Below, piece after piece: positions 1 to 50,135 of a stretch of DNA of 50,135 bases (position 1 is its first letter; each line of letters begins with the position of its first letter). The stretch covers positions 1 through 50,135 of the forward strand of contig CAISZK010000073.1 in the NCBI GenBank assembly GCA_903889915.1, read 5' to 3'. The notes under the pieces were generated by a model. The model ran no database searches. It saw only the letters and a list, made by a program, of their open reading frames with translations, and was not told the DNA's origin. The position numbers were made by a program, and so were the translations under genes. The stretch comes from an uncultured Bacteroidota bacterium (GTDB lineage Bacteria; Bacteroidota; Bacteroidia; Bacteroidales; CG2-30-32-10).

Positions 1-1391
1 ATAATTTTGCCTTTGCTTCCGAACTGAAAGCAGTGAAGACAGTGAATTTTATCAACAACAATATTTCTCTCAATCCCGTTGCAATTAATGAATACCTCCA
101 TCTGGGATACATCCCGGAACCCCATTCTGTTTATAATAACATCTATAAATTTCCTTCGGGGAGCTATGCTATTGTCAAAGGAGATGAATTAAAAATTCAG
201 CAGTATTGGTCTATTGATGACAAAATAAAATCAAGTACATTGCATGATAAACAGGAGGCATTTGGACAATTGAAGCAATTGCTTGTTGGATCGGTAAAAT
301 TTCGTTTGATCAGTGATGTTCCATTTGGTACTTTTCTAAGTGGAGGCATTGATTCCAGTCTTGTCACGGCCATTGCACAATCATTAAGTTCGGAACCTGT
401 CAATACTTTTAACATCAGTTTTGCTGATTCAAAATTTGATGAAAGTAAGTATGCAACAGCCATTGCAGAACACCTTGGCACAAACCATCACGAATATAAG
501 GTCACGGAAAAAGATGCCATTGAATTGATCCCTGATCTGATTGATATTTATGATGAGCCTTATGCCGATTCTTCAGCAATTCCAACACTGCTTGTTTCAA
601 AAATGGCAAGGCAAAATGTTACAATGACCTTGTCAGGTGATGGAGGCGATGAACTGTTTATGGGTTATGGTGCATACAACTGGGCTCGCAGATTAAAAAA
701 TCCTTTCATAAGGACATTGCGGAGTCCAGCACAGAGAATACTTTCAGGCATGAATGATAAGTACAGAAGAGCATCTCACTTATTTGAAAGTGTTGCTGAA
801 AAGAACATGTCAAGTCATATTTTTTCACAGGAACAATATTTATTTTCAAGAAGTGAAATTTCAGGTTTTTTAAAACCGGAATTTTATCATGAATTCAAAC
901 TTGAAGAACAACCAGCCTTTGCAAGAGAACTATCCCCTGCCGAAAATCAATCAATTTTTGATTTCAAATATTATCTAAAAGATGACCTGCTGGTTAAAGT
1001 TGACAGGGCAAGCATGCATTATTCCCTTGAAACCAGAGTGCCTTTGCTCGATTACAGGATTGTTGAATTCGCGTATAACTTATCACCTGACCTGAGATAC
1101 AGAAAAGGAATTTCAAAGTACCTGCTTAAAAAAGTTCTCTACGATTATGTGCCTTCAAAGTATTTTGAAAGACCAAAATGGGGATTCAGCATTCCGCTTA
1201 AAAAATGGCTGGATAAAGATCTGAGTTTTCTTGTGAAAGACTATCTGTCAACAGAGGCGATCAAAAAGTCAGGGGTTCTGCAGGAAAATAAAGTTGCGGA
1301 ACTGATCACACAATTTCAGAACAAAGACAATAAATACCTGTATAATCGTTTGTGGGAACTTATTGTTCTTCAAAAATTCCTGCTAAAATAA
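1..1391 (+). CDS. asnB: Asparagine synthetase-type glutamine amidotransferase, 3' part (5' end outside window)
   Basis: The reading frame is open from base 3 and already reads NFAFASELKAVKT before the first possible start (GTG at 33), so the gene begins upstream of the window and only the end of the glutaminase domain is present. The ATP-pyrophosphatase domain follows, with the PP-loop SGGIDSS (about residue 103 counted from base 33), then SGDGGDELFMGY and KVDRASMHYSLETRVPLLD, all typical of AsnB-family enzymes that amidate a carboxylate using glutamine and ATP. In Bacteroidota such paralogues are common in exopolysaccharide and O-antigen loci. The membrane protein directly downstream on the same strand fits that setting, but the substrate (free aspartate or a sugar acid) cannot be told. 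Confidence in the family is high. The gene symbol is for the family only. Confidence 0.9.
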   Translation, partial: NFAFASELKAVKTVNFINNNISLNPVAINEYLHLGYIPEPHSVYNNIYKFPSGSYAIVKGDELKIQQYWSIDDKIKSSTLHDKQEAFGQLKQLLVGSVKFRLISDVPFGTFLSGGIDSSLVTAIAQSLSSEPVNTFNISFADSKFDESKYATAIAEHLGTNHHEYKVTEKDAIELIPDLIDIYDEPYADSSAIPTLLVSKMARQNVTMTLSGDGGDELFMGYGAYNWARRLKNPFIRTLRSPAQRILSGMNDKYRRASHLFESVAEKNMSSHIFSQEQYLFSRSEISGFLKPEFYHEFKLEEQPAFARELSPAENQSIFDFKYYLKDDLLVKVDRASMHYSLETRVPLLDYRIVEFAYNLSPDLRYRKGISKYLLKKVLYDYVPSKYFERPKWGFSIPLKKWLDKDLSFLVKDYLSTEAIKKSGVLQENKVAELITQFQNKDNKYLYNRLWELIVLQKFLLK

Positions 1392-1400
1392 TAAATCCTG

Positions 1401-1408
1401 TACTTTTG
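1401..1408 (+). promoter_or_regulatory. Bacteroidota -7 box TACTTTTG ahead of the membrane protein
   Basis: TACTTTTG matches the TAnnTTTG consensus, 20 bp before the GTG start at 1429. No TTTG at the expected -33 distance was seen, so this is a half-supported promoter. Confidence 0.4.
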
Positions 1409-1428
1409 TAATTGATTAAAAACAAACA

Positions 1429-2811
1429 GTGGAAAGAAGTTATCTTTGGTACACATCTCTGGCTCCTTCATTAATTGACTGGAGTATCATGTTCATTTAC
1501 CTGAGCATAATTTTACTTATCGCCTATTTTTACCAAAGAAAGCATATTGAAAACAATCCTGTTTACAGATATTTTATCTATGGTCTGTTTTTTAAAATAT
1601 TCTTAGGCATTGCATTTTGCATGATCTACATTTTTTACTATGAGGGCGGTGATACAACGGGGTATTACAGGAGCAGCGAAGCCTGCATCAATCTTTTATC
1701 AAAGGGAAATATCAGCAACTATTTTTCAATTCTGTTTGGTGACAGAAGCATGGAAAACTGGTATTCTTTTGACAGAACAACTGCCTTTCCTGATTACTGG
1801 AAAGATGCATACGCATTCGGTGTCGTAAGGTTTACCAGCATTTTCACATTCTTTGCTTTTAAAAATTATTTTACAACTACCATACTTCTGGACAGTATTG
1901 CTTTTATAGGTATCTGGAAACTCTATCTTGTATTCACAAGCATGTACCCACTGTTTTATAAAAAATTAGCTATCGGAATTATCTTTATCCCTTCTATCGT
2001 TTTTTGGGGGTCAGGAATACTGAAAGATTGCTACACTTTAAGCGCGGTCGGATGGCTGACATACAACATCTACATGATAGTTATTAAACGTCAGAAGATT
2101 TTTGTGAACATCCTTATCATGATCATCAATGGCTATATTATTATCTCTCTGAAACCATATATCATCGTTGCACTTTTGCCAGGGATTTTACTATGGGCAT
2201 CCTTTGAATGGACCCAGAAAATAAAAAATGTTGTGGTGCGAAGATTGATAGGACCGGGATTGATCCTCGCCGGAATGGGCGTTGGAGTATTGGCCCTTTC
2301 AGTATTTGGAAACAATTTGGGTTCTTACACCAACATAAAAGCCATGTCAGAAAAAGCCCAGACAACGCAACAGGATCTTATCAGGGGCGAGCAATACGGT
2401 TCCAATTATTATGACGTCGGCAAGTTTGATGCATCACTTACAGGCATACTCACCAAAGCACCCATTTCAATATTATCGGCATTGTTCCGTCCGTTTATCT
2501 GGGAAGCTAAAAACCCGGTGATGATCTTGTCGGGGTTGGAAAATCTGATCATACTTTGTTCATTCCTGCTGATCATTGTAAGGGTGGGTTTATTTAAAAC
2601 AATAAAAATCGTGGGATCCGAACCATTGTTGCTTTTCTCGCTATTGTTTGCAATTATTTTTGCCTTTTCAGTTGGCCTGGCATCTGCTAACTTTGGCGCC
2701 CTGGTGAGATACAGAATCCCCTGTATGATCTTCTTTATTCCATCACTTTTTATCCTTTTCGAAAGAATGAAAGAAAAAAGGGCAAAAGACAGGGAGGAAA
2801 TGACGGTTTAA
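1429..2811 (+). CDS. Polytopic membrane protein, Wzy/polymerase-like in character
   Basis: This is a 460-residue protein beginning with GTG, 37 bp after asnB. It has about ten hydrophobic helices spread over its length, a short periplasmic-type N-terminus, a polar loop around residues 305-345 and a basic cytoplasmic tail. The overall look (many helices, soluble loops, next to an AsnB-like enzyme) resembles O-antigen polymerase or EpsG-type proteins of surface-polysaccharide loci, but no diagnostic motif was recognised. The conserved-looking stretches FWGSGILKDCY and ALFRPFIWEAKNP remind me of a membrane family frequent in Bacteroidota polysaccharide loci. That is recollection, not a search result. 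The function is therefore inferred from context only. Confidence 0.65.
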   Translation: MERSYLWYTSLAPSLIDWSIMFIYLSIILLIAYFYQRKHIENNPVYRYFIYGLFFKIFLGIAFCMIYIFYYEGGDTTGYYRSSEACINLLSKGNISNYFSILFGDRSMENWYSFDRTTAFPDYWKDAYAFGVVRFTSIFTFFAFKNYFTTTILLDSIAFIGIWKLYLVFTSMYPLFYKKLAIGIIFIPSIVFWGSGILKDCYTLSAVGWLTYNIYMIVIKRQKIFVNILIMIINGYIIISLKPYIIVALLPGILLWASFEWTQKIKNVVVRRLIGPGLILAGMGVGVLALSVFGNNLGSYTNIKAMSEKAQTTQQDLIRGEQYGSNYYDVGKFDASLTGILTKAPISILSALFRPFIWEAKNPVMILSGLENLIILCSFLLIIVRVGLFKTIKIVGSEPLLLFSLLFAIIFAFSVGLASANFGALVRYRIPCMIFFIPSLFILFERMKEKRAKDREEMTV

Positions 2812-2884
2812 TAATTCCCGAGATTAATTCATCACCTTTTTTCTGTTTGATAGAGCAACCATGAAGCAATCCTGGGATGCTGAA

Positions 2885-3418
2885 CTATCGCTGATGCAGT
2901 TTCTGAAATATCTCCCACACAACGATCCCTGCACTTACCGAAATATTCAATGAATGTTTGGTTCCATACTGCGGGATTTCAATACAACCATCAGCACATT
3001 TAATAACCTCCTCCCCTACTCCATTAATTTCATTGCCGAAAACAATGGCAATTTTTCCGGTTACAGGGATGGTAAGGTTGTCCAAACTCACGCTGCCTTC
3101 AGCTTGTTCAATTGCATAAACAGTATAGTTCTCAGATTTTAATAAACCAACTGCATCTTCAGTTTTTTCGAAATATTTCCAGTCAACGGAATCAGTTGCG
3201 CCCAGTGCTGTTTTATGAATTTCTTTGTTAGGGGGCGTGCTTGTTATCCCACATAAATAAATCGCTTCAATCCTGAAAGCATCGGCTGTTCTGAAAACTG
3301 AGCCAATGTTGTGCATGCTTCTGATATTGTCGAGAACAATAACTACAGGAGTTTTTGGTGCATGTTTAAAATCCTCAACAGAAATTCTGTTTAATTCCGA
3401 CAACTTTAATTTTCTCAT
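2885..3418 (-). CDS. TrmH/SpoU-family RNA 2'-O-methyltransferase
   Basis: This is a SPOUT-fold methyltransferase of about 177 residues. It transfers a methyl group from SAM to a ribose 2'-OH in tRNA or rRNA. The three SpoU motifs are visible: NIGSVFRTADAF (motif 1), IVFGNEINGVGEEVI (motif 2) and IPQYGTKHSLNISVSAGI (motif 3, part of the trefoil knot). An in-frame ATG at 3451 would give 188 residues. I prefer the ATG at 3418 (MRKLKLSEL) because a -7 box for this strand lies at 3449-3456, which would put the upstream ATG at or before the transcription start. The target RNA is not clear from sequence. The gene is monocistronic and divergent from mutS. Confidence 0.88.
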   Translation of the reverse strand: MRKLKLSELNRISVEDFKHAPKTPVVIVLDNIRSMHNIGSVFRTADAFRIEAIYLCGITSTPPNKEIHKTALGATDSVDWKYFEKTEDAVGLLKSENYTVYAIEQAEGSVSLDNLTIPVTGKIAIVFGNEINGVGEEVIKCADGCIEIPQYGTKHSLNISVSAGIVVWEIFQKLHQR

Positions 3419-3448
3419 AAAATAAACGAAAGGAAAAAAATAATCATG

Positions 3449-3456
3449 CAAAATTA
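3449..3456 (-). promoter_or_regulatory. -7 box (TAATTTTG on the minus strand) for the SpoU methyltransferase
   Basis: CAAAATTA on the plus strand is TAATTTTG read leftward and fits TAnnTTTG. It lies 30 bp before the preferred ATG at 3418 and argues against the upstream in-frame ATG at 3451. No clear -33 TTTG was found. Confidence 0.4.
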
Positions 3457-3498
3457 ACCCGATCTTTTAAAAAAGTCAGTTTTGTAAAGTTTAATTTT

Positions 3499-3506
3499 TA
3501 AATTTG
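3499..3506 (+). promoter_or_regulatory. -7 box TAAATTTG for mutS
   Basis: TAAATTTG fits TAnnTTTG and lies 31 bp before the TTG start of mutS. The nearest upstream TTTG (3481-3484) is only 14 bp away, shorter than the usual 19-21. Confidence 0.4.
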
Positions 3507-3537
3507 TTTCAATTATTGCAACAATAAATTCTGAATT

Positions 3538-6168
3538 TTGACAAAAGAAAAAGAAAACAACATCGTTGAAACCCCGCTGATGAAGCAGTATCTCGCCATT
3601 AAAGCGAAATATCCCGATGCTCTTTTGCTATTTAGGGTCGGAGATTTTTATGAGACTTTCGGTGAAGATGCAATCAAAACTTCAGGAATATTGGGAATAG
3701 TTCTCACCCGCCGGGCGAATGGCGCTGCAACCTATATTGAACTTGCCGGTTTCCCTTATCATGCGTTGGATACTTACCTCCCAAAATTGGTGAAAGCAGG
3801 CTTTCGGGTTGCAATATGTGATCAGCTGGAGGACCCAAAACTGACAAAAAAAATAGTGAAACGGGGCGTCACTGAGCTTGTCACGCCCGGCGTTTCACTC
3901 AATGATAAAGTACTCGATCATAAAAGCAATAATTTCCTTGCGAGCATCCATCTTGAAAATAAAATTTCAGGAGTTTCTTTCCTCGATATTTCAACAGGCG
4001 AATTTTTAATTGCACAAGGCAGCAATGAGTATATTGACAAACTTCTTCAGAGTTTTCGCCCCAGCGAAGTGATCGTTCAGAAAAATAAACTGCGGCAGTT
4101 TGAAGAATTATTTGCTGAAAAATTTTACACCAACACTTTTGAAGATTGGGTCTTTACCAAAGATTTTTCTTACGATATTCTTGTAAAACATTTCGGAACT
4201 TCTTCACTAAAGGGATTCGGAGTGGAAGATATGGAATATGGGATCATCGCTGCCGGTGCGGCTTTGCATTACCTTTCGGAAACACAACACGACAAGATAC
4301 AGCATATCTCAAAACTGTCGCGTATTGAAGAAGATCATTATGTCTGGCTTGACAGATTCACTATCAGAAATCTTGAACTTCTGAGTACCAATAATGAGAA
4401 TGCACGCACATTGATAGATGTAATTGATCAGACAATCTCACCCATGGGATCACGGCTCATGAAGCGATGGCTTATTTTGCCACTCAAAAACAAACAGCCC
4501 ATTGATGAAAGATTGAATGTTGTGGAGTATCTTTTGAAAAATGGAAAAATCTCAGAAATACTTTTGCAGAACATCAAATTCATTGGCGATCTCGAACGTT
4601 TAATTTCAAAGGTTGCCGTGAGGAAAATTTTTCCGCGTGAGGTTATGCAACTGAAAAAGGCTCTCGATGCTTTGGTTCCCATAAAAAATGCCTGTAATGA
4701 ATCATCTGATGTTGCACTGAAAATAATTGCCGAACAACTGAACCCATGCACCCTGATCAGCGAAAGAATTGGCAGGGAAATAAATTCTGATCCACCTGTT
4801 TTGATTTCAAAAGGAAACCTGATAAACGCAGGCGTGAATGAAGATCTTGATGAACTGAGAAACCTGTCGAGTTCGGGTAAAAATTTCCTGCTTCATATCC
4901 AGCAGAGGGAAATTGAACGCACAGGGATACCCTCCCTGAAGGTGTCATACAACAATGTTTTCGGGTATTATCTTGAAGTGACAAACACACATAAAGATAA
5001 GGTTCCTCCAGAATGGCAAAGGAAACAAACGCTCGTGAATGCCGAGCGCTACATAACGGAAGAACTCAAGGAATACGAAGAAAAAATACTAGGAGCAGAA
5101 GAAAAAATACTAGCGATTGAAACGCACATTTATGATGACCTTGTCCTTGCACTGAACGATTACATAGAGCCAATACAACTGAACGCATCGCTGATTGCAA
5201 GGCTTGACTGCCTGTTGTCATTTGCAACGATTGCGAAAAAGAACAGGTATATACGACCTGAAATAAACGAATCATTTGTCATTGATATCAAAAAAGGAAG
5301 GCATCCTGTTATTGAGCAACAATTGCCCCTTGGTGAAGAATATATTTCCAATGATGTTTACCTCGACAATGAGAAGCAGCAGATACTGATCATCACCGGT
5401 CCGAATATGTCAGGAAAGTCAGCGTTGTTAAGGCAAACTGCGCTTATAGTACTGTTGGCCCAGATGGGAAGTTATGTCCCTGTTGACAGCGCTGAGATTG
5501 GTCTTGTTGATAAAGTTTTTACAAGGGTAGGCGCTTCTGACAATATTTCCTCAGGCGAATCAACCTTTATGGTTGAAATGAACGAAACAGCAAGCATTCT
5601 GAATAATATTTCCGATCGCAGCCTCATCCTTCTTGATGAAATCGGGCGCGGAACCAGTACTTATGATGGCATCTCCATTGCATGGGCAATTGCTGAGTTT
5701 CTTCACGAACATCCTATTTTCAGAGCAAAAACATTGTTTGCAACCCACTATCATGAATTGAATGAAATGGCTTCATCCATGCCCAGAGTAAAGAATTTTC
5801 ATGTCTCGATAAAAGAGATCAACAATAAAGTGATTTTCCTGCGCAAACTTGTTCCCGGTGGCACCGAGCACAGCTTTGGTATCCATGTTGCAAAAATGGC
5901 AGGTATGCCTTCGAAGGTGATTGAAACAGCAAATGAAATTCTGGTTCAGCTAGAAAAATCACACAGCAGTGAAGAACTGACAAAAAAAGCCAAAGAGATC
6001 TCGAAACGTAACCAGCAGTTGCGCGACTTCCAGCTTAGTTTTATCCAACTGGACGACCCCCTGCTTCAACAAATAAAACAGGACATCCTCAACATTGATA
6101 TTAACACCTTGTCACCGGTTGAAGCACTTTTGAAATTAAATGAGATTAAAAAATTGCTGGGGCAATAA
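3538..6168 (+). CDS. mutS: DNA mismatch repair ATPase MutS
   Basis: This is an 876-residue MutS1, the usual length. It binds base mismatches and small loops as a clamp dimer and recruits MutL. The N-terminal mismatch-reading motif [11 protein letters not shown] (the Phe-x-Glu wedge) is near residue 36. The ATPase carries Walker [14 protein letters not shown] (about residue 621), STFMVEMNE, Walker [16 protein letters not shown] and the FATHYHEL switch. The start codon is TTG. It is preferred because the following residues up to ETPLMKQY match the normal MutS N-terminus and no suitable ATG lies nearby. The frame is intact. It is transcribed alone, divergent from the SpoU methyltransferase, and followed by a long repeat-bearing gap. 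Confidence 0.97.
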
Positions 6169-6177
6169 AAGAAAGAC

Positions 6178-6256
6178 CCAAATTCCAGGTTTCAAATTCC
6201 AAGATCCAAATTCCAAATTCCAAATTTCAAGACCGAAATTTCGGGACAAATTCCAT
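6178..6256 (+). repeat. Iterated CAAATTCCA-type words after mutS
   Basis: Directly after the mutS stop the sequence repeats variants of CAAATTCCA/CAAATTTCA about six times, interrupted by GACCGAAATTTCGGGAC, which contains a short self-complementary CGAAATTTCG. It has no coding potential. It is one of several short-word repeat patches in this window. Confidence 0.6.
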
Positions 6257-6475
6257 TTAGAGGTAACGATAAATCCTGAGTGGAGGATTTTTTTGCTTCT
6301 TTTGTAGTTTTGATACCAGCAATTCTTTTTCCGGATTGCATGATTTAATGAATTAAATTTTTAAAACTGTTTATTTATAAAGACTGATTGATTATGTTTA
6401 TTCTCAATTTTGATATAAGTGATTGATATTAATCAGCTTGTTTTGCAAAAAACACAATTTTCAATATGACTGATA
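6257..6475. other. AT-rich spacer before the 42-bp array
   Basis: No gene is seen. A -7-like TAGTTTTG is present at 6305-6312 (plus strand) but nothing convincing starts close behind it. It might serve transcription into the repeat array. Confidence 0.3.
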
Positions 6476-6742
6476 GTCGCTTCCTTGAGGAAAACAGTGG
6501 CTTCCTTCCGCAAGGAAGTCGCTTCCTTGAGGAAAACAGTGACCTCCTTCCGCAAGGAAGTCGCTTCCTTGAGGAAAACAATAGCTTCCTTCCGCAAGGA
6601 AGTCGCTTCATTGAGGAAAACAGTGGCTTCCTTCCTCAAGGAAGCCGCTTCCTTGAGGAAAACAATAGCTTCCTTCCGCAAGCAAGTCGTTTCCTTGAGG
6701 AAAATAGTGGCTTCCTTCCGCAAGGAAGTCACTTCCTTGAGG
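6476..6742 (+). repeat. 42-bp tandem repeat array, six units plus a partial seventh
   Basis: Six units of exactly 42 bp run from 6476 to 6727, followed by 15 bp of a seventh. Each unit consists of two related 21-bp halves, one containing GCTTCCTTGAGGAAAACA and one GGCTTCCTTCCGCAAGGAA. Both halves hold inverted repeats (TTCC-TTGA-GGAA and CTTCCTT-CCGC-AAGGAAG), so the strand can fold into a chain of about twelve small hairpins. Because 42 is divisible by three, several frames on both strands stay open. For example, plus frame 6466-6765 reads a 14-residue repeat SRFLEENSGFLPQG, and minus 6732-6433 reads KEATSLRKEAIVFL heptads. I see no reason to prefer any of these as a real protein. Units differ by point changes only. 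Confidence 0.92.
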
Positions 6743-6949
6743 TACGGATTCGGTATTTACCTTAAGCCATATCCTTTTTTTCTATCCAAAAACGATTATT
6801 TCAGAATGGAAGTAAATGAAGATTTTTTTATTATGTTTGCATCATGAAAATCATTATCCAAAAATAAATGATTATAAATGAACAATCCCAGTAGCTTTAA
6901 AAAATTAAGGACTTTGGAAAGAGTATTTTGGAGATTGCGGAAATACGAT

Positions 6950-6967
6950 ACACCTGACGTTAGGTGT
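6950..6967. repeat. Palindrome ACACCTGACGTTAGGTGT
   Basis: This is an 18-bp near-perfect inverted repeat (6-bp arms ACACCT/AGGTGT around GACGTT) 41 bp upstream of the start of the orphan membrane protein. It could be an operator, a small hairpin, or a relic of a recombination site. The right half GTTAGGT fits the GTTRRRY core of integron attC sites, but no full attC is recognisable. Confidence 0.5.
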
Positions 6968-7007
6968 AAGCCAATCAAACTAATTCAAACATTTGAAACT
7001 GATTATT

Positions 7008-7514
7008 ATGGTACAAAGAAAATCTGGTTACTGGAATATTTTTAACATCGCTTATTTTATCATTGTTACATCTTGCAATCTGATTTTCTTTGATAGAATT
7101 AACTTGATTATTTTCAAGCAAACTCCCCTGTTTTTATTGTATCAGTTAATTATGTTTTATGATTTAATTCTCTTTTTCAGTTTGCTTTTATTTAAAATTA
7201 ATTATGGTCCTTTTGGTTCGTTGAAAAGAAATAATTTCCCGGAAGGAAAAATAATAGAAGAATTCAAATCATTTGGTAGAATAGGATTTTTTCGGATTGG
7301 ATATTTCTTTTCAAAATGGGTAATTTTTGATAATGGTTTAGGAATAAAAATCTTTGGAATTATTAAAATATTTATTCCCAGGAATGACTTGAAAATTGTT
7401 AATGATCACAAACTAATTCATAACTCTTCTGAAATTTATAATCCAATAATTTTGAACAGAGACATTGTTGAGAAACTTAATGACCTGAATTGGCCTGAAC
7501 TTAACAACTGGTGA
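7008..7514 (+). CDS. Hypothetical two-helix membrane protein
   Basis: Not recognised. The preferred start is ATG 7008 (MVQRKSGYWN). A TTG at 6993 would add five residues. The protein has about 168 residues: two hydrophobic helices (about 8-27 and 38-62), a positively charged cytoplasmic-type segment, and a C-terminal soluble domain with many aromatic and Ile/Phe residues ending in NWPELNNW. It stands alone between mutS and the ketoacyl synthase, downstream of the 42-bp array and the palindrome at 6950. Its AT content is higher than that of the neighbouring housekeeping genes, which could mean recent acquisition. It could be an immunity, inhibitor or small envelope protein, but nothing in the sequence decides this. 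Confidence 0.6.
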   Translation: MVQRKSGYWNIFNIAYFIIVTSCNLIFFDRINLIIFKQTPLFLLYQLIMFYDLILFFSLLLFKINYGPFGSLKRNNFPEGKIIEEFKSFGRIGFFRIGYFFSKWVIFDNGLGIKIFGIIKIFIPRNDLKIVNDHKLIHNSSEIYNPIILNRDIVEKLNDLNWPELNNW

Positions 7515-7623
7515 GCAAAATTGGCAGGAATAGTGAATTGGTAAGCATAACCATTCAAATTTAGCATCAAAGTCTATGGAAAATGTAATGTGCCAATTAC
7601 ACCATCTTCACCGGCCAGCAAGG

Positions 7624-8835
7624 TTATTCAATTAACCCCGGATTCGAAACAATAATAGAGGTTGCATTGCCGCCAAATCCCGTAGCATTGATCATCACTT
7701 TACGAATGTTTTTTGGATGGTTATTTACTATTGCTTTGTATGGGAAATCAGGAGAGAAGTTGTTTTGCAGGCAAAGCAAAGCAAGCTCCAGGCTGAGTGC
7801 CGCTGATGCTGCATAAGTGTGCCCTATCTTCCACTTGTTTGAGAAAAGATTTGGAACAACATTTCTGAAAACATCTTTCACTGCATTCATCTCTGCACGA
7901 TCACCCTTTGCAGTACCCGGACAATGGAGCAACACGAGATCAATATCATTATCGGTGATCATATTTTCCATTGCCATCTTCATAGATGCAGCAAGCAATG
8001 AACCATCTTCAGCAATGCCCGTCAGGCTGACAGGCTTTTCAAATGAAAACCCAACAGATTCAATGATACACAGCGGTTGTTTTTCCTTTAGTTCCTGCAT
8101 CTTCATTTTCTCGATTGCAAAAACAGCAGCACCTTCGCCAAGGACAAAAGTGTTCAGACCTTCATTCACGGATGAGAGGGGCGTACAAGGATATTCTATG
8201 GCAAGTAAATCTGAATAAATTCCCAGTGCTTCAACCTGCGCCAATGTAAAATTTGTAAGTGGAGCTTCAGTTCCTCCCGCAAGAAAACGATCTGCCATTC
8301 CCGCTTTGATCCATGCAATAGCATTGCAAATGGCCTGGATACCGGTGGAACAAGTTACAGAAGTGTCAATAACCGGTCCGGCAATATTCAGATGAGCAGC
8401 TACCTGATTCGAAACAAATCCAAGCGTCGTCAGTGGAGATGCATAAGGTGATGTCCTTTTTGAATTATCGTTCAGGAATTCTTCATGTAACTGCTCAAAC
8501 AATGCGGTGGATCCACGAGAAGAGCCAAGATTCACTCCCGTTATTTTTCCTGCATAACCTCTCCTGTTTGATTCAGAAAAAGCAAGTCCGGCAGCATGAA
8601 TGGCCATCAATATGGTTCTGTCTAACCTTTTGTATTTGGGATTATCAATGATCAGGTTGGAAAGTTGTTCTTCTGCATTTTTGGAAATACATCCTACAGC
8701 ATATTTCTTCCCGTTGAAATATTTTTCAACAAGACAATTTTCATTTGAGAGATACTTTGCAAAGATAGCATCCCGCTGAAAACCCAGGGGTGAAATTGAG
8801 CCACAGCCGGTGATGGTGATCAGGTCATTGGTCAT
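7624..8835 (-). CDS. Beta-ketoacyl-ACP synthase, FabF/KAS II-like
   Basis: This is a 403-residue thiolase-fold condensing enzyme that joins an acyl thioester to malonyl-ACP. The catalytic triad is complete: Cys162 in TSVTCSTGIQ, His304 in LLHCPGTAKGD and His339 in KWKIGHTYAASAA. GEGAAVFAIE and the glycine-rich tail NATGFGGNATSIIV are also typical. It is more divergent than a housekeeping FabF (HCPGTAKGD instead of HGTGT..ND), so it may serve a specialised pathway. No ACP or other fatty-acid gene lies next to it. The ATG start sits inside a GTCATTGG repeat, so MTND at the N-terminus is encoded by repeat words. Homologues usually begin a few residues before ITG.GSISPLG, which agrees with this start. 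Confidence 0.88.
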   Translation of the reverse strand: MTNDLITITGCGSISPLGFQRDAIFAKYLSNENCLVEKYFNGKKYAVGCISKNAEEQLSNLIIDNPKYKRLDRTILMAIHAAGLAFSESNRRGYAGKITGVNLGSSRGSTALFEQLHEEFLNDNSKRTSPYASPLTTLGFVSNQVAAHLNIAGPVIDTSVTCSTGIQAICNAIAWIKAGMADRFLAGGTEAPLTNFTLAQVEALGIYSDLLAIEYPCTPLSSVNEGLNTFVLGEGAAVFAIEKMKMQELKEKQPLCIIESVGFSFEKPVSLTGIAEDGSLLAASMKMAMENMITDNDIDLVLLHCPGTAKGDRAEMNAVKDVFRNVVPNLFSNKWKIGHTYAASAALSLELALLCLQNNFSPDFPYKAIVNNHPKNIRKVMINATGFGGNATSIIVSNPGLIE

Positions 8836-8925
8836 TGGTCAATAGTCAGAAGTCATTAGTCATTGGTCATTAGTCATTGATGGTCATTAGTCATTGGTCA
8901 TTGGTCATTGGTCAATTGTCATTGA
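8818..8925 (+). repeat. Iterated GGTCATTAGTCATT words overlapping the ketoacyl synthase start
   Basis: About ten copies of the 7-bp word GTCATTG/GTCATTA lie between the ketoacyl synthase and icmF, and they continue into the first codons of the ketoacyl synthase. Reverse-complement versions occur at 20061-20088 and 27356-27380, so this is a dispersed word family. Confidence 0.75.
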
Positions 8926-8991
8926 ATAGAAACCTGAAACTTTAACAGAACCCGAAACAACAAACTACAAACCACAAACCACGAACATTTC

Positions 8992-11900
8992 TTACATGTT
9001 GCGGCGATACTGCCCTCCGACATTATACAAAGCATCGGTGATCTGTCCTATGGAGCAATATTTGGTTATTTCCATCAACTCGTTAAACATATTCATGTTC
9101 TTTACAGCAGCATGCTGAAGATTTTCAAGCAGCGTGGGTACACCGTCTGCATGGGTTTTGTGAAGCTGTTCCAACATTTCAATCTGGTATCTTTTTTCTT
9201 CTTCAGTAGCACGGATCACTTCGCCGGGAATAATCGTCGGCGAACCCTGAGATGATAAAAATGTGTTCACACCCATTATCGGGAGTTCTCCTGTATGTTT
9301 CAACGTTTCGTAATAAAGAGATTCTTCCTGAATCTTGCTGCGTTGGTAGCATGTTTCCATAGCTCCAAGAACCCCTCCCCTTTCGGTCAGTCTGTCGAAT
9401 TCTGCCATCACAGCTTCTTCAACGAGTTCTGTCAGCTCTTCAATAATAAATGATCCCTGGTTCGGATTTTGATTTTTTGCCAATCCAAGCTCATGATTGA
9501 TGATCATTTGAATTGCCATGGCCCTGCGCACACTTTCTTCGGTGGGAGTAGTGATGGCTTCATCGTAAGCATTCGTGTGAAGAGAATTGCAGTTGTCATA
9601 AATGGCATACAGCGCCTGCAACGTAGTACGTATATCATTAAAGCCAATTTCCTGGGCATGCAAAGAACGTCCGCTGGTTTGAATATGATATTTCAACTGC
9701 TGTGAACGAGAATTTCCTTTGTACATATTCTTCATGGCTTTTGCCCAGATACTGCGGGCAACGCGGCCAATCACCGAAAATTCGATGTCAATTCCATTAG
9801 AGAAAAAGAAGGACAAATTAGGAGCAAATTTATTAATATCCATTCCTCTTGAAAGGTAATATTCCACGTATGTAAAACCGTTGGAAAGCGTGAATGCAAG
9901 CTGTGATAAAGGATTTGCACCGGCCTCAGCAATATGATAACCTGAAATGGAAACAGAATAGAAGTTTCGGATATTGTTATTGATAAAATACTCCTGCACA
10001 TCTCCCATTAATTTTAAAGAAAAATCAGTGGAAAATATACATGTATTCTGCCCCTGATCTTCTTTCAGAATGTCAGCCTGTATAGTTCCCCGGACACAAC
10101 TGATGGTATTCGCTTTTATTTTTTCATAAACTTCTTTAGGCAGTACCTTGTCACCGGTTGTCCCAAGCAGCATTAATCCAAGACCATCGTTGCCTTCGGG
10201 AAGTTCTCCCTGATAGCTTGGGCGTATAGTTCCTTTTTCTTTGTAAAATGCTTCAATTTTATTCTTCACCTCATCAACCAGGCCATGCTGTTTGATATAG
10301 ATTTCGCATTGCTGATCAATGGCAGTATTCATAAAATATCCAACCATCATGGGGGCCGGGCCATTTATAGTCATGGAAACGGAAGTCATAGGATCGGCAA
10401 GATTGAAGCCCGAATATAACTTCTTTGCATCATCAAGGCAACATATCGAAACGCCCGAATTACCAATCTTTCCATAGATGTCGGCACGAAGACCGGGGTC
10501 GTTGCCATAAAGTGTAACCGAATCAAAAGCTGTTGAAAGTCGCTTGGCAGGAAGTCCTTTTGAAACGTAATGAAAACGCTTGTTGGTACGCTCAGGTCCT
10601 CCTTCTCCGGCAAACATACGGGTGGGATCTTCTCCTTCACGTTTGAAAGGAAACACACCGGCAACATAAGGAAATTCTCCGGGCACATTTTCTTTAAGAT
10701 TCCATTTCAGAATATCTCCCCATCCTTTGTATTTAGGTGTCGAAATCTTTGGAATCTGCAAATGTGAAAGAGTCTCTGTATGTGTCTTTATTTTTATTTC
10801 CTTCTCTCTTACTTTAAAAGAATAGTATTCCTGCTTGTAGCAATCAACTTTCTTTTCCCATGTTTCGAGTATTTTTCTGTTTGGTTCTTCAAGGTTATGA
10901 TTGATTTCCTGGTAAAGATTTTCAAGTGACGCAACCATTTCTTTACTGTCAGCTTTGTTTTCCAACTTGAGTTCATCAATTGTTTTTTTCAGGCTGTAAA
11001 GTTTTTGTGCAGTCTCCGATTGGTCGTCTGCCCACTTGTTGTATTTCCTTACGGTATCAGCAATTTCAGAAAGATAGCGCGTACGGTGAGGAGGAATGAT
11101 AAAAATTTTATCCGGGGTTTCTGAATCAAGAATTTTTTTTGTTTCCCAGTTAAGATTCATTTTCTCATCAATCTTTTCGATGATTTTTCTGTAAAGCAAA
11201 TTGACGCCGGGATTATTAAATTGTGAAGCTATAGTGCCAAATACAGGCATTTTTTCAGTGTCCGTATCAAACAACTGATGGTTGCGTTGGTATTGTTTTT
11301 TCACATCCCTCAAAGCATCCACACCACCACGTTTATCAAATTTGTTGATGGCAATAATATCAGCAAAATCAAGCATGTCAATTTTCTCAAGCTGGGTGGC
11401 AGCGCCATATTCAGGCGTCATCACATAAAGCGTAAGATTGCTGTGATCTATAATTTCGGTATCCGACTGTCCGATACCGGAAGTTTCGAGAATAATGAGG
11501 TCAAAGTTTGCCACCTTCAGGATATTCAGAGCATCCTGAATGTGCTTTGAAAGCGCCAGGTTTAATTGCCGTGTTGCCATGGAGCGCACATACACTCTGG
11601 GATTGCTGATGGCATTCATTCTTATTCTGTCGCCCAGCAATGCACCACTGCTCTTGCGTTTTGAAGGGTCCACACAAACAATAGCCATGGTTTTGTCAGG
11701 GAAATCCTTAAGAAATCTTCTTACGAATTCATCTTCAAGAGAAGATTTTCCTGAACCACCTGTGCCGGTAATACCAATTACCGGAATGGTCCTGCCCTTG
11801 GCAATTTCATTGATCTGAGCAATGGTTTCACCAACATCCTCAGTGAAATTTTCAACAGCAGAGATCAATTTAGCAATAGCTTTGTAATCCTTGTTTTCAA

Positions 11901-12372
11901 TTTCTGCAATGTCAACTTTTACATTTTTCCCACAGGGAAAATCAGATTTTTCAATCACATCATTGATCATCCCCTGTAACCCCATTGACCGGCCATCATC
12001 AGGAGAATAAATACGTGTGATACCATAAGCATGTAACTCATCAATTTCTTCAGGAAGGATTACACCACCTCCACCACCAAAAATCTTTATGTGCGTACTG
12101 TTGTTCTCTTTCAACAGGTCGTACATGTATTTAAAGAATTCAATATGCCCTCCCTGATAGGAAGTCACCGCAATGGATTGAACATCCTCCTGGATTGCAC
12201 AATCAACAATTTCCTGCACGGAGCGATTATGTCCCAGGTGTATTACTTCAGCGCCTGTTGACTGAATGATCCTCCGCATAACATTGATCGAAGCATCGTG
12301 TCCGTCAAACAATGAAGCTGCTGTCACTATCCGGATATGGTTCTTTGGCTTATAGGCTGGTTGTAGTTGCAT
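8992..12372 (-). CDS. icmF: Fused isobutyryl-CoA mutase IcmF (B12 domain, G-protein chaperone, mutase)
   Basis: This is a 1126-residue single-chain acyl-CoA mutase using adenosylcobalamin to interconvert isobutyryl-CoA and n-butyryl-CoA (some IcmF also act on isovaleryl-CoA). Domain order: a B12-binding domain (about 12-140) with the cobalt ligand His25 in LFDGHDAS; a MeaI-type GTPase (about 190-420) with Walker [13 protein letters not shown] around Lys209 and NKFD; then a linker and the TIM-barrel mutase (about 545-1126). Substrate-site residues are Phe576 (GVFPFKREG) and Gln775 (DQGQNTCIF). By alignment from memory these replace the Tyr and Arg of methylmalonyl-CoA mutase, so the isobutyryl/butyryl type is favoured. 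It is divergent from butyrate kinase, a sensible partner. The frame is intact. Confidence 0.95.
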
Positions 12373-12398
12373 AATAAAATTTATTAATCCAATTCGTG

Positions 12399-12406
12399 CA
12401 AAATTA
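12399..12406 (-). promoter_or_regulatory. -7 box (TAATTTTG, minus strand) for icmF
   Basis: CAAAATTA on the plus strand is a TAnnTTTG box read leftward, 26 bp before the icmF start codon. There is no clear -33 element. Confidence 0.45.
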
Positions 12407-12479
12407 CAATTATTACCATACTTTTGTTTACCTATTTCAGCAATTTTTATTTTACCCTGAATACTTTCAGGTTTTTTTA

Positions 12480-12487
12480 TAATTTTG
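12480..12487 (+). promoter_or_regulatory. Possible -7 box TAATTTTG for butyrate kinase
   Basis: TAATTTTG fits the consensus and would give a leader of about 80 bases before the ATG at 12576. A second candidate, TACTTTTG, lies at 12419-12426. Neither has a good -33 partner. Confidence 0.35.
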
Positions 12488-12575
12488 ACAACTATAAGTT
12501 TTTTTATAAAGATGACTTTGAAAAAGAAATCAGTGATTTGTTTTCAATCGTGCCACCTTTAATTATTAGAGAGAT

Positions 12576-13655
12576 ATGACAGATAATTTTTTAATACTCG
12601 CCATAAACCCTGGGTCTACTTCCACAAAAATTGCAGTCTTCCAGAACAACAAGCCTGTCTTTACAAAAAATATTACACATAATTCAGAGGACCTGAAAAA
12701 ATTTAAAAAGGTCGTTGATCAATATCAGTTCAGGAATGATATCATTCTTGAAGAATTAAAAAAAACTGAAATTGATCTCGATCAAATTGCTGCAGTTGTT
12801 GGGCGTGGTGGTGTTGTAAAACCAATTCCATCCGGCGTTTATGCAGTAAATGATAAACTCAAACAAGATCTTTTGGGATGTGCTTATGGTGAACATGCAA
12901 GTAATCTGGGTGGTTTGATTGCTGATGACCTGGCAAGTTCATTTCCTGATGCCAGAGCCTTTATTGTTGACCCTGTCGTGGTAGATGAATTCGAAGATCT
13001 GGCAAGGATTTCAGGACATCCGCTTTTCAAAAGAGTTTCAATTTTTCATGCATTAAATCAAAAGGCAGTTGCACGCGCTCATGCAAAATCTATTCTTCAA
13101 AAATATGAAGACATCAATCTGATAGTGGTTCATCTTGGAGGAGGCATTACAGTTGGAGCACACAAAAAGGGAAAAGTCATTGATGTAAACCAGGGGTTGG
13201 ATGGTGATGGGCCATTTTCTCCTGAACGCAGCGGCACACTACCTATGGGCCCTTTTGCCAGATTATGTTTCAGCGGAAAATATACTCTTGATCAGGTAAT
13301 GAAAATCATTAAAGGTGAAGGCGGAATGGTAGCCTATCTTGGAACAAACAACGCCTGCGATGTGGAACAAAGAATGATGAATGGCGATGCCGATGCTAAA
13401 TTAATTTATGAGGCTATGGCTTATCAGGTCTCCAAAGAAATTGGCGCCATGAGTGCAGTATTAAAATTTGAAGTTGATGCCATTCTTATTACAGGAGGCA
13501 TCGCTCATAGTAATTGGTTTGTTAACCAGATTATCGAAAGGGTACAAAAGATTGCTCCTGTACACATCTATCCCGGAGAAGATGAAATGCATGCTCTGGC
13601 AATGGGAGGTCTGATGGTGCTGAATGGAGAAACAATGGCGCTGGAGTACACCTAA
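12576..13655 (+). CDS. buk: Butyrate kinase (acetokinase family)
   Basis: This 359-residue ASKHA-fold kinase catalyses butyryl phosphate + ADP to butyrate + ATP, or the reverse. Related enzymes accept isobutyrate and other branched acids. Family marks are INPGSTSTKIAVF at the N-terminus (phosphate 1 loop), NQKAVARAHAKS, the glycine-rich HLGGGITVGAH, GDGPFSPERSGTLP and ILITGGIAHS. The usual partner, phosphotransbutyrylase (ptb), is not adjacent. The divergent neighbour is icmF, whose product butyryl-CoA or isobutyryl-CoA would supply the acyl group. The two genes may therefore work in valine/isobutyrate or butyrate metabolism. Length and frame are normal. Confidence 0.95.
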   Translation: MTDNFLILAINPGSTSTKIAVFQNNKPVFTKNITHNSEDLKKFKKVVDQYQFRNDIILEELKKTEIDLDQIAAVVGRGGVVKPIPSGVYAVNDKLKQDLLGCAYGEHASNLGGLIADDLASSFPDARAFIVDPVVVDEFEDLARISGHPLFKRVSIFHALNQKAVARAHAKSILQKYEDINLIVVHLGGGITVGAHKKGKVIDVNQGLDGDGPFSPERSGTLPMGPFARLCFSGKYTLDQVMKIIKGEGGMVAYLGTNNACDVEQRMMNGDADAKLIYEAMAYQVSKEIGAMSAVLKFEVDAILITGGIAHSNWFVNQIIERVQKIAPVHIYPGEDEMHALAMGGLMVLNGETMALEYT

Positions 13656-13681
13656 CTGCAATTCTTATAATAAATTCCTCT

Positions 13682-13697
13682 AAGGATGAAAATCCTT
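13682..13697 (+). terminator. Small hairpin AAGGAT-GAAA-ATCCTT after buk
   Basis: A 6-bp stem closed by a GAAA loop lies 27 bp after the buk stop. It lacks a strong T run, so on its own it is a weak terminator. Confidence 0.3.
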
Positions 13698-13730
13698 CTT
13701 CCCTTCCTACACTTTTAATCTGTAACAAAA

Positions 13731-13760
13731 AAAAAGAGAGAACTCACATCCTCTCTTTTT
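13731..13760. terminator. Bidirectional terminator between buk and tsf
   Basis: AAAAAGAGAG and CTCTCTTTTT form a perfect 10-bp stem around a 10-base loop. A and T runs on the two sides serve both directions. It lies between the convergent buk and tsf genes and fits a shared intrinsic terminator. Confidence 0.75.
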
Positions 13761-13781
13761 AAGTACTAATTATTAACTATG

Positions 13782-14618
13782 TTATCCGCCGATCATAAGA
13801 CGCCTGAAAGCTGTTACCTTTAAATCTTTGTCAGCTTCGGCTATATATTGTCTCACGGTCTTCTTTGTATCTCTTACAAACTCCTGGTTAAGGAGTGTTC
13901 TGTCTTTGTAAAATTTATTTAATTTACCCAAAGCAATTTTTTCAAGCATATCTTCAGGTTTTCCTTCCTGACGCGCCTGTTCTTTGCCAATTTCGATTTC
14001 TTTTTCAATCATTTTCTGATCTACATCATCCTTATCAATAGCTACTGGATCCATAGCTGCAATTTGCATTGCAATTTCTTTCCCTAATTGATCAATATTT
14101 GCAACATCATTTTTATTGAAACCAATGATTGTTCCAAGCCTGTTGCCAGGGTGATTGTATGCAAATGTAATGGCAGCTTCTATTAATTCATAAGAAGCAA
14201 TTTCCATTTTTTCACCGGTTTTTCCGATAAGATCCAAAAGGTTTTCTGCAACTTTTCTGCCGTTTAAATCAGCATTCACAAGATCTTCAAGTGTTGCAGG
14301 AGTATTGGTGATAGCAAAATCAGCAACATCATTTGCAAATTTTACAAAATCTGCACTCTTTGCAACAAAGTCAGTTTCGCAACTGATCATCACTGCAATT
14401 GCTTTTTTATTGTCAGCTGAAGTTTTTGCAAACACCATGCCTTCATTAGCTGATCTGTCACTGCGTTTACTTGCTACTTTTTGTCCTTTTTTTCTCAGAT
14501 AATCTATTGCCTTATCAAAATCACCGTCAGATTCAACAAGCGCTTTCTTGCAGTCCATCATACCGGCACCGCTCATTTGTCTTAGCTTGTTAACATCTGT
14601 TGCTGTAATATTTGCCAT
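13782..14618 (-). CDS. tsf: Translation elongation factor Ts
   Basis: This 278-residue EF-Ts is the nucleotide exchange factor that releases GDP from EF-Tu. The N-terminal UBA-like domain reads VNKLRQMSGAGMMDCKKAL, followed by the dimer core with the signature SCETDFVAKSADFVKFA. Length and start are normal. It is the last gene of the leftward rplM-rpsI-rpsB-tsf run, with 24 bp to rpsB, and is closed by the bidirectional terminator at 13731-13760. Confidence 0.97.
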   Translation of the reverse strand: MANITATDVNKLRQMSGAGMMDCKKALVESDGDFDKAIDYLRKKGQKVASKRSDRSANEGMVFAKTSADNKKAIAVMISCETDFVAKSADFVKFANDVADFAITNTPATLEDLVNADLNGRKVAENLLDLIGKTGEKMEIASYELIEAAITFAYNHPGNRLGTIIGFNKNDVANIDQLGKEIAMQIAAMDPVAIDKDDVDQKMIEKEIEIGKEQARQEGKPEDMLEKIALGKLNKFYKDRTLLNQEFVRDTKKTVRQYIAEADKDLKVTAFRRLMIGG

Positions 14619-14642
14619 TTTAAATTTTTATTAAAATTGTTG

Positions 14643-15578
14643 TTATAATTTTTTTGTTCCCGGAGCCTTTTTAATTAAAGTTTTTGGCGATTTAATTGTT
14701 GCTCTTTTAGCTTTTTCACCGGTTACTTCGTCTTCTTTAAGTTTAATGCCGGCTTTAATTGCAATCTTTTTTGCTTTAATATCTTCGTCGTCTTTATCTT
14801 CCTCGTCTATTTCAGCCAAAGCGCTTGACTTTACTCTTTCAACTTCAATAGCTTCTTCTTTTTCATCCTCAGCCTGCTTATCCTTATCATATTTCCTTTC
14901 ATCCAGACCTTCTTCTATAGAAGTGATCATAGCTTTTACAATCAATGCTATTGATTTTGCTGCATCGTCATTTGCAGGGATCGGAAAGTCAACTTCATTT
15001 GGGTTGGAATTAGTATCAACGATAGCAAATGTAGGAATGCTAAGTTTTTTGGCTTCAGCCACAGCAATATGTTCCTTATTAATATCAACAATAAAAAGCG
15101 CTGAAGGAAGTCTTGAAAGATCGGTTATGCTTCCAAGGTTCTTTTCAAGTTTAGCCCGTTCGCGGCTAACCTGCAGTCTTTCTTTTTTTGACATGTTGTC
15201 TGAGGTTCCATCAGTAAACATTTTATCAATGCTTGCCATTTTGCGAACTGCTTTTCGGATAGTTGCGAAGTTTGTAAGCATTCCTCCCGGCCATCTTTCA
15301 GTAACATAAGGCATGTTCACAGCTTTTACCTGCTCTGCTACGATGTCTTTTGCCTGTTTCTTGGTGGCAACAAAAAGAATTTTCTTTCCTGATTTGGCTA
15401 TTTGTTTAATAGCAACAGCAGCTTCATCAATTTTAGCTAAAGTTTTATTCAGGTCAATAATGTGAATCCCGTTCTTCTCCATAAAAATATAAGGAGCCAT
15501 ATTTGGATTCCATTTTCTTTTCAGGTGACCGAAGTGTACACCTGCGTCTAAAAGGTCGTTATAATTTACTCTTGCCAT
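14643..15578 (-). CDS. rpsB: 30S ribosomal protein S2 with a charged C-terminal extension
   Basis: This is S2 of the small subunit: LLDAGVHFGHLKRKWNPNMAPYIF at the N-terminus, RWPGGMLTNF in the middle and IPANDDAAKSI near the core end. The family core ends around residue 225-230. About 80 more residues follow, rich in Lys, Glu and Asp (for example DEEDKDDEDIKAKK), making 311 residues against roughly 230-280 in most bacteria. The tail is low-complexity and probably disordered. The gene sits between rpsI and tsf in the same operon. Confidence 0.97.
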   Translation of the reverse strand: MARVNYNDLLDAGVHFGHLKRKWNPNMAPYIFMEKNGIHIIDLNKTLAKIDEAAVAIKQIAKSGKKILFVATKKQAKDIVAEQVKAVNMPYVTERWPGGMLTNFATIRKAVRKMASIDKMFTDGTSDNMSKKERLQVSRERAKLEKNLGSITDLSRLPSALFIVDINKEHIAVAEAKKLSIPTFAIVDTNSNPNEVDFPIPANDDAAKSIALIVKAMITSIEEGLDERKYDKDKQAEDEKEEAIEVERVKSSALAEIDEEDKDDEDIKAKKIAIKAGIKLKEDEVTGEKAKRATIKSPKTLIKKAPGTKKL

Positions 15579-15603
15579 TTTATCTATTTTTCCTCTGTGG
15601 ATA

Positions 15604-15990
15604 TTAACGTTTACTGTATTGGAATCTTTTGCGGGCTTTCTTCTGACCTGGTTTTTTACGTTCTACCATACGTGGATCGCGTCTCATTAAGCCTTTAGCT
15701 TTCAAAGGAGGTCTGTTTTCCGGGTTTATTTTGCATAAAGCTCTTGCGATTGCAAGTTTCAGGGCTTCTGCCTGTCCGCTAACACCACCACCATCAATGC
15801 TTGCAACAATGTCGTATTTGCTGAGAGATTCAGCTATTTCGAGGGGTTGGTTTATAACATACTGCATTGTTGGTACAGGAAAATATACTTTATAATCCCT
15901 CCTGTTAACTGTTATTGAACCATTGCCATCTTTAACAATTACGCGGGCTATGGCATTTTTTCTTCTTCCTAATGCATGAATAACTTCCAT
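15604..15990 (-). CDS. rpsI: 30S ribosomal protein S9
   Basis: This is a 128-residue S9, the usual size. The N-terminal ALGRRKNAIARV, SIDGGGVSGQAEA and the basic C-terminal tail ending KARKRFQYSKR, which reaches the P-site tRNA, are all present. It starts 5 bp after the rplM stop, the standard pairing. Confidence 0.98.
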   Translation of the reverse strand: MEVIHALGRRKNAIARVIVKDGNGSITVNRRDYKVYFPVPTMQYVINQPLEIAESLSKYDIVASIDGGGVSGQAEALKLAIARALCKINPENRPPLKAKGLMRRDPRMVERKKPGQKKARKRFQYSKR

Positions 15991-15995
15991 ACGAT

Positions 15996-16451
15996 TTATT
16001 TGATTGAGTTAAGTTTAATTTCTTTCGGTTGCTGTGCTGTATGTGGATGTTCAGCACCTGTGTAAACATGAAGATTCGCAAATAAAACTGCACCAAGGCG
16101 GTTTTTAGGTAGCATTCCTTTAACAGCTTTTTCAATGATGGCCGTTGGATTTTTCTTCAGCAGTTCCTTAGGAGAAGTGAAACGCTGTCCACCAGGAAAT
16201 CCGGTATGGCGAACGTATTCTTTCTCGTCCATTTTCTTCCCTGTCAAACGAATTTTTTCTGCATTGATCACGATTACATTATCACCGCAATCAACATGGG
16301 GTGTGAAGTTTGTTTTATTCTTACCCCTGATCATTTTGGCAACTTTAGAAGAAAGCCTACCCAGTATTTCGTTTTCAGCATCCACCAGTATCCATTCTTT
16401 GTGAACAGTCTCCTTGTTGGCTGAAATTGTTTTATAAGTTAACGTATCCAT
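15996..16451 (-). CDS. rplM: 50S ribosomal protein L13
   Basis: This 151-residue L13 is an early assembly protein of the large subunit. ILVDAENEILGRLSSKVAKMIRGKNK, HVDCGDNVIVINAEKI and GMLPKNRLG are family landmarks. It is the first gene of the leftward ribosomal operon and has two consensus promoters upstream (16505-16535 and 16619-16649). Confidence 0.98.
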   Translation of the reverse strand: MDTLTYKTISANKETVHKEWILVDAENEILGRLSSKVAKMIRGKNKTNFTPHVDCGDNVIVINAEKIRLTGKKMDEKEYVRHTGFPGGQRFTSPKELLKKNPTAIIEKAVKGMLPKNRLGAVLFANLHVYTGAEHPHTAQQPKEIKLNSIK

Positions 16452-16504
16452 TGGTATTGTTTAATTTTATCAATATCTTATATCCCTTTTTAAAAATGGG
16501 GATG

Positions 16505-16535
16505 CAAAAGTACAACTATTTTTTTATTTAGCAAA
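16505..16535 (-). promoter_or_regulatory. rplM promoter P1: TTTG-N19-TACTTTTG (minus strand)
   Basis: On the plus strand CAAAAGTA (16505-16512) and CAAA (16532-16535) are separated by 19 bp. Read leftward this is a full Bacteroidota promoter with both -33 and -7 elements, 53 bp before the rplM ATG. Confidence 0.75.
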
Positions 16536-16618
16536 TAAAGAACAATAAATCATTCTTTTTTGTTCAGATGCCTGTGAAAAGATAATGAGCTTGAGACCTT
16601 TTATTAAAAATGGAGTTG

Positions 16619-16649
16619 CAAAATTACACTTATTTTTATAAACCGCAAA
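16619..16649 (-). promoter_or_regulatory. rplM promoter P2: TTTG-N19-TAATTTTG (minus strand)
   Basis: CAAAATTA (16619-16626) and CAAA (16646-16649) again have exactly 19 bp between them. The surrounding sequence (TTAAAAATGGxGxTGCAAAA and GCAAATAAA) is similar to that at P1, so P2 looks like a duplicated promoter 114 bp upstream. Confidence 0.7.
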
Positions 16650-16823
16650 TAAATGGATTAAAGAATGCTAAAACAAAAAAAGGCCGCATTCTTTGTTTGC
16701 AAGGTCAGTCATCATCCACTTTGGCACTCTTTGACTTTTTGCAATTGTAGGTTTGGCTGACAAAAAAACATCTTTTTGCAAATGTCTTTTAAAAAAATAT
16801 TCATTACCAATCAACTAAATACC

Positions 16824-16831
16824 TACTTTTG
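16824..16831 (+). promoter_or_regulatory. -7 box TACTTTTG for the PLP enzyme
   Basis: TACTTTTG lies 37 bp before the ATG at 16869. It makes the in-frame upstream ATG at 16776 unlikely, because that would lie ahead of the transcription start. Confidence 0.5.
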
Positions 16832-16868
16832 CCACCTGAATTTTTTTGAATTTAATCAGACACCTATT

Positions 16869-18347
16869 ATGATACAAATTGTAAATAAAATTGTTCAACC
16901 GGATGTTAGGAAAAAAGCAATTGAACGCTTTCGGGAAAAGAAAATCATTCTCCCTTCCTTCGCACAGATGAAAGATCCGCAGCTTATTCCTGATAAAGTG
17001 AAAAGCAAATTAAAAAATATCGGGCTTTGGGAACTTGATCCTTTAAACCTTTTTCGTATTAACTGGCATAACGAACCAAAAGAAAAAGGCGGATTATTCG
17101 GTGATGTGAATTATCTTGAATTGCCAAAAGAAATTACAGGAGTTGATGCGCGTATAGTGCTGATCGTTGGCAAATGGTTTCCAACAGGAGCACACAAAGT
17201 AGGTGCAGCTTATGGCTGTTTGGCTCCCCGTATTATTTCAGGAGAATTTGATCCAACTTATCATAAAGCAGTTTGGCCATCAACAGGAAATTATTGTCGT
17301 GGCGGAGCTTTTGATTCATACCTTATGGGATGTACTGCAGTTGCAATTCTTCCGGAAGAAATGAGCAAAGAACGTTTTGAATGGCTGAAAGAAATAGGTG
17401 CCGAGGTGATTGCCACAAAAGGATGTGAATCGAATGTGAAAGAGATCTATGATGCCTGCTGGGATATTCGCAAAAACAGAAAAGATTGTATCATCTTTAA
17501 TCAGTTTGATGAATTCGGAAATCCATGCTGGCACTACAATGTGACCGGAAGTGCACTTGATGAAGTTTTTAATAAAATAAAAAGCAAAGGAAGTAAATTG
17601 GCAGGTTATGTTTCTGCTACCGGTTCTGCGGGTACAATTGCAGGAGGTGATTATTTAAGGACATTACACCCTCATATTAAAGTGGTCGCTTCAGAAGCTT
17701 TGCAATGCCCCACCTTATTGATGAACGGTTTTGGTGGCCACCGGATTGAAGGTATAGGTGACAAACATGTTCCCTGGGTTCACAATGTTAAGAATACTGA
17801 TGTGGTTGTAGCTGTTGATGACGAAGATTGCATGAGAATATTCCGATTGTTCAATGAAAAAGAAGGAAAAGAATATCTAAAATCCACTGGTATTGAATCT
17901 GATTTGATAAATTCTCTTGAATTGCTTGGAATCTCCGGCATCTCAAATATGCTTTCAGCTATTAAGACAGCGAAACTTTTTGAAATGACCTCAGAAGATA
18001 TAATAATGACCATTGCTACAGATTCGGCAGTCATGTATCAATCACGACTTGAAGAACTGAATTCTGAAAGAGGAGCATACTCACAGGTGCAATCTATTAA
18101 GGATTATGAAAAATGTTTGATGGGAGCCGCATGTGATCACATAAAAGAATTGACCTATAATGACCGCAAGATGATTCACAATTTAAAGTACTTTACATGG
18201 GTGGAACAACAAGCTAAAGAAATTGAAGACCTCAACCAATTGTGGTATGACAGGGAAATATGGGAACAAATTTTTAAACAAAATGAAGTGCTGGATGAAA
18301 TGATCAGTCAGTTTAACGAAGAAACTGGAGTACTGAAAAATTTATAA
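16869..18347 (+). CDS. PLP-dependent enzyme of the TrpB/cysteine-synthase fold (type II)
   Basis: This protein has about 492 residues from the preferred ATG at 16869 (MIQIVNKIVQPDVRKKAIE). The longer form from 16776 is disfavoured by the -7 box at 16824. The likely Schiff-base lysine is Lys110 in FPTGAHKVGAAYG. The phosphate/cofactor loops are WPSTGNYCRGGAFD and the glycine-rich SATGSAGTIAGG, which recalls cysteine synthase and cystathionine beta-synthase. The long N- and C-terminal extensions are not typical of CysK. It may be a beta-eliminase, beta-lyase or beta-replacing enzyme, and the substrate is unknown. It is transcribed alone. A second type II PLP enzyme follows at 18813, with a tiny lipoprotein gene between. 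Confidence 0.85.
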   Translation: MIQIVNKIVQPDVRKKAIERFREKKIILPSFAQMKDPQLIPDKVKSKLKNIGLWELDPLNLFRINWHNEPKEKGGLFGDVNYLELPKEITGVDARIVLIVGKWFPTGAHKVGAAYGCLAPRIISGEFDPTYHKAVWPSTGNYCRGGAFDSYLMGCTAVAILPEEMSKERFEWLKEIGAEVIATKGCESNVKEIYDACWDIRKNRKDCIIFNQFDEFGNPCWHYNVTGSALDEVFNKIKSKGSKLAGYVSATGSAGTIAGGDYLRTLHPHIKVVASEALQCPTLLMNGFGGHRIEGIGDKHVPWVHNVKNTDVVVAVDDEDCMRIFRLFNEKEGKEYLKSTGIESDLINSLELLGISGISNMLSAIKTAKLFEMTSEDIIMTIATDSAVMYQSRLEELNSERGAYSQVQSIKDYEKCLMGAACDHIKELTYNDRKMIHNLKYFTWVEQQAKEIEDLNQLWYDREIWEQIFKQNEVLDEMISQFNEETGVLKNL

Positions 18348-18447
18348 AACAAACTTTAGCCTGATAGTGAAGCATAAAACAGGATCATTGATAAAATCAA
18401 AATAATATTGGAACAATTTTTGACATTAAAATAACAAAACAAAAACC

Positions 18448-18585
18448 ATGAAAAAAATAGGTAAAATTCTCGCACTTTTTTTATTATTGGCTACATTGGC
18501 AGCCAATCTTTCAAGCTGCGCTCACAAATCATGCCCGGGTATGAAGGGTCATAACAGCGATGTTAAAAGAGGACTTGCTCACTAA
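18448..18585 (+). CDS. 45-residue lipoprotein
   Basis: A short gene: ATG at 18448, TAA at 18583-18585. It encodes a lysine-rich start (MKKIGK), a hydrophobic stretch of about 15 residues and a lipobox LSSC, so the mature lipoprotein would be only about 22 residues beginning CAHKSCPGMKGHNSDVKRG. It has a second Cys six residues after the lipidated one. Tiny lipoproteins with a CPG/CP motif and a basic end are, in my experience, frequent in Bacteroidota, but no function is known to me. The clear signal, stop and trailing hairpin make it a likely real gene. Confidence 0.7.
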   Translation: MKKIGKILALFLLLATLAANLSSCAHKSCPGMKGHNSDVKRGLAH

Positions 18586-18593
18586 ATTTGAGC

Positions 18594-18686
18594 AAAAAAC
18601 AGAACAATCATGACGATATTGTTGATGATGTTGATAGCCATCGCAAATCAGTAATAACCACAAAAGTCATCGTTGTTCTGTTTTTA
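18594..18686. terminator. Long hairpin (about 20-bp stem, 51-base loop) after the small lipoprotein gene
   Basis: AAAACAGAACAATCATGAC (from 18596) pairs with GTCATCGTTGTTCTGTTTT (18666 on) with two adjacent mismatches. The outer A/T runs add to the stem, and a T run follows. It starts 8 bp after the lipoprotein stop. It probably acts as a terminator, but the long loop is unusual and it could instead be a structured RNA or a small palindromic insertion. Confidence 0.6.
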
Positions 18687-18782
18687 TAATTTTCGGGTGT
18701 TTACAATTCAAGCTATCAATTTTCAATGTTTTTTTATCTACAGACAACTTTAAATTTATTTACCTTTTCAATCTTTTATTTC

Positions 18783-18790
18783 TACCTTTG
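18783..18790 (+). promoter_or_regulatory. -7 box TACCTTTG for the threonine synthase-like gene
   Basis: TACCTTTG matches TAnnTTTG, 22 bp before the ATG at 18813. The upstream -33 element is not clear. Confidence 0.45.
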
Positions 18791-18812
18791 ATTAAAATTC
18801 AAGGCTTAAAAT

Positions 18813-20063
18813 ATGAATGTTAAATTTTTTTACGAGTGCACTGACTGTGGGGAAACTTATGAATCTTCACAAATCATTTATCTGTGCAACAAATGCAAAA
18901 AGCAAAACACTCCGGACTCACCTCCTTATGGTGTTTTGAAAACTATTTACGATTATAATGAAATCATCTCCCACCTTTCTTCTGGTACCTTTCAAGAATT
19001 GGAATCAAAAGCATTTATTGATCTGCTTCCAATAAACTCTATTCATAATTTACCTTATCTAAAAGTTGGAAATACTCCTTTATATAAAATCACATCGCTG
19101 GATCATGAAGCTTTGGATTTCGAACTTTTTCTGAAGGATGATTCTCAGAATCCCACGTATTCTTTCAAAGACAGAGCATCTGCAGTTGTTTCTGCCTTTG
19201 CAAAAGAGAATAATATTGATACCATAGTAGCTGCCTCAACCGGGAATGCCGGGTCTTCGCTTGCCGGAATGTGTGCATCACAAAAGCAAAATGCAATCAT
19301 TTTTGTTCCTGCGAATGCTCCACTTGCAAAGTTGACGCAAATAATGATGTATGGCGCCCGTATTGTTCCCATTGATGGAAACTATGATACAGCATTTGAT
19401 CTGAGTATTGAAGCAACAAAAAAATTCGGATGGTATAACCGCAATACTGCTTTCAATCCTTTGACAATTGAAGGAAAGAAGACAGTATCCTTTGAGATTT
19501 ATTCACAACTTAACAAAGCTATTCCTGACAGATTATTTGTCCCTGTTGGCGATGGAGTGATAATCTCGGGAGTTTATAAAGGTTTTGAAGATCTGCTGGC
19601 ATTAAAGATCATTGATAGGATTCCAACAATTGTGGCTGTTCAGGCTTTAGGAAGCAGCAATATTATTAATAATATTGACAAGGAAGAATTTGTTTCTTCT
19701 CCAGGAAGAACAATTGCTGATTCTATCTCTGTAGATATTCCCAGGAATTTCAGGATGGCAAAGAAATATTTGAAGAAATACAATGGAGAGTGTCTTACTG
19801 TAAGTGATGAAGAAATACTTGCAGCTTCAAAAGTGTTGAGCAGCCGCACAGGATTATTTGCCGAACCAGCAGCAAGTGCTGCCTTCGCGGCATTTCTGAG
19901 TTATTATTGGGATGGAAAATTTGAACAAGGAAGCAAAAATGTTGTCCTTCTTACTGGAAGTGGCCTGAAAGATTTGAAAGCGCTTCAAAAAATCATTGAT
20001 ATCCCCGCTCCTATAAAACCTGATATCAATTCTGTTGAAAAATTTCTAATGTCCAAATTCTAA
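18813..20063 (+). CDS. Threonine synthase-like PLP enzyme
   Basis: This 416-residue type II PLP enzyme has an N-terminal zinc ribbon: Cys9/Cys12 (CTDC) and Cys25/Cys28 (CNKC). The cofactor lysine is Lys119 in PTYSFKDRAS. AASTGNAGSSLA and LLTGSGLKD bind the phosphate. This is the threonine synthase arrangement (O-phosphohomoserine to threonine), but related PLP lyases such as diaminopropionate ammonia-lyase and threonine deaminase share it, and no thrA/thrB lies nearby. Its neighbour is a molybdenum hydroxylase, 49 bp downstream on the same strand, which may hint at a catabolic role. The last codons run into short repeat words. Confidence 0.82.
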   Translation: MNVKFFYECTDCGETYESSQIIYLCNKCKKQNTPDSPPYGVLKTIYDYNEIISHLSSGTFQELESKAFIDLLPINSIHNLPYLKVGNTPLYKITSLDHEALDFELFLKDDSQNPTYSFKDRASAVVSAFAKENNIDTIVAASTGNAGSSLAGMCASQKQNAIIFVPANAPLAKLTQIMMYGARIVPIDGNYDTAFDLSIEATKKFGWYNRNTAFNPLTIEGKKTVSFEIYSQLNKAIPDRLFVPVGDGVIISGVYKGFEDLLALKIIDRIPTIVAVQALGSSNIINNIDKEEFVSSPGRTIADSISVDIPRNFRMAKKYLKKYNGECLTVSDEEILAASKVLSSRTGLFAEPAASAAFAAFLSYYWDGKFEQGSKNVVLLTGSGLKDLKALQKIIDIPAPIKPDINSVEKFLMSKF

Positions 20064-20088
20064 TGACCATTGACTTTTGACTAATGAC
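20061..20088 (+). repeat. ATGACCATTGACTTTTGACT words between the PLP enzyme and the Mo hydroxylase
   Basis: TAATGACCATTGACTTTTGA and following bases are the reverse complement of the GTCATTGGTCATT words at 8818-8925. The stretch begins at the stop codon of the threonine synthase-like gene. Confidence 0.5.
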
Positions 20089-20112
20089 TATTAAAATCCA
20101 AATACATTTCGC

Positions 20113-23100
20113 ATGCACAATATGATAGGTAAAAAAGTCCCGCGCATTGATAGTTATGAAAAGGTGACAGGCAAAGCAATTTATGGAGATGACATCAACC
20201 TTCATGGGATGCATTATGCTGCAAACCGATATACTGACATTCCGGTTGGTAAGATCAAAAGTATTGATTTTACCAAAGCTGAAAAAATGGATGGTGTTTC
20301 AGCAATTGTATTTTATAAGGATATTCCGGGACAAAAACGAATAGGTCCAATCCGTCAGGATCATTTTGTTTTCGTTAATGATGAAGTTTTTTATACAGGT
20401 GATGTAATAGCCGTTGTTGCTGCAAAGACAAAGGAACAGGCTTACGCTGCTGCGGATGCAATTGAAATAGAATACGAGCCTATTGAAGGAATATTTGATC
20501 CTGCTGAAGCCATCAAGCCCGATGCACGATTGATCCATCCGGATTTTAAGAGCAATATTGTTAATCATTACCCGCTTATTAAAGGTGACATTGAAAAAGG
20601 TTTTGAACAATCGGAACAGGTTATTGAGAGAGAATTCAGAACAGGATTTCATGAACATGCTTACATAGAACCCGAGACTGTCACTGCTGCTCCAGACCCG
20701 ACGACAAAGGGATTCAAAATATACGGCTCCATTCAAAACCCATTTACGACACGAAGAATGGTCGCCGCTTTTATGGGTGTTGATCTAAACATGGTAAATG
20801 TTTTTAGCTCTACATTGGGTGGCTCATTCGGAGGGAAAGATGATATTATTAATTGCATGGCTTGCCGTGTTGCTCTGCTTTCAGAAATGACGGGAAAGCC
20901 TGTGAAATTGACTTATACCCGCGAAGAATCAATTAAGGAAAGTTATAAACGGCATCCGTACATTCTGCAATATAAAGTTGGATTCAACAATGAGGGCAAG
21001 CTAAAAGCCATGAAGATAAATATCATTGCTGATAGCGGCGCGTATTCTTCACAAAGTTTTTTTGTTACCTGGCGTTCGGTAGTACAGGCTACAGGCCCCT
21101 ATGAGGTGGAAAATGTCCAAACCGACATTCGTTCTGTTTATACCAACAATCCATATACAGCAGCCTTCAGAGGATTTGGCTCTCCTCAAATCATATTTGC
21201 ACAGGAATCTCTGATGGACGAAATTGCTGCATTGTGTAATATCACACCTCTTGAAATCCGCAGGTTAAATGGCTTTAAGCAGGACAGCGTCACTGCCAGC
21301 GGTCAAAAACTATCGGAACATACGGTTTCACTACAAGAAGTAATTGATAAATCTCTTGAAAGCTCCGGATATTTGAAAAAACTTGAAGACTATAAAAAAC
21401 TTAATGAGAATAGCACAAGATATAAATACGGGATTGGCCTTGCATGCAGTTATCGCGGCTGCTCTTTAGGCGCTGAAGGTGTTGATGCAACTTCTGCAAT
21501 AGTTTCTGTTCAAGGTGACGGCAGCGTTTATGTTCTTGCAGGTTTGAACGAGAATGGACAAGGAATGAGAACCACATTCTGTCAAATCGCTGCAGAGATG
21601 CTCGGAATAAATTTAGAGAAAATTATTTTCCTCGAACCACAAACTGCTACAATTCCTGATGGAGGACCTACTGTTGCATCCCGTGCTACTTTGACAGGAG
21701 GAAATGCCATCATTGATGCTGCTCAAAAAATAAAAAACACCATTTTCGAAGTAATCAAAAATGAATTGAATGTAACCTCTATTGAAGAAACTGTCTGGGC
21801 AAATGGTCTTATTTCCGTAAAGGAAACCGAGGAATGCCTGAGATCTATTCCATTTGAAAAAGCAGTTGAGAAATCATTCAAAGCAGGTGTGAATCTTTCT
21901 TCTTATGGCTGGTTCAAGGCTCCCGATGTGGGTTGGGTTGAAGAAACAGGGCAAGGTAATGCTTACTTCACTTATGTTTACGGTTGTCAGATTGCCGAGA
22001 TCAAAGTTGATACATCAACAGGGAAAATTGATGTAATGAAAATTACTGCCGCTCATGATGTGGGCAAGGTGATAAACAGGCTTGGCATCGAAGGGCAGGT
22101 TTATGGAGGTGTTGCCCAAGGCATCGGTTATGCAATTCTTGAAGATTTCAATGTTCAGAATGGCATAGTAAAATCTCCTAACCTTGATGAATATCTTGTT
22201 CCAACTATTAAGGATATTCACAAGATAGAACCAATACTCATTGAAAACCCCGACAAATATGGCCCTTTCGGTGCAAAATGCATTGGCGAACCAACACTTG
22301 AACTGGCTTCAGCAGCTATTAATAATGCTATGAAGTTTGCTGTCGGAAAATATTTTTACCAGATACCTTTGACGTTAGAAAGAGTTTATCTCGGAAAGAA
22401 TCTTATTAAACCATCGCGACAGAGTGAAGCAGGATTGAACATCAAAGCAAGGAAACAGGGTCCGCGAATTTCAGGAATCACAATGGTCACTCCAAAGAAT
22501 TTAAAGAAAGCGCTGGCTTTGGTTTCGGAAGATTACAAGATCATTTCAGGAGGTACCGATGTTATTATTGAACTAAGAAAATGTAAGGAATCATCAAAAC
22601 TTCTGAATATTTCACAGTTGGAAGAACTGAAAAAAATTAAGAAGAGTAAAAATGAAATTTTCATTGGCAGCGCCGCTTCAATTACATCAATTGTTTCGCA
22701 TAAAGCCATTCAGAAACATTTTCCTTTATTGATAAAAACATGTTCGCTGATAGGTTCAAAACAAATCCGCAATAGGGCAACCCTGGGTGGAAACATTGTG
22801 AATGCAGCTCCATGTGCAGATTCAATTCCTCCATTGATTTTATACGATGCCAAAGTTCTTCTTCAATCAAAGAATGGAAATCGTGAAATTCTTATCAAAG
22901 ATTTTGTTTTGGGAAATTATAAAACACAAATCAATGCTGAAGAGATAATGACAGCAGTGATCATTCCCTTACCTCAACAAAAATATTATCACAGTTATTA
23001 CCAGTTGGGAAGAAGAAATGCAGTAAATATTACCCGTATGAGCGTGGGCGCAATGATTGCATTTGACTTTAATAAAATGGTTACCGACTGCCGCATTGTT

Positions 23101-23328
23101 GCAGGTTCATTGTTCGACCGTTCTCAAAGGATTTATGAAATCGAGGAATTATTTACAGGAAAAAAGTTAACGGAAGAATTGATCAATAATATTGAAGAAC
23201 CTCTTCTGAAAATTATTGATAATGCAATTGGCAAACGTTGGTCATCGGAGTACAAGACTCCTGTGTTCATCAATCTTTGCAAGGATGTATTGAGAGAAAT
23301 AAAAGAGAAGTTAGAAATTAGAAATTAG
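20113..23328 (+). CDS. Molybdenum hydroxylase (xanthine dehydrogenase family), fused Mo and FAD subunits
   Basis: This 1071-residue protein joins two subunits. Residues about 1-750 form the molybdopterin-binding part: GKKVPRIDSYEKVTGKAIYGDD, GGSFGGKDD, AAFRGFGSPQ and GPFGAKCIGEPTLELASAA with the catalytic Glu726. Residues about 790-1060 form the CO-dehydrogenase-flavoprotein-type FAD domain (ISGGTDVIIELR, QIRNRATLGGNIVNAAP). The family hydroxylates purines, aldehydes or N-heterocycles with water as oxygen donor. The [2Fe-2S] subunit follows after 4 bp. The Mo-then-FAD fusion is a less usual order. Cys723 stands where many relatives have Gly. The substrate is not predictable. The start could be 20113 or the ATG at 20122. 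The C-terminus is encoded by a TTAGAAATTAG repeat. Confidence 0.9.
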   Translation: MHNMIGKKVPRIDSYEKVTGKAIYGDDINLHGMHYAANRYTDIPVGKIKSIDFTKAEKMDGVSAIVFYKDIPGQKRIGPIRQDHFVFVNDEVFYTGDVIAVVAAKTKEQAYAAADAIEIEYEPIEGIFDPAEAIKPDARLIHPDFKSNIVNHYPLIKGDIEKGFEQSEQVIEREFRTGFHEHAYIEPETVTAAPDPTTKGFKIYGSIQNPFTTRRMVAAFMGVDLNMVNVFSSTLGGSFGGKDDIINCMACRVALLSEMTGKPVKLTYTREESIKESYKRHPYILQYKVGFNNEGKLKAMKINIIADSGAYSSQSFFVTWRSVVQATGPYEVENVQTDIRSVYTNNPYTAAFRGFGSPQIIFAQESLMDEIAALCNITPLEIRRLNGFKQDSVTASGQKLSEHTVSLQEVIDKSLESSGYLKKLEDYKKLNENSTRYKYGIGLACSYRGCSLGAEGVDATSAIVSVQGDGSVYVLAGLNENGQGMRTTFCQIAAEMLGINLEKIIFLEPQTATIPDGGPTVASRATLTGGNAIIDAAQKIKNTIFEVIKNELNVTSIEETVWANGLISVKETEECLRSIPFEKAVEKSFKAGVNLSSYGWFKAPDVGWVEETGQGNAYFTYVYGCQIAEIKVDTSTGKIDVMKITAAHDVGKVINRLGIEGQVYGGVAQGIGYAILEDFNVQNGIVKSPNLDEYLVPTIKDIHKIEPILIENPDKYGPFGAKCIGEPTLELASAAINNAMKFAVGKYFYQIPLTLERVYLGKNLIKPSRQSEAGLNIKARKQGPRISGITMVTPKNLKKALALVSEDYKIISGGTDVIIELRKCKESSKLLNISQLEELKKIKKSKNEIFIGSAASITSIVSHKAIQKHFPLLIKTCSLIGSKQIRNRATLGGNIVNAAPCADSIPPLILYDAKVLLQSKNGNREILIKDFVLGNYKTQINAEEIMTAVIIPLPQQKYYHSYYQLGRRNAVNITRMSVGAMIAFDFNKMVTDCRIVAGSLFDRSQRIYEIEELFTGKKLTEELINNIEEPLLKIIDNAIGKRWSSEYKTPVFINLCKDVLREIKEKLEIRN

Positions 23329-23329
23329 A
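23308..23329 (+). repeat. TTAGAAATTAGAAATTAG words at the Mo hydroxylase stop
   Basis: Three TTAGAAA copies encode the last residues and the stop codon of the Mo hydroxylase and reach to within a few bases of the next start codon. Confidence 0.5.
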
Positions 23330-23332
23330 AAA

Positions 23333-23794
23333 ATGGCAGAAATAACTCTTACAGTAAATAATAAAATTCATCAGATTGAAGTGGATGATTCATGGCGGCT
23401 GATTGATGTATTGCGGGAACAACTGGGCCTTACCGGGACTAAAGAGGGTTGCGGTATTGGTGAATGTGGAGCCTGTACAGTGATCATGAATGGCGAAGCA
23501 GTTTGTTCCTGTCTCATACTTGCAGGGCAACTTAAGGATGCAAAAATTGAAACCATTGAGAATATTGAAAAAGATCATCTGCTTTCAAGATTACAACAAA
23601 TGTTTGTTGAACATGGTGCTATTCAGTGTGGGTTCTGTACTCCCGGCATGTTGATGAGCGCAAAGGCACTGCTCGATAAGAATCCAAATCCTGAAGAAGA
23701 TGAAATAAAAGAAGCGCTGGAAGGAAATCTATGCAGGTGCACAGGGTATATTCCCATTGTCAACGCTGTAAAAGCAGTAAACGTTAGTGGTTAG
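23333..23794 (+). CDS. [2Fe-2S] subunit of the molybdenum hydroxylase
   Basis: This 153-residue small subunit passes electrons from the molybdenum centre to FAD. The plant-type ferredoxin cluster is held by CGIGECGACTV (Cys40, 45, 48) and Cys60. The second cluster is held by CGFC (Cys99, 102) and CRC (Cys134, 136) in the helical domain. All eight ligands are present. It is 4 bp downstream of the fused Mo/FAD subunit and clearly in one operon and complex with it. Confidence 0.95.
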   Translation: MAEITLTVNNKIHQIEVDDSWRLIDVLREQLGLTGTKEGCGIGECGACTVIMNGEAVCSCLILAGQLKDAKIETIENIEKDHLLSRLQQMFVEHGAIQCGFCTPGMLMSAKALLDKNPNPEEDEIKEALEGNLCRCTGYIPIVNAVKAVNVSG

Positions 23795-23802
23795 TTTTCG
23801 TG

Positions 23803-23878
23803 GTTGTTTAAAGTTTAAGGTTTAAAGTTGTTGAACCTTGAACCCTAAACCTTGAACCTTGAACCTTGAACCTTGACC
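23803..23878 (+). repeat. GAACCTTGAACCTTG / GTTTAAAGTTTAAGG words
   Basis: This iterated stretch fills the gap between the convergent Mo hydroxylase operon and the sensor kinase: a GTTTAAGG part followed by five or so ACCTTGA copies, roughly complementary to each other. It could fold as a hairpin, but no T run follows. Confidence 0.6.
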
Positions 23879-26173
23879 CTATTTCTCAATCTCAATTTCG
23901 TATCTGGTACCGTTTTTATTGAGTTGTTTCATGTTTCCTTTCATCTGAGCAACTAAAATCTCCACCAGTTCAAGTCCAAGGGTATCTCTTTTTAAGTTTT
24001 TATCACGTTCAGGAATACCGACCCCATTATCACCTACGACGAGATGGTAATGTTTGTTAGTGCTTCTGAATTCAATAAAAATCTCCGGTTTTGTCTTCTT
24101 ATGTGATTCCCTCCATTTCTCAGGGAATGCATATTTAAAGGAATTGCTCAAAAGTTCATTTAAAATCAGACCGCAGGGAATTGCAGTATTGATGTTCAGA
24201 TAAGCATTCGTTACCTTGTATTTCAAATCAATTTCATATTTGCGGGGATATATTTGCAGCAGGTTTCCGGTAAGTTTATGCAGGTATTCTCCAAAATTTA
24301 TTTTTGAAAGATCATCTGATCTGTATAGGTCTTCGTGGATGATGGCCATGGTCCTCACCCGCTGTTGCAGTTCTTTCAGTTTTACTACCATTTCCTCATC
24401 TTTGCTTTCATAGGTCTGCATGTTGATAAGAGAAATGATGACCTGCATGTTGTTCTTCACTCTGTGATGAATTTCGCGGATAAGAATTTCCTTTTCACTC
24501 AGAGCCTCTTTGATCTGTCTGTCCGACTCTTTTTGCTCAGAAATATCTTCAACGATGGTTTGAAATCCCGTCACTTTTCCCTTTTGATCCTTGAGTGGTT
24601 TAATATAGAGCTTAAGATATAAATTCACACCCCATCTACTCGTGTATGCACTTTCAGTAGTCATTTCCTCCCCTGACTTAATGGATCTTTTAAAAGCTGC
24701 AACAAAACCTGCTTCTATTCCAATTTGAGATTTCAAAAGATTTATTTTCTTTGTCTCTTCCAGTGATGGCGAACCCATTAATTTTACAAGTGGTGCATTG
24801 GCTTCAATAATATTTCCTTTAATATCGGCAGTCAAAATACCTAATGGTGCATTTTCAAAAATCAGTCTGTATTTTTCTTCACTTTTCTTTATTGCCTCAT
24901 TGGCTTTTTTTCGTTCAGAAATATTCCTGGCAATACCAAATATTTCATAAGGTTTTCCATCTTTAAACCTAAGCTGGCTGTTAATTTCAAGTGATGTATA
25001 GGTTCTGTTTTTGTTGATAAAATCAACCTCATACATGGTGTTCAATTTTTTTCCTTTCACTTTCGCCTGAATATTTGCGAAAGCAAGTTTGGCAGTTTCG
25101 GGCGAAATGTAGCTGGACATATTCATTTCTTTCAACTCGGTGAACTTATACCCAAGCATCTTTTCAGCCATAGGATTCACAGAGGTAAAATTACCTTTCA
25201 AATCCATTGTGTAAATGATATCATTGGTGTTTTCAAAAAGCTCACGATATCTTTCTTCGCTGTTTTTTAATTCAACGGAAGTCTTGTAAAGCGTTGTAAC
25301 ATCCATCAACAACCCGATAATTTTCTTTGGCTTGCCTTTACTATCAATGACGAGCTTTGCATTGACAATGAGTTGAACGGGTTTTCCATTTTTATCTTTT
25401 ACCCTTATCCTGAAATTGGAAACTCTATGATTTGAATAAATTTCCTTTATCAACAACTCCCTTTCTTTAGGGTCAAAATAATAATCCTGAATTTTATTCC
25501 CGATCATTTCCTCCCTTTTAAATTTTGAAACTAATTCAATTGAAGGGCTGAGTTCAGTGATCTTGCCACTCATATCACATTCATAATAGACCGCCTGCTG
25601 GTTATTCTCGAATATCAGGTTAAATTTTTCTTCACTTTCTTTCCATGATCTTTCTGCCAGCTTGTGCCTTGTGATATCTACGTGGATAATTACGAAGTTT
25701 GTAATCTCCCTGTAAATATCGAAGAGAGGAAAAATCAAAGCATGAACACAGATGGGCGTTGTGACCCCTTTCACTTTAGTGGGTTTTTCATACCATAGTT
25801 CATCAATGTGAACAGTACCGAAGGTTTTCAGCTTTTGCAGTTTTTCTTTCCCTGCTGCATCAATAAATAATTTGTTGGTAAAAATGTTCTTTTTAGTACT
25901 GAAAGCATCACCAAGCAACAAGTTCATTGTTTCATTCTTTACGATCACATTGCCTTTTATGTCAGCTATGGCAATGGCAAAAGGTTTCATCACCATCAGT
26001 ATCGTTTGAAGCGCTGTGTCTATTGCTTTATTTGATGCCTGATCATGCGGTATTTTTTTCTTATCATTATTGCCCTCCTTAATAATTTTTTCAATAGCGG
26101 CAAGCTGTTCATCGCTAAGTGCAGTAACATTTATTTTGCTGATCGTGGATTCAAGGGCTTTTCTCTTGTTCAT
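23879..26173 (-). CDS. Multi-PAS sensor histidine kinase (HisKA_2 type)
   Basis: This 764-residue protein has no membrane helix, so it is probably cytoplasmic. It starts with a short helical region, then four PAS domains (roughly 55-170, 180-300, 305-425 and 430-550), each ending in a typical D-I/V-T/S-x-x-K linker. The kinase core is of the HisKA_2 class: the phospho-acceptor lies in IREIHHRVKNNMQV (His569 or His570), followed by a HATPase_c domain with NELLSNSFKYAFP and GDNGVGIP. No receiver domain is fused and no response regulator is adjacent, so partner and signal are unknown. PAS domains of this kind can bind haem, flavin or small ligands. No ligand residue was identified. Confidence 0.92.
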   Translation of the reverse strand: MNKRKALESTISKINVTALSDEQLAAIEKIIKEGNNDKKKIPHDQASNKAIDTALQTILMVMKPFAIAIADIKGNVIVKNETMNLLLGDAFSTKKNIFTNKLFIDAAGKEKLQKLKTFGTVHIDELWYEKPTKVKGVTTPICVHALIFPLFDIYREITNFVIIHVDITRHKLAERSWKESEEKFNLIFENNQQAVYYECDMSGKITELSPSIELVSKFKREEMIGNKIQDYYFDPKERELLIKEIYSNHRVSNFRIRVKDKNGKPVQLIVNAKLVIDSKGKPKKIIGLLMDVTTLYKTSVELKNSEERYRELFENTNDIIYTMDLKGNFTSVNPMAEKMLGYKFTELKEMNMSSYISPETAKLAFANIQAKVKGKKLNTMYEVDFINKNRTYTSLEINSQLRFKDGKPYEIFGIARNISERKKANEAIKKSEEKYRLIFENAPLGILTADIKGNIIEANAPLVKLMGSPSLEETKKINLLKSQIGIEAGFVAAFKRSIKSGEEMTTESAYTSRWGVNLYLKLYIKPLKDQKGKVTGFQTIVEDISEQKESDRQIKEALSEKEILIREIHHRVKNNMQVIISLINMQTYESKDEEMVVKLKELQQRVRTMAIIHEDLYRSDDLSKINFGEYLHKLTGNLLQIYPRKYEIDLKYKVTNAYLNINTAIPCGLILNELLSNSFKYAFPEKWRESHKKTKPEIFIEFRSTNKHYHLVVGDNGVGIPERDKNLKRDTLGLELVEILVAQMKGNMKQLNKNGTRYEIEIEK

Positions 26174-26236
26174 TGGTTAAAACTAAAATGGTTCAAAACG
26201 GTATTTACATTTTTATTTGCTGTAATCTAACGAAAG

Positions 26237-26244
26237 CAAAAGTA
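26237..26244 (-). promoter_or_regulatory. -7 box (TACTTTTG, minus strand) for the sensor kinase
   Basis: CAAAAGTA on the plus strand reads as TACTTTTG leftward, 63 bp before the kinase ATG. No -33 partner at the right distance. Confidence 0.4.
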
Positions 26245-26331
26245 ATTGATTTTTGATTTGAAGTTTCAATGCAATGAGAATTTTAATTTTTTTGTACTGC
26301 TAACAAAGAATTCCTCTTTATTTTAAAAATG

Positions 26332-26339
26332 TAACTTTG
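26332..26339 (+). promoter_or_regulatory. -7 box TAACTTTG for the UbiA-type gene
   Basis: TAACTTTG fits TAnnTTTG, 33 bp before the ATG at 26373. Confidence 0.45.
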
Positions 26340-26372
26340 CCATAATTTTTAACCCAAGAATAAGCCAAATTA

Positions 26373-27245
26373 ATGAGCCTGGTTACATCCGTTTCAAAAT
26401 ATTTTTCTCTTGTAAAATTTGCACATACTGTGTTTGCTTTGCCATTTGCACTCATTGGTTTTTTCCTGGGTGTGGCTGATGGTCACGCAAAGATCAATCT
26501 AAAACTTTTTTTCCTGGTGTTGCTCTGCATGGTACTTGCACGCAGCGCTGCCATGGGTTTCAACCGTTATGCTGACAGAGATTTTGATAAAAAAAATCCG
26601 CGAACATCTCGGCGCGAAGTCCCGGCTGGCATTGTAAGTCCGGGAGCAGCGCTGGCATTTGTGATTTTTTGCATTTTTGCTTTCATTACAACTACTTATT
26701 TTATCAATAACCTCTGTTTTTTTCTTTCGCCGGTAGCGCTTTTGGTGGTGCTGGGTTATAGCTTCACCAAGCGATTCACACCTTTGTGTCATCTGGTGCT
26801 GGGACTAGGACTGGCGCTTGCTCCTATTGGCGCTTATATTGCAGTGACGGGGCATTTCGCACTTTATCCCGTGCTTTATTCTTTTGCAGTGCTGTTTTGG
26901 GTTAGCGGTTTCGACATCTTCTATGCTTTGCAGGATATAGGTTTTGACAAATCGCAAAATCTGAAATCAATTCCCGTGGTGCTTGGCATCAAATGGTCGC
27001 TGATAGTTTCGGCGTTGTTGCATTTGCTGGCCTCGGCAATCATTATTTATGCAGGTATTCAAATAGGATTCGGCATTCTTTACTGGATAGGCGCAACGAT
27101 TTTTATCGCACTTTTGATCTATGAACATCTGATCGTAAAACCTTCCGACCTCAGCCGCGTGAACCAGGCTTTTGCTACAATGAACGGTGTGGCAAGCGTG
27201 ATATTTGGAATATTTGTGATTGCTGAACTTTTGTTGAGAAACTGA
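26373..27245 (+). CDS. UbiA-family prenyltransferase (4-hydroxybenzoate/menaquinone type)
   Basis: This 290-residue integral membrane enzyme with about eight helices attaches a polyprenyl chain to an aromatic ring. The two Asp-rich motifs that bind the Mg-diphosphate are NRYADRDFDKKNPRT (first) and DIFYALQDIGFDKSQ (second), followed by SIPVVLG. This pattern is that of the UbiA-like proteins found in bacteria that make menaquinone by the futalosine route (MqnP), so a menaquinone role is likely. Heme A or chlorophyll prenylation is less so. No quinone gene is adjacent, so the exact substrate stays open. Confidence 0.9.
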   Translation: MSLVTSVSKYFSLVKFAHTVFALPFALIGFFLGVADGHAKINLKLFFLVLLCMVLARSAAMGFNRYADRDFDKKNPRTSRREVPAGIVSPGAALAFVIFCIFAFITTTYFINNLCFFLSPVALLVVLGYSFTKRFTPLCHLVLGLGLALAPIGAYIAVTGHFALYPVLYSFAVLFWVSGFDIFYALQDIGFDKSQNLKSIPVVLGIKWSLIVSALLHLLASAIIIYAGIQIGFGILYWIGATIFIALLIYEHLIVKPSDLSRVNQAFATMNGVASVIFGIFVIAELLLRN

Positions 27246-27615
27246 AGACGTAAGATTTCAAGTTTCGGGTGCCGCTCCATTTTACATTTTACATTTCTCT
27301 GTTTTACATTTTACATTTTTTTGATTTGCTCAATGTTCAAGGTTGCGATAGCTATTGACTAATGACCAATGACAATTGACTTTTAAAACCAGACTATAAA
27401 AGTTTTAAAACTTTTGCTGTCTTTGCACATTGAAAAAAATGCAGTATTTACACGTAGTTTTACACATAAGTTCCGTGGATTGATTTTTTAAACACCATTC
27501 CATTCCTTTTCCTCTTTTTTTTCTTATTATGATTTTTTTACAAAATAAATTTGGCAGATAAAAATAAATTTTAAATTTAGCAGCCTCAAATTTTAGATAG
27601 TTTTTCTTTTAAAAA
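27246..27615. other. Repeat-rich spacer before the 21-bp array
   Basis: No gene is seen. The spacer holds TTTTACATTTTACATTT words (27282-27318), TGACTAATGACCAATGAC words (27356-27380), and a perfect 18-bp palindrome AAAAGTTTTAAAACTTTT at 27398-27415. A weak promoter-like TTTG (27550-27553) and TAAATTTA (27572-27579), 18 bp apart, precede the doubtful reading frame at 27616. Confidence 0.4.
27398..27415. repeat. Perfect 18-bp palindrome
   Basis: AAAAGTTTTAAAACTTTT is fully self-complementary. It may be part of a terminator for the UbiA gene or a binding site for a dimeric protein. Confidence 0.5.
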
Positions 27616-28164
27616 TTGAAAAAAGATTTAACTTATTACACGGCTGATTTTTTATCGCAAAACCATTTAATAAAAAAGCAGGACGTGATTAACGGATTTC
27701 ATAATAATAATAAGGTAAAATTAGCAGGGAAGCTTTCCTGCGTTTCTTATTTTATCGCAACTTCCTGTGTAACATCCGCTTTATCCTTTATTTCCCAAGT
27801 ATCCAACTTAAGTAATTACTATTTCGGCTGTAGGCGACCGGCCTTCGGCTGTAGGCAACAGTGGTTCGCCTATAGGCTACTGGTGTTCGCCTGTAGGCGA
27901 CTGGCCTTCGCCTATAGACGACTGGCTGTCGGATGTAGGCTACTGGTGTTCGCCTATAGGCTACTGACCTTCGCCTATAGACGACTGGCTGTCGGATGTA
28001 GGCTACTGTGGCTCGGATGTAGCCGATTTATCGTCACCTTTAGCAAATCATGGCTCAACTATTCCCTAAGTAATTTTGAGAATTATAAAAACAACCTGCG
28101 CTACAATTCATTTTCATTAATACCAGTTACAGTTTCAAACAATGTTCTTAATAATCTAATTTAA
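27616..28164 (+). CDS. Doubtful reading frame containing the 21-bp array
   Basis: A TTG-started frame of 182 residues. The first 70 residues look like ordinary protein with a Ser/Leu/Cys-rich, weakly hydrophobic middle (SYFIATSCVTSALSFIS). The array then reads as nine 7-residue repeats of the type FAYRRLA / VGCRLLV, very rich in Arg, Cys, Leu and aromatic residues, before a Ser/Asn-rich end. The frame stays open through the array because each unit is 21 bp, which is also why open frames here mean little. It ends 28 bp before the next gene. It may be a real repeat protein or simply non-coding. I lean towards non-coding. Confidence 0.25.
   Translation: MKKDLTYYTADFLSQNHLIKKQDVINGFHNNNKVKLAGKLSCVSYFIATSCVTSALSFISQVSNLSNYYFGCRRPAFGCRQQWFAYRLLVFACRRLAFAYRRLAVGCRLLVFAYRLLTFAYRRLAVGCRLLWLGCSRFIVTFSKSWLNYSLSNFENYKNNLRYNSFSLIPVTVSNNVLNNLI
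27823..28025 (+). repeat. 21-bp tandem repeat array, nine units plus a partial tenth
   Basis: The units are 21 bp each, for example TTCGCCTATAGGCTACTGG followed by two variable bases. The core is self-complementary: GCCTATAGGC is a perfect palindrome, and variants GCCTGTAGGC and GGCTGTAGGC keep the pairing ability. Variation is not random. A set of units recurs in the order C-D-A-C-D, giving a 63-bp higher-order repeat. The array lies just upstream of the hypothetical gene at 28193. The sequence is unrelated to the 42-bp array at 6476 but shares its 21-bp half-unit and hairpin design. Confidence 0.9.
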
Positions 28165-28192
28165 TTCTAACAATTTTAAAAAAACTATTATT

Positions 28193-28912
28193 ATGATTGA
28201 AAAATTATTAATTGACCGATTCAACTCAAAGCTTGAAGTTTTGGTCCCTTACGTAAACACCGAAAAAGTGCGTATCCTTGCTACAACGGATAACATTACC
28301 AAATTGAATGATCTTTATGGAGATCCTGACACTCCGAAAACATGGTTGGGCGATTGGCCGCTATATGCCAATAAAGGTAAGCGCTCACTCGAGAACATTC
28401 AAAGTATTGAGAGTTTAAGACCAAAACTTGAAAAAGTTATTTCAAAAATCTGCAATGATATTCCTGAAAGAATTTGGACAGATGCTGACAGGAATATGTT
28501 TGAACGCAAAACGGGAGCACGCAAACCGCCAACAAAACCATCGAAAATTGAAGAATTTATTGTTCCTTCAATGATATCTATGGGTGGTGGATTAATGAAA
28601 TGTGGATGTAAGAAAACTACATCCCAAAAAAGAGCATCGTTGCCCAAAGGAGCAACCGGTGTACAAATAGCTTACAATGTGGTTGACCATCCAGCAAAGA
28701 ATGATGCACAGGATGAAACCAAAATGAAACGTCAGGTTGTTGATTCACCCGATGGCTGCACCAACAAAGATTATTTTACAGGTGCAACTTTCGAGCTTGA
28801 ACTCGATCCTTCAGATGTTGGCCGTGAGTTGCAGTATTTTCTGCAATGGTATAATTCAAAGCACAAAAAAAATGCAGGACCGTGGTGCGGACCATTTACA
28901 GCTAATATTTAA
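28193..28912 (+). CDS. Hypothetical protein with a possible FnIII-like C-terminus
   Basis: This 239-residue soluble protein has no signal peptide or membrane helix. The N-terminal half is helical (about residues 1-95, with ICNDIPERIWTDADRNMFERKTG). The middle has CGCKK (Cys-x-Cys) and a Lys/Ser/Pro-rich linker. The C-terminal 90 residues look like a beta-sandwich ending in GRELQYFLQWYNSKHKKNAGPW, the kind of Y-x-x-x-W-x-N ... G-PW ending seen in FnIII-like repeats. I recall similar orphan proteins in other Bacteroidota but know no function. ATG start; 28 bp after the array-bearing frame. The function is not assigned. Confidence 0.7.
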   Translation: MIEKLLIDRFNSKLEVLVPYVNTEKVRILATTDNITKLNDLYGDPDTPKTWLGDWPLYANKGKRSLENIQSIESLRPKLEKVISKICNDIPERIWTDADRNMFERKTGARKPPTKPSKIEEFIVPSMISMGGGLMKCGCKKTTSQKRASLPKGATGVQIAYNVVDHPAKNDAQDETKMKRQVVDSPDGCTNKDYFTGATFELELDPSDVGRELQYFLQWYNSKHKKNAGPWCGPFTANI

Positions 28913-29022
28913 TAAGGTATAAAGAGAAAGAAACTTTTCCGGGGTTTTGCTTTGGAAGGGAAAGTTTTGGAAGGGTTTCTTTTTGGAGGAAGTAATAAAA
29001 GTGGAGACTGGAAACCACTTCA

Positions 29023-29076
29023 GCCCGTAGGATTATACCCGTAGGAAAATTTCCAAGGGTTAAATATCCAACGGGC
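29023..29076. repeat. Nested REP-like inverted repeat
   Basis: GCCCGTAGGAT (29023-29033) pairs with ATCCAACGGGC (29066-29076) apart from one mismatch. Inside it ACCCGTAGGAAA pairs with TTTCCAAGGGT, also imperfectly. It is followed by eight A residues, so it is not a plus-strand terminator. Confidence 0.55.
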
Positions 29077-29177
29077 AAAAAAAACGGGGCGGAACCTGAA
29101 AAGCCTATGAGTAGGGAGGAAATAATAAAAATGAAAGAATATGGGAAAAAATCCGCCGTTCTGGATTTGCAGCGCCT

Positions 29178-29225
29178 GAAAGGATTTGCAATCCTTTCGG
29201 TTTTAACCAGGGATTTTTAATCCCT
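29178..29225. repeat. Pair of short hairpins of REP type
   Basis: GAAAGGATT-TGC-AATCCTTTC (29178-29198, perfect 9-bp stem) is followed by AGGGATT-TTT-AATCCCT (29209-29225, perfect 7-bp stem). Similar 'GGATT-loop-AATCC' elements are scattered in Bacteroidota intergenic DNA as far as I recall. Confidence 0.6.
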
Positions 29226-29252
29226 AAAAAAATAATTCTCTTCAAAAAAAAT

Positions 29253-29288
29253 TGTTCCACCCCTCAAAGAAGTGGAACATTTTTTTTA
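29253..29288 (+). terminator. Intrinsic terminator
   Basis: TGTTCCAC-loop-GTGGAACA (8-bp stem, 11-base loop) is followed by a run of T. It closes the transcript from the hypothetical gene region before the VWA-OmpA gene. Confidence 0.65.
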
Positions 29289-29456
29289 CTGAAACAATGC
29301 AATTTTTTTCCGTCTGAAACTTCTTTACTCCAAAAATATTTTTACTTTTACGAAGTTCAAAAATTCGGATGATTGCTATCATTCATTCCTGAAATGAACA
29401 TTGAGAAATGCCATGAAATTCAATAAAAGTTGAAAAACATCCAAACAATATTCACT

Positions 29457-31775
29457 ATGAAAAGTTCAAAATTACTGTCGCTTATTTTCGTTTTATTTTT
29501 TGCAGCAAACAATTTTATTGTTGCACAAAATCTGTTGAAAATGCCGGAACTAAAACCATTGCCCAAAACAGGTGTGATTGATCAGCCTGTGGTAAACGAT
29601 CTGAAAGTTGATTCGAATAAAATTTCTGTAAATTTCGATGTGCTCAGGCATGGCAATATTTATTACAACGGCTACAACCTCTCGGATATTTGCGACATTG
29701 AGCTTGGTGGTACTTCAGTGAAAAATAAAAGTATCATCAAAGAAATAAACCGCGACAACCGCGAACCTATGGCCTTTGCACTTGTTCTTGATCACAGCGG
29801 CTCGATGAAGGATAATATTGAAAAACTTCAGCAGGCCGTGATCAATTTAATAAAAAACAAAAAAAAGGATGATTACATTGTGATCATTAAATTTGATGAT
29901 AAAGTGCGCACGATCACTGAAGGTGTGAACACCGATGATCTGATAAAAGAATTTCCGGCAAACGGTCTGGAAGGCTTTGGTGGAAAAACTGCCCTTGATG
30001 ATGCACTGCTGATGGGTGTTGAAAAACTCAAATCACTGCCACGAAATAAATATCAGAAAAAGTTTGTCATTGCTTTTACTGACGGCAAAGAGAACTCATC
30101 ATACATGGTGGATTCAACTAGTTTCAATCATAAAGTTCTTGAAACATCAATTGAAAACAAAATTCAAATCAGTACTGCCGATTTTGGTAATGATGTTGAT
30201 TCCGATTTTATGCAGAATATTGCACAGGTTACCAATGGATATTATTACCATCTGCATAACTCCGTTGAGATGGACCCATTGTTTCAGGATATTTTAATGA
30301 AGATAAATAATAAATTCATCATTGACATTCCATTTTCAAGTTTCGGGAAATTAAAGCTGACAATAAAATTCTGCATTGACACAGCTAAAAAAATTGAACG
30401 CTACGTAAAGATCCCCATCAATAAAGGGAATGTTGTAACGCTCGATATCAAATTCGACTTCAACAAAGATGTTGTAAAAGCGGAAAGCTATCCATTGATA
30501 GAGCAGTTTTCGCACCTGCTGAAAGATAATCCACTACTCACACAGATTGAATTGGGCGGACATTCCGACACTGTTGGCAATGCAGATTACAACCTCGACC
30601 TTTCACTGCACAGAGCAAAAGCTGTGAAGAAAATCCTTGTTGACAAATACAATATTGATGACAAAAGATTGATAGCGCAAGGCTATGGAGAATCAAAACT
30701 CGTAAGCCTTACAAACATGGATGCAGACCGGCGTGTAGAGGGAAAGGTGATAACCATCGAACCCGACAAAACCGATACAACCATCAATGAGGATATTTCA
30801 AAACTCAAAAAATATTTATCAAAAGATGGTGATTCGTGGAAAAAAGATACGATCGTCATGACTACACTGGGCAGAAACAGGCAATGGAAAAACATGCTTA
30901 TTATCACAGACTGGTCAGAGAAAAACTATCGCTATGGTGCGCAGGCAATGCTGTGGCATAAAGAAAATATCAAAAAATCAGGGCTCAAATATTTTTGCCT
31001 GTTCAATGATGGTGAGTGCAAACCTAAGATCGTAAACGGTTTTTCGAGCTTCATGAATTTAAAATTCCGAAAAGTTGATGCCAACAAACCCATGGGACGC
31101 GCGGATGGGATATATTTTCAGAAAGCCTCAACCAGCATTGATTCCCTGCTTGATTTGTTCCGCTATGTGGATACACAAAACGAATGTAACAAAGATGTCC
31201 CCGAAAATGATCTTGAAGCAACAGCAAAAGCAATGCGCAATTATCAAAACTATACGGATGTAGTGCTGGTAGCCGACAATAATGCAGGGGTGAGAGATTT
31301 CTCATTGCTGAAAAATCTGAAAAGACCTGTTCATGTGATTGTGTTTGGAAACAAGGTCGGGAATAAATATTACATCAATGAGCAACTGCTGGACATTGCT
31401 CATACAACCAAAGGTTCTCTGCATATTGCCGACAAGGACATTGACCTGAAAAATGATTCAGCAATGACCAATGATCAGATCAGGCTTAAATATCATTTGA
31501 AAATTGTCGAACCTGCATTCAAAGAACCGTTGCATGTGAAAAACAAAGTAAAAATTGCAGGAACAAAATATCCGAATATCACTTCAATTTATGCCGTTGA
31601 TGAGTTTTACAATTTCAAATATGACCTGAAAAAGAAAAAAGAAAACTACTACATACTGCCAACAAACGCAAAGCGGAACACTATTCTTTACATCACTTCA
31701 AATGGAGTGACATCAAAAATTTACCTGGAAGATTTTAAGTATAAAAAGTTTTCAAGAAAGTATTTGATAAATTAG
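29457..31775 (+). CDS. VWA-OmpA envelope protein with a second, degenerate VWA-like domain
   Basis: This protein has 772 residues from ATG 29457, chosen because MKSSKLLSLIFVLFFAANNF is a clean signal peptide. A TTG at 29430 would add nine residues before it. Domains follow in order. A VWA domain spans about 105-295, with an intact MIDAS motif Asp112-His-Ser-Gly-Ser plus FTDGKEN. An OmpA-type peptidoglycan-binding domain spans about 325-430 (IKFDFNKD, GHSDTVGNADYNLDLSLHRA, GYGESK). A region of about 475-690 that looks like a second VWA fold begins ITDWSEKNYRYGAQ, where the metal motif is reduced to Asp-Trp-Ser-Glu-Lys. The C-terminus is beta-rich. It is probably periplasmic, tied to the cell wall, and binds a partner protein through the first VWA domain. 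Confidence 0.85.
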   Translation: MKSSKLLSLIFVLFFAANNFIVAQNLLKMPELKPLPKTGVIDQPVVNDLKVDSNKISVNFDVLRHGNIYYNGYNLSDICDIELGGTSVKNKSIIKEINRDNREPMAFALVLDHSGSMKDNIEKLQQAVINLIKNKKKDDYIVIIKFDDKVRTITEGVNTDDLIKEFPANGLEGFGGKTALDDALLMGVEKLKSLPRNKYQKKFVIAFTDGKENSSYMVDSTSFNHKVLETSIENKIQISTADFGNDVDSDFMQNIAQVTNGYYYHLHNSVEMDPLFQDILMKINNKFIIDIPFSSFGKLKLTIKFCIDTAKKIERYVKIPINKGNVVTLDIKFDFNKDVVKAESYPLIEQFSHLLKDNPLLTQIELGGHSDTVGNADYNLDLSLHRAKAVKKILVDKYNIDDKRLIAQGYGESKLVSLTNMDADRRVEGKVITIEPDKTDTTINEDISKLKKYLSKDGDSWKKDTIVMTTLGRNRQWKNMLIITDWSEKNYRYGAQAMLWHKENIKKSGLKYFCLFNDGECKPKIVNGFSSFMNLKFRKVDANKPMGRADGIYFQKASTSIDSLLDLFRYVDTQNECNKDVPENDLEATAKAMRNYQNYTDVVLVADNNAGVRDFSLLKNLKRPVHVIVFGNKVGNKYYINEQLLDIAHTTKGSLHIADKDIDLKNDSAMTNDQIRLKYHLKIVEPAFKEPLHVKNKVKIAGTKYPNITSIYAVDEFYNFKYDLKKKKENYYILPTNAKRNTILYITSNGVTSKIYLEDFKYKKFSRKYLIN

Positions 31776-31824
31776 AACTTGTTTATTGCGCTTTGTTCTG
31801 TTGGTATTATTTCTAAAAATCAAT

Positions 31825-31832
31825 TATCTTTG
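31825..31832 (+). promoter_or_regulatory. -7 box TATCTTTG for the vapBC-like operon
   Basis: TATCTTTG fits TAnnTTTG, 14 bp before the antitoxin ATG at 31847. Confidence 0.45.
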
Positions 31833-31846
31833 TAAAAAAGGTTGGT

Positions 31847-32089
31847 ATGAAAACAAATGCAAACAGTCTCTTACTTGAAAGCTATTTTAACCTTTTGAGA
31901 GGTTTGGATAGAGAGAATAAAATTTTGCTTGTGGCAAAGTTATCAAACTCCATTGTTGAGGAACAGCCGGATAAAAATGGAGTAATAGATAAATTATTTG
32001 GTTCCTTTGAATCAGATAAAACTGCGGAAGAGATTATCCGGGATATTAAAGAAAGCAGGACCTTTAACAGGAATATTGAGGCATTATAA
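31847..32089 (+). CDS. Antitoxin of a VapBC-type module
   Basis: This 80-residue acidic, helical protein ends in DKTAEEIIRDIKESRTFNRNIEAL, the kind of short C-terminal tail that wraps a PIN toxin in Bacteroidota type II systems. No clear DNA-binding fold is visible in the N-terminal half. It is assigned mainly from its position, 12 bp ahead of the PIN-domain gene, and from the tail. Confidence 0.75.
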   Translation: MKTNANSLLLESYFNLLRGLDRENKILLVAKLSNSIVEEQPDKNGVIDKLFGSFESDKTAEEIIRDIKESRTFNRNIEAL

Positions 32090-32101
32090 AAACCCTAAAA
32101 C

Positions 32102-32503
32102 ATGAAGAGGTACCTGTTAGACACAAACATTTGTATATTTTTTTTGAAAGGAAAATATCAATTGAATGAAAAGTTGAAAAATATTGGTTTGAAAAATTGT
32201 TTTATTTCAGAAATAACATTAGCAGAATTAAAGTTTGGTGCTGAATGTAGTAACAAGGTCGAAGCCAACATGAAAATGATTGATGCTTTTTCTAAAGAAT
32301 TTGCTGTCATACCAATTTTTTCTGCTCTTAATATTTATGCAAAAGAGAAAGCAAAATTAAGAAGGACTGGAAAAATAATTGATGATTTCGATATTCTAAT
32401 AGGAGCTACTGCAATATCAAATGATATGGTAATGGTAACTGATAACGAAAATCATCTTAACCGACTTTCCAAAATTAAAATTGAAAATTGGATAGCCCGA
32501 TAA
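32102..32503 (+). CDS. vapC: PIN-domain toxin, VapC family
   Basis: This 133-residue PIN-domain ribonuclease has its acidic residues in place: Asp7 in YLLDTNICI, Glu in EITLAELKFGA, Asp in IDDFDILIGATA and Asp in VTDNENHLNRL. VapC toxins cut tRNA or rRNA when freed from their antitoxin. It follows the antitoxin by 12 bp, so they are co-transcribed. Complete and apparently functional. Confidence 0.92.
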   Translation: MKRYLLDTNICIFFLKGKYQLNEKLKNIGLKNCFISEITLAELKFGAECSNKVEANMKMIDAFSKEFAVIPIFSALNIYAKEKAKLRRTGKIIDDFDILIGATAISNDMVMVTDNENHLNRLSKIKIENWIAR

Positions 32504-32568
32504 ATTTTTATTTGACAATTCTGTTGTGAAAAATTCATCATCAATACAAAATTGAAAAAAATATAGTG

Positions 32569-32919
32569 ATGAAAATAAAACCAATAAAAACTGAGCAGGA
32601 TTATAACAAATCCATCAAAAGAATTGAAGTACTTTGGGGAGCAAAAAAAAATACTGACGAAGGGGATGAGCTTGATCTGCTATGTACATTGGTTGAATCA
32701 TACGAAATGATTCATTATCCAATCGCCCCTCCTGATCCCATAGATGCTATTAAATTCCGAATGGAACAAATGGGAATGACCAAAACTGATATGGCCAAAT
32801 ACTTAGGAAGCCAAAGCAGGGTTAGTGAGGTTCTGAGCAGAAAAAGACAACTAACATTAAAAATGGTGAAGTCGTTATACAAAGGGCTGAAAATACCTGC
32901 AGAGATATTATTAGCCTGA
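32569..32919 (+). CDS. HigA-type antitoxin / XRE regulator without an adjacent HigB
   Basis: This 116-residue protein starts at ATG 32569 (a GTG immediately before would add one residue). The N-terminal helices read DELDLLCTLVESYEMIHYPI, followed by PPDPIDAIKFRMEQMGMTKTDMAKYLGSQSRVSEVLSRKRQLTLKMVK, an XRE helix-turn-helix of the HigA class. Full HigA proteins of this type normally pair with a RelE-like HigB encoded upstream. Here the gene upstream is vapC, 65 bp away, and nothing like HigB is seen. It may be an orphan antitoxin, a regulator of the vapBC-like module, or the survivor of a lost pair. Confidence 0.85.
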   Translation: MKIKPIKTEQDYNKSIKRIEVLWGAKKNTDEGDELDLLCTLVESYEMIHYPIAPPDPIDAIKFRMEQMGMTKTDMAKYLGSQSRVSEVLSRKRQLTLKMVKSLYKGLKIPAEILLA

Positions 32920-33054
32920 TAAAATCACGGGGATTTAATTCACCCTTTCAATGTATAATTTTATTGGGATTGGAATTTTGAGGCACATTAAAGATTCCAA
33001 AATTTTGAAAAGTAAGCGGTGTTCAAATACTCTTTTCAGGAAGTTTTACAAACA

Positions 33055-33087
33055 TTTGTTGCATTCTGAAATTATTTAATAATTTTG
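33055..33087 (+). promoter_or_regulatory. Full promoter TTTG-N21-TAATTTTG for the TPR/OmpA genes
   Basis: TTTG at 33055-33058 and TAATTTTG at 33080-33087 are 21 bp apart, a good match to the Bacteroidota consensus. The start would lie near 33094, so the in-frame ATG at 33092 cannot be used, and the ATG at 33131, which begins a signal peptide, is favoured. Confidence 0.7.
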
Positions 33088-33130
33088 CTCAATGATAAAA
33101 GTAAATCAGGAATTAAGAAAAAACCACATT

Positions 33131-34177
33131 ATGAAAAATCTGTTTTTATTAATTGCAATGTGTTTCTTCGCTGCAAACTCTTTGTTTGCGCAGGATACAG
33201 TAGTTGCCAAAGGCGTTGACAACCAAAAAGCCGAAAAACTTTATAACGAAGCTATCAAGCTTATTGACAAAAAAGATTACAGCAATGCTCTTACGAAATT
33301 CGATGCCGCCATTGCAGAGAAACCTTCATTCGAGAAAGCTTATTACAACAGGGGTTCCGTAAAATATGAATTGAAAGATTACGCCGGCGCCATCCTGGAT
33401 TTCAATAAAACAATTGAGATTAATTCCTCTAATGACAAAGCTTTTTTCAGTCGTGGTCAGGTTGAATATGCACAGGCTGATACCGTAGCAGCAATGAAGG
33501 ATTATACACAAGCAATCACTCTCAATGCCTCATATCCGCAAGCGTATTACTATCGCGGTGGAATTTATTTTGAGAACAAAGCTTACCAGAAAGCAAGTGA
33601 TGATTTCACAAAAGCAATTTCTCTTAAAGCTGATTATGCTTATGCATACAACGATCGTGGAAGTGCCAAGAAAATGCTTGAGGATTACAAGGGTGCAAAA
33701 GCTGATTACGAACAAGCTGCAAAACTTGATTCAAGACTTGCATTTGTTTTCAATAATCTGGGCAGCGTGGAGAAAAAACTCGAGAATTACAAAGCTGCTA
33801 TTGATGATTATACTGCTGCAATAAAAATTGATCCTGATTATTACTTAGCCTACAACAACAGGGGAACAGTTAAAATGGAGCAAAAAGATTATGCAGGAGC
33901 TATTGAAGATTTCGATGCTTCAATAAAACTTAAATCAGATTATGCGTATGCCTACAACAACAGGGGAAATGCAAAGTATAAACAAAACGATTACAAGGGA
34001 GCGCTGCTCGATTATAACCAGGCAATCACACTTGATGCAACTTACGGCTATGCTTACCTGAACCGCGGAATAACCAAAGAACTTCTGAGAGATGGCAAAG
34101 GTGCCTGCGAAGACTGGAAAAAAGCCGCATCTCTTGGTGTTAGCAATGCAATAACTTATTCTAAGAACTGTAAATAA
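33131..34177 (+). CDS. Exported TPR-repeat protein
   Basis: This protein has 348 residues from ATG 33131, with signal peptide MKNLFLLIAMCFFAANSLFA and cleavage before QD. The rest is a continuous array of about nine TPR motifs with the repeated A-Y-Y-N/Y-R-G and Y-x-x-A-x-x-D-x pattern (for example KADYAYAYNDRGSAKKMLED and KSDYAYAYNNRGNAKYKQND). It is a periplasmic protein-protein interaction scaffold. It is 2 bp upstream of the PorE-like OmpA gene and shares its promoter, so the two probably act together at the envelope. The partner is not known. Confidence 0.88.
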   Translation: MKNLFLLIAMCFFAANSLFAQDTVVAKGVDNQKAEKLYNEAIKLIDKKDYSNALTKFDAAIAEKPSFEKAYYNRGSVKYELKDYAGAILDFNKTIEINSSNDKAFFSRGQVEYAQADTVAAMKDYTQAITLNASYPQAYYYRGGIYFENKAYQKASDDFTKAISLKADYAYAYNDRGSAKKMLEDYKGAKADYEQAAKLDSRLAFVFNNLGSVEKKLENYKAAIDDYTAAIKIDPDYYLAYNNRGTVKMEQKDYAGAIEDFDASIKLKSDYAYAYNNRGNAKYKQNDYKGALLDYNQAITLDATYGYAYLNRGITKELLRDGKGACEDWKKAASLGVSNAITYSKNCK

Positions 34178-34185
34178 TCATGGTC

Positions 34186-36264
34186 ATGAAAAAAACATAC
34201 AAATCATTTTTGAGCAGGTTCATTTTTTCTCTCCTCTTCATCGCAGGATTCACTTCCGGACTATATTCCCAAACAAATGTTGAATTCGAAAAAAGCAATT
34301 TTCCTGACAGGAAAAAAGAGCTGAAAGCAGCACTGAAAGAAATTGAATTGGGCGATGCTCTCTATCAAACAGGCGGTGGCAACTACACTCTGGCGCTTGA
34401 TCATTATTTGCCGGCCCAGGGTTTTAATCCTAACAATGCCCTGTTGAATTATAAAATCGGGAAATGCTATTTTAATTCAGCAGATAAAACCGAGTCAATA
34501 AAATATTTTGAAAATGCTGTCAAACTTAATTCCACTGTCAGCCCTGACCTGCCTTATTTGCTTGGACAGGCATATCAGCTTAACCTGAAATTCGACAGTG
34601 CAATAACAGAGTATAAAGCTTACCAGGAATCACTCTCACCAGCAGACCTGAGACTTGTTGCAAAAGAAATAACGAAGAAAATACAGGAGGCTACATACGG
34701 TAAAGAATTGGTGAAAAAACCGGTGAATGTATTTATTGATAACCTGGGCCCATCAATCAACACCAAGTATCCTGAATATAACCCGGTGATCAACGCTGAT
34801 GAATCGGTAATGTTTTTTACTTCTCGCCGTGATAATACCACAGGAGGGAAAAAAGACCCACAGGATTTCAAATACTTTGAAGACATTTACACTTCTTACA
34901 ATGTAGGTGGTGACTGGAACCTTGCAATAAATCCGGGTAAACCGATGAACACTGAATTGCATGATGCAACCGTTGGTCTCTCCCCTGATGGACAAACGCT
35001 GCTTATCTACAGAGGCGACAATGGTGGTGATATTTATTCCTGCAAATTGAAAGGTGACAAATGGTCAAGGCCTGATGAACTCCCAAAGACCATCAACACC
35101 AAATTTCATGAATCAAGTGCAAGCTTTGGACCTGATGGAAGAACCCTTTACTTTGTTAGCAATAAACCCGGCGGATATGGTGGACACGATATCTATGTGT
35201 CGAAGATGAATGAAAAAGGAAAATGGGGTGAAGCTGTAAACCTTGGTCCGGTAATCAACACCGAGTATGATGAAGAAGGTGTGTTCATGCATCCTGACGG
35301 GAAAACACTCTACTTTAGTTCAAGAGGACATAACACCATGGGTGGTTTCGACATTTTCAAATCAGTGTATGAGAATGGTAAATGGTCGGAACCGGAAAAC
35401 GTAGGATATCCTATCAATACTGCCGGTGATGATTTGTTCTTTGTGCTTTCAGCAAGCGGAGTTCATGGCTATTATTCTTCATCAAAGGCCGGAGGATACG
35501 GGGAACAGGATATTTATCTGATCACGATACTCGGCGATTTTAAACCTGTAATCTCAAACAGCGAAGACAATCTTCTTGCAAGCCGCACCAAACCTGTCAA
35601 AGAAACAGTCATTGAACCTTCACTTGATCTGAAGACAAATAAAGTAACACTATTGAAGGGAACAGTGATGGACGACCTCACCTCTGCCCCACTGGGTGCT
35701 TCAATTGAACTTACAGACAATGTCAAAAATGAAGTAATAGCAACTTTTGAATCGAACAGTACCACCGGCAAATATCTTGTTTCATTGCCTTCAGGAGTGA
35801 ATTATGGTATCACAGTAAAAGCAGATGGGTATCTTTTCCATTCCGAGAATGTTGATATTCCTGCAACAACCGGTTATAATGTTATTGAGAAAGACATACG
35901 CATGAAGAAAGTTGAAGTAGGAAGCAAGATCGTTTTGAACAATATTTTCTTTGATTTTGACAAATCCACTTTAAGAACTGAATCAACAGCCGAACTTGAC
36001 AGGCTTACAAAAATGCTCACAGACCTGCCGACTTTAAAAATAGAGATCTCTGGTCATACTGATAATGTCGGATCATCAGCTTATAACAAAACTCTGTCTG
36101 AAAGCAGAGCAAAAGCAGTTGTTGACTACCTGATTAAAAAGGGAATTGATGCCAGCCGCTTGACGTATAAAGGCTATGGCTTCGATCAACCAATTGCTTC
36201 AAACGATACAGATGCAGGAAGACAGTTGAACAGGAGGACGGAGTTTAAGGTGATAAGTAAATAA
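34186..36264 (+). CDS. OmpA-family protein with TPR, PD40 propeller and CRD domains (PorE-like)
   Basis: This protein has 692 residues from ATG 34186 (ATG 34180 would add two). A signal peptide (to about residue 30, ending LYSQT) is followed by TPR-like helices (45-160), a beta-propeller of WD40/PD40 blades (about 190-450; for example GPDGRTLYFVSNKPGGYGGHD and HPDGKTLYFSSRGHNTMGGFD), a carboxypeptidase-regulatory-like domain (about 490-570) and a C-terminal OmpA domain (IFFDFDKSTLR, GHTDNVGSSAYNKTLSESRA, NRRTEFKV). This order is that of PorE, a peptidoglycan-bound part of the type IX secretion system. Several paralogues with other roles exist in Bacteroidota. PorE is a lipoprotein, and no lipobox is seen here. 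Confidence 0.88.
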   Translation: MKKTYKSFLSRFIFSLLFIAGFTSGLYSQTNVEFEKSNFPDRKKELKAALKEIELGDALYQTGGGNYTLALDHYLPAQGFNPNNALLNYKIGKCYFNSADKTESIKYFENAVKLNSTVSPDLPYLLGQAYQLNLKFDSAITEYKAYQESLSPADLRLVAKEITKKIQEATYGKELVKKPVNVFIDNLGPSINTKYPEYNPVINADESVMFFTSRRDNTTGGKKDPQDFKYFEDIYTSYNVGGDWNLAINPGKPMNTELHDATVGLSPDGQTLLIYRGDNGGDIYSCKLKGDKWSRPDELPKTINTKFHESSASFGPDGRTLYFVSNKPGGYGGHDIYVSKMNEKGKWGEAVNLGPVINTEYDEEGVFMHPDGKTLYFSSRGHNTMGGFDIFKSVYENGKWSEPENVGYPINTAGDDLFFVLSASGVHGYYSSSKAGGYGEQDIYLITILGDFKPVISNSEDNLLASRTKPVKETVIEPSLDLKTNKVTLLKGTVMDDLTSAPLGASIELTDNVKNEVIATFESNSTTGKYLVSLPSGVNYGITVKADGYLFHSENVDIPATTGYNVIEKDIRMKKVEVGSKIVLNNIFFDFDKSTLRTESTAELDRLTKMLTDLPTLKIEISGHTDNVGSSAYNKTLSESRAKAVVDYLIKKGIDASRLTYKGYGFDQPIASNDTDAGRQLNRRTEFKVISK

Positions 36265-36511
36265 AAAAATATTTTACCTCAATCATAAACTCACTCCATA
36301 TCTAACTTTTTAAATATTTATTTTTTAACAAACTAATTCTCTCTATAAGGCATCTTGTTGAATCTTCTGTTTTTTATAATGAGAATTTAAAATTGTAAGG
36401 AATGTCAACACAAAAGCTACAAGTTACTAGAGATTTAGGAAATCTTTTATTTTAGCGAAATATTAGATAACTATTAATTATAATGCTACAACACGTCATT
36501 TTCCGCATATT

Positions 36512-37165
36512 ATGCTTATTCGTAATTACAATACAACTTTTAAAAGAATTGAAAAGACAGATCTTGAAACCCTTAGATACTGGAGAAACTCACACGATAT
36601 TAATCAGTTTATGGAATACAGGGAATATATTACGCCCGAAATGCAATTAAATTGGTTTAACAAAATAAATAATATCAGCAACTTCTATTTTCTAATAGAA
36701 TGTAATGGTGCGAATGTTGGTCTTATTAATTGTAAAGACATAAATAACAATGAAAAGAAATTTGAAGTGGGTATTTTTATTTTCGAAAACGTTAATAGAA
36801 ACAACATTATTTTTCCAATTTCATCATTAGTAATTTGTGAAACTATAGCCGATTTTTTTAAAATAGAAACTATTGAAACTCATATTTTAACAACAAATAT
36901 ATCATTCTCCAAAATGCTCATAACTTTAGGTTATAAATTATGTGAGAGCCAGGAAAGGATATTAAATCAAAAATATTTTATTGAGAAACCTGATATGTTA
37001 AAAACATTTCAATATCTCAGAACTCATTTAGTTAAGGTGCATGGCGAACAAAAAAAAACCAAGATTATTTTTAACAATAGTGACTTGGTTGAAATAAAGG
37101 ATTTTTTCTTAAATTCCTATCATAGAATGCCAAACAGTTTAAAGCAAAAATATTCAATAAATTAA
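36512..37165 (+). CDS. GNAT-family acyltransferase (RimJ/RimL or PseH-like)
   Basis: This 217-residue protein has an N-terminal GNAT fold: TDLETLRYWRNSHDINQFM, YITPEMQLNWF, NVGLINCKDINNNEKKFEVGIFI and ETHILTTNISFSKMLITLGY, the usual order of strands with the W-R-N motif seen in PseH/FlmH and RimJ/L enzymes. It should transfer an acetyl or acyl group to an amine, for example an amino sugar. The last 50 residues lie beyond the domain. It is the first gene of the AT-rich right-hand region and is unaccompanied. The ACP genes 4-9 kb downstream could supply an acyl donor, but that is inference. Confidence 0.72.
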   Translation: MLIRNYNTTFKRIEKTDLETLRYWRNSHDINQFMEYREYITPEMQLNWFNKINNISNFYFLIECNGANVGLINCKDINNNEKKFEVGIFIFENVNRNNIIFPISSLVICETIADFFKIETIETHILTTNISFSKMLITLGYKLCESQERILNQKYFIEKPDMLKTFQYLRTHLVKVHGEQKKTKIIFNNSDLVEIKDFFLNSYHRMPNSLKQKYSIN

Positions 37166-37714
37166 ATATCATCGCTTGAAAATATATTTTGAAAATTTCT
37201 TTAACAACTTTAAGTAATATGGTTCTTTTTATTGATTTTAGATATTGTCAAAAACTGCTTGTCCACTTGAAGCAAGTTATATATTGATTAAATTTACTAA
37301 ATAGGATGATTGTTTTACAGATTATTACGATATCCTTATTCAATTGCTGAGTGAAAAATAATTAAATGAAAAGAGTATATAACAAATTAGAGGAACTCTA
37401 AAGATTGAAACAGACTTTATTACTTTAGTAAAAAAGATAGCCAATAACGTCTCTGACATTATTACTTTATTGGTATTGAATAAAGTAATAAAGTTTAAGA
37501 TATGGTGTTTTGTTAAGGTTACTTAAGTTATAAAGTTTTTATCCGGTATGATTAAACAAACCAAAATAAAACAAACTTGTAAGTCCACAGAAGTATAACA
37601 CTTTCAAATGATTAATGACTTGCTTGTTGTGGACAAGCAATTTGTCAAAATTATAAAAAAAATAAAATACTTTTCAATGAAATTGAATATTTAAGCGGAA
37701 TATAAATAAAAATA
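37166..37714. other. Gene-free gap holding a MITE-like element
   Basis: There is no coding frame of note. It contains an imperfect inverted repeat of about 35 bp at its two ends (near 37246-37280 and 37616-37650), with perfect cores GCTTGTCCAC (37257-37266) and GTGGACAAGC (37629-37638). It also contains an internal perfect 13-bp inverted repeat CTTTATTACTTTA (37415-37427) and TAAAGTAATAAAG (37481-37493). A small non-autonomous element or a decayed insertion sequence would look like this. Confidence 0.5.
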
Positions 37715-39100
37715 ATGAAAGTGGTAGTTTTCAATGGTAGTCCTAAAGGTGATAGAAGTATCACTTTAAAGTATGTTTTATACCTACAGAATAAATTTCC
37801 AGATATAATATTTAAAATATTTCACATAGTGTCAGTCGAAAACAAAAATGAAAATGAAATTAGAAAAGATATCTTAGAAAACCTCCTGTTTGAAATTGAA
37901 AAATCAGATATTGTACTATGGGCATTCCCTGTTTATATATTTCATGTTCCATCTCAATTGCTACATTTTATTGAGATTGTTCGAAAACAAAAAATATCAG
38001 ATGTTTTTTCCGGCAAATACGCTGCAATAATTAGTACATCAATTCACATTTCTGGCACTCTGGCAATAAACTATATTCACGCTGTTTGTGACGATTGGAA
38101 TATGAAATTTACGGGGACTTTTAACTGTGAAACTAATGATTTGCTCAAGTCGGTTTACCGTGAAAAACTGATATTTTTTTTCAACAGTATTCTTAATACA
38201 ATAGAAAAAAAGTATGAATTAGCCTTTGAATTTGCACCTGTTAAAAAACATGAGTTTATATACCAAAAAGGTCATAAAGTTATAAGTATTGATACTTTAC
38301 AAAAAAAAATTCTTATTATTACTGATTCCACAGACAAGGAAAGTAATCAGCATTTTATGACTGAATATTTTTCAGATCAGTTTACAGTTAGACCTGAAAT
38401 TATTAACCTAAATGAAATTTATTTTAAGGGAGGGTGCCTGGGTTGTTTGAAATGTGGATACGACAATCACTGTGTTTACCAAAGTGCAGACGAATTTACT
38501 GATTTTTACAAAGCGAAAGTGTTAATGGCTGATATTATAATTGTTTCTGGAGATATAAAATTCCGATATCTGTCTCATGTCTGGAAATTGTTTTTTGACA
38601 GGAGTTATTTTTTCAATCATACACAACCACTGGCAGGGAAGCAGGTTGGAATGATATTAACAGGTGAAGTCAGCCATATCGTCGGTTTGAAAGAAATGTT
38701 ATCAAATTATTACTTAATACAGGACGCCAATATTGTGGGATTAGTTACAGATGAGTCTAAAAATTCTGAAACTATAAGCAGACTACTTGGAAGTCTCGCA
38801 GATAGAATAATATATGCCGCGGTGCACAATGTTTTAAACACCTTGCCTTCGGAAGTTATTGCAATGAAATACATACTAGAAGATGCATTAAAAAATAGAT
38901 TTGGGTTCATAAACTATTCGGCCTATCGTTATTATAATAAAAATCATAAGTTTCAAAAAACGACGCAAATGTATGGTAAACTAGTAATTAACAAAATATT
39001 AATTCTACTTATCAGATTCCAGACAATCAGGAACTTTATCCATCCCTATTTCGTTTCTTCTATTTTGAAAAAATTCAATAAGCTGCTAGAAAACTCTTAA
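37715..39100 (+). CDS. Tandem flavodoxin-fold oxidoreductase with a Cys cluster
   Basis: This 461-residue protein has two NADPH-dependent FMN reductase-like halves. The first (1-170) begins VVVFNGSPKGDRSITLKY, an FMN phosphate loop, with the WAFPVYIFHVPSQLLHF strand-helix. The second (about 197-370) begins KILIITDSTDKESNQHF and carries GGCLGCLKCGYDNHC (Cys241, 244, 247, 253), close to the iron-sulfur flavoprotein pattern, then LSHVWKLFFDR. The C-terminal 90 residues are basic with a hydrophobic stretch and could touch the membrane. The double fold with only one Cys cluster is unusual. It may be an electron donor or quinone/disulfide reductase. The nearby radical SAM proteins would need such a donor, which is a guess. 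Confidence 0.75.
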   Translation: MKVVVFNGSPKGDRSITLKYVLYLQNKFPDIIFKIFHIVSVENKNENEIRKDILENLLFEIEKSDIVLWAFPVYIFHVPSQLLHFIEIVRKQKISDVFSGKYAAIISTSIHISGTLAINYIHAVCDDWNMKFTGTFNCETNDLLKSVYREKLIFFFNSILNTIEKKYELAFEFAPVKKHEFIYQKGHKVISIDTLQKKILIITDSTDKESNQHFMTEYFSDQFTVRPEIINLNEIYFKGGCLGCLKCGYDNHCVYQSADEFTDFYKAKVLMADIIIVSGDIKFRYLSHVWKLFFDRSYFFNHTQPLAGKQVGMILTGEVSHIVGLKEMLSNYYLIQDANIVGLVTDESKNSETISRLLGSLADRIIYAAVHNVLNTLPSEVIAMKYILEDALKNRFGFINYSAYRYYNKNHKFQKTTQMYGKLVINKILILLIRFQTIRNFIHPYFVSSILKKFNKLLENS

Positions 39101-39336
39101 AAATACCAATACTTATACTTGAGGACCTTGATATTAGATTATACTGTTTAAAACTTGAAAATTCGGAATAGTCCAGACAATGGTGAAATTAATCCGAGCT
39201 TTTTAGTTATATAGAGTACAGGAAATCGCAAAATTAATAGATTTAACAATATATCTATTTTAATTATTTAAAAAAGCATTAAGCAAAATAACTTTTTAGC
39301 GAAAAAAATCAATTAGAAAATTAAACAGTAAACATT

Positions 39337-40632
39337 TTACTTATAAACACTTCTATATATAAAATTAATAACTAACAACTTAGACGCAACATAAATATTT
39401 CTAATATTTTTTATAGTTTTGAAGTACATTATAAAAATATTTTTAAGACTATAAATATTTCTGGCGCCTTCAAAAAAAACTATTTCAAGGTGCTCTGGTT
39501 TGATATTTTTTGGTTGAAAAACTACTTTCTTCCAATCATATAATACCCAATCACAAGGATAATTATTACAAATAATTCTATTTTCTTTATTTAGTTTTGT
39601 ATACAAATCTGTAGCAGGAAATGGTGTTAATAGAGTTAGTTGAAATGCATCAAAAGGATTTTCTAAAAGAAAATTTATTCTTTGCCTTATAATTTCCTCT
39701 GTATCATTATCGAATCCAAAAATAAATCCAGCTTGAATAGCAATTCCATATTTGTGAGTAATTTTTAATGCATTTGCATATGATTTATCACCATTATTAT
39801 AGTTAAATTGTTTTCTCATTTCTTTTAAACAAGTCATATTTTCAGATTCCAGACCAATAAAAATCATAAAACAACCACTCCGCTTAGCAATTTTTAAAAC
39901 TTCCTCATCAAAAGCAAATTTAATTGATGTTTGGGTAATCCATTGTTTATTAAGTTTTCTCTTGATCATTCCGTTAAACAAATCAATTGTTCTTTGTCTA
40001 TCTTGTTCGTCAAATCCAAATAAATTATCATCCACAAAGAAAATCTCTTTCTGTTCTACTTTTCCAATTTCATCCAATACATCATTTATGGGCTTTTGCA
40101 AATAGTTTTTATCATAAATCTTTGAAACAGAGCAGAATTCACAATTATATTTACATCCTCTTGTTGTTTCTATACTGGCAATTGTATATTTACTATTGAA
40201 AATCTGATGATTTGCAGAACTAATCATAATTTTATCAGATTTATATATTCTTTTACAAACGCCTATATCAAAATCATTTAATATTTCCCTCCACAAATCT
40301 TCAGCATTACCTATAGCTATAGTATTAACATAATTTATCGCTTCCTCTGGCATAAGAGTGGTATGAATACCACCTAATACAGTGTGTATATTATGATTTC
40401 TATATTCAGCAGCTATTTGATAAGCTCTATTAATGTGTTTTGTAAAAGAAGTTAGAGCAACAAGATCAGCTTCTTTAAACTCAAAAATATCAAAATTTTC
40501 GTCAATAATTTCAATATCCCATTCTGAAGGCGTCAAATTAGCAAGAATACCTAAAGCCAAAGGCTGATGCATTAGTTTAAGATAGGGTCTGCTTTTATCA
40601 ACAGGATTTATCAGTAAAAGTTTTTTTTTCAT
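39337..40632 (-). CDS. B12-binding-domain radical SAM protein
   Basis: This 431-residue protein starts with a B12-binding-like Rossmann domain (1-140: LLINPVDKSRPYL, VALTSFTKHINRAYQIA, VLGGIHTTLMPEEA), then a radical SAM core with the cluster motif TTRGCKYNCEFCSVS (Cys160, 164, 167), FFVDDNLFG and GLES. The cobalamin-ligand DxHxxG is absent, as in many members of this class. Such enzymes methylate unactivated carbons or rearrange skeletons in lipid, cofactor and antibiotic pathways. It is read leftward, divergent from the acyl operon at 41501 across an 870-bp empty gap. The substrate is not predictable. Confidence 0.88.
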   Translation of the reverse strand: MKKKLLLINPVDKSRPYLKLMHQPLALGILANLTPSEWDIEIIDENFDIFEFKEADLVALTSFTKHINRAYQIAAEYRNHNIHTVLGGIHTTLMPEEAINYVNTIAIGNAEDLWREILNDFDIGVCKRIYKSDKIMISSANHQIFNSKYTIASIETTRGCKYNCEFCSVSKIYDKNYLQKPINDVLDEIGKVEQKEIFFVDDNLFGFDEQDRQRTIDLFNGMIKRKLNKQWITQTSIKFAFDEEVLKIAKRSGCFMIFIGLESENMTCLKEMRKQFNYNNGDKSYANALKITHKYGIAIQAGFIFGFDNDTEEIIRQRINFLLENPFDAFQLTLLTPFPATDLYTKLNKENRIICNNYPCDWVLYDWKKVVFQPKNIKPEHLEIVFFEGARNIYSLKNIFIMYFKTIKNIRNIYVASKLLVINFIYRSVYK

Positions 40633-41500
40633 TTCTGAATATGGTATCTTAAATTATCACTACAATATTATATTTTCATTCTAATCACTACTTAAAATTC
40701 AATTCTAAAATTACAAATTCTCAGATCACAAATTTTATTAATAAATCACAATTGAGCCCACTCCGAAAATGAATAATTGCGAAAAATACCACTAAAACAC
40801 TAAGACTCGAAAAAACACAAAAGACAAGTTTTTAATAAATTAGAATTTCGTGTAATTTAGTGTTTTTATGCTTTTGTGCTTTTGTGGTAAAAAATGACTT
40901 TTCGGAGAAGCCTCCCAATTCTAACTTTTACAAATTACTTTCTCGCCACTTCTATTGTAAAGTTAATAAACATAATGCATTATACACCTTCTCGAAAATA
41001 CCCTTCAACAACAAATTATATTTTGGAAATGTAAAATATCATACTACAAATTAGTCAAACTCAAATTTGCACAAGCATTAGTATGAAAATTAAGTAAATT
41101 AGCTACTTATACTATTCAACGTTAAGATATTAATTTTATAAAAAGAATATTAATTATAAGTCCTCAAAAATTTTTGCGAAGTTATAAAAAATTATTTAAT
41201 TTTGTGAAATTTTTTGATTGCAAATTTTGCTGAAATATATTTTTCATTTTCACAGCCATAAAATCCAAAAACTATTTTGCTAATATCTGATTATTAGTGC
41301 ATAAATAAATCATACAAAATTGTCACATAGTGAAAAGCCATTCTGAAACTCGCAAAAAGCAGCTTCGCTTATTTCATTTTTTAATAAAACTTGTATAATG
41401 ATAAATTACAAGAGCCTTGTAATGTTTGATATATATGGTCCACTGAGGCAATTAAGAATTTTCATATTAAAAATTAAGTAAAATAGTGCTTTAAAAAATA
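40633..41500. other. Gene-free gap with a 147-bp imperfect inverted repeat
   Basis: The gap is AT-rich and non-coding. CTCCGAAAA (40761-40769) and TTTTCGGAG (40899-40907) are perfect partners. Between them AAAACACTAA (40794-40803) pairs with TTAGTGTTTT (40857-40866), and ACCAC/GTGGT also match. The remaining 600 bp showed no gene and no consensus promoter that I could pick out. Confidence 0.4.
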
Positions 41501-41803
41501 ATGAAAACTAAAATTAAATTCAAAATTGATGAAATCATTAAATTATGCGTCAATGACTATCTTGTATCAGTAGGTGAGCCAAATATAATTACAAATAAAA
41601 CTGTTCTATTTGGATCTGGGGCACTATTAGATTCAATGGGACTTGTCAATGTAATTATTGACATTGAGACATCTTTAAAAAAAATAAATTATCCAATAAC
41701 TTTAACTTCAGAGAAAGCATTTTCATTGAAACATAGCCCTTTCAAAAGCGTACATTCTTTATCGAATTATATATATATAGAAATCAAAAACATTGAAAAC
41801 TAG
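41501..41803 (+). CDS. Acyl carrier protein-like (first ACP of the island)
   Basis: This 100-residue helical protein carries the phosphopantetheine site Ser45 in ALLDSMGLVNVI. The DSMGLV motif differs a little from the fatty-acid ACP motif DSLDxVE, which suggests a dedicated carrier. It is the first gene of a four-gene operon. Its end overlaps the next start by 11 bp. A housekeeping role is unlikely because the neighbours are not fatty-acid genes. Confidence 0.85.
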   Translation: MKTKIKFKIDEIIKLCVNDYLVSVGEPNIITNKTVLFGSGALLDSMGLVNVIIDIETSLKKINYPITLTSEKAFSLKHSPFKSVHSLSNYIYIEIKNIEN

Positions 41804-42629
41804 TATTGCAAATCATTATGATTATGTCACTAATATCTGGCCATTTATCCTGGGCAAACATTTTCATTATGGGTTTTACAAAGATAAATCAATAAGCCTT
41901 GATAATGCAACAGATAATCTTGTTTTAGAACTGTCTTCATTACATGAATTTGGAATTGACTCAAAGATTCTTGATGTTGGATGTGGAATAGGTCAGCCAG
42001 CAATAATATTACACTCAAACTACAATTGCAAAATTTGGGGAATCTCAAACAGTTTATCTGGAGTAGAGATCGCTAATAAACATATTAAAGATTTAGGAAA
42101 AGAAAAGGAAATAATTTTTGAATTTGGAGATTCTATAAACAACAAACTACCTGATAATTTTTTCGATTTAGCATGGATAATGGAAGTAACACATTTGATT
42201 AAAGAAAAAGAAGGCGCTTTATTAGCTGTATCAAAAAAATTGAAAACAAAAGGATTCTTACTTCTGAGTGACTTATGCATTACACTAAAATTCACATTAA
42301 AAGAAATTTTTGAATATAAAAACGAAATCGAAGTTCTTCATCAAACATTCGGATATTCTATTATAAAGTCTATTGATTTTTACAAAGAAACAATTTATCA
42401 CATAGGCCATTCCATAAAAACGATTAAAGACATTTCGGAAAATGTGAATCCTACAATTGAAGCCTGGAGAACAAATGCGATAAAAAATAAGGATCAAATT
42501 ATCAAAATTAGTAATGATCATTATTATTCACTTTTATTACAATCCTTTGACATCTTAAATTTCTTTTTTAAAAATAATTATTTGGGCTATTTCTTGTTAT
42601 ATTCACAAAAAAATGAAAATGCAATTTAA
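41793..42629 (+). CDS. SAM-dependent methyltransferase, class I
   Basis: This 278-residue protein has a Rossmann-fold SAM site KILDVGCGIGQPAIIL (about 58-73), then NFFDLAWIMEVTHLI (motif II/III region). The N-terminal HYDYVTNIWPFILGKHFHYG resembles small-molecule and tocopherol-type methyltransferases. The start is TTG at 41793, inside the ACP gene (11-bp overlap). It is chosen because the HYDYVT segment belongs to the family and no in-frame ATG precedes it. It ends 17 bp inside the SDR gene, so it is translationally coupled. The target may be a carbon or oxygen of the ACP-bound acyl group, or of its sugar acceptor. Confidence 0.85.
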   Translation: MKTSIANHYDYVTNIWPFILGKHFHYGFYKDKSISLDNATDNLVLELSSLHEFGIDSKILDVGCGIGQPAIILHSNYNCKIWGISNSLSGVEIANKHIKDLGKEKEIIFEFGDSINNKLPDNFFDLAWIMEVTHLIKEKEGALLAVSKKLKTKGFLLLSDLCITLKFTLKEIFEYKNEIEVLHQTFGYSIIKSIDFYKETIYHIGHSIKTIKDISENVNPTIEAWRTNAIKNKDQIIKISNDHYYSLLLQSFDILNFFFKNNYLGYFLLYSQKNENAI

Positions 42630-43323
42630 AAAAACTATTTTAATAAGTGGTACTTCAAAAGGAATTGGTAAGTTTCTTGCAGAATATTATTTAGGGTTGA
42701 ATTTTTATGTTATTGGATTTTCCAGGTCTAAATCAACAATTACTAAAATAAATTATTTACATTATATAGCAGATATATGTGATGAAAAAGAGGTGAATAG
42801 TATGATTTTTGAAATTTCAAAGAATAATTACAAAGTTGATTACCTGATTAACTGCGCTGGAATAGCATCAATGAACCATTCCTTATTAACCCCATACTCT
42901 TTTGCCGATAAAATTTTACGGACCAATTTTTTAGGTACGTTTCTTCTTAGCAGAGAAGTTGGGAAAATGATGATAAAGCATAAATTTGGCAGAATCATTA
43001 ATTTTTCCTCAATAGCGACAATCATTAAAACAGAAGGCGAAAGTGTTTACATTGCATCAAAACAAGCAATAGAATCGCTCACAAAAACATTATCATTTGA
43101 ATTTGCTCCTTTCAATATTACAGTAAATGCAATCGCTCCATGCCCCATGGAAACTGCTATGATATCTAATATGGATAAAATCAAACTTAATCTGTTCATA
43201 GATAAACAAACCATTAAAAGATTCTGTGATATAAATGATATTACAAATATTACCGACTTTTTTATTGACAATATGAGCAGTTTAATAACGGGTCAAGTTA
43301 TATATTTAGGAGGGGTTCAGTAA
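42613..43323 (+). CDS. SDR-family oxidoreductase (3-ketoacyl reductase-like)
   Basis: This 236-residue short-chain dehydrogenase has its NAD(P) loop SGTSKGIGK at 12-20, NCAG at about 80-83 and the catalytic set Ser133, Tyr146 and Lys150 (SVYIASKQ), with the C-terminal GQVIYLGG typical of FabG relatives. It would reduce a 3-ketoacyl group on ACP to the 3-hydroxy form. The start ATG overlaps the methyltransferase end. A second ATG two codons later is possible. The stop and the next start share TAATG. Confidence 0.88.
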   Translation: MKMQFKKTILISGTSKGIGKFLAEYYLGLNFYVIGFSRSKSTITKINYLHYIADICDEKEVNSMIFEISKNNYKVDYLINCAGIASMNHSLLTPYSFADKILRTNFLGTFLLSREVGKMMIKHKFGRIINFSSIATIIKTEGESVYIASKQAIESLTKTLSFEFAPFNITVNAIAPCPMETAMISNMDKIKLNLFIDKQTIKRFCDINDITNITDFFIDNMSSLITGQVIYLGGVQ

Positions 43324-44636
43324 TGATTAAATCTTTAATTAACCATATTAAAGAAAATAGTTCATTTCAAACCTACTTGTTTATTCAACATGAAGAGAAA
43401 ATATCTTCAAAATATTTTTTGGATAAATTTAACAAATATTATACTTCCTTATCTCGAAACGGAATTCATCAAGGGGATATTATTTTGCTTGACTGTATAT
43501 TTAATATAGAAGCAATTATATATCTTATATCGTTATTATACAATAATAACATTGTTTTCCTTTGTAATAAAAGTAAATATCATCCACTTATTACTCCATT
43601 CTATGATTTTCACATTAATTACAATATTATAACTAAAAATATCAAAAAAGATCTTTCCCAACAAAGGAAAATAAAACAATTATTTACAAATAATTCTCCA
43701 GGGCTAATTTTGCAAACTTCTGGCACTACTGGTAGTCCCAAATTTATTATTCACGATATTAACAAACTTCTCATTAAATACAGACCGAAACAAGATTATA
43801 TTAAATATGCTACAATTTACACCATTGATCATATTGCAGGACTTGATTGTTTGTTTTATTCATTATATTCTTTATATACATTTGTAAATATTGATAGTGG
43901 CAATGTGGAATTTTTCTTAAACACTATTGCTACTAACAGCGTCGAACAGATATCACTTACACCCTCTTACCTAAATTTAATTTATTTTAGCAACTTATAT
44001 AAAAACTATAACTTAAATACTGTAAAAACTGTAATTCTTGGCTCTGAATATTTAAATGAAAATACCATTTCACATATTCATTGCATTTTTAACAATAAAG
44101 TAAAAATTATTCATAAGTATGGTGCAACAGAATTTGGAAGTTTATCATCTATTACTAATACTGAAAATCCCCAATTGATCAATATTGATAAATATAAATT
44201 TAAAATAAAAAATGGTTGTCTGTATATTTATTCTCCGTCAATTATGCTTGGACATATTTTCGAAAACAAAGTCATAAAAAACAAAACCAAATGGTATAAT
44301 ACGAATGATTTAGTTGAAATGGAAGGAAGTTGGTTGAAAATTGTTGGGAAGAATGATTTTACAATTAATGTTGGTGGCAATAAAGTGATTCCAAAAGAAG
44401 TTGAAGATTTATTAAACACTATCCCAAATATTCAATATTCGAAAGTCTATGCCATCACTAATTCTATTATGGGACAAGTTGTAGGGGCTGATATTATTAC
44501 TAAAGAAAACGAACTCAAAGAATCGTTAATTAAACGAATCAGGGCATTTGCTATTCATAAAATTGAGTCCTATAAAATACCAGTTGTAATAAATATTATA
44601 GATCAACCCAATATTACTGAACGGATGAAATCTTAA
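43323..44636 (+). CDS. AMP-dependent acyl/aryl ligase
   Basis: This 437-residue ANL-superfamily enzyme has the P-loop QTSGTTGSPK (131-140), YGATEFGS and the hinge YNTNDLVEMEG...KIVGKNDFTINVGGNK, with the C-terminal Lys in NITERMKS two residues before the end. It activates a carboxylic acid as its adenylate and should load it onto one of the two ACPs. The chain is shorter than usual acyl-CoA synthetases (about 500-550), which is normal for ACP-loading ligases of small clusters. It is the last gene of the ACP-methyltransferase-SDR-ligase operon and converges on the KAS III gene. Confidence 0.88.
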   Translation: MIKSLINHIKENSSFQTYLFIQHEEKISSKYFLDKFNKYYTSLSRNGIHQGDIILLDCIFNIEAIIYLISLLYNNNIVFLCNKSKYHPLITPFYDFHINYNIITKNIKKDLSQQRKIKQLFTNNSPGLILQTSGTTGSPKFIIHDINKLLIKYRPKQDYIKYATIYTIDHIAGLDCLFYSLYSLYTFVNIDSGNVEFFLNTIATNSVEQISLTPSYLNLIYFSNLYKNYNLNTVKTVILGSEYLNENTISHIHCIFNNKVKIIHKYGATEFGSLSSITNTENPQLINIDKYKFKIKNGCLYIYSPSIMLGHIFENKVIKNKTKWYNTNDLVEMEGSWLKIVGKNDFTINVGGNKVIPKEVEDLLNTIPNIQYSKVYAITNSIMGQVVGADIITKENELKESLIKRIRAFAIHKIESYKIPVVINIIDQPNITERMKS

Positions 44637-44660
44637 ATGTCTCTAAAAAAGAATTTTTTG

Positions 44661-45716
44661 CTAAATCTCAATGACAGAAGGGCAAATAATTTTTGACACA
44701 TCAAACAAAGCACAACCCCAAGACAAACCTGCACCAAAGCCGGCAACTAAAATCTTTAAACTTTCAGACTTAACCTGAAGGTTAAGTTCTGAAACTATTG
44801 TAAGTGGGATTGAAGCGCCTACCGTGTTCCCAAACCTGGCGAGGGAATTTGGCGCTTTTTGTGGATCAATATGTAATAATTTACAAATACTTTTATTTAT
44901 CAAGGCATTCGCTTGATGAAGAATAAAATAATCAACATCATTAATTGAAGATTTTGCGAATTCTAATGTCTCCGTTATAGAAGGAGGAACCTCTCTTAAA
45001 GCGAATTTAAATACATTTAAACCATTCATAGAAGTATGAACATTTTGCCTAATTACCCCATCTTCATATTTTACATAATTAAGAGATTTCTTATTAAAGA
45101 TATTTCTCACCCCTCCATCTTTAATTAAAATATCTAAGTATCCGGCACCATCGGATTTAAGATTAAAAAACAAACTTTCACTCTCATTTTCACTAAATTC
45201 AACAGCAGTAGCCGTACCTGCATCACCAAATATTGGATATGTCGTTTTATCACGATAGGAAATTCTATAGGAGTTTACATCTCCAACTAACAATAAACCT
45301 TTTTTATTTTCAGACGAGACAAATTTACTTATGACAGATAATCCATACACATATCCGGAACAAGCTTGGCTGATATCAATACAAATTGTATTTTTACTCA
45401 ACCCCAATTTATGTTGCAAAATATTTGACGTGGAAGGTGATATATAATCAGGAGTAACTGATACGAAAACTAGGATACTAATTTCATTTTTGTCCCATTC
45501 CAACTCCTCTATCAATTTATTTGCAGCAATTGCACATAAATCAGATGCCGTTATTCCAATATTGACATGTCTTTTTTCAAAAATACCAGTAGTTTCAATA
45601 ACCCTTTCCCGAAGCTTCTTTTTAATCCAATTGTAATCAAGAATACGTACAATATTTTTGGGGACACAGGAGGAAATACCCACAATTTTGATCTTTGAAG
45701 TTTTAATAAATGACAT
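44661..45716 (-). CDS. Beta-ketoacyl-ACP synthase III-like enzyme
   Basis: This 351-residue FabH-type condensing enzyme has Cys119 (SQACSGYVYG), His267 (FILHQANALINKS) and Asn297 (RFGNTVGASIPL), a complete KAS III catalytic triad. It would join a starter thioester to malonyl-ACP once. It need not be a housekeeping FabH: it is coupled to a dedicated ACP (start overlaps the ACP stop as TAATG) and converges on the ligase operon. Relatives of KAS III can also make C-O or C-N bonds, so acyl transfer is an alternative. Confidence 0.9.
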   Translation of the reverse strand: MSFIKTSKIKIVGISSCVPKNIVRILDYNWIKKKLRERVIETTGIFEKRHVNIGITASDLCAIAANKLIEELEWDKNEISILVFVSVTPDYISPSTSNILQHKLGLSKNTICIDISQACSGYVYGLSVISKFVSSENKKGLLLVGDVNSYRISYRDKTTYPIFGDAGTATAVEFSENESESLFFNLKSDGAGYLDILIKDGGVRNIFNKKSLNYVKYEDGVIRQNVHTSMNGLNVFKFALREVPPSITETLEFAKSSINDVDYFILHQANALINKSICKLLHIDPQKAPNSLARFGNTVGASIPLTIVSELNLQVKSESLKILVAGFGAGLSWGCALFDVSKIICPSVIEI

Positions 45717-45955
45717 TAGGCTCTCCCTTTCTTCTGTATTGTAATAAATAAATCATTAATGGTTTTTGCTTCGAAGATATCATTTTTCTCAATATCAACT
45801 CCAAAATATTCTAATACAAACACGATTGTAAGCATGACATTTAAAGAATCCCACCAATCTTTCATATCACTAATTCTAGTGCCCGGAGTTATACTTCCTT
45901 TCGGTAAATCATTAAACTCCTCTTCAAATTTTTTTATAAATATATCTACGTCCAT
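45716..45955 (-). CDS. Acyl carrier protein (second ACP of the island)
   Basis: This 79-residue ACP carries Ser37 in DWWDSLNVML, the phosphopantetheine site. ATG at 45955 is preferred. A TTG two codons upstream would add two residues. It is upstream of, and overlaps, the KAS III gene by one base, so the two are one transcript. It carries its own motif (WDSLN) unlike the other ACP (DSMGL), so the two may hold different intermediates. Confidence 0.88.
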   Translation of the reverse strand: MDVDIFIKKFEEEFNDLPKGSITPGTRISDMKDWWDSLNVMLTIVFVLEYFGVDIEKNDIFEAKTINDLFITIQKKGRA

Positions 45956-45985
45956 AACCAAAATAAGAAATTATTCTTTGTACTG

Positions 45986-45993
45986 CAAAACTA
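45986..45993 (-). promoter_or_regulatory. -7 box (TAGTTTTG, minus strand) for the ACP-KAS III operon
   Basis: CAAAACTA on the plus strand is TAGTTTTG leftward, 30 bp before the ACP ATG. No -33 partner at standard spacing. Confidence 0.4.
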
Positions 45994-46184
45994 TAAATAA
46001 TAGCTTAAAAAGCAACTCAAATAAGTTGTTACTATAAAATTCTATAGAAACCTAATATTCAGACAATTTTTCTCGCAATTATTTCATCTAATACTTTATT
46101 ACCTTTTCTATTATTCCTTGACTCAATCTTTTAAATAATTCTTCATTTAGCGATTTGATCAGTACATTTTTTTCAATGTTTAAG

Positions 46185-47096
46185 CTATTTGCAAATTTCA
46201 ATTGCTATTGGAAACTTAAATTTCTTCTTACTAATCATTTTTAAATAATACTTAATAATTAACAAAAAACCCATCTGAGAAACAAAAATAATTATTAAAA
46301 AAATAAAATAATAATTCATTTCATTTTTTAAATAAGTATTCATTAGTATAACACACACAAGTAAAACACTAGCGATACAAAAAAACACAAAAAAAACATT
46401 TAGAATTACTTGAATTATTATAGTATAGTTAACTAACCAACCAAATGTAATTCTAATAAGTTTCCTTAAAGAATAACCACTTTTACCACTATCTCTTTCT
46501 ACCCTAATTACATGTTGGAATGACAACATAATATTTCTGAAAATAAATTCGTCAACCAATGGTACATGTTTTTGATGGTTTAAAATATCAAATATTACAT
46601 TGCCATCAATCAAACGAAAAGAAGACCATTTAATATCTTTATAATAAAAAAACGCAACAAGTTTTATTAAAATAACTTTGCCAAATTTAATTAAAAACCT
46701 TCCTTTTTCCTCATACAATCCATAAACGATATTAGCTTGCGTTTCTATCTGTTTTAAAATAAGTTTTCCAATCTCTTCAGGCGGAATCTGAAGATCATCA
46801 TCAATAGTAATTACAAATCTTCCTGCCGCTAATGTAAAACCAAACAACGTGCTTGCATGCTGTCCGTAATTTTTGGTCAATTTAAAAGCTTTTACGATTC
46901 CAGGGTTTTCTTCATAAATTTTCTTTATGGTAGCCCAGCTATTATCTGATGAATGATCATCAATTAAAATAATTTCAAATTTATATTTTAACGAATAAAA
47001 CAACCTTGAAATTCTATCAACTAAAGAATAAATACTATTTTCTCCATTAAATACAGGTACAATGACAGTGTAATCATAATTACTAGTTACCTTCAT
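46185..47096 (-). CDS. GT2 glycosyltransferase with two C-terminal helices (GtrB/DPM1-like)
   Basis: This 303-residue protein has an N-terminal GT-A fold: VIVPVFNGENSI, IILIDDHSSDNSW, the YGQHASTLFGFTLAAG acceptor loop and the metal site ITIDDDLQIPPEE. Two long hydrophobic helices follow (about 235-258 and 267-290). This is the plan of undecaprenyl-phosphate sugar transferases (GtrB, ArnC, DPM1), which place a sugar on a lipid carrier for use outside the cytoplasm. It is read leftward beside the ACP operon. It supports a glycan- or lipid-linked role for the island but does not prove it. Confidence 0.88.
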   Translation of the reverse strand: MKVTSNYDYTVIVPVFNGENSIYSLVDRISRLFYSLKYKFEIILIDDHSSDNSWATIKKIYEENPGIVKAFKLTKNYGQHASTLFGFTLAAGRFVITIDDDLQIPPEEIGKLILKQIETQANIVYGLYEEKGRFLIKFGKVILIKLVAFFYYKDIKWSSFRLIDGNVIFDILNHQKHVPLVDEFIFRNIMLSFQHVIRVERDSGKSGYSLRKLIRITFGWLVNYTIIIQVILNVFFVFFCIASVLLVCVILMNTYLKNEMNYYFIFLIIIFVSQMGFLLIIKYYLKMISKKKFKFPIAIEICK

Positions 47097-47809
47097 AATT
47101 ATTTCTTAGCGAATTCTTATTTTAAAAATTTGAATATTTTTACAGATCCTCATGTTTATAAATTTTTTAATTTGATAGATTAACAATCTCTTGGTAAATA
47201 TTAAAACAATTTTTTGATTAGTAAATAGCATTAGCTTCCTCTGTAATTTCTCAAAAAGTTGCCTGCCCTAAAGTCATCGGATGACTATCCGCTCTATTAA
47301 AACAAGATTCCCTCATAATTTCATTCTGTATCATGTGAAAAGGCATTTTTTTATAGGGGAAATAAAATAAATAATTACCGTTCTTCATGTGTTTATTCTT
47401 TGCTATTCTCTTCAATAATAAGCTGTTCTACAAACATCCTTTGCCACCGCGAAGCAATTTTCTACAATAATTAGATGTTCTACAAACATCTCTTGAAATT
47501 CAATACTAGTGCTACATTGCGAGCCTTTGTAAAAGGCTTTATTATTGTAGTAGAAAACATCTCCGAAACCCTAGATGTTTGTAGAACATCAAATTTTATT
47601 GTTTTTTAAAATGGTAATGATTGTCTTTAAATCCCCATAATAGCACTATTTATCTTTATAAAGTTAAATTCATTAAAATTATAAGCCAAAATACAGTTGA
47701 GATGTCTTTTGCATTTTACACACTATTATTATTCATCATCATTAAAATACTGACAAAATATTCAAAGGTTCTAAAACAGAATTCTTTCATTGAGTAAGAA
47801 TATATCTGA
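47097..47809. other. Gene-free gap with iterated GATGTT..AACATC palindromes
   Basis: No gene is seen. A 17-bp partial palindrome GATGTTCTACAAACATC occurs at 47474-47490, in a near copy at 47422-47438, and inverted at 47574-47590, exactly 100 bp from the second copy. TTTTCTACAATAAT (47458-47471) pairs with ATTATTGTAGTAGAAAA (47541-47557) with a three-base gap. Inside that arm AGCCTTTGTAAAAGGCT (47522-47538) is a perfect 7-bp hairpin. The rest looks like featureless AT-rich DNA. Confidence 0.5.
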
Positions 47810-49219
47810 TTAAATTTTTTCGTTTTCCGGAGTATTAATTTTGAGTTTATTTACACAATCCTGAATTTTTTCATTTGACAATCCACCTTTCTTTGCTTTT
47901 TCCAAATATATGAATCCATTAGTTCCATACATCGACAATATCTCTCCAAAAACTGATTTGCCAAAAGATCCATTCATACATTGAAAGCTTTGTTGTTCAT
48001 CAAAACTAAGTAATGAACAATTTGTGTTGATCATTACTGGAAGAAAATCTGATGGATAATTATAAATTTTTATCCTGAAAATGTTTGCAATAATAAGTTT
48101 CAAAGTTGGATATGCTATTTTTAATGTCTTAAATTTTATCAAAGAAAAAATTACAATCAGAAAGCCTAATAATTTAAGACCATAAGGTTTATTATTGAAT
48201 CGCAACCACCATTGTAGGCTTTTTTCTAATCTTTTCATATTCAGATAGGTTGTGACAGGTTGGACTTTCCCATTGCCTCTTACAAAAATCATTATTTGAG
48301 TGTATAGGCACAAGCGGATTTTAAAAAGATATAATGCTAATAGTATCAGTTTCTGCAAAGTGAATATCTCTTTCCTATCTTTGCCCTGAAAGTATTTATT
48401 ATAAATAGAATCCATGGCAATATCTGGCATCATCATTTGTGATTTTTCCATTTTATCGCTTCCGTTTCCCACCCATGAAAACCCATCAACAGAAATCACT
48501 TTAATAAACAATTTATCTTTTGCATATTCTATACATTCACTTATCACTTCTTCATTATATCCTTTAAATATAAGAGGCGTCAATATAGTAGCCATGCCAT
48601 TTTTTTCAAGATTTTTTAACGCCTCCATTTTTTCTTTATGAAAATTTTGACTAATTGGTAATTTTGTATTTAAATTTAACGCATGGACCGAAAGCCTGAT
48701 TTCATTAACTCCGGTAGCAATAATTTGTTTTAGAAATGATTCATCAGCCAGCTTTATCCCGTTTGAAGCTAACGCAACAATAACTCCTCTACTAGTTGCC
48801 AGTTTAAGAATTTTAAAAATATCTTCGTTTACTGTAGGCTCACCGCCCGATATGCATATTTTTTTATAATGTTTGAAATTCACTAAAATGACTTTAAAAT
48901 CCTCTAGCGTGATATTATCATAATAGGGTAGCTGTGCTTGTAAATTGCAATAATCGCAATTCATGTTACATGAATAGTTAGTTAAGACCCAGCTCATTGT
49001 TATTCTTCCTTGTGGAGTAAATCCTTTTACTTTAAAGAAAAAACTATCCAAATCCGCATAATAATTACCATTAGAAGATAACAGAAAATTATAATCTCCA
49101 TGCTCCTCACATTTATGTCTTAAAAAAACATTTTTACCTTGCTGAATAATTTCCCCCTCAACTTCATTAGTACAATAAGGACAATAAGTTTTAGTTGTTC
49201 GTAGCAATTTTATTTCCAT
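47810..49219 (-). CDS. Radical SAM protein with N-terminal zinc-ribbon-like module (COG1964/Tes-like)
   Basis: This 469-residue protein has an N-terminal module with Cys13, Cys16, Cys37 and His40 (TYCPYC and CEEHGDY), which resembles the leading cluster of COG1964 radical SAM proteins, the group that contains the archaeal tetraether synthase and pterin methyltransferases. The radical SAM cluster is NYSCNMNCDYC (Cys84, 88, 91) and the SAM-binding motif is ISGGEPT (124-129). The C-terminal part is hydrophobic around 290-390, with NTNCSLLSFDEQQSFQCMNG near 410-430 as possible extra cluster ligands. It may act on a lipid, cofactor or peptide. The Tes link is from motif memory only. Confidence 0.82.
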   Translation of the reverse strand: MEIKLLRTTKTYCPYCTNEVEGEIIQQGKNVFLRHKCEEHGDYNFLLSSNGNYYADLDSFFFKVKGFTPQGRITMSWVLTNYSCNMNCDYCNLQAQLPYYDNITLEDFKVILVNFKHYKKICISGGEPTVNEDIFKILKLATSRGVIVALASNGIKLADESFLKQIIATGVNEIRLSVHALNLNTKLPISQNFHKEKMEALKNLEKNGMATILTPLIFKGYNEEVISECIEYAKDKLFIKVISVDGFSWVGNGSDKMEKSQMMMPDIAMDSIYNKYFQGKDRKEIFTLQKLILLALYLFKIRLCLYTQIMIFVRGNGKVQPVTTYLNMKRLEKSLQWWLRFNNKPYGLKLLGFLIVIFSLIKFKTLKIAYPTLKLIIANIFRIKIYNYPSDFLPVMINTNCSLLSFDEQQSFQCMNGSFGKSVFGEILSMYGTNGFIYLEKAKKGGLSNEKIQDCVNKLKINTPENEKI

Positions 49220-49247
49220 GAATTTTTTAAACCTAAAAATAATTATG

Positions 49248-49255
49248 CAAAGGTA
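49248..49255 (-). promoter_or_regulatory. -7 box (TACCTTTG, minus strand) for the radical SAM gene at 49219
   Basis: CAAAGGTA on the plus strand reads TACCTTTG leftward, 28 bp before the start codon. Confidence 0.4.
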
Positions 49256-49288
49256 GCAAAATTTTGAATAAGCTATTTTAAAAAAGTG

Positions 49289-49296
49289 TAATTTTG
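49289..49296 (+). promoter_or_regulatory. -7 box TAATTTTG for the right-edge radical SAM gene
   Basis: TAATTTTG at 49289 has TTTG at 49263-49266 upstream (22 bp apart, slightly long). It lies 71 bp before the ATG at 49368. Confidence 0.45.
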
Positions 49297-49367
49297 CATT
49301 CTACTTTAAGATTATTTTTAATCCCATTTTAGCATATTGCAAAGTTCATTTTAAATTCAAGAATTAA

Positions 49368-50135
49368 ATGACATTAAACTATTTAGAAGCACATGTTGTT
49401 GATCATTGCAATTTAAATTGTAAAGGATGTGGTCATTTTAGTCCTTTGATTAAGAATAAAGAATTTGCCAATTTTGACATTTATAAAAAAGACCTTAATC
49501 GATTAAGTGAAATGTTTACTACAATTAAATCATTTCATATTTTAGGTGGTGAACCATTACTAAATCCTCAACTGATTGATTTTCTCAAATATTCTAGAAG
49601 TATTTTACCTGCGTCAAATATTTACTTAGTTACAAATGGTATTTTACTTGAAAAACAAGATAAATCTTTCTGGAATAGCTGTAATGACAATAATATCGCA
49701 ATAAACCTGACATCCTATCCAATTAAAATTAATTTACCTAGTATCATTTCTATGTGCAGAAATTTTAATATCCGTTTTAATATCTCATTTGCTAAGAAAA
49801 AATTTATTAAAATAATAAATATCAGGGGGGATTCCAATCCAAGTAAAAGTTTTAAACTCTGTAAAAGTTTGTTTGCTTGTACTTTTTTAAAAAACGGACA
49901 TATTTACCCATGTGCTTTTTCATGCCATGTTAAATATTTCAATGATTTTTTTGGTCAAAAAATAAAAGCAGATGAAGCATTTAATGGAATTGATATTTAT
50001 TCAAATTCAGCAGCAGAAATACAGCAGTTTTTAAATAAACCCACTCCTTATTGCAAATATTGCACTAGTAAGCCACAATTTTTTGACTGGGGACTTTCTG
50101 AAAGAAAAATGTCTGAATGGATTGCAGAAGATAAC
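49368..50135 (+). CDS. Radical SAM protein, 5' part (continues past the right edge)
   Basis: This open frame starts at ATG 49368 (MTLNYLEAHVVDHC) and has no stop before the window ends, so only the first 256 residues are seen. The cluster motif is DHCNLNCKGCGHFSPL (Cys14, 18, 21), then FHILGGEPLLNP, the SAM-binding GGEP. Later cysteines in KLCKSLFACTFLKNGHIYPC and PTPYCKYC look like a SPASM or twitch auxiliary cluster region. The frame is divergent from the radical SAM gene at 47810-49219. Such proteins often modify peptides, sugars or cofactors. The substrate is unknown. Confidence 0.85.
   Translation, partial: MTLNYLEAHVVDHCNLNCKGCGHFSPLIKNKEFANFDIYKKDLNRLSEMFTTIKSFHILGGEPLLNPQLIDFLKYSRSILPASNIYLVTNGILLEKQDKSFWNSCNDNNIAINLTSYPIKINLPSIISMCRNFNIRFNISFAKKKFIKIINIRGDSNPSKSFKLCKSLFACTFLKNGHIYPCAFSCHVKYFNDFFGQKIKADEAFNGIDIYSNSAAEIQQFLNKPTPYCKYCTSKPQFFDWGLSERKMSEWIAEDN

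Follow-up and report, generated by a model that had tools for sequence, protein, structure and literature searches.

An AT-rich island occupies positions 36265-50135 of the window, which is the entire contig, ending at position 50135. We consider it reasonably probable that this island is a second, divergent counterpart of an acyl-sugar cluster that recurs across the host's order, gained horizontally as accessory DNA, and that it makes a short acyl group destined for an amino sugar in a surface glycan. The gene content, the conserved neighborhoods, and the intactness of the catalytic motifs were directly observed. What appears to be new is a conserved association of one subfamily of B12-binding radical SAM proteins with a KAS III operon.

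Base composition and gene content of the island

The GC content was 0.378 over positions 1-36264 and 0.276 over positions 36265-50135. The step at ∼36.3 kb was sharp, with a value of at least 0.317 in every 1-kb window before 36 kb and at most 0.318 in every later one, in agreement with the decrease after a PorE-like gene described in the initial annotation. This PorE-like gene adjoins the island; in relatives possessing the gene, the island was not seen at that place. All of the genes named in the initial annotation were located within the island (Table 1), its reading frames are all intact, and, as had been noted, dehydratase, enoyl reductase, and KAS I/II genes are lacking inside it. The island genes are not a single operon because two groups converge on opposite strands (41501-44636 on the plus strand and 44661-49219 on the minus strand). 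Long gaps are found at 37.2-37.7, 40.6-41.5, and 47.1-47.8 kb. The AT-rich island is accessory and was probably acquired horizontally.

Table 1. Genes of the AT-rich island, with one condensing enzyme gene encoded elsewhere on the contig
Feature	Position	Strand	Basis or remark
KAS I/II-like gene	7624-8835		Outside island
GNAT, PseH-like N-acyltransferase, predicted for 4-amino sugar	36512-37165	+	Pfam Acetyltransf_3/_4
Two-domain FMN reductase	37715-39100	+	Pfam FMN_red, two stretches
B12-binding radical SAM protein	39337-40632	-	Pfam Radical_SAM and B12-binding above cut-off; CxxxCxxC
ACP1, Ser45 in DSMGLV	41501-41803	+	Identity to triplet ACPs; no Pfam match
SAM-dependent methyltransferase, CMAS-like	41793-42629	+	Pfam CMAS, Methyltransf_31/_11/_25
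SDR ketoreductase, module B type	42613-43323	+	Identity to triplet SDRs; YxxxK kept
Short AMP-binding acyl ligase, 437 aa	43323-44636	+	Pfam AMP-binding above cut-off
KAS III, Cys119-His267-Asn297 intact	44661-45716	-	Motifs and tree
ACP2, Ser in WDSLN	45716-45961	-	PP-binding, weak match
GT2, predicted ArnC-like polyprenyl-phosphate sugar transferase	46185-47096	-	Pfam Glycos_transf_2
Tes-related radical SAM protein, distant; pathway membership uncertain	47810-49219	-	PDB 7tol, E=5e-21
Third radical SAM protein, CNLNCKGC, cut by contig end; pathway membership uncertain	49368-50135	+	Pfam Radical_SAM

Two recurrent modules

Comparison with other genomes shows the island to be a mosaic built from two modules that recur, A (ACP2, KAS III, GT2, GNAT, and the B12-radical-SAM protein) and B (ACP1, methyltransferase, SDR, and ligase), which are found apart elsewhere. 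Module B resembles an ACP-SDR-ligase triplet to which a methyltransferase has been added, the gene of the latter overlapping that of ACP1 by 11 bases and that of the SDR by 17. At four loci (L023, L025, L026, and L028), the AMP ligase homologue is the triplet partner and the ACPs are 36-48% identical to ACP1; the ACP1-SDR-ligase linkage was found to be conserved. Identity of the island SDR was 42-50% to the SDRs of such triplets, as compared to 22-28% for SDRs from KAS III operons.

Module A belongs to a gene cluster that is conserved throughout the host's order, ACP-KAS III-SDR-ArnC-like GT2-GNAT, with sulfotransferases, a flippase, a TMTC-like GT-C protein, AMP ligases, and WecE as frequent extras. 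Among 39 KAS III loci, nearly all from this order, the core genes comprised an SDR (34/39), an ACP2-type ACP (29/39), a GT2 (27/39), and a GNAT (24/39), and the extras included a sulfotransferase in 16, the TMTC-like protein in 13, a flippase in 12, and a B12-radical-SAM protein in 16 of the 39. The window KAS III, with 39-54% identity to the KAS III proteins of this cluster, falls inside their clade (32 rows, support 100/96), and its sister in the tree is the KAS III of locus L058 (support 99/94). The host genome also carries a copy of the cluster at host GC on two other contigs; C342 encodes ACP-KAS III-SDR-GT2-GNAT with sulfotransferases (GC 0.373), and C241 encodes the TMTC-like protein with a ligase. 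The KAS III, GT2, GNAT, ACP2, and B12-radical-SAM proteins of the island all have homologues in the order-wide cluster, where their genes are mostly adjacent; a search for such conserved neighborhoods had been suggested in the initial annotation. In contrast, the island has an inverted and split order, lacks the sulfotransferases, flippase, and cognate SDR, and adds module B, the flavoprotein, and two further radical SAM genes.

The active-site motifs of the dedicated ACPs (DSM and DSL serines) and of the ketosynthase (Cys-His-Asn triad) are intact. The ACP1 serine was numbered correctly in the initial annotation; the ACP2 residue is Ser37 only when counted from an in-frame ATG and Ser39 when counted from the TTG start two codons earlier. 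The ACP2 gene end and the KAS III gene start overlap by one base. No cognate SDR directly follows KAS III in the island, where the sole SDR belongs with those of module B; thus, unless the C342 copy contributes, a single SDR would have to act on both ACPs. The GT2 scored 95 bits against the ArnC model, below its cut-off of 529.

A B12-radical-SAM subfamily associated with KAS III

The subfamily of B12-radical-SAM proteins represented in the window was present in 17 of 22 genomes with this KAS III and in 19 of the 224 genomes lacking it (Fisher p=2e-12, with no correction for phylogeny). A KAS III gene was nearby at 15/30 loci of the subfamily compared to 0/21 control loci, and the KAS-linked proteins, including that of the window, form one clade. 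A scan of genome contigs with the B12-radical-SAM alignment extended to relatives in Chloroflexota and Myxococcota, but no window-type KAS III adjoins these near kin, so the association was confined to the host's order. Against the named families PhpK, HpnJ, HpnR, BchE, and ladderane, the best score was 90.9 bits (cut-off 600) and no cut-off was reached; on the NCBIfam cut-offs, assignment of the protein to the ladderane, hopanoid, or BchE enzymes was rejected.

The second half of the FMN reductase contains CxxCxxCxxxxxC at residue 241, as in iron-sulfur flavoproteins, making this two-domain protein a possible electron donor. At L058 the sister KAS III gene is immediately followed by a gene for the same flavoprotein, and this is the one other locus at which linkage of KAS III with the double flavoprotein was seen. 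The flavoprotein has relatives at 30-37% identity in five genomes; in four of these, the gene lies outside acyl and glycan loci. A search of the literature for a glycan cluster combining a B12-radical-SAM protein, a ketosynthase, and a sulfotransferase returned nothing relevant. We tentatively suggest, as a possibility about which we remain doubtful, that the B12-radical-SAM subfamily, served in some loci by a dedicated flavoprotein, tailors the ACP-made acyl group or the amino sugar before export. This radical step, for example C-methylation of an unactivated carbon, would then belong to a surface-glycan pathway that is conserved throughout one Bacteroidota-type order and undescribed in the literature searched.

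Tes-like and third radical SAM proteins

No two of the three radical SAM proteins are alike, as had been recognized at the start, and each retains CxxxCxxC. The Tes-like protein carries an HMPTM zinc ribbon and possesses both the radical SAM motif CX3CX2C (C84/C88/C91) and the rubredoxin motif CX2CX20CX2H (C13/C16/C37/H40), as defined for Tes (PMC9433317), while no cysteines align with those of the N-terminal auxiliary [Fe4S4] cluster of Tes (C73, C77, and C80). It scored 109.8 bits against NCBIfam NF045702, for which the cut-off is 450. At E<=1e-20, no Tes relative other than the window's own was detected in 247 genomes of the order; three weak relatives were found in 248 genomes of the phylum, and the surroundings of two of these offered no glycan context. 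For the third radical SAM protein, a search of the order's 246 other genomes gave a single weak relative at E<=1e-15. Both genes are rare and have no linkage elsewhere. The initial proposal of a single pathway comprising the twelve genes was not supported, given the near absence of relatives of these two proteins in the order and the separate occurrence of the modules.

Proposed pathway and alternative explanations

The ligase, KAS III, SDR, and methyltransferase content supports the earlier outline of a short acyl assembly involving activation, one condensation, ketoreduction, and methylation. A short acid would be loaded onto an ACP by the AMP ligase, or acyl-CoA and malonyl-ACP would be condensed by KAS III; the SDR would reduce the β-keto group, and the CMAS-like enzyme would methylate the chain or the sugar. 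By analogy to documented precedents, the GNAT may then take the acyl group from the ACP and attach it to the amino group on a nucleotide-bound 4-amino-4,6-dideoxy sugar. Such acylation of an amino sugar, already raised as a possibility in the initial annotation, is a supported reading. GNAT homologues (29-45% identity) directly follow GT2 in many KAS III operons. Aminotransferases in several relatives' clusters pass the WecE cut-offs, so the sugar in those clusters is probably a dTDP-4-amino-4,6-dideoxyhexose. The ArnC-like GT2 would pass the N-acylated sugar to polyprenyl phosphate, to be followed by flipping and attachment to the surface glycan. The B12-radical-SAM protein might introduce an additional C-methylation or another radical modification into the acyl chain or sugar, perhaps using electrons from the two-domain flavoprotein; its reaction is a guess. 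Our best reading of the product, likewise a guess, is a short, perhaps methylated, hydroxyacyl chain N-transferred to a 4-amino-deoxysugar. Counted against the acyl-sugar reading were the lack of nucleotide-sugar genes on the contig as far as its end, the missing KAS III-type SDR, a GNAT score of 55.5 bits against the PseH model TIGR03585 (cut-off 93.1), the use of both strands with wide gaps, and the two radical SAM genes without linkage support.

An unlikely explanation, yet one of some weight, is that two independent acyl-modification cassettes and unrelated cargo were gathered in one AT-rich hotspot. In that case, module B would use sugars made elsewhere, module A would be a duplicate of the C342 operon undergoing decay, and the radical SAM genes would be part of something else. 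The separation of the modules in other genomes, the spread of module A over both strands with no SDR of its own, the long gaps, and the rarity and lack of linkage of the Tes-like gene and the third radical SAM gene are all consistent with such a gathering. Opposed to this reading are the intact frames, the retained KAS III catalytic triad, the arrangement at L058, and the order-wide linkage of the B12-radical-SAM protein to KAS III. An assembly or binning chimera, in which the AT-rich part is foreign to this organism, would account for the sharp GC step, and the host genome is a draft MAG of 476 contigs with 4.28% contamination; we regard this as extremely unlikely because the nearest kin of KAS III and the B12-radical-SAM protein are in the same order and a shift in GC is usual for glycan islands.

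It is very unlikely that an unusual membrane or capping lipid, for example a cross-linked or C-methylated chain, is made by the acyl assembly genes together with the Tes-like and B12 radical SAM proteins and is only decorated by GT2 and GNAT. The alignment of the Tes-like protein with tetraether lipid synthase, its rubredoxin motif included, and the scores of the B12 protein with lipid-type models point in this direction; those scores nevertheless lie far below the curated cut-offs (HpnJ 88/577.6, HpnR 77/650, ladderane 75/360, Tes 110/450), the auxiliary cluster is absent, and the neighbors in relatives are glycan genes. Long-chain lipid synthesis was ruled out because the island encodes neither a dehydratase nor an enoyl reductase.

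A single odd island becomes part of a testable family. The ACP-KAS III-SDR-GT2-GNAT operon recurs in an order known here mainly from draft genomes, a B12-radical-SAM subfamily tracks it, and this recurrence provides many chances of finding a cultivable member. Should the acyl sugar be the substrate of the radical enzyme, a new kind of chemistry would be added to bacterial surface glycans.

Comparison with known systems

The initial annotation knew of no named pathway with this gene set; genes of the same kinds are present in three described systems (PMC3927599, PMC6519341, PMC7874193). In group II flagellin glycosylation islands of Aeromonas, the available part of the source describes an ACP-SDR-ligase triplet that is probably comparable to ACP1-SDR-ligase here; in that part, the triplet includes no methyltransferase, luxE/luxC are present, the islands are linked to pseudaminic acid genes and flagella, and KAS III is not mentioned (PMC7874193). 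The O-antigen of Flavobacterium psychrophilum, also a member of the Bacteroidota, has a proven 3,5-dihydroxyhexanoyl amide on Qui2NAc4N, with synthesis proposed to involve the ACP, ketosynthases, ketoreductase, and acyltransferase of wfpC-wfpG (PMC6519341). That system differs in having two ketosynthases and a PglD-type acyltransferase, and radical SAM, ligase, and methyltransferase genes are not named for its R-group (PMC6519341). In the viosamine island of Pseudomonas syringae, which also contains vioS, vioT, and acp, the chemistry is documented by vioR, vioM, vioA, and vioB mutants (PMC3927599). There, as proposed here, a surface glycan carries a 4-amino-4,6-dideoxy sugar whose N-acylation and methylation depend on KAS III, SDR, ACP, acyltransferase, and methyltransferase, whereas AMP ligase, radical SAM, and second ACP genes are lacking, a sugar aminotransferase gene is included that has no counterpart on our contig, and VioT transfers to the flagellin rhamnan in place of the predicted ArnC-like GT2 (PMC3927599). 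Modules of the viosamine and wfp type encode a ketoreductase and an acyltransferase alongside, and the island encodes an SDR and a GNAT.

Composition and gene layout of the AT-rich island

The window is the entire contig C73 (50,135 bases) from a draft genome, and its GC content falls from 0.378 to 0.276 at ∼36.3 kb, where the island follows the PorE-like gene. Downstream of that gene, the six relatives compared possess different genes or a contig end. Every gene listed in the initial annotation was found in the island, and all frames are open. On the plus strand, overlaps join ACP1 to the methyltransferase (11 bases), the methyltransferase to the SDR (17 bases), and the SDR to the AMP ligase (1 base); on the minus strand, ACP2 and KAS III overlap, with the GT2 and tetraether lipid synthase (Tes)-like genes upstream. 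The serine is retained in both ACPs, and Cys119, His267, and Asn297 of the KAS III are intact in the window and invariant across all homologues compared. A few kb ahead of the island lies a pair that by eye resembles a toxin-antitoxin system, and farther out a KAS I/II-like gene adjoins that for a fused protein of the isobutyryl-CoA mutase type. Two open frames built from short internal repeats (e.g., RKTVASFRKEVASL) are probably repeats rather than genes.

Coordinates of features in the window and in a related locus
Feature	Sequence	Positions
Open frame, internal repeats	window	6485-6847
KAS I/II-like gene	window	7624-8835
Fused B12-binding/MeaB/mutase protein	window	8992-12372
Open frame, internal repeats	window	27616-28164
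PIN-domain-like and HTH-like gene pair	window	32102-32919
AT-rich island	window	36265-50135
Tes-like gene	window	47810-49219
KAS III and flavoprotein locus	L058	9593-15164

Alignment of the Tes-like product to Tes (7tol) gave E=5e-21, and both the radical SAM and the rubredoxin motif are retained. Its N-terminal auxiliary cluster is absent and it scores 110 bits on the Tes model, against a cut-off of 450; the protein is a distant relative rather than a Tes. No relative at E≤1e-20 was detected among 246 other genomes of the order Bacteroidales, where the third radical SAM gene, the last of the contig, is also rare. Neither gene was counted in the pathway.

The KAS III cluster across Bacteroidales

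Of 247 Bacteroidales genomes, 37 have a window-type KAS III (E≤1e-75). The neighbors in 39 loci were SDR (34), ACP (29), GT2 (27), and GNAT (24), with sulfotransferase (16), TMTC-like GT-C protein with TPR (13), flippase (12), and WecE-type aminotransferase (6) also frequent, along with two types of AMP ligase (13 and 5). Pfam and NCBIfam assignments of representative neighbors included Sulfotransfer_3, Polysacc_synt, and, weakly, PMT_2/TMTC; the AMP-binding proteins scored highest as fatty-acid-AMP ligases, and the aminotransferase passed the WecE cut-off. The GT2 is ArnC-like. This anatomy is what one would expect if a dTDP-4-amino-4,6-dideoxyhexose were N-acylated and then transferred to polyprenyl phosphate.

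Two other contigs of the same genome carry a copy of the cluster: C342 (GC 0.373) combines ACP-KAS III-SDR-GT2-GNAT with two sulfotransferases and one flippase-like gene, and on C241 genes for a TMTC-like protein and an AMP ligase adjoin one of gyrase type. In another genome of the same family, the TMTC-like gene again neighbors one of gyrase type, beside the operon. The window island is thus an additional, divergent set. In the tree, the KAS III of locus L058 is the sister of the window enzyme (support 99/94); there the same two-domain flavoprotein follows KAS III, and genes reading as cysC, cysD, and cysN (PAPS) lie on the opposite side. Given these PAPS-supply genes and the sulfotransferases recurring in sister clusters, the glycan may be sulfated.

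Association of a B12-radical-SAM subfamily with KAS III

B12-radical-SAM homologues above 300 bits, including the window protein, grouped in a single clade, to the exclusion of homologues with lower scores (SH-aLRT 95, quick tree). Among 30 loci of this clade, KAS III was near 15, GT2 near 12, and GNAT near 12, versus none of the three in 21 control loci. Window-type KAS III was present in 17 of the 22 genomes with the clade and in 19 of the 224 lacking it (Fisher p=2e-12, a value that overstates the case because genomes are taken as independent); the genomes cover many families, and the control homologues are unlinked. KAS-linked and unlinked members are intermixed inside the clade (quick tree), so linkage was gained or lost repeatedly, or is masked by contig ends. 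Relatives from Chloroflexota and Myxococcota had no window-type KAS III alongside. The KAS III operon at L060, L066, L067, L068, L079, and L113 adjoins a tandem array of B12-binding radical SAM genes, two or three in number and divergent, which suggests successive radical steps. L113, a contig titled Alphaproteobacteria, has the full cluster with three such genes and a KAS III within the Bacteroidales clade; the record is probably mislabelled or misbinned.

Comparison with known systems

The ligase of the plus-strand genes was searched in the order and phylum and its matches annotated. The ACP-SDR-ligase triplet recurs at four loci (L023, L025, L026, and L028), and at L031 a small gene reading as ACP precedes ligase and SDR, with genes reading as flagellin close by. 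The window SDR is 42-50% identical to SDRs adjoining the closer ligases, and the window triplet has an extra CMAS-like methyltransferase inside.

In Pseudomonas syringae, mutant analysis combined with mass spectrometry established that N-(3-hydroxybutanoyl)-2-O-methyl-viosamine on flagellin requires vioA, vioB, vioR, vioM, and vioT, and the island also carries vioS (KAS III) and acp (PMC3927599). Flavobacterium psychrophilum wfpC-wfpG are the proposed makers of the O-antigen 3,5-dihydroxyhexanoyl amide (PMC6519341). With these precedents, the chemistry initially proposed (acid activation, one condensation, ketoreduction, methylation, and perhaps GNAT transfer to an amino sugar) is sound in outline. 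The remark that no named pathway was known with such a set is not supported. An open-access literature search found no paper on the tie of the B12-radical-SAM subfamily to the KAS III cluster; what is new is the gene combination, chiefly this order-wide tie. The comparison of the window with the viosamine and wfp systems (PMC3927599, PMC6519341) is one of gene function, as is that with the Aeromonas group II flagellin glycosylation islands, for which the same three gene kinds, ACP, SDR, and ligase, are described (PMC7874193).
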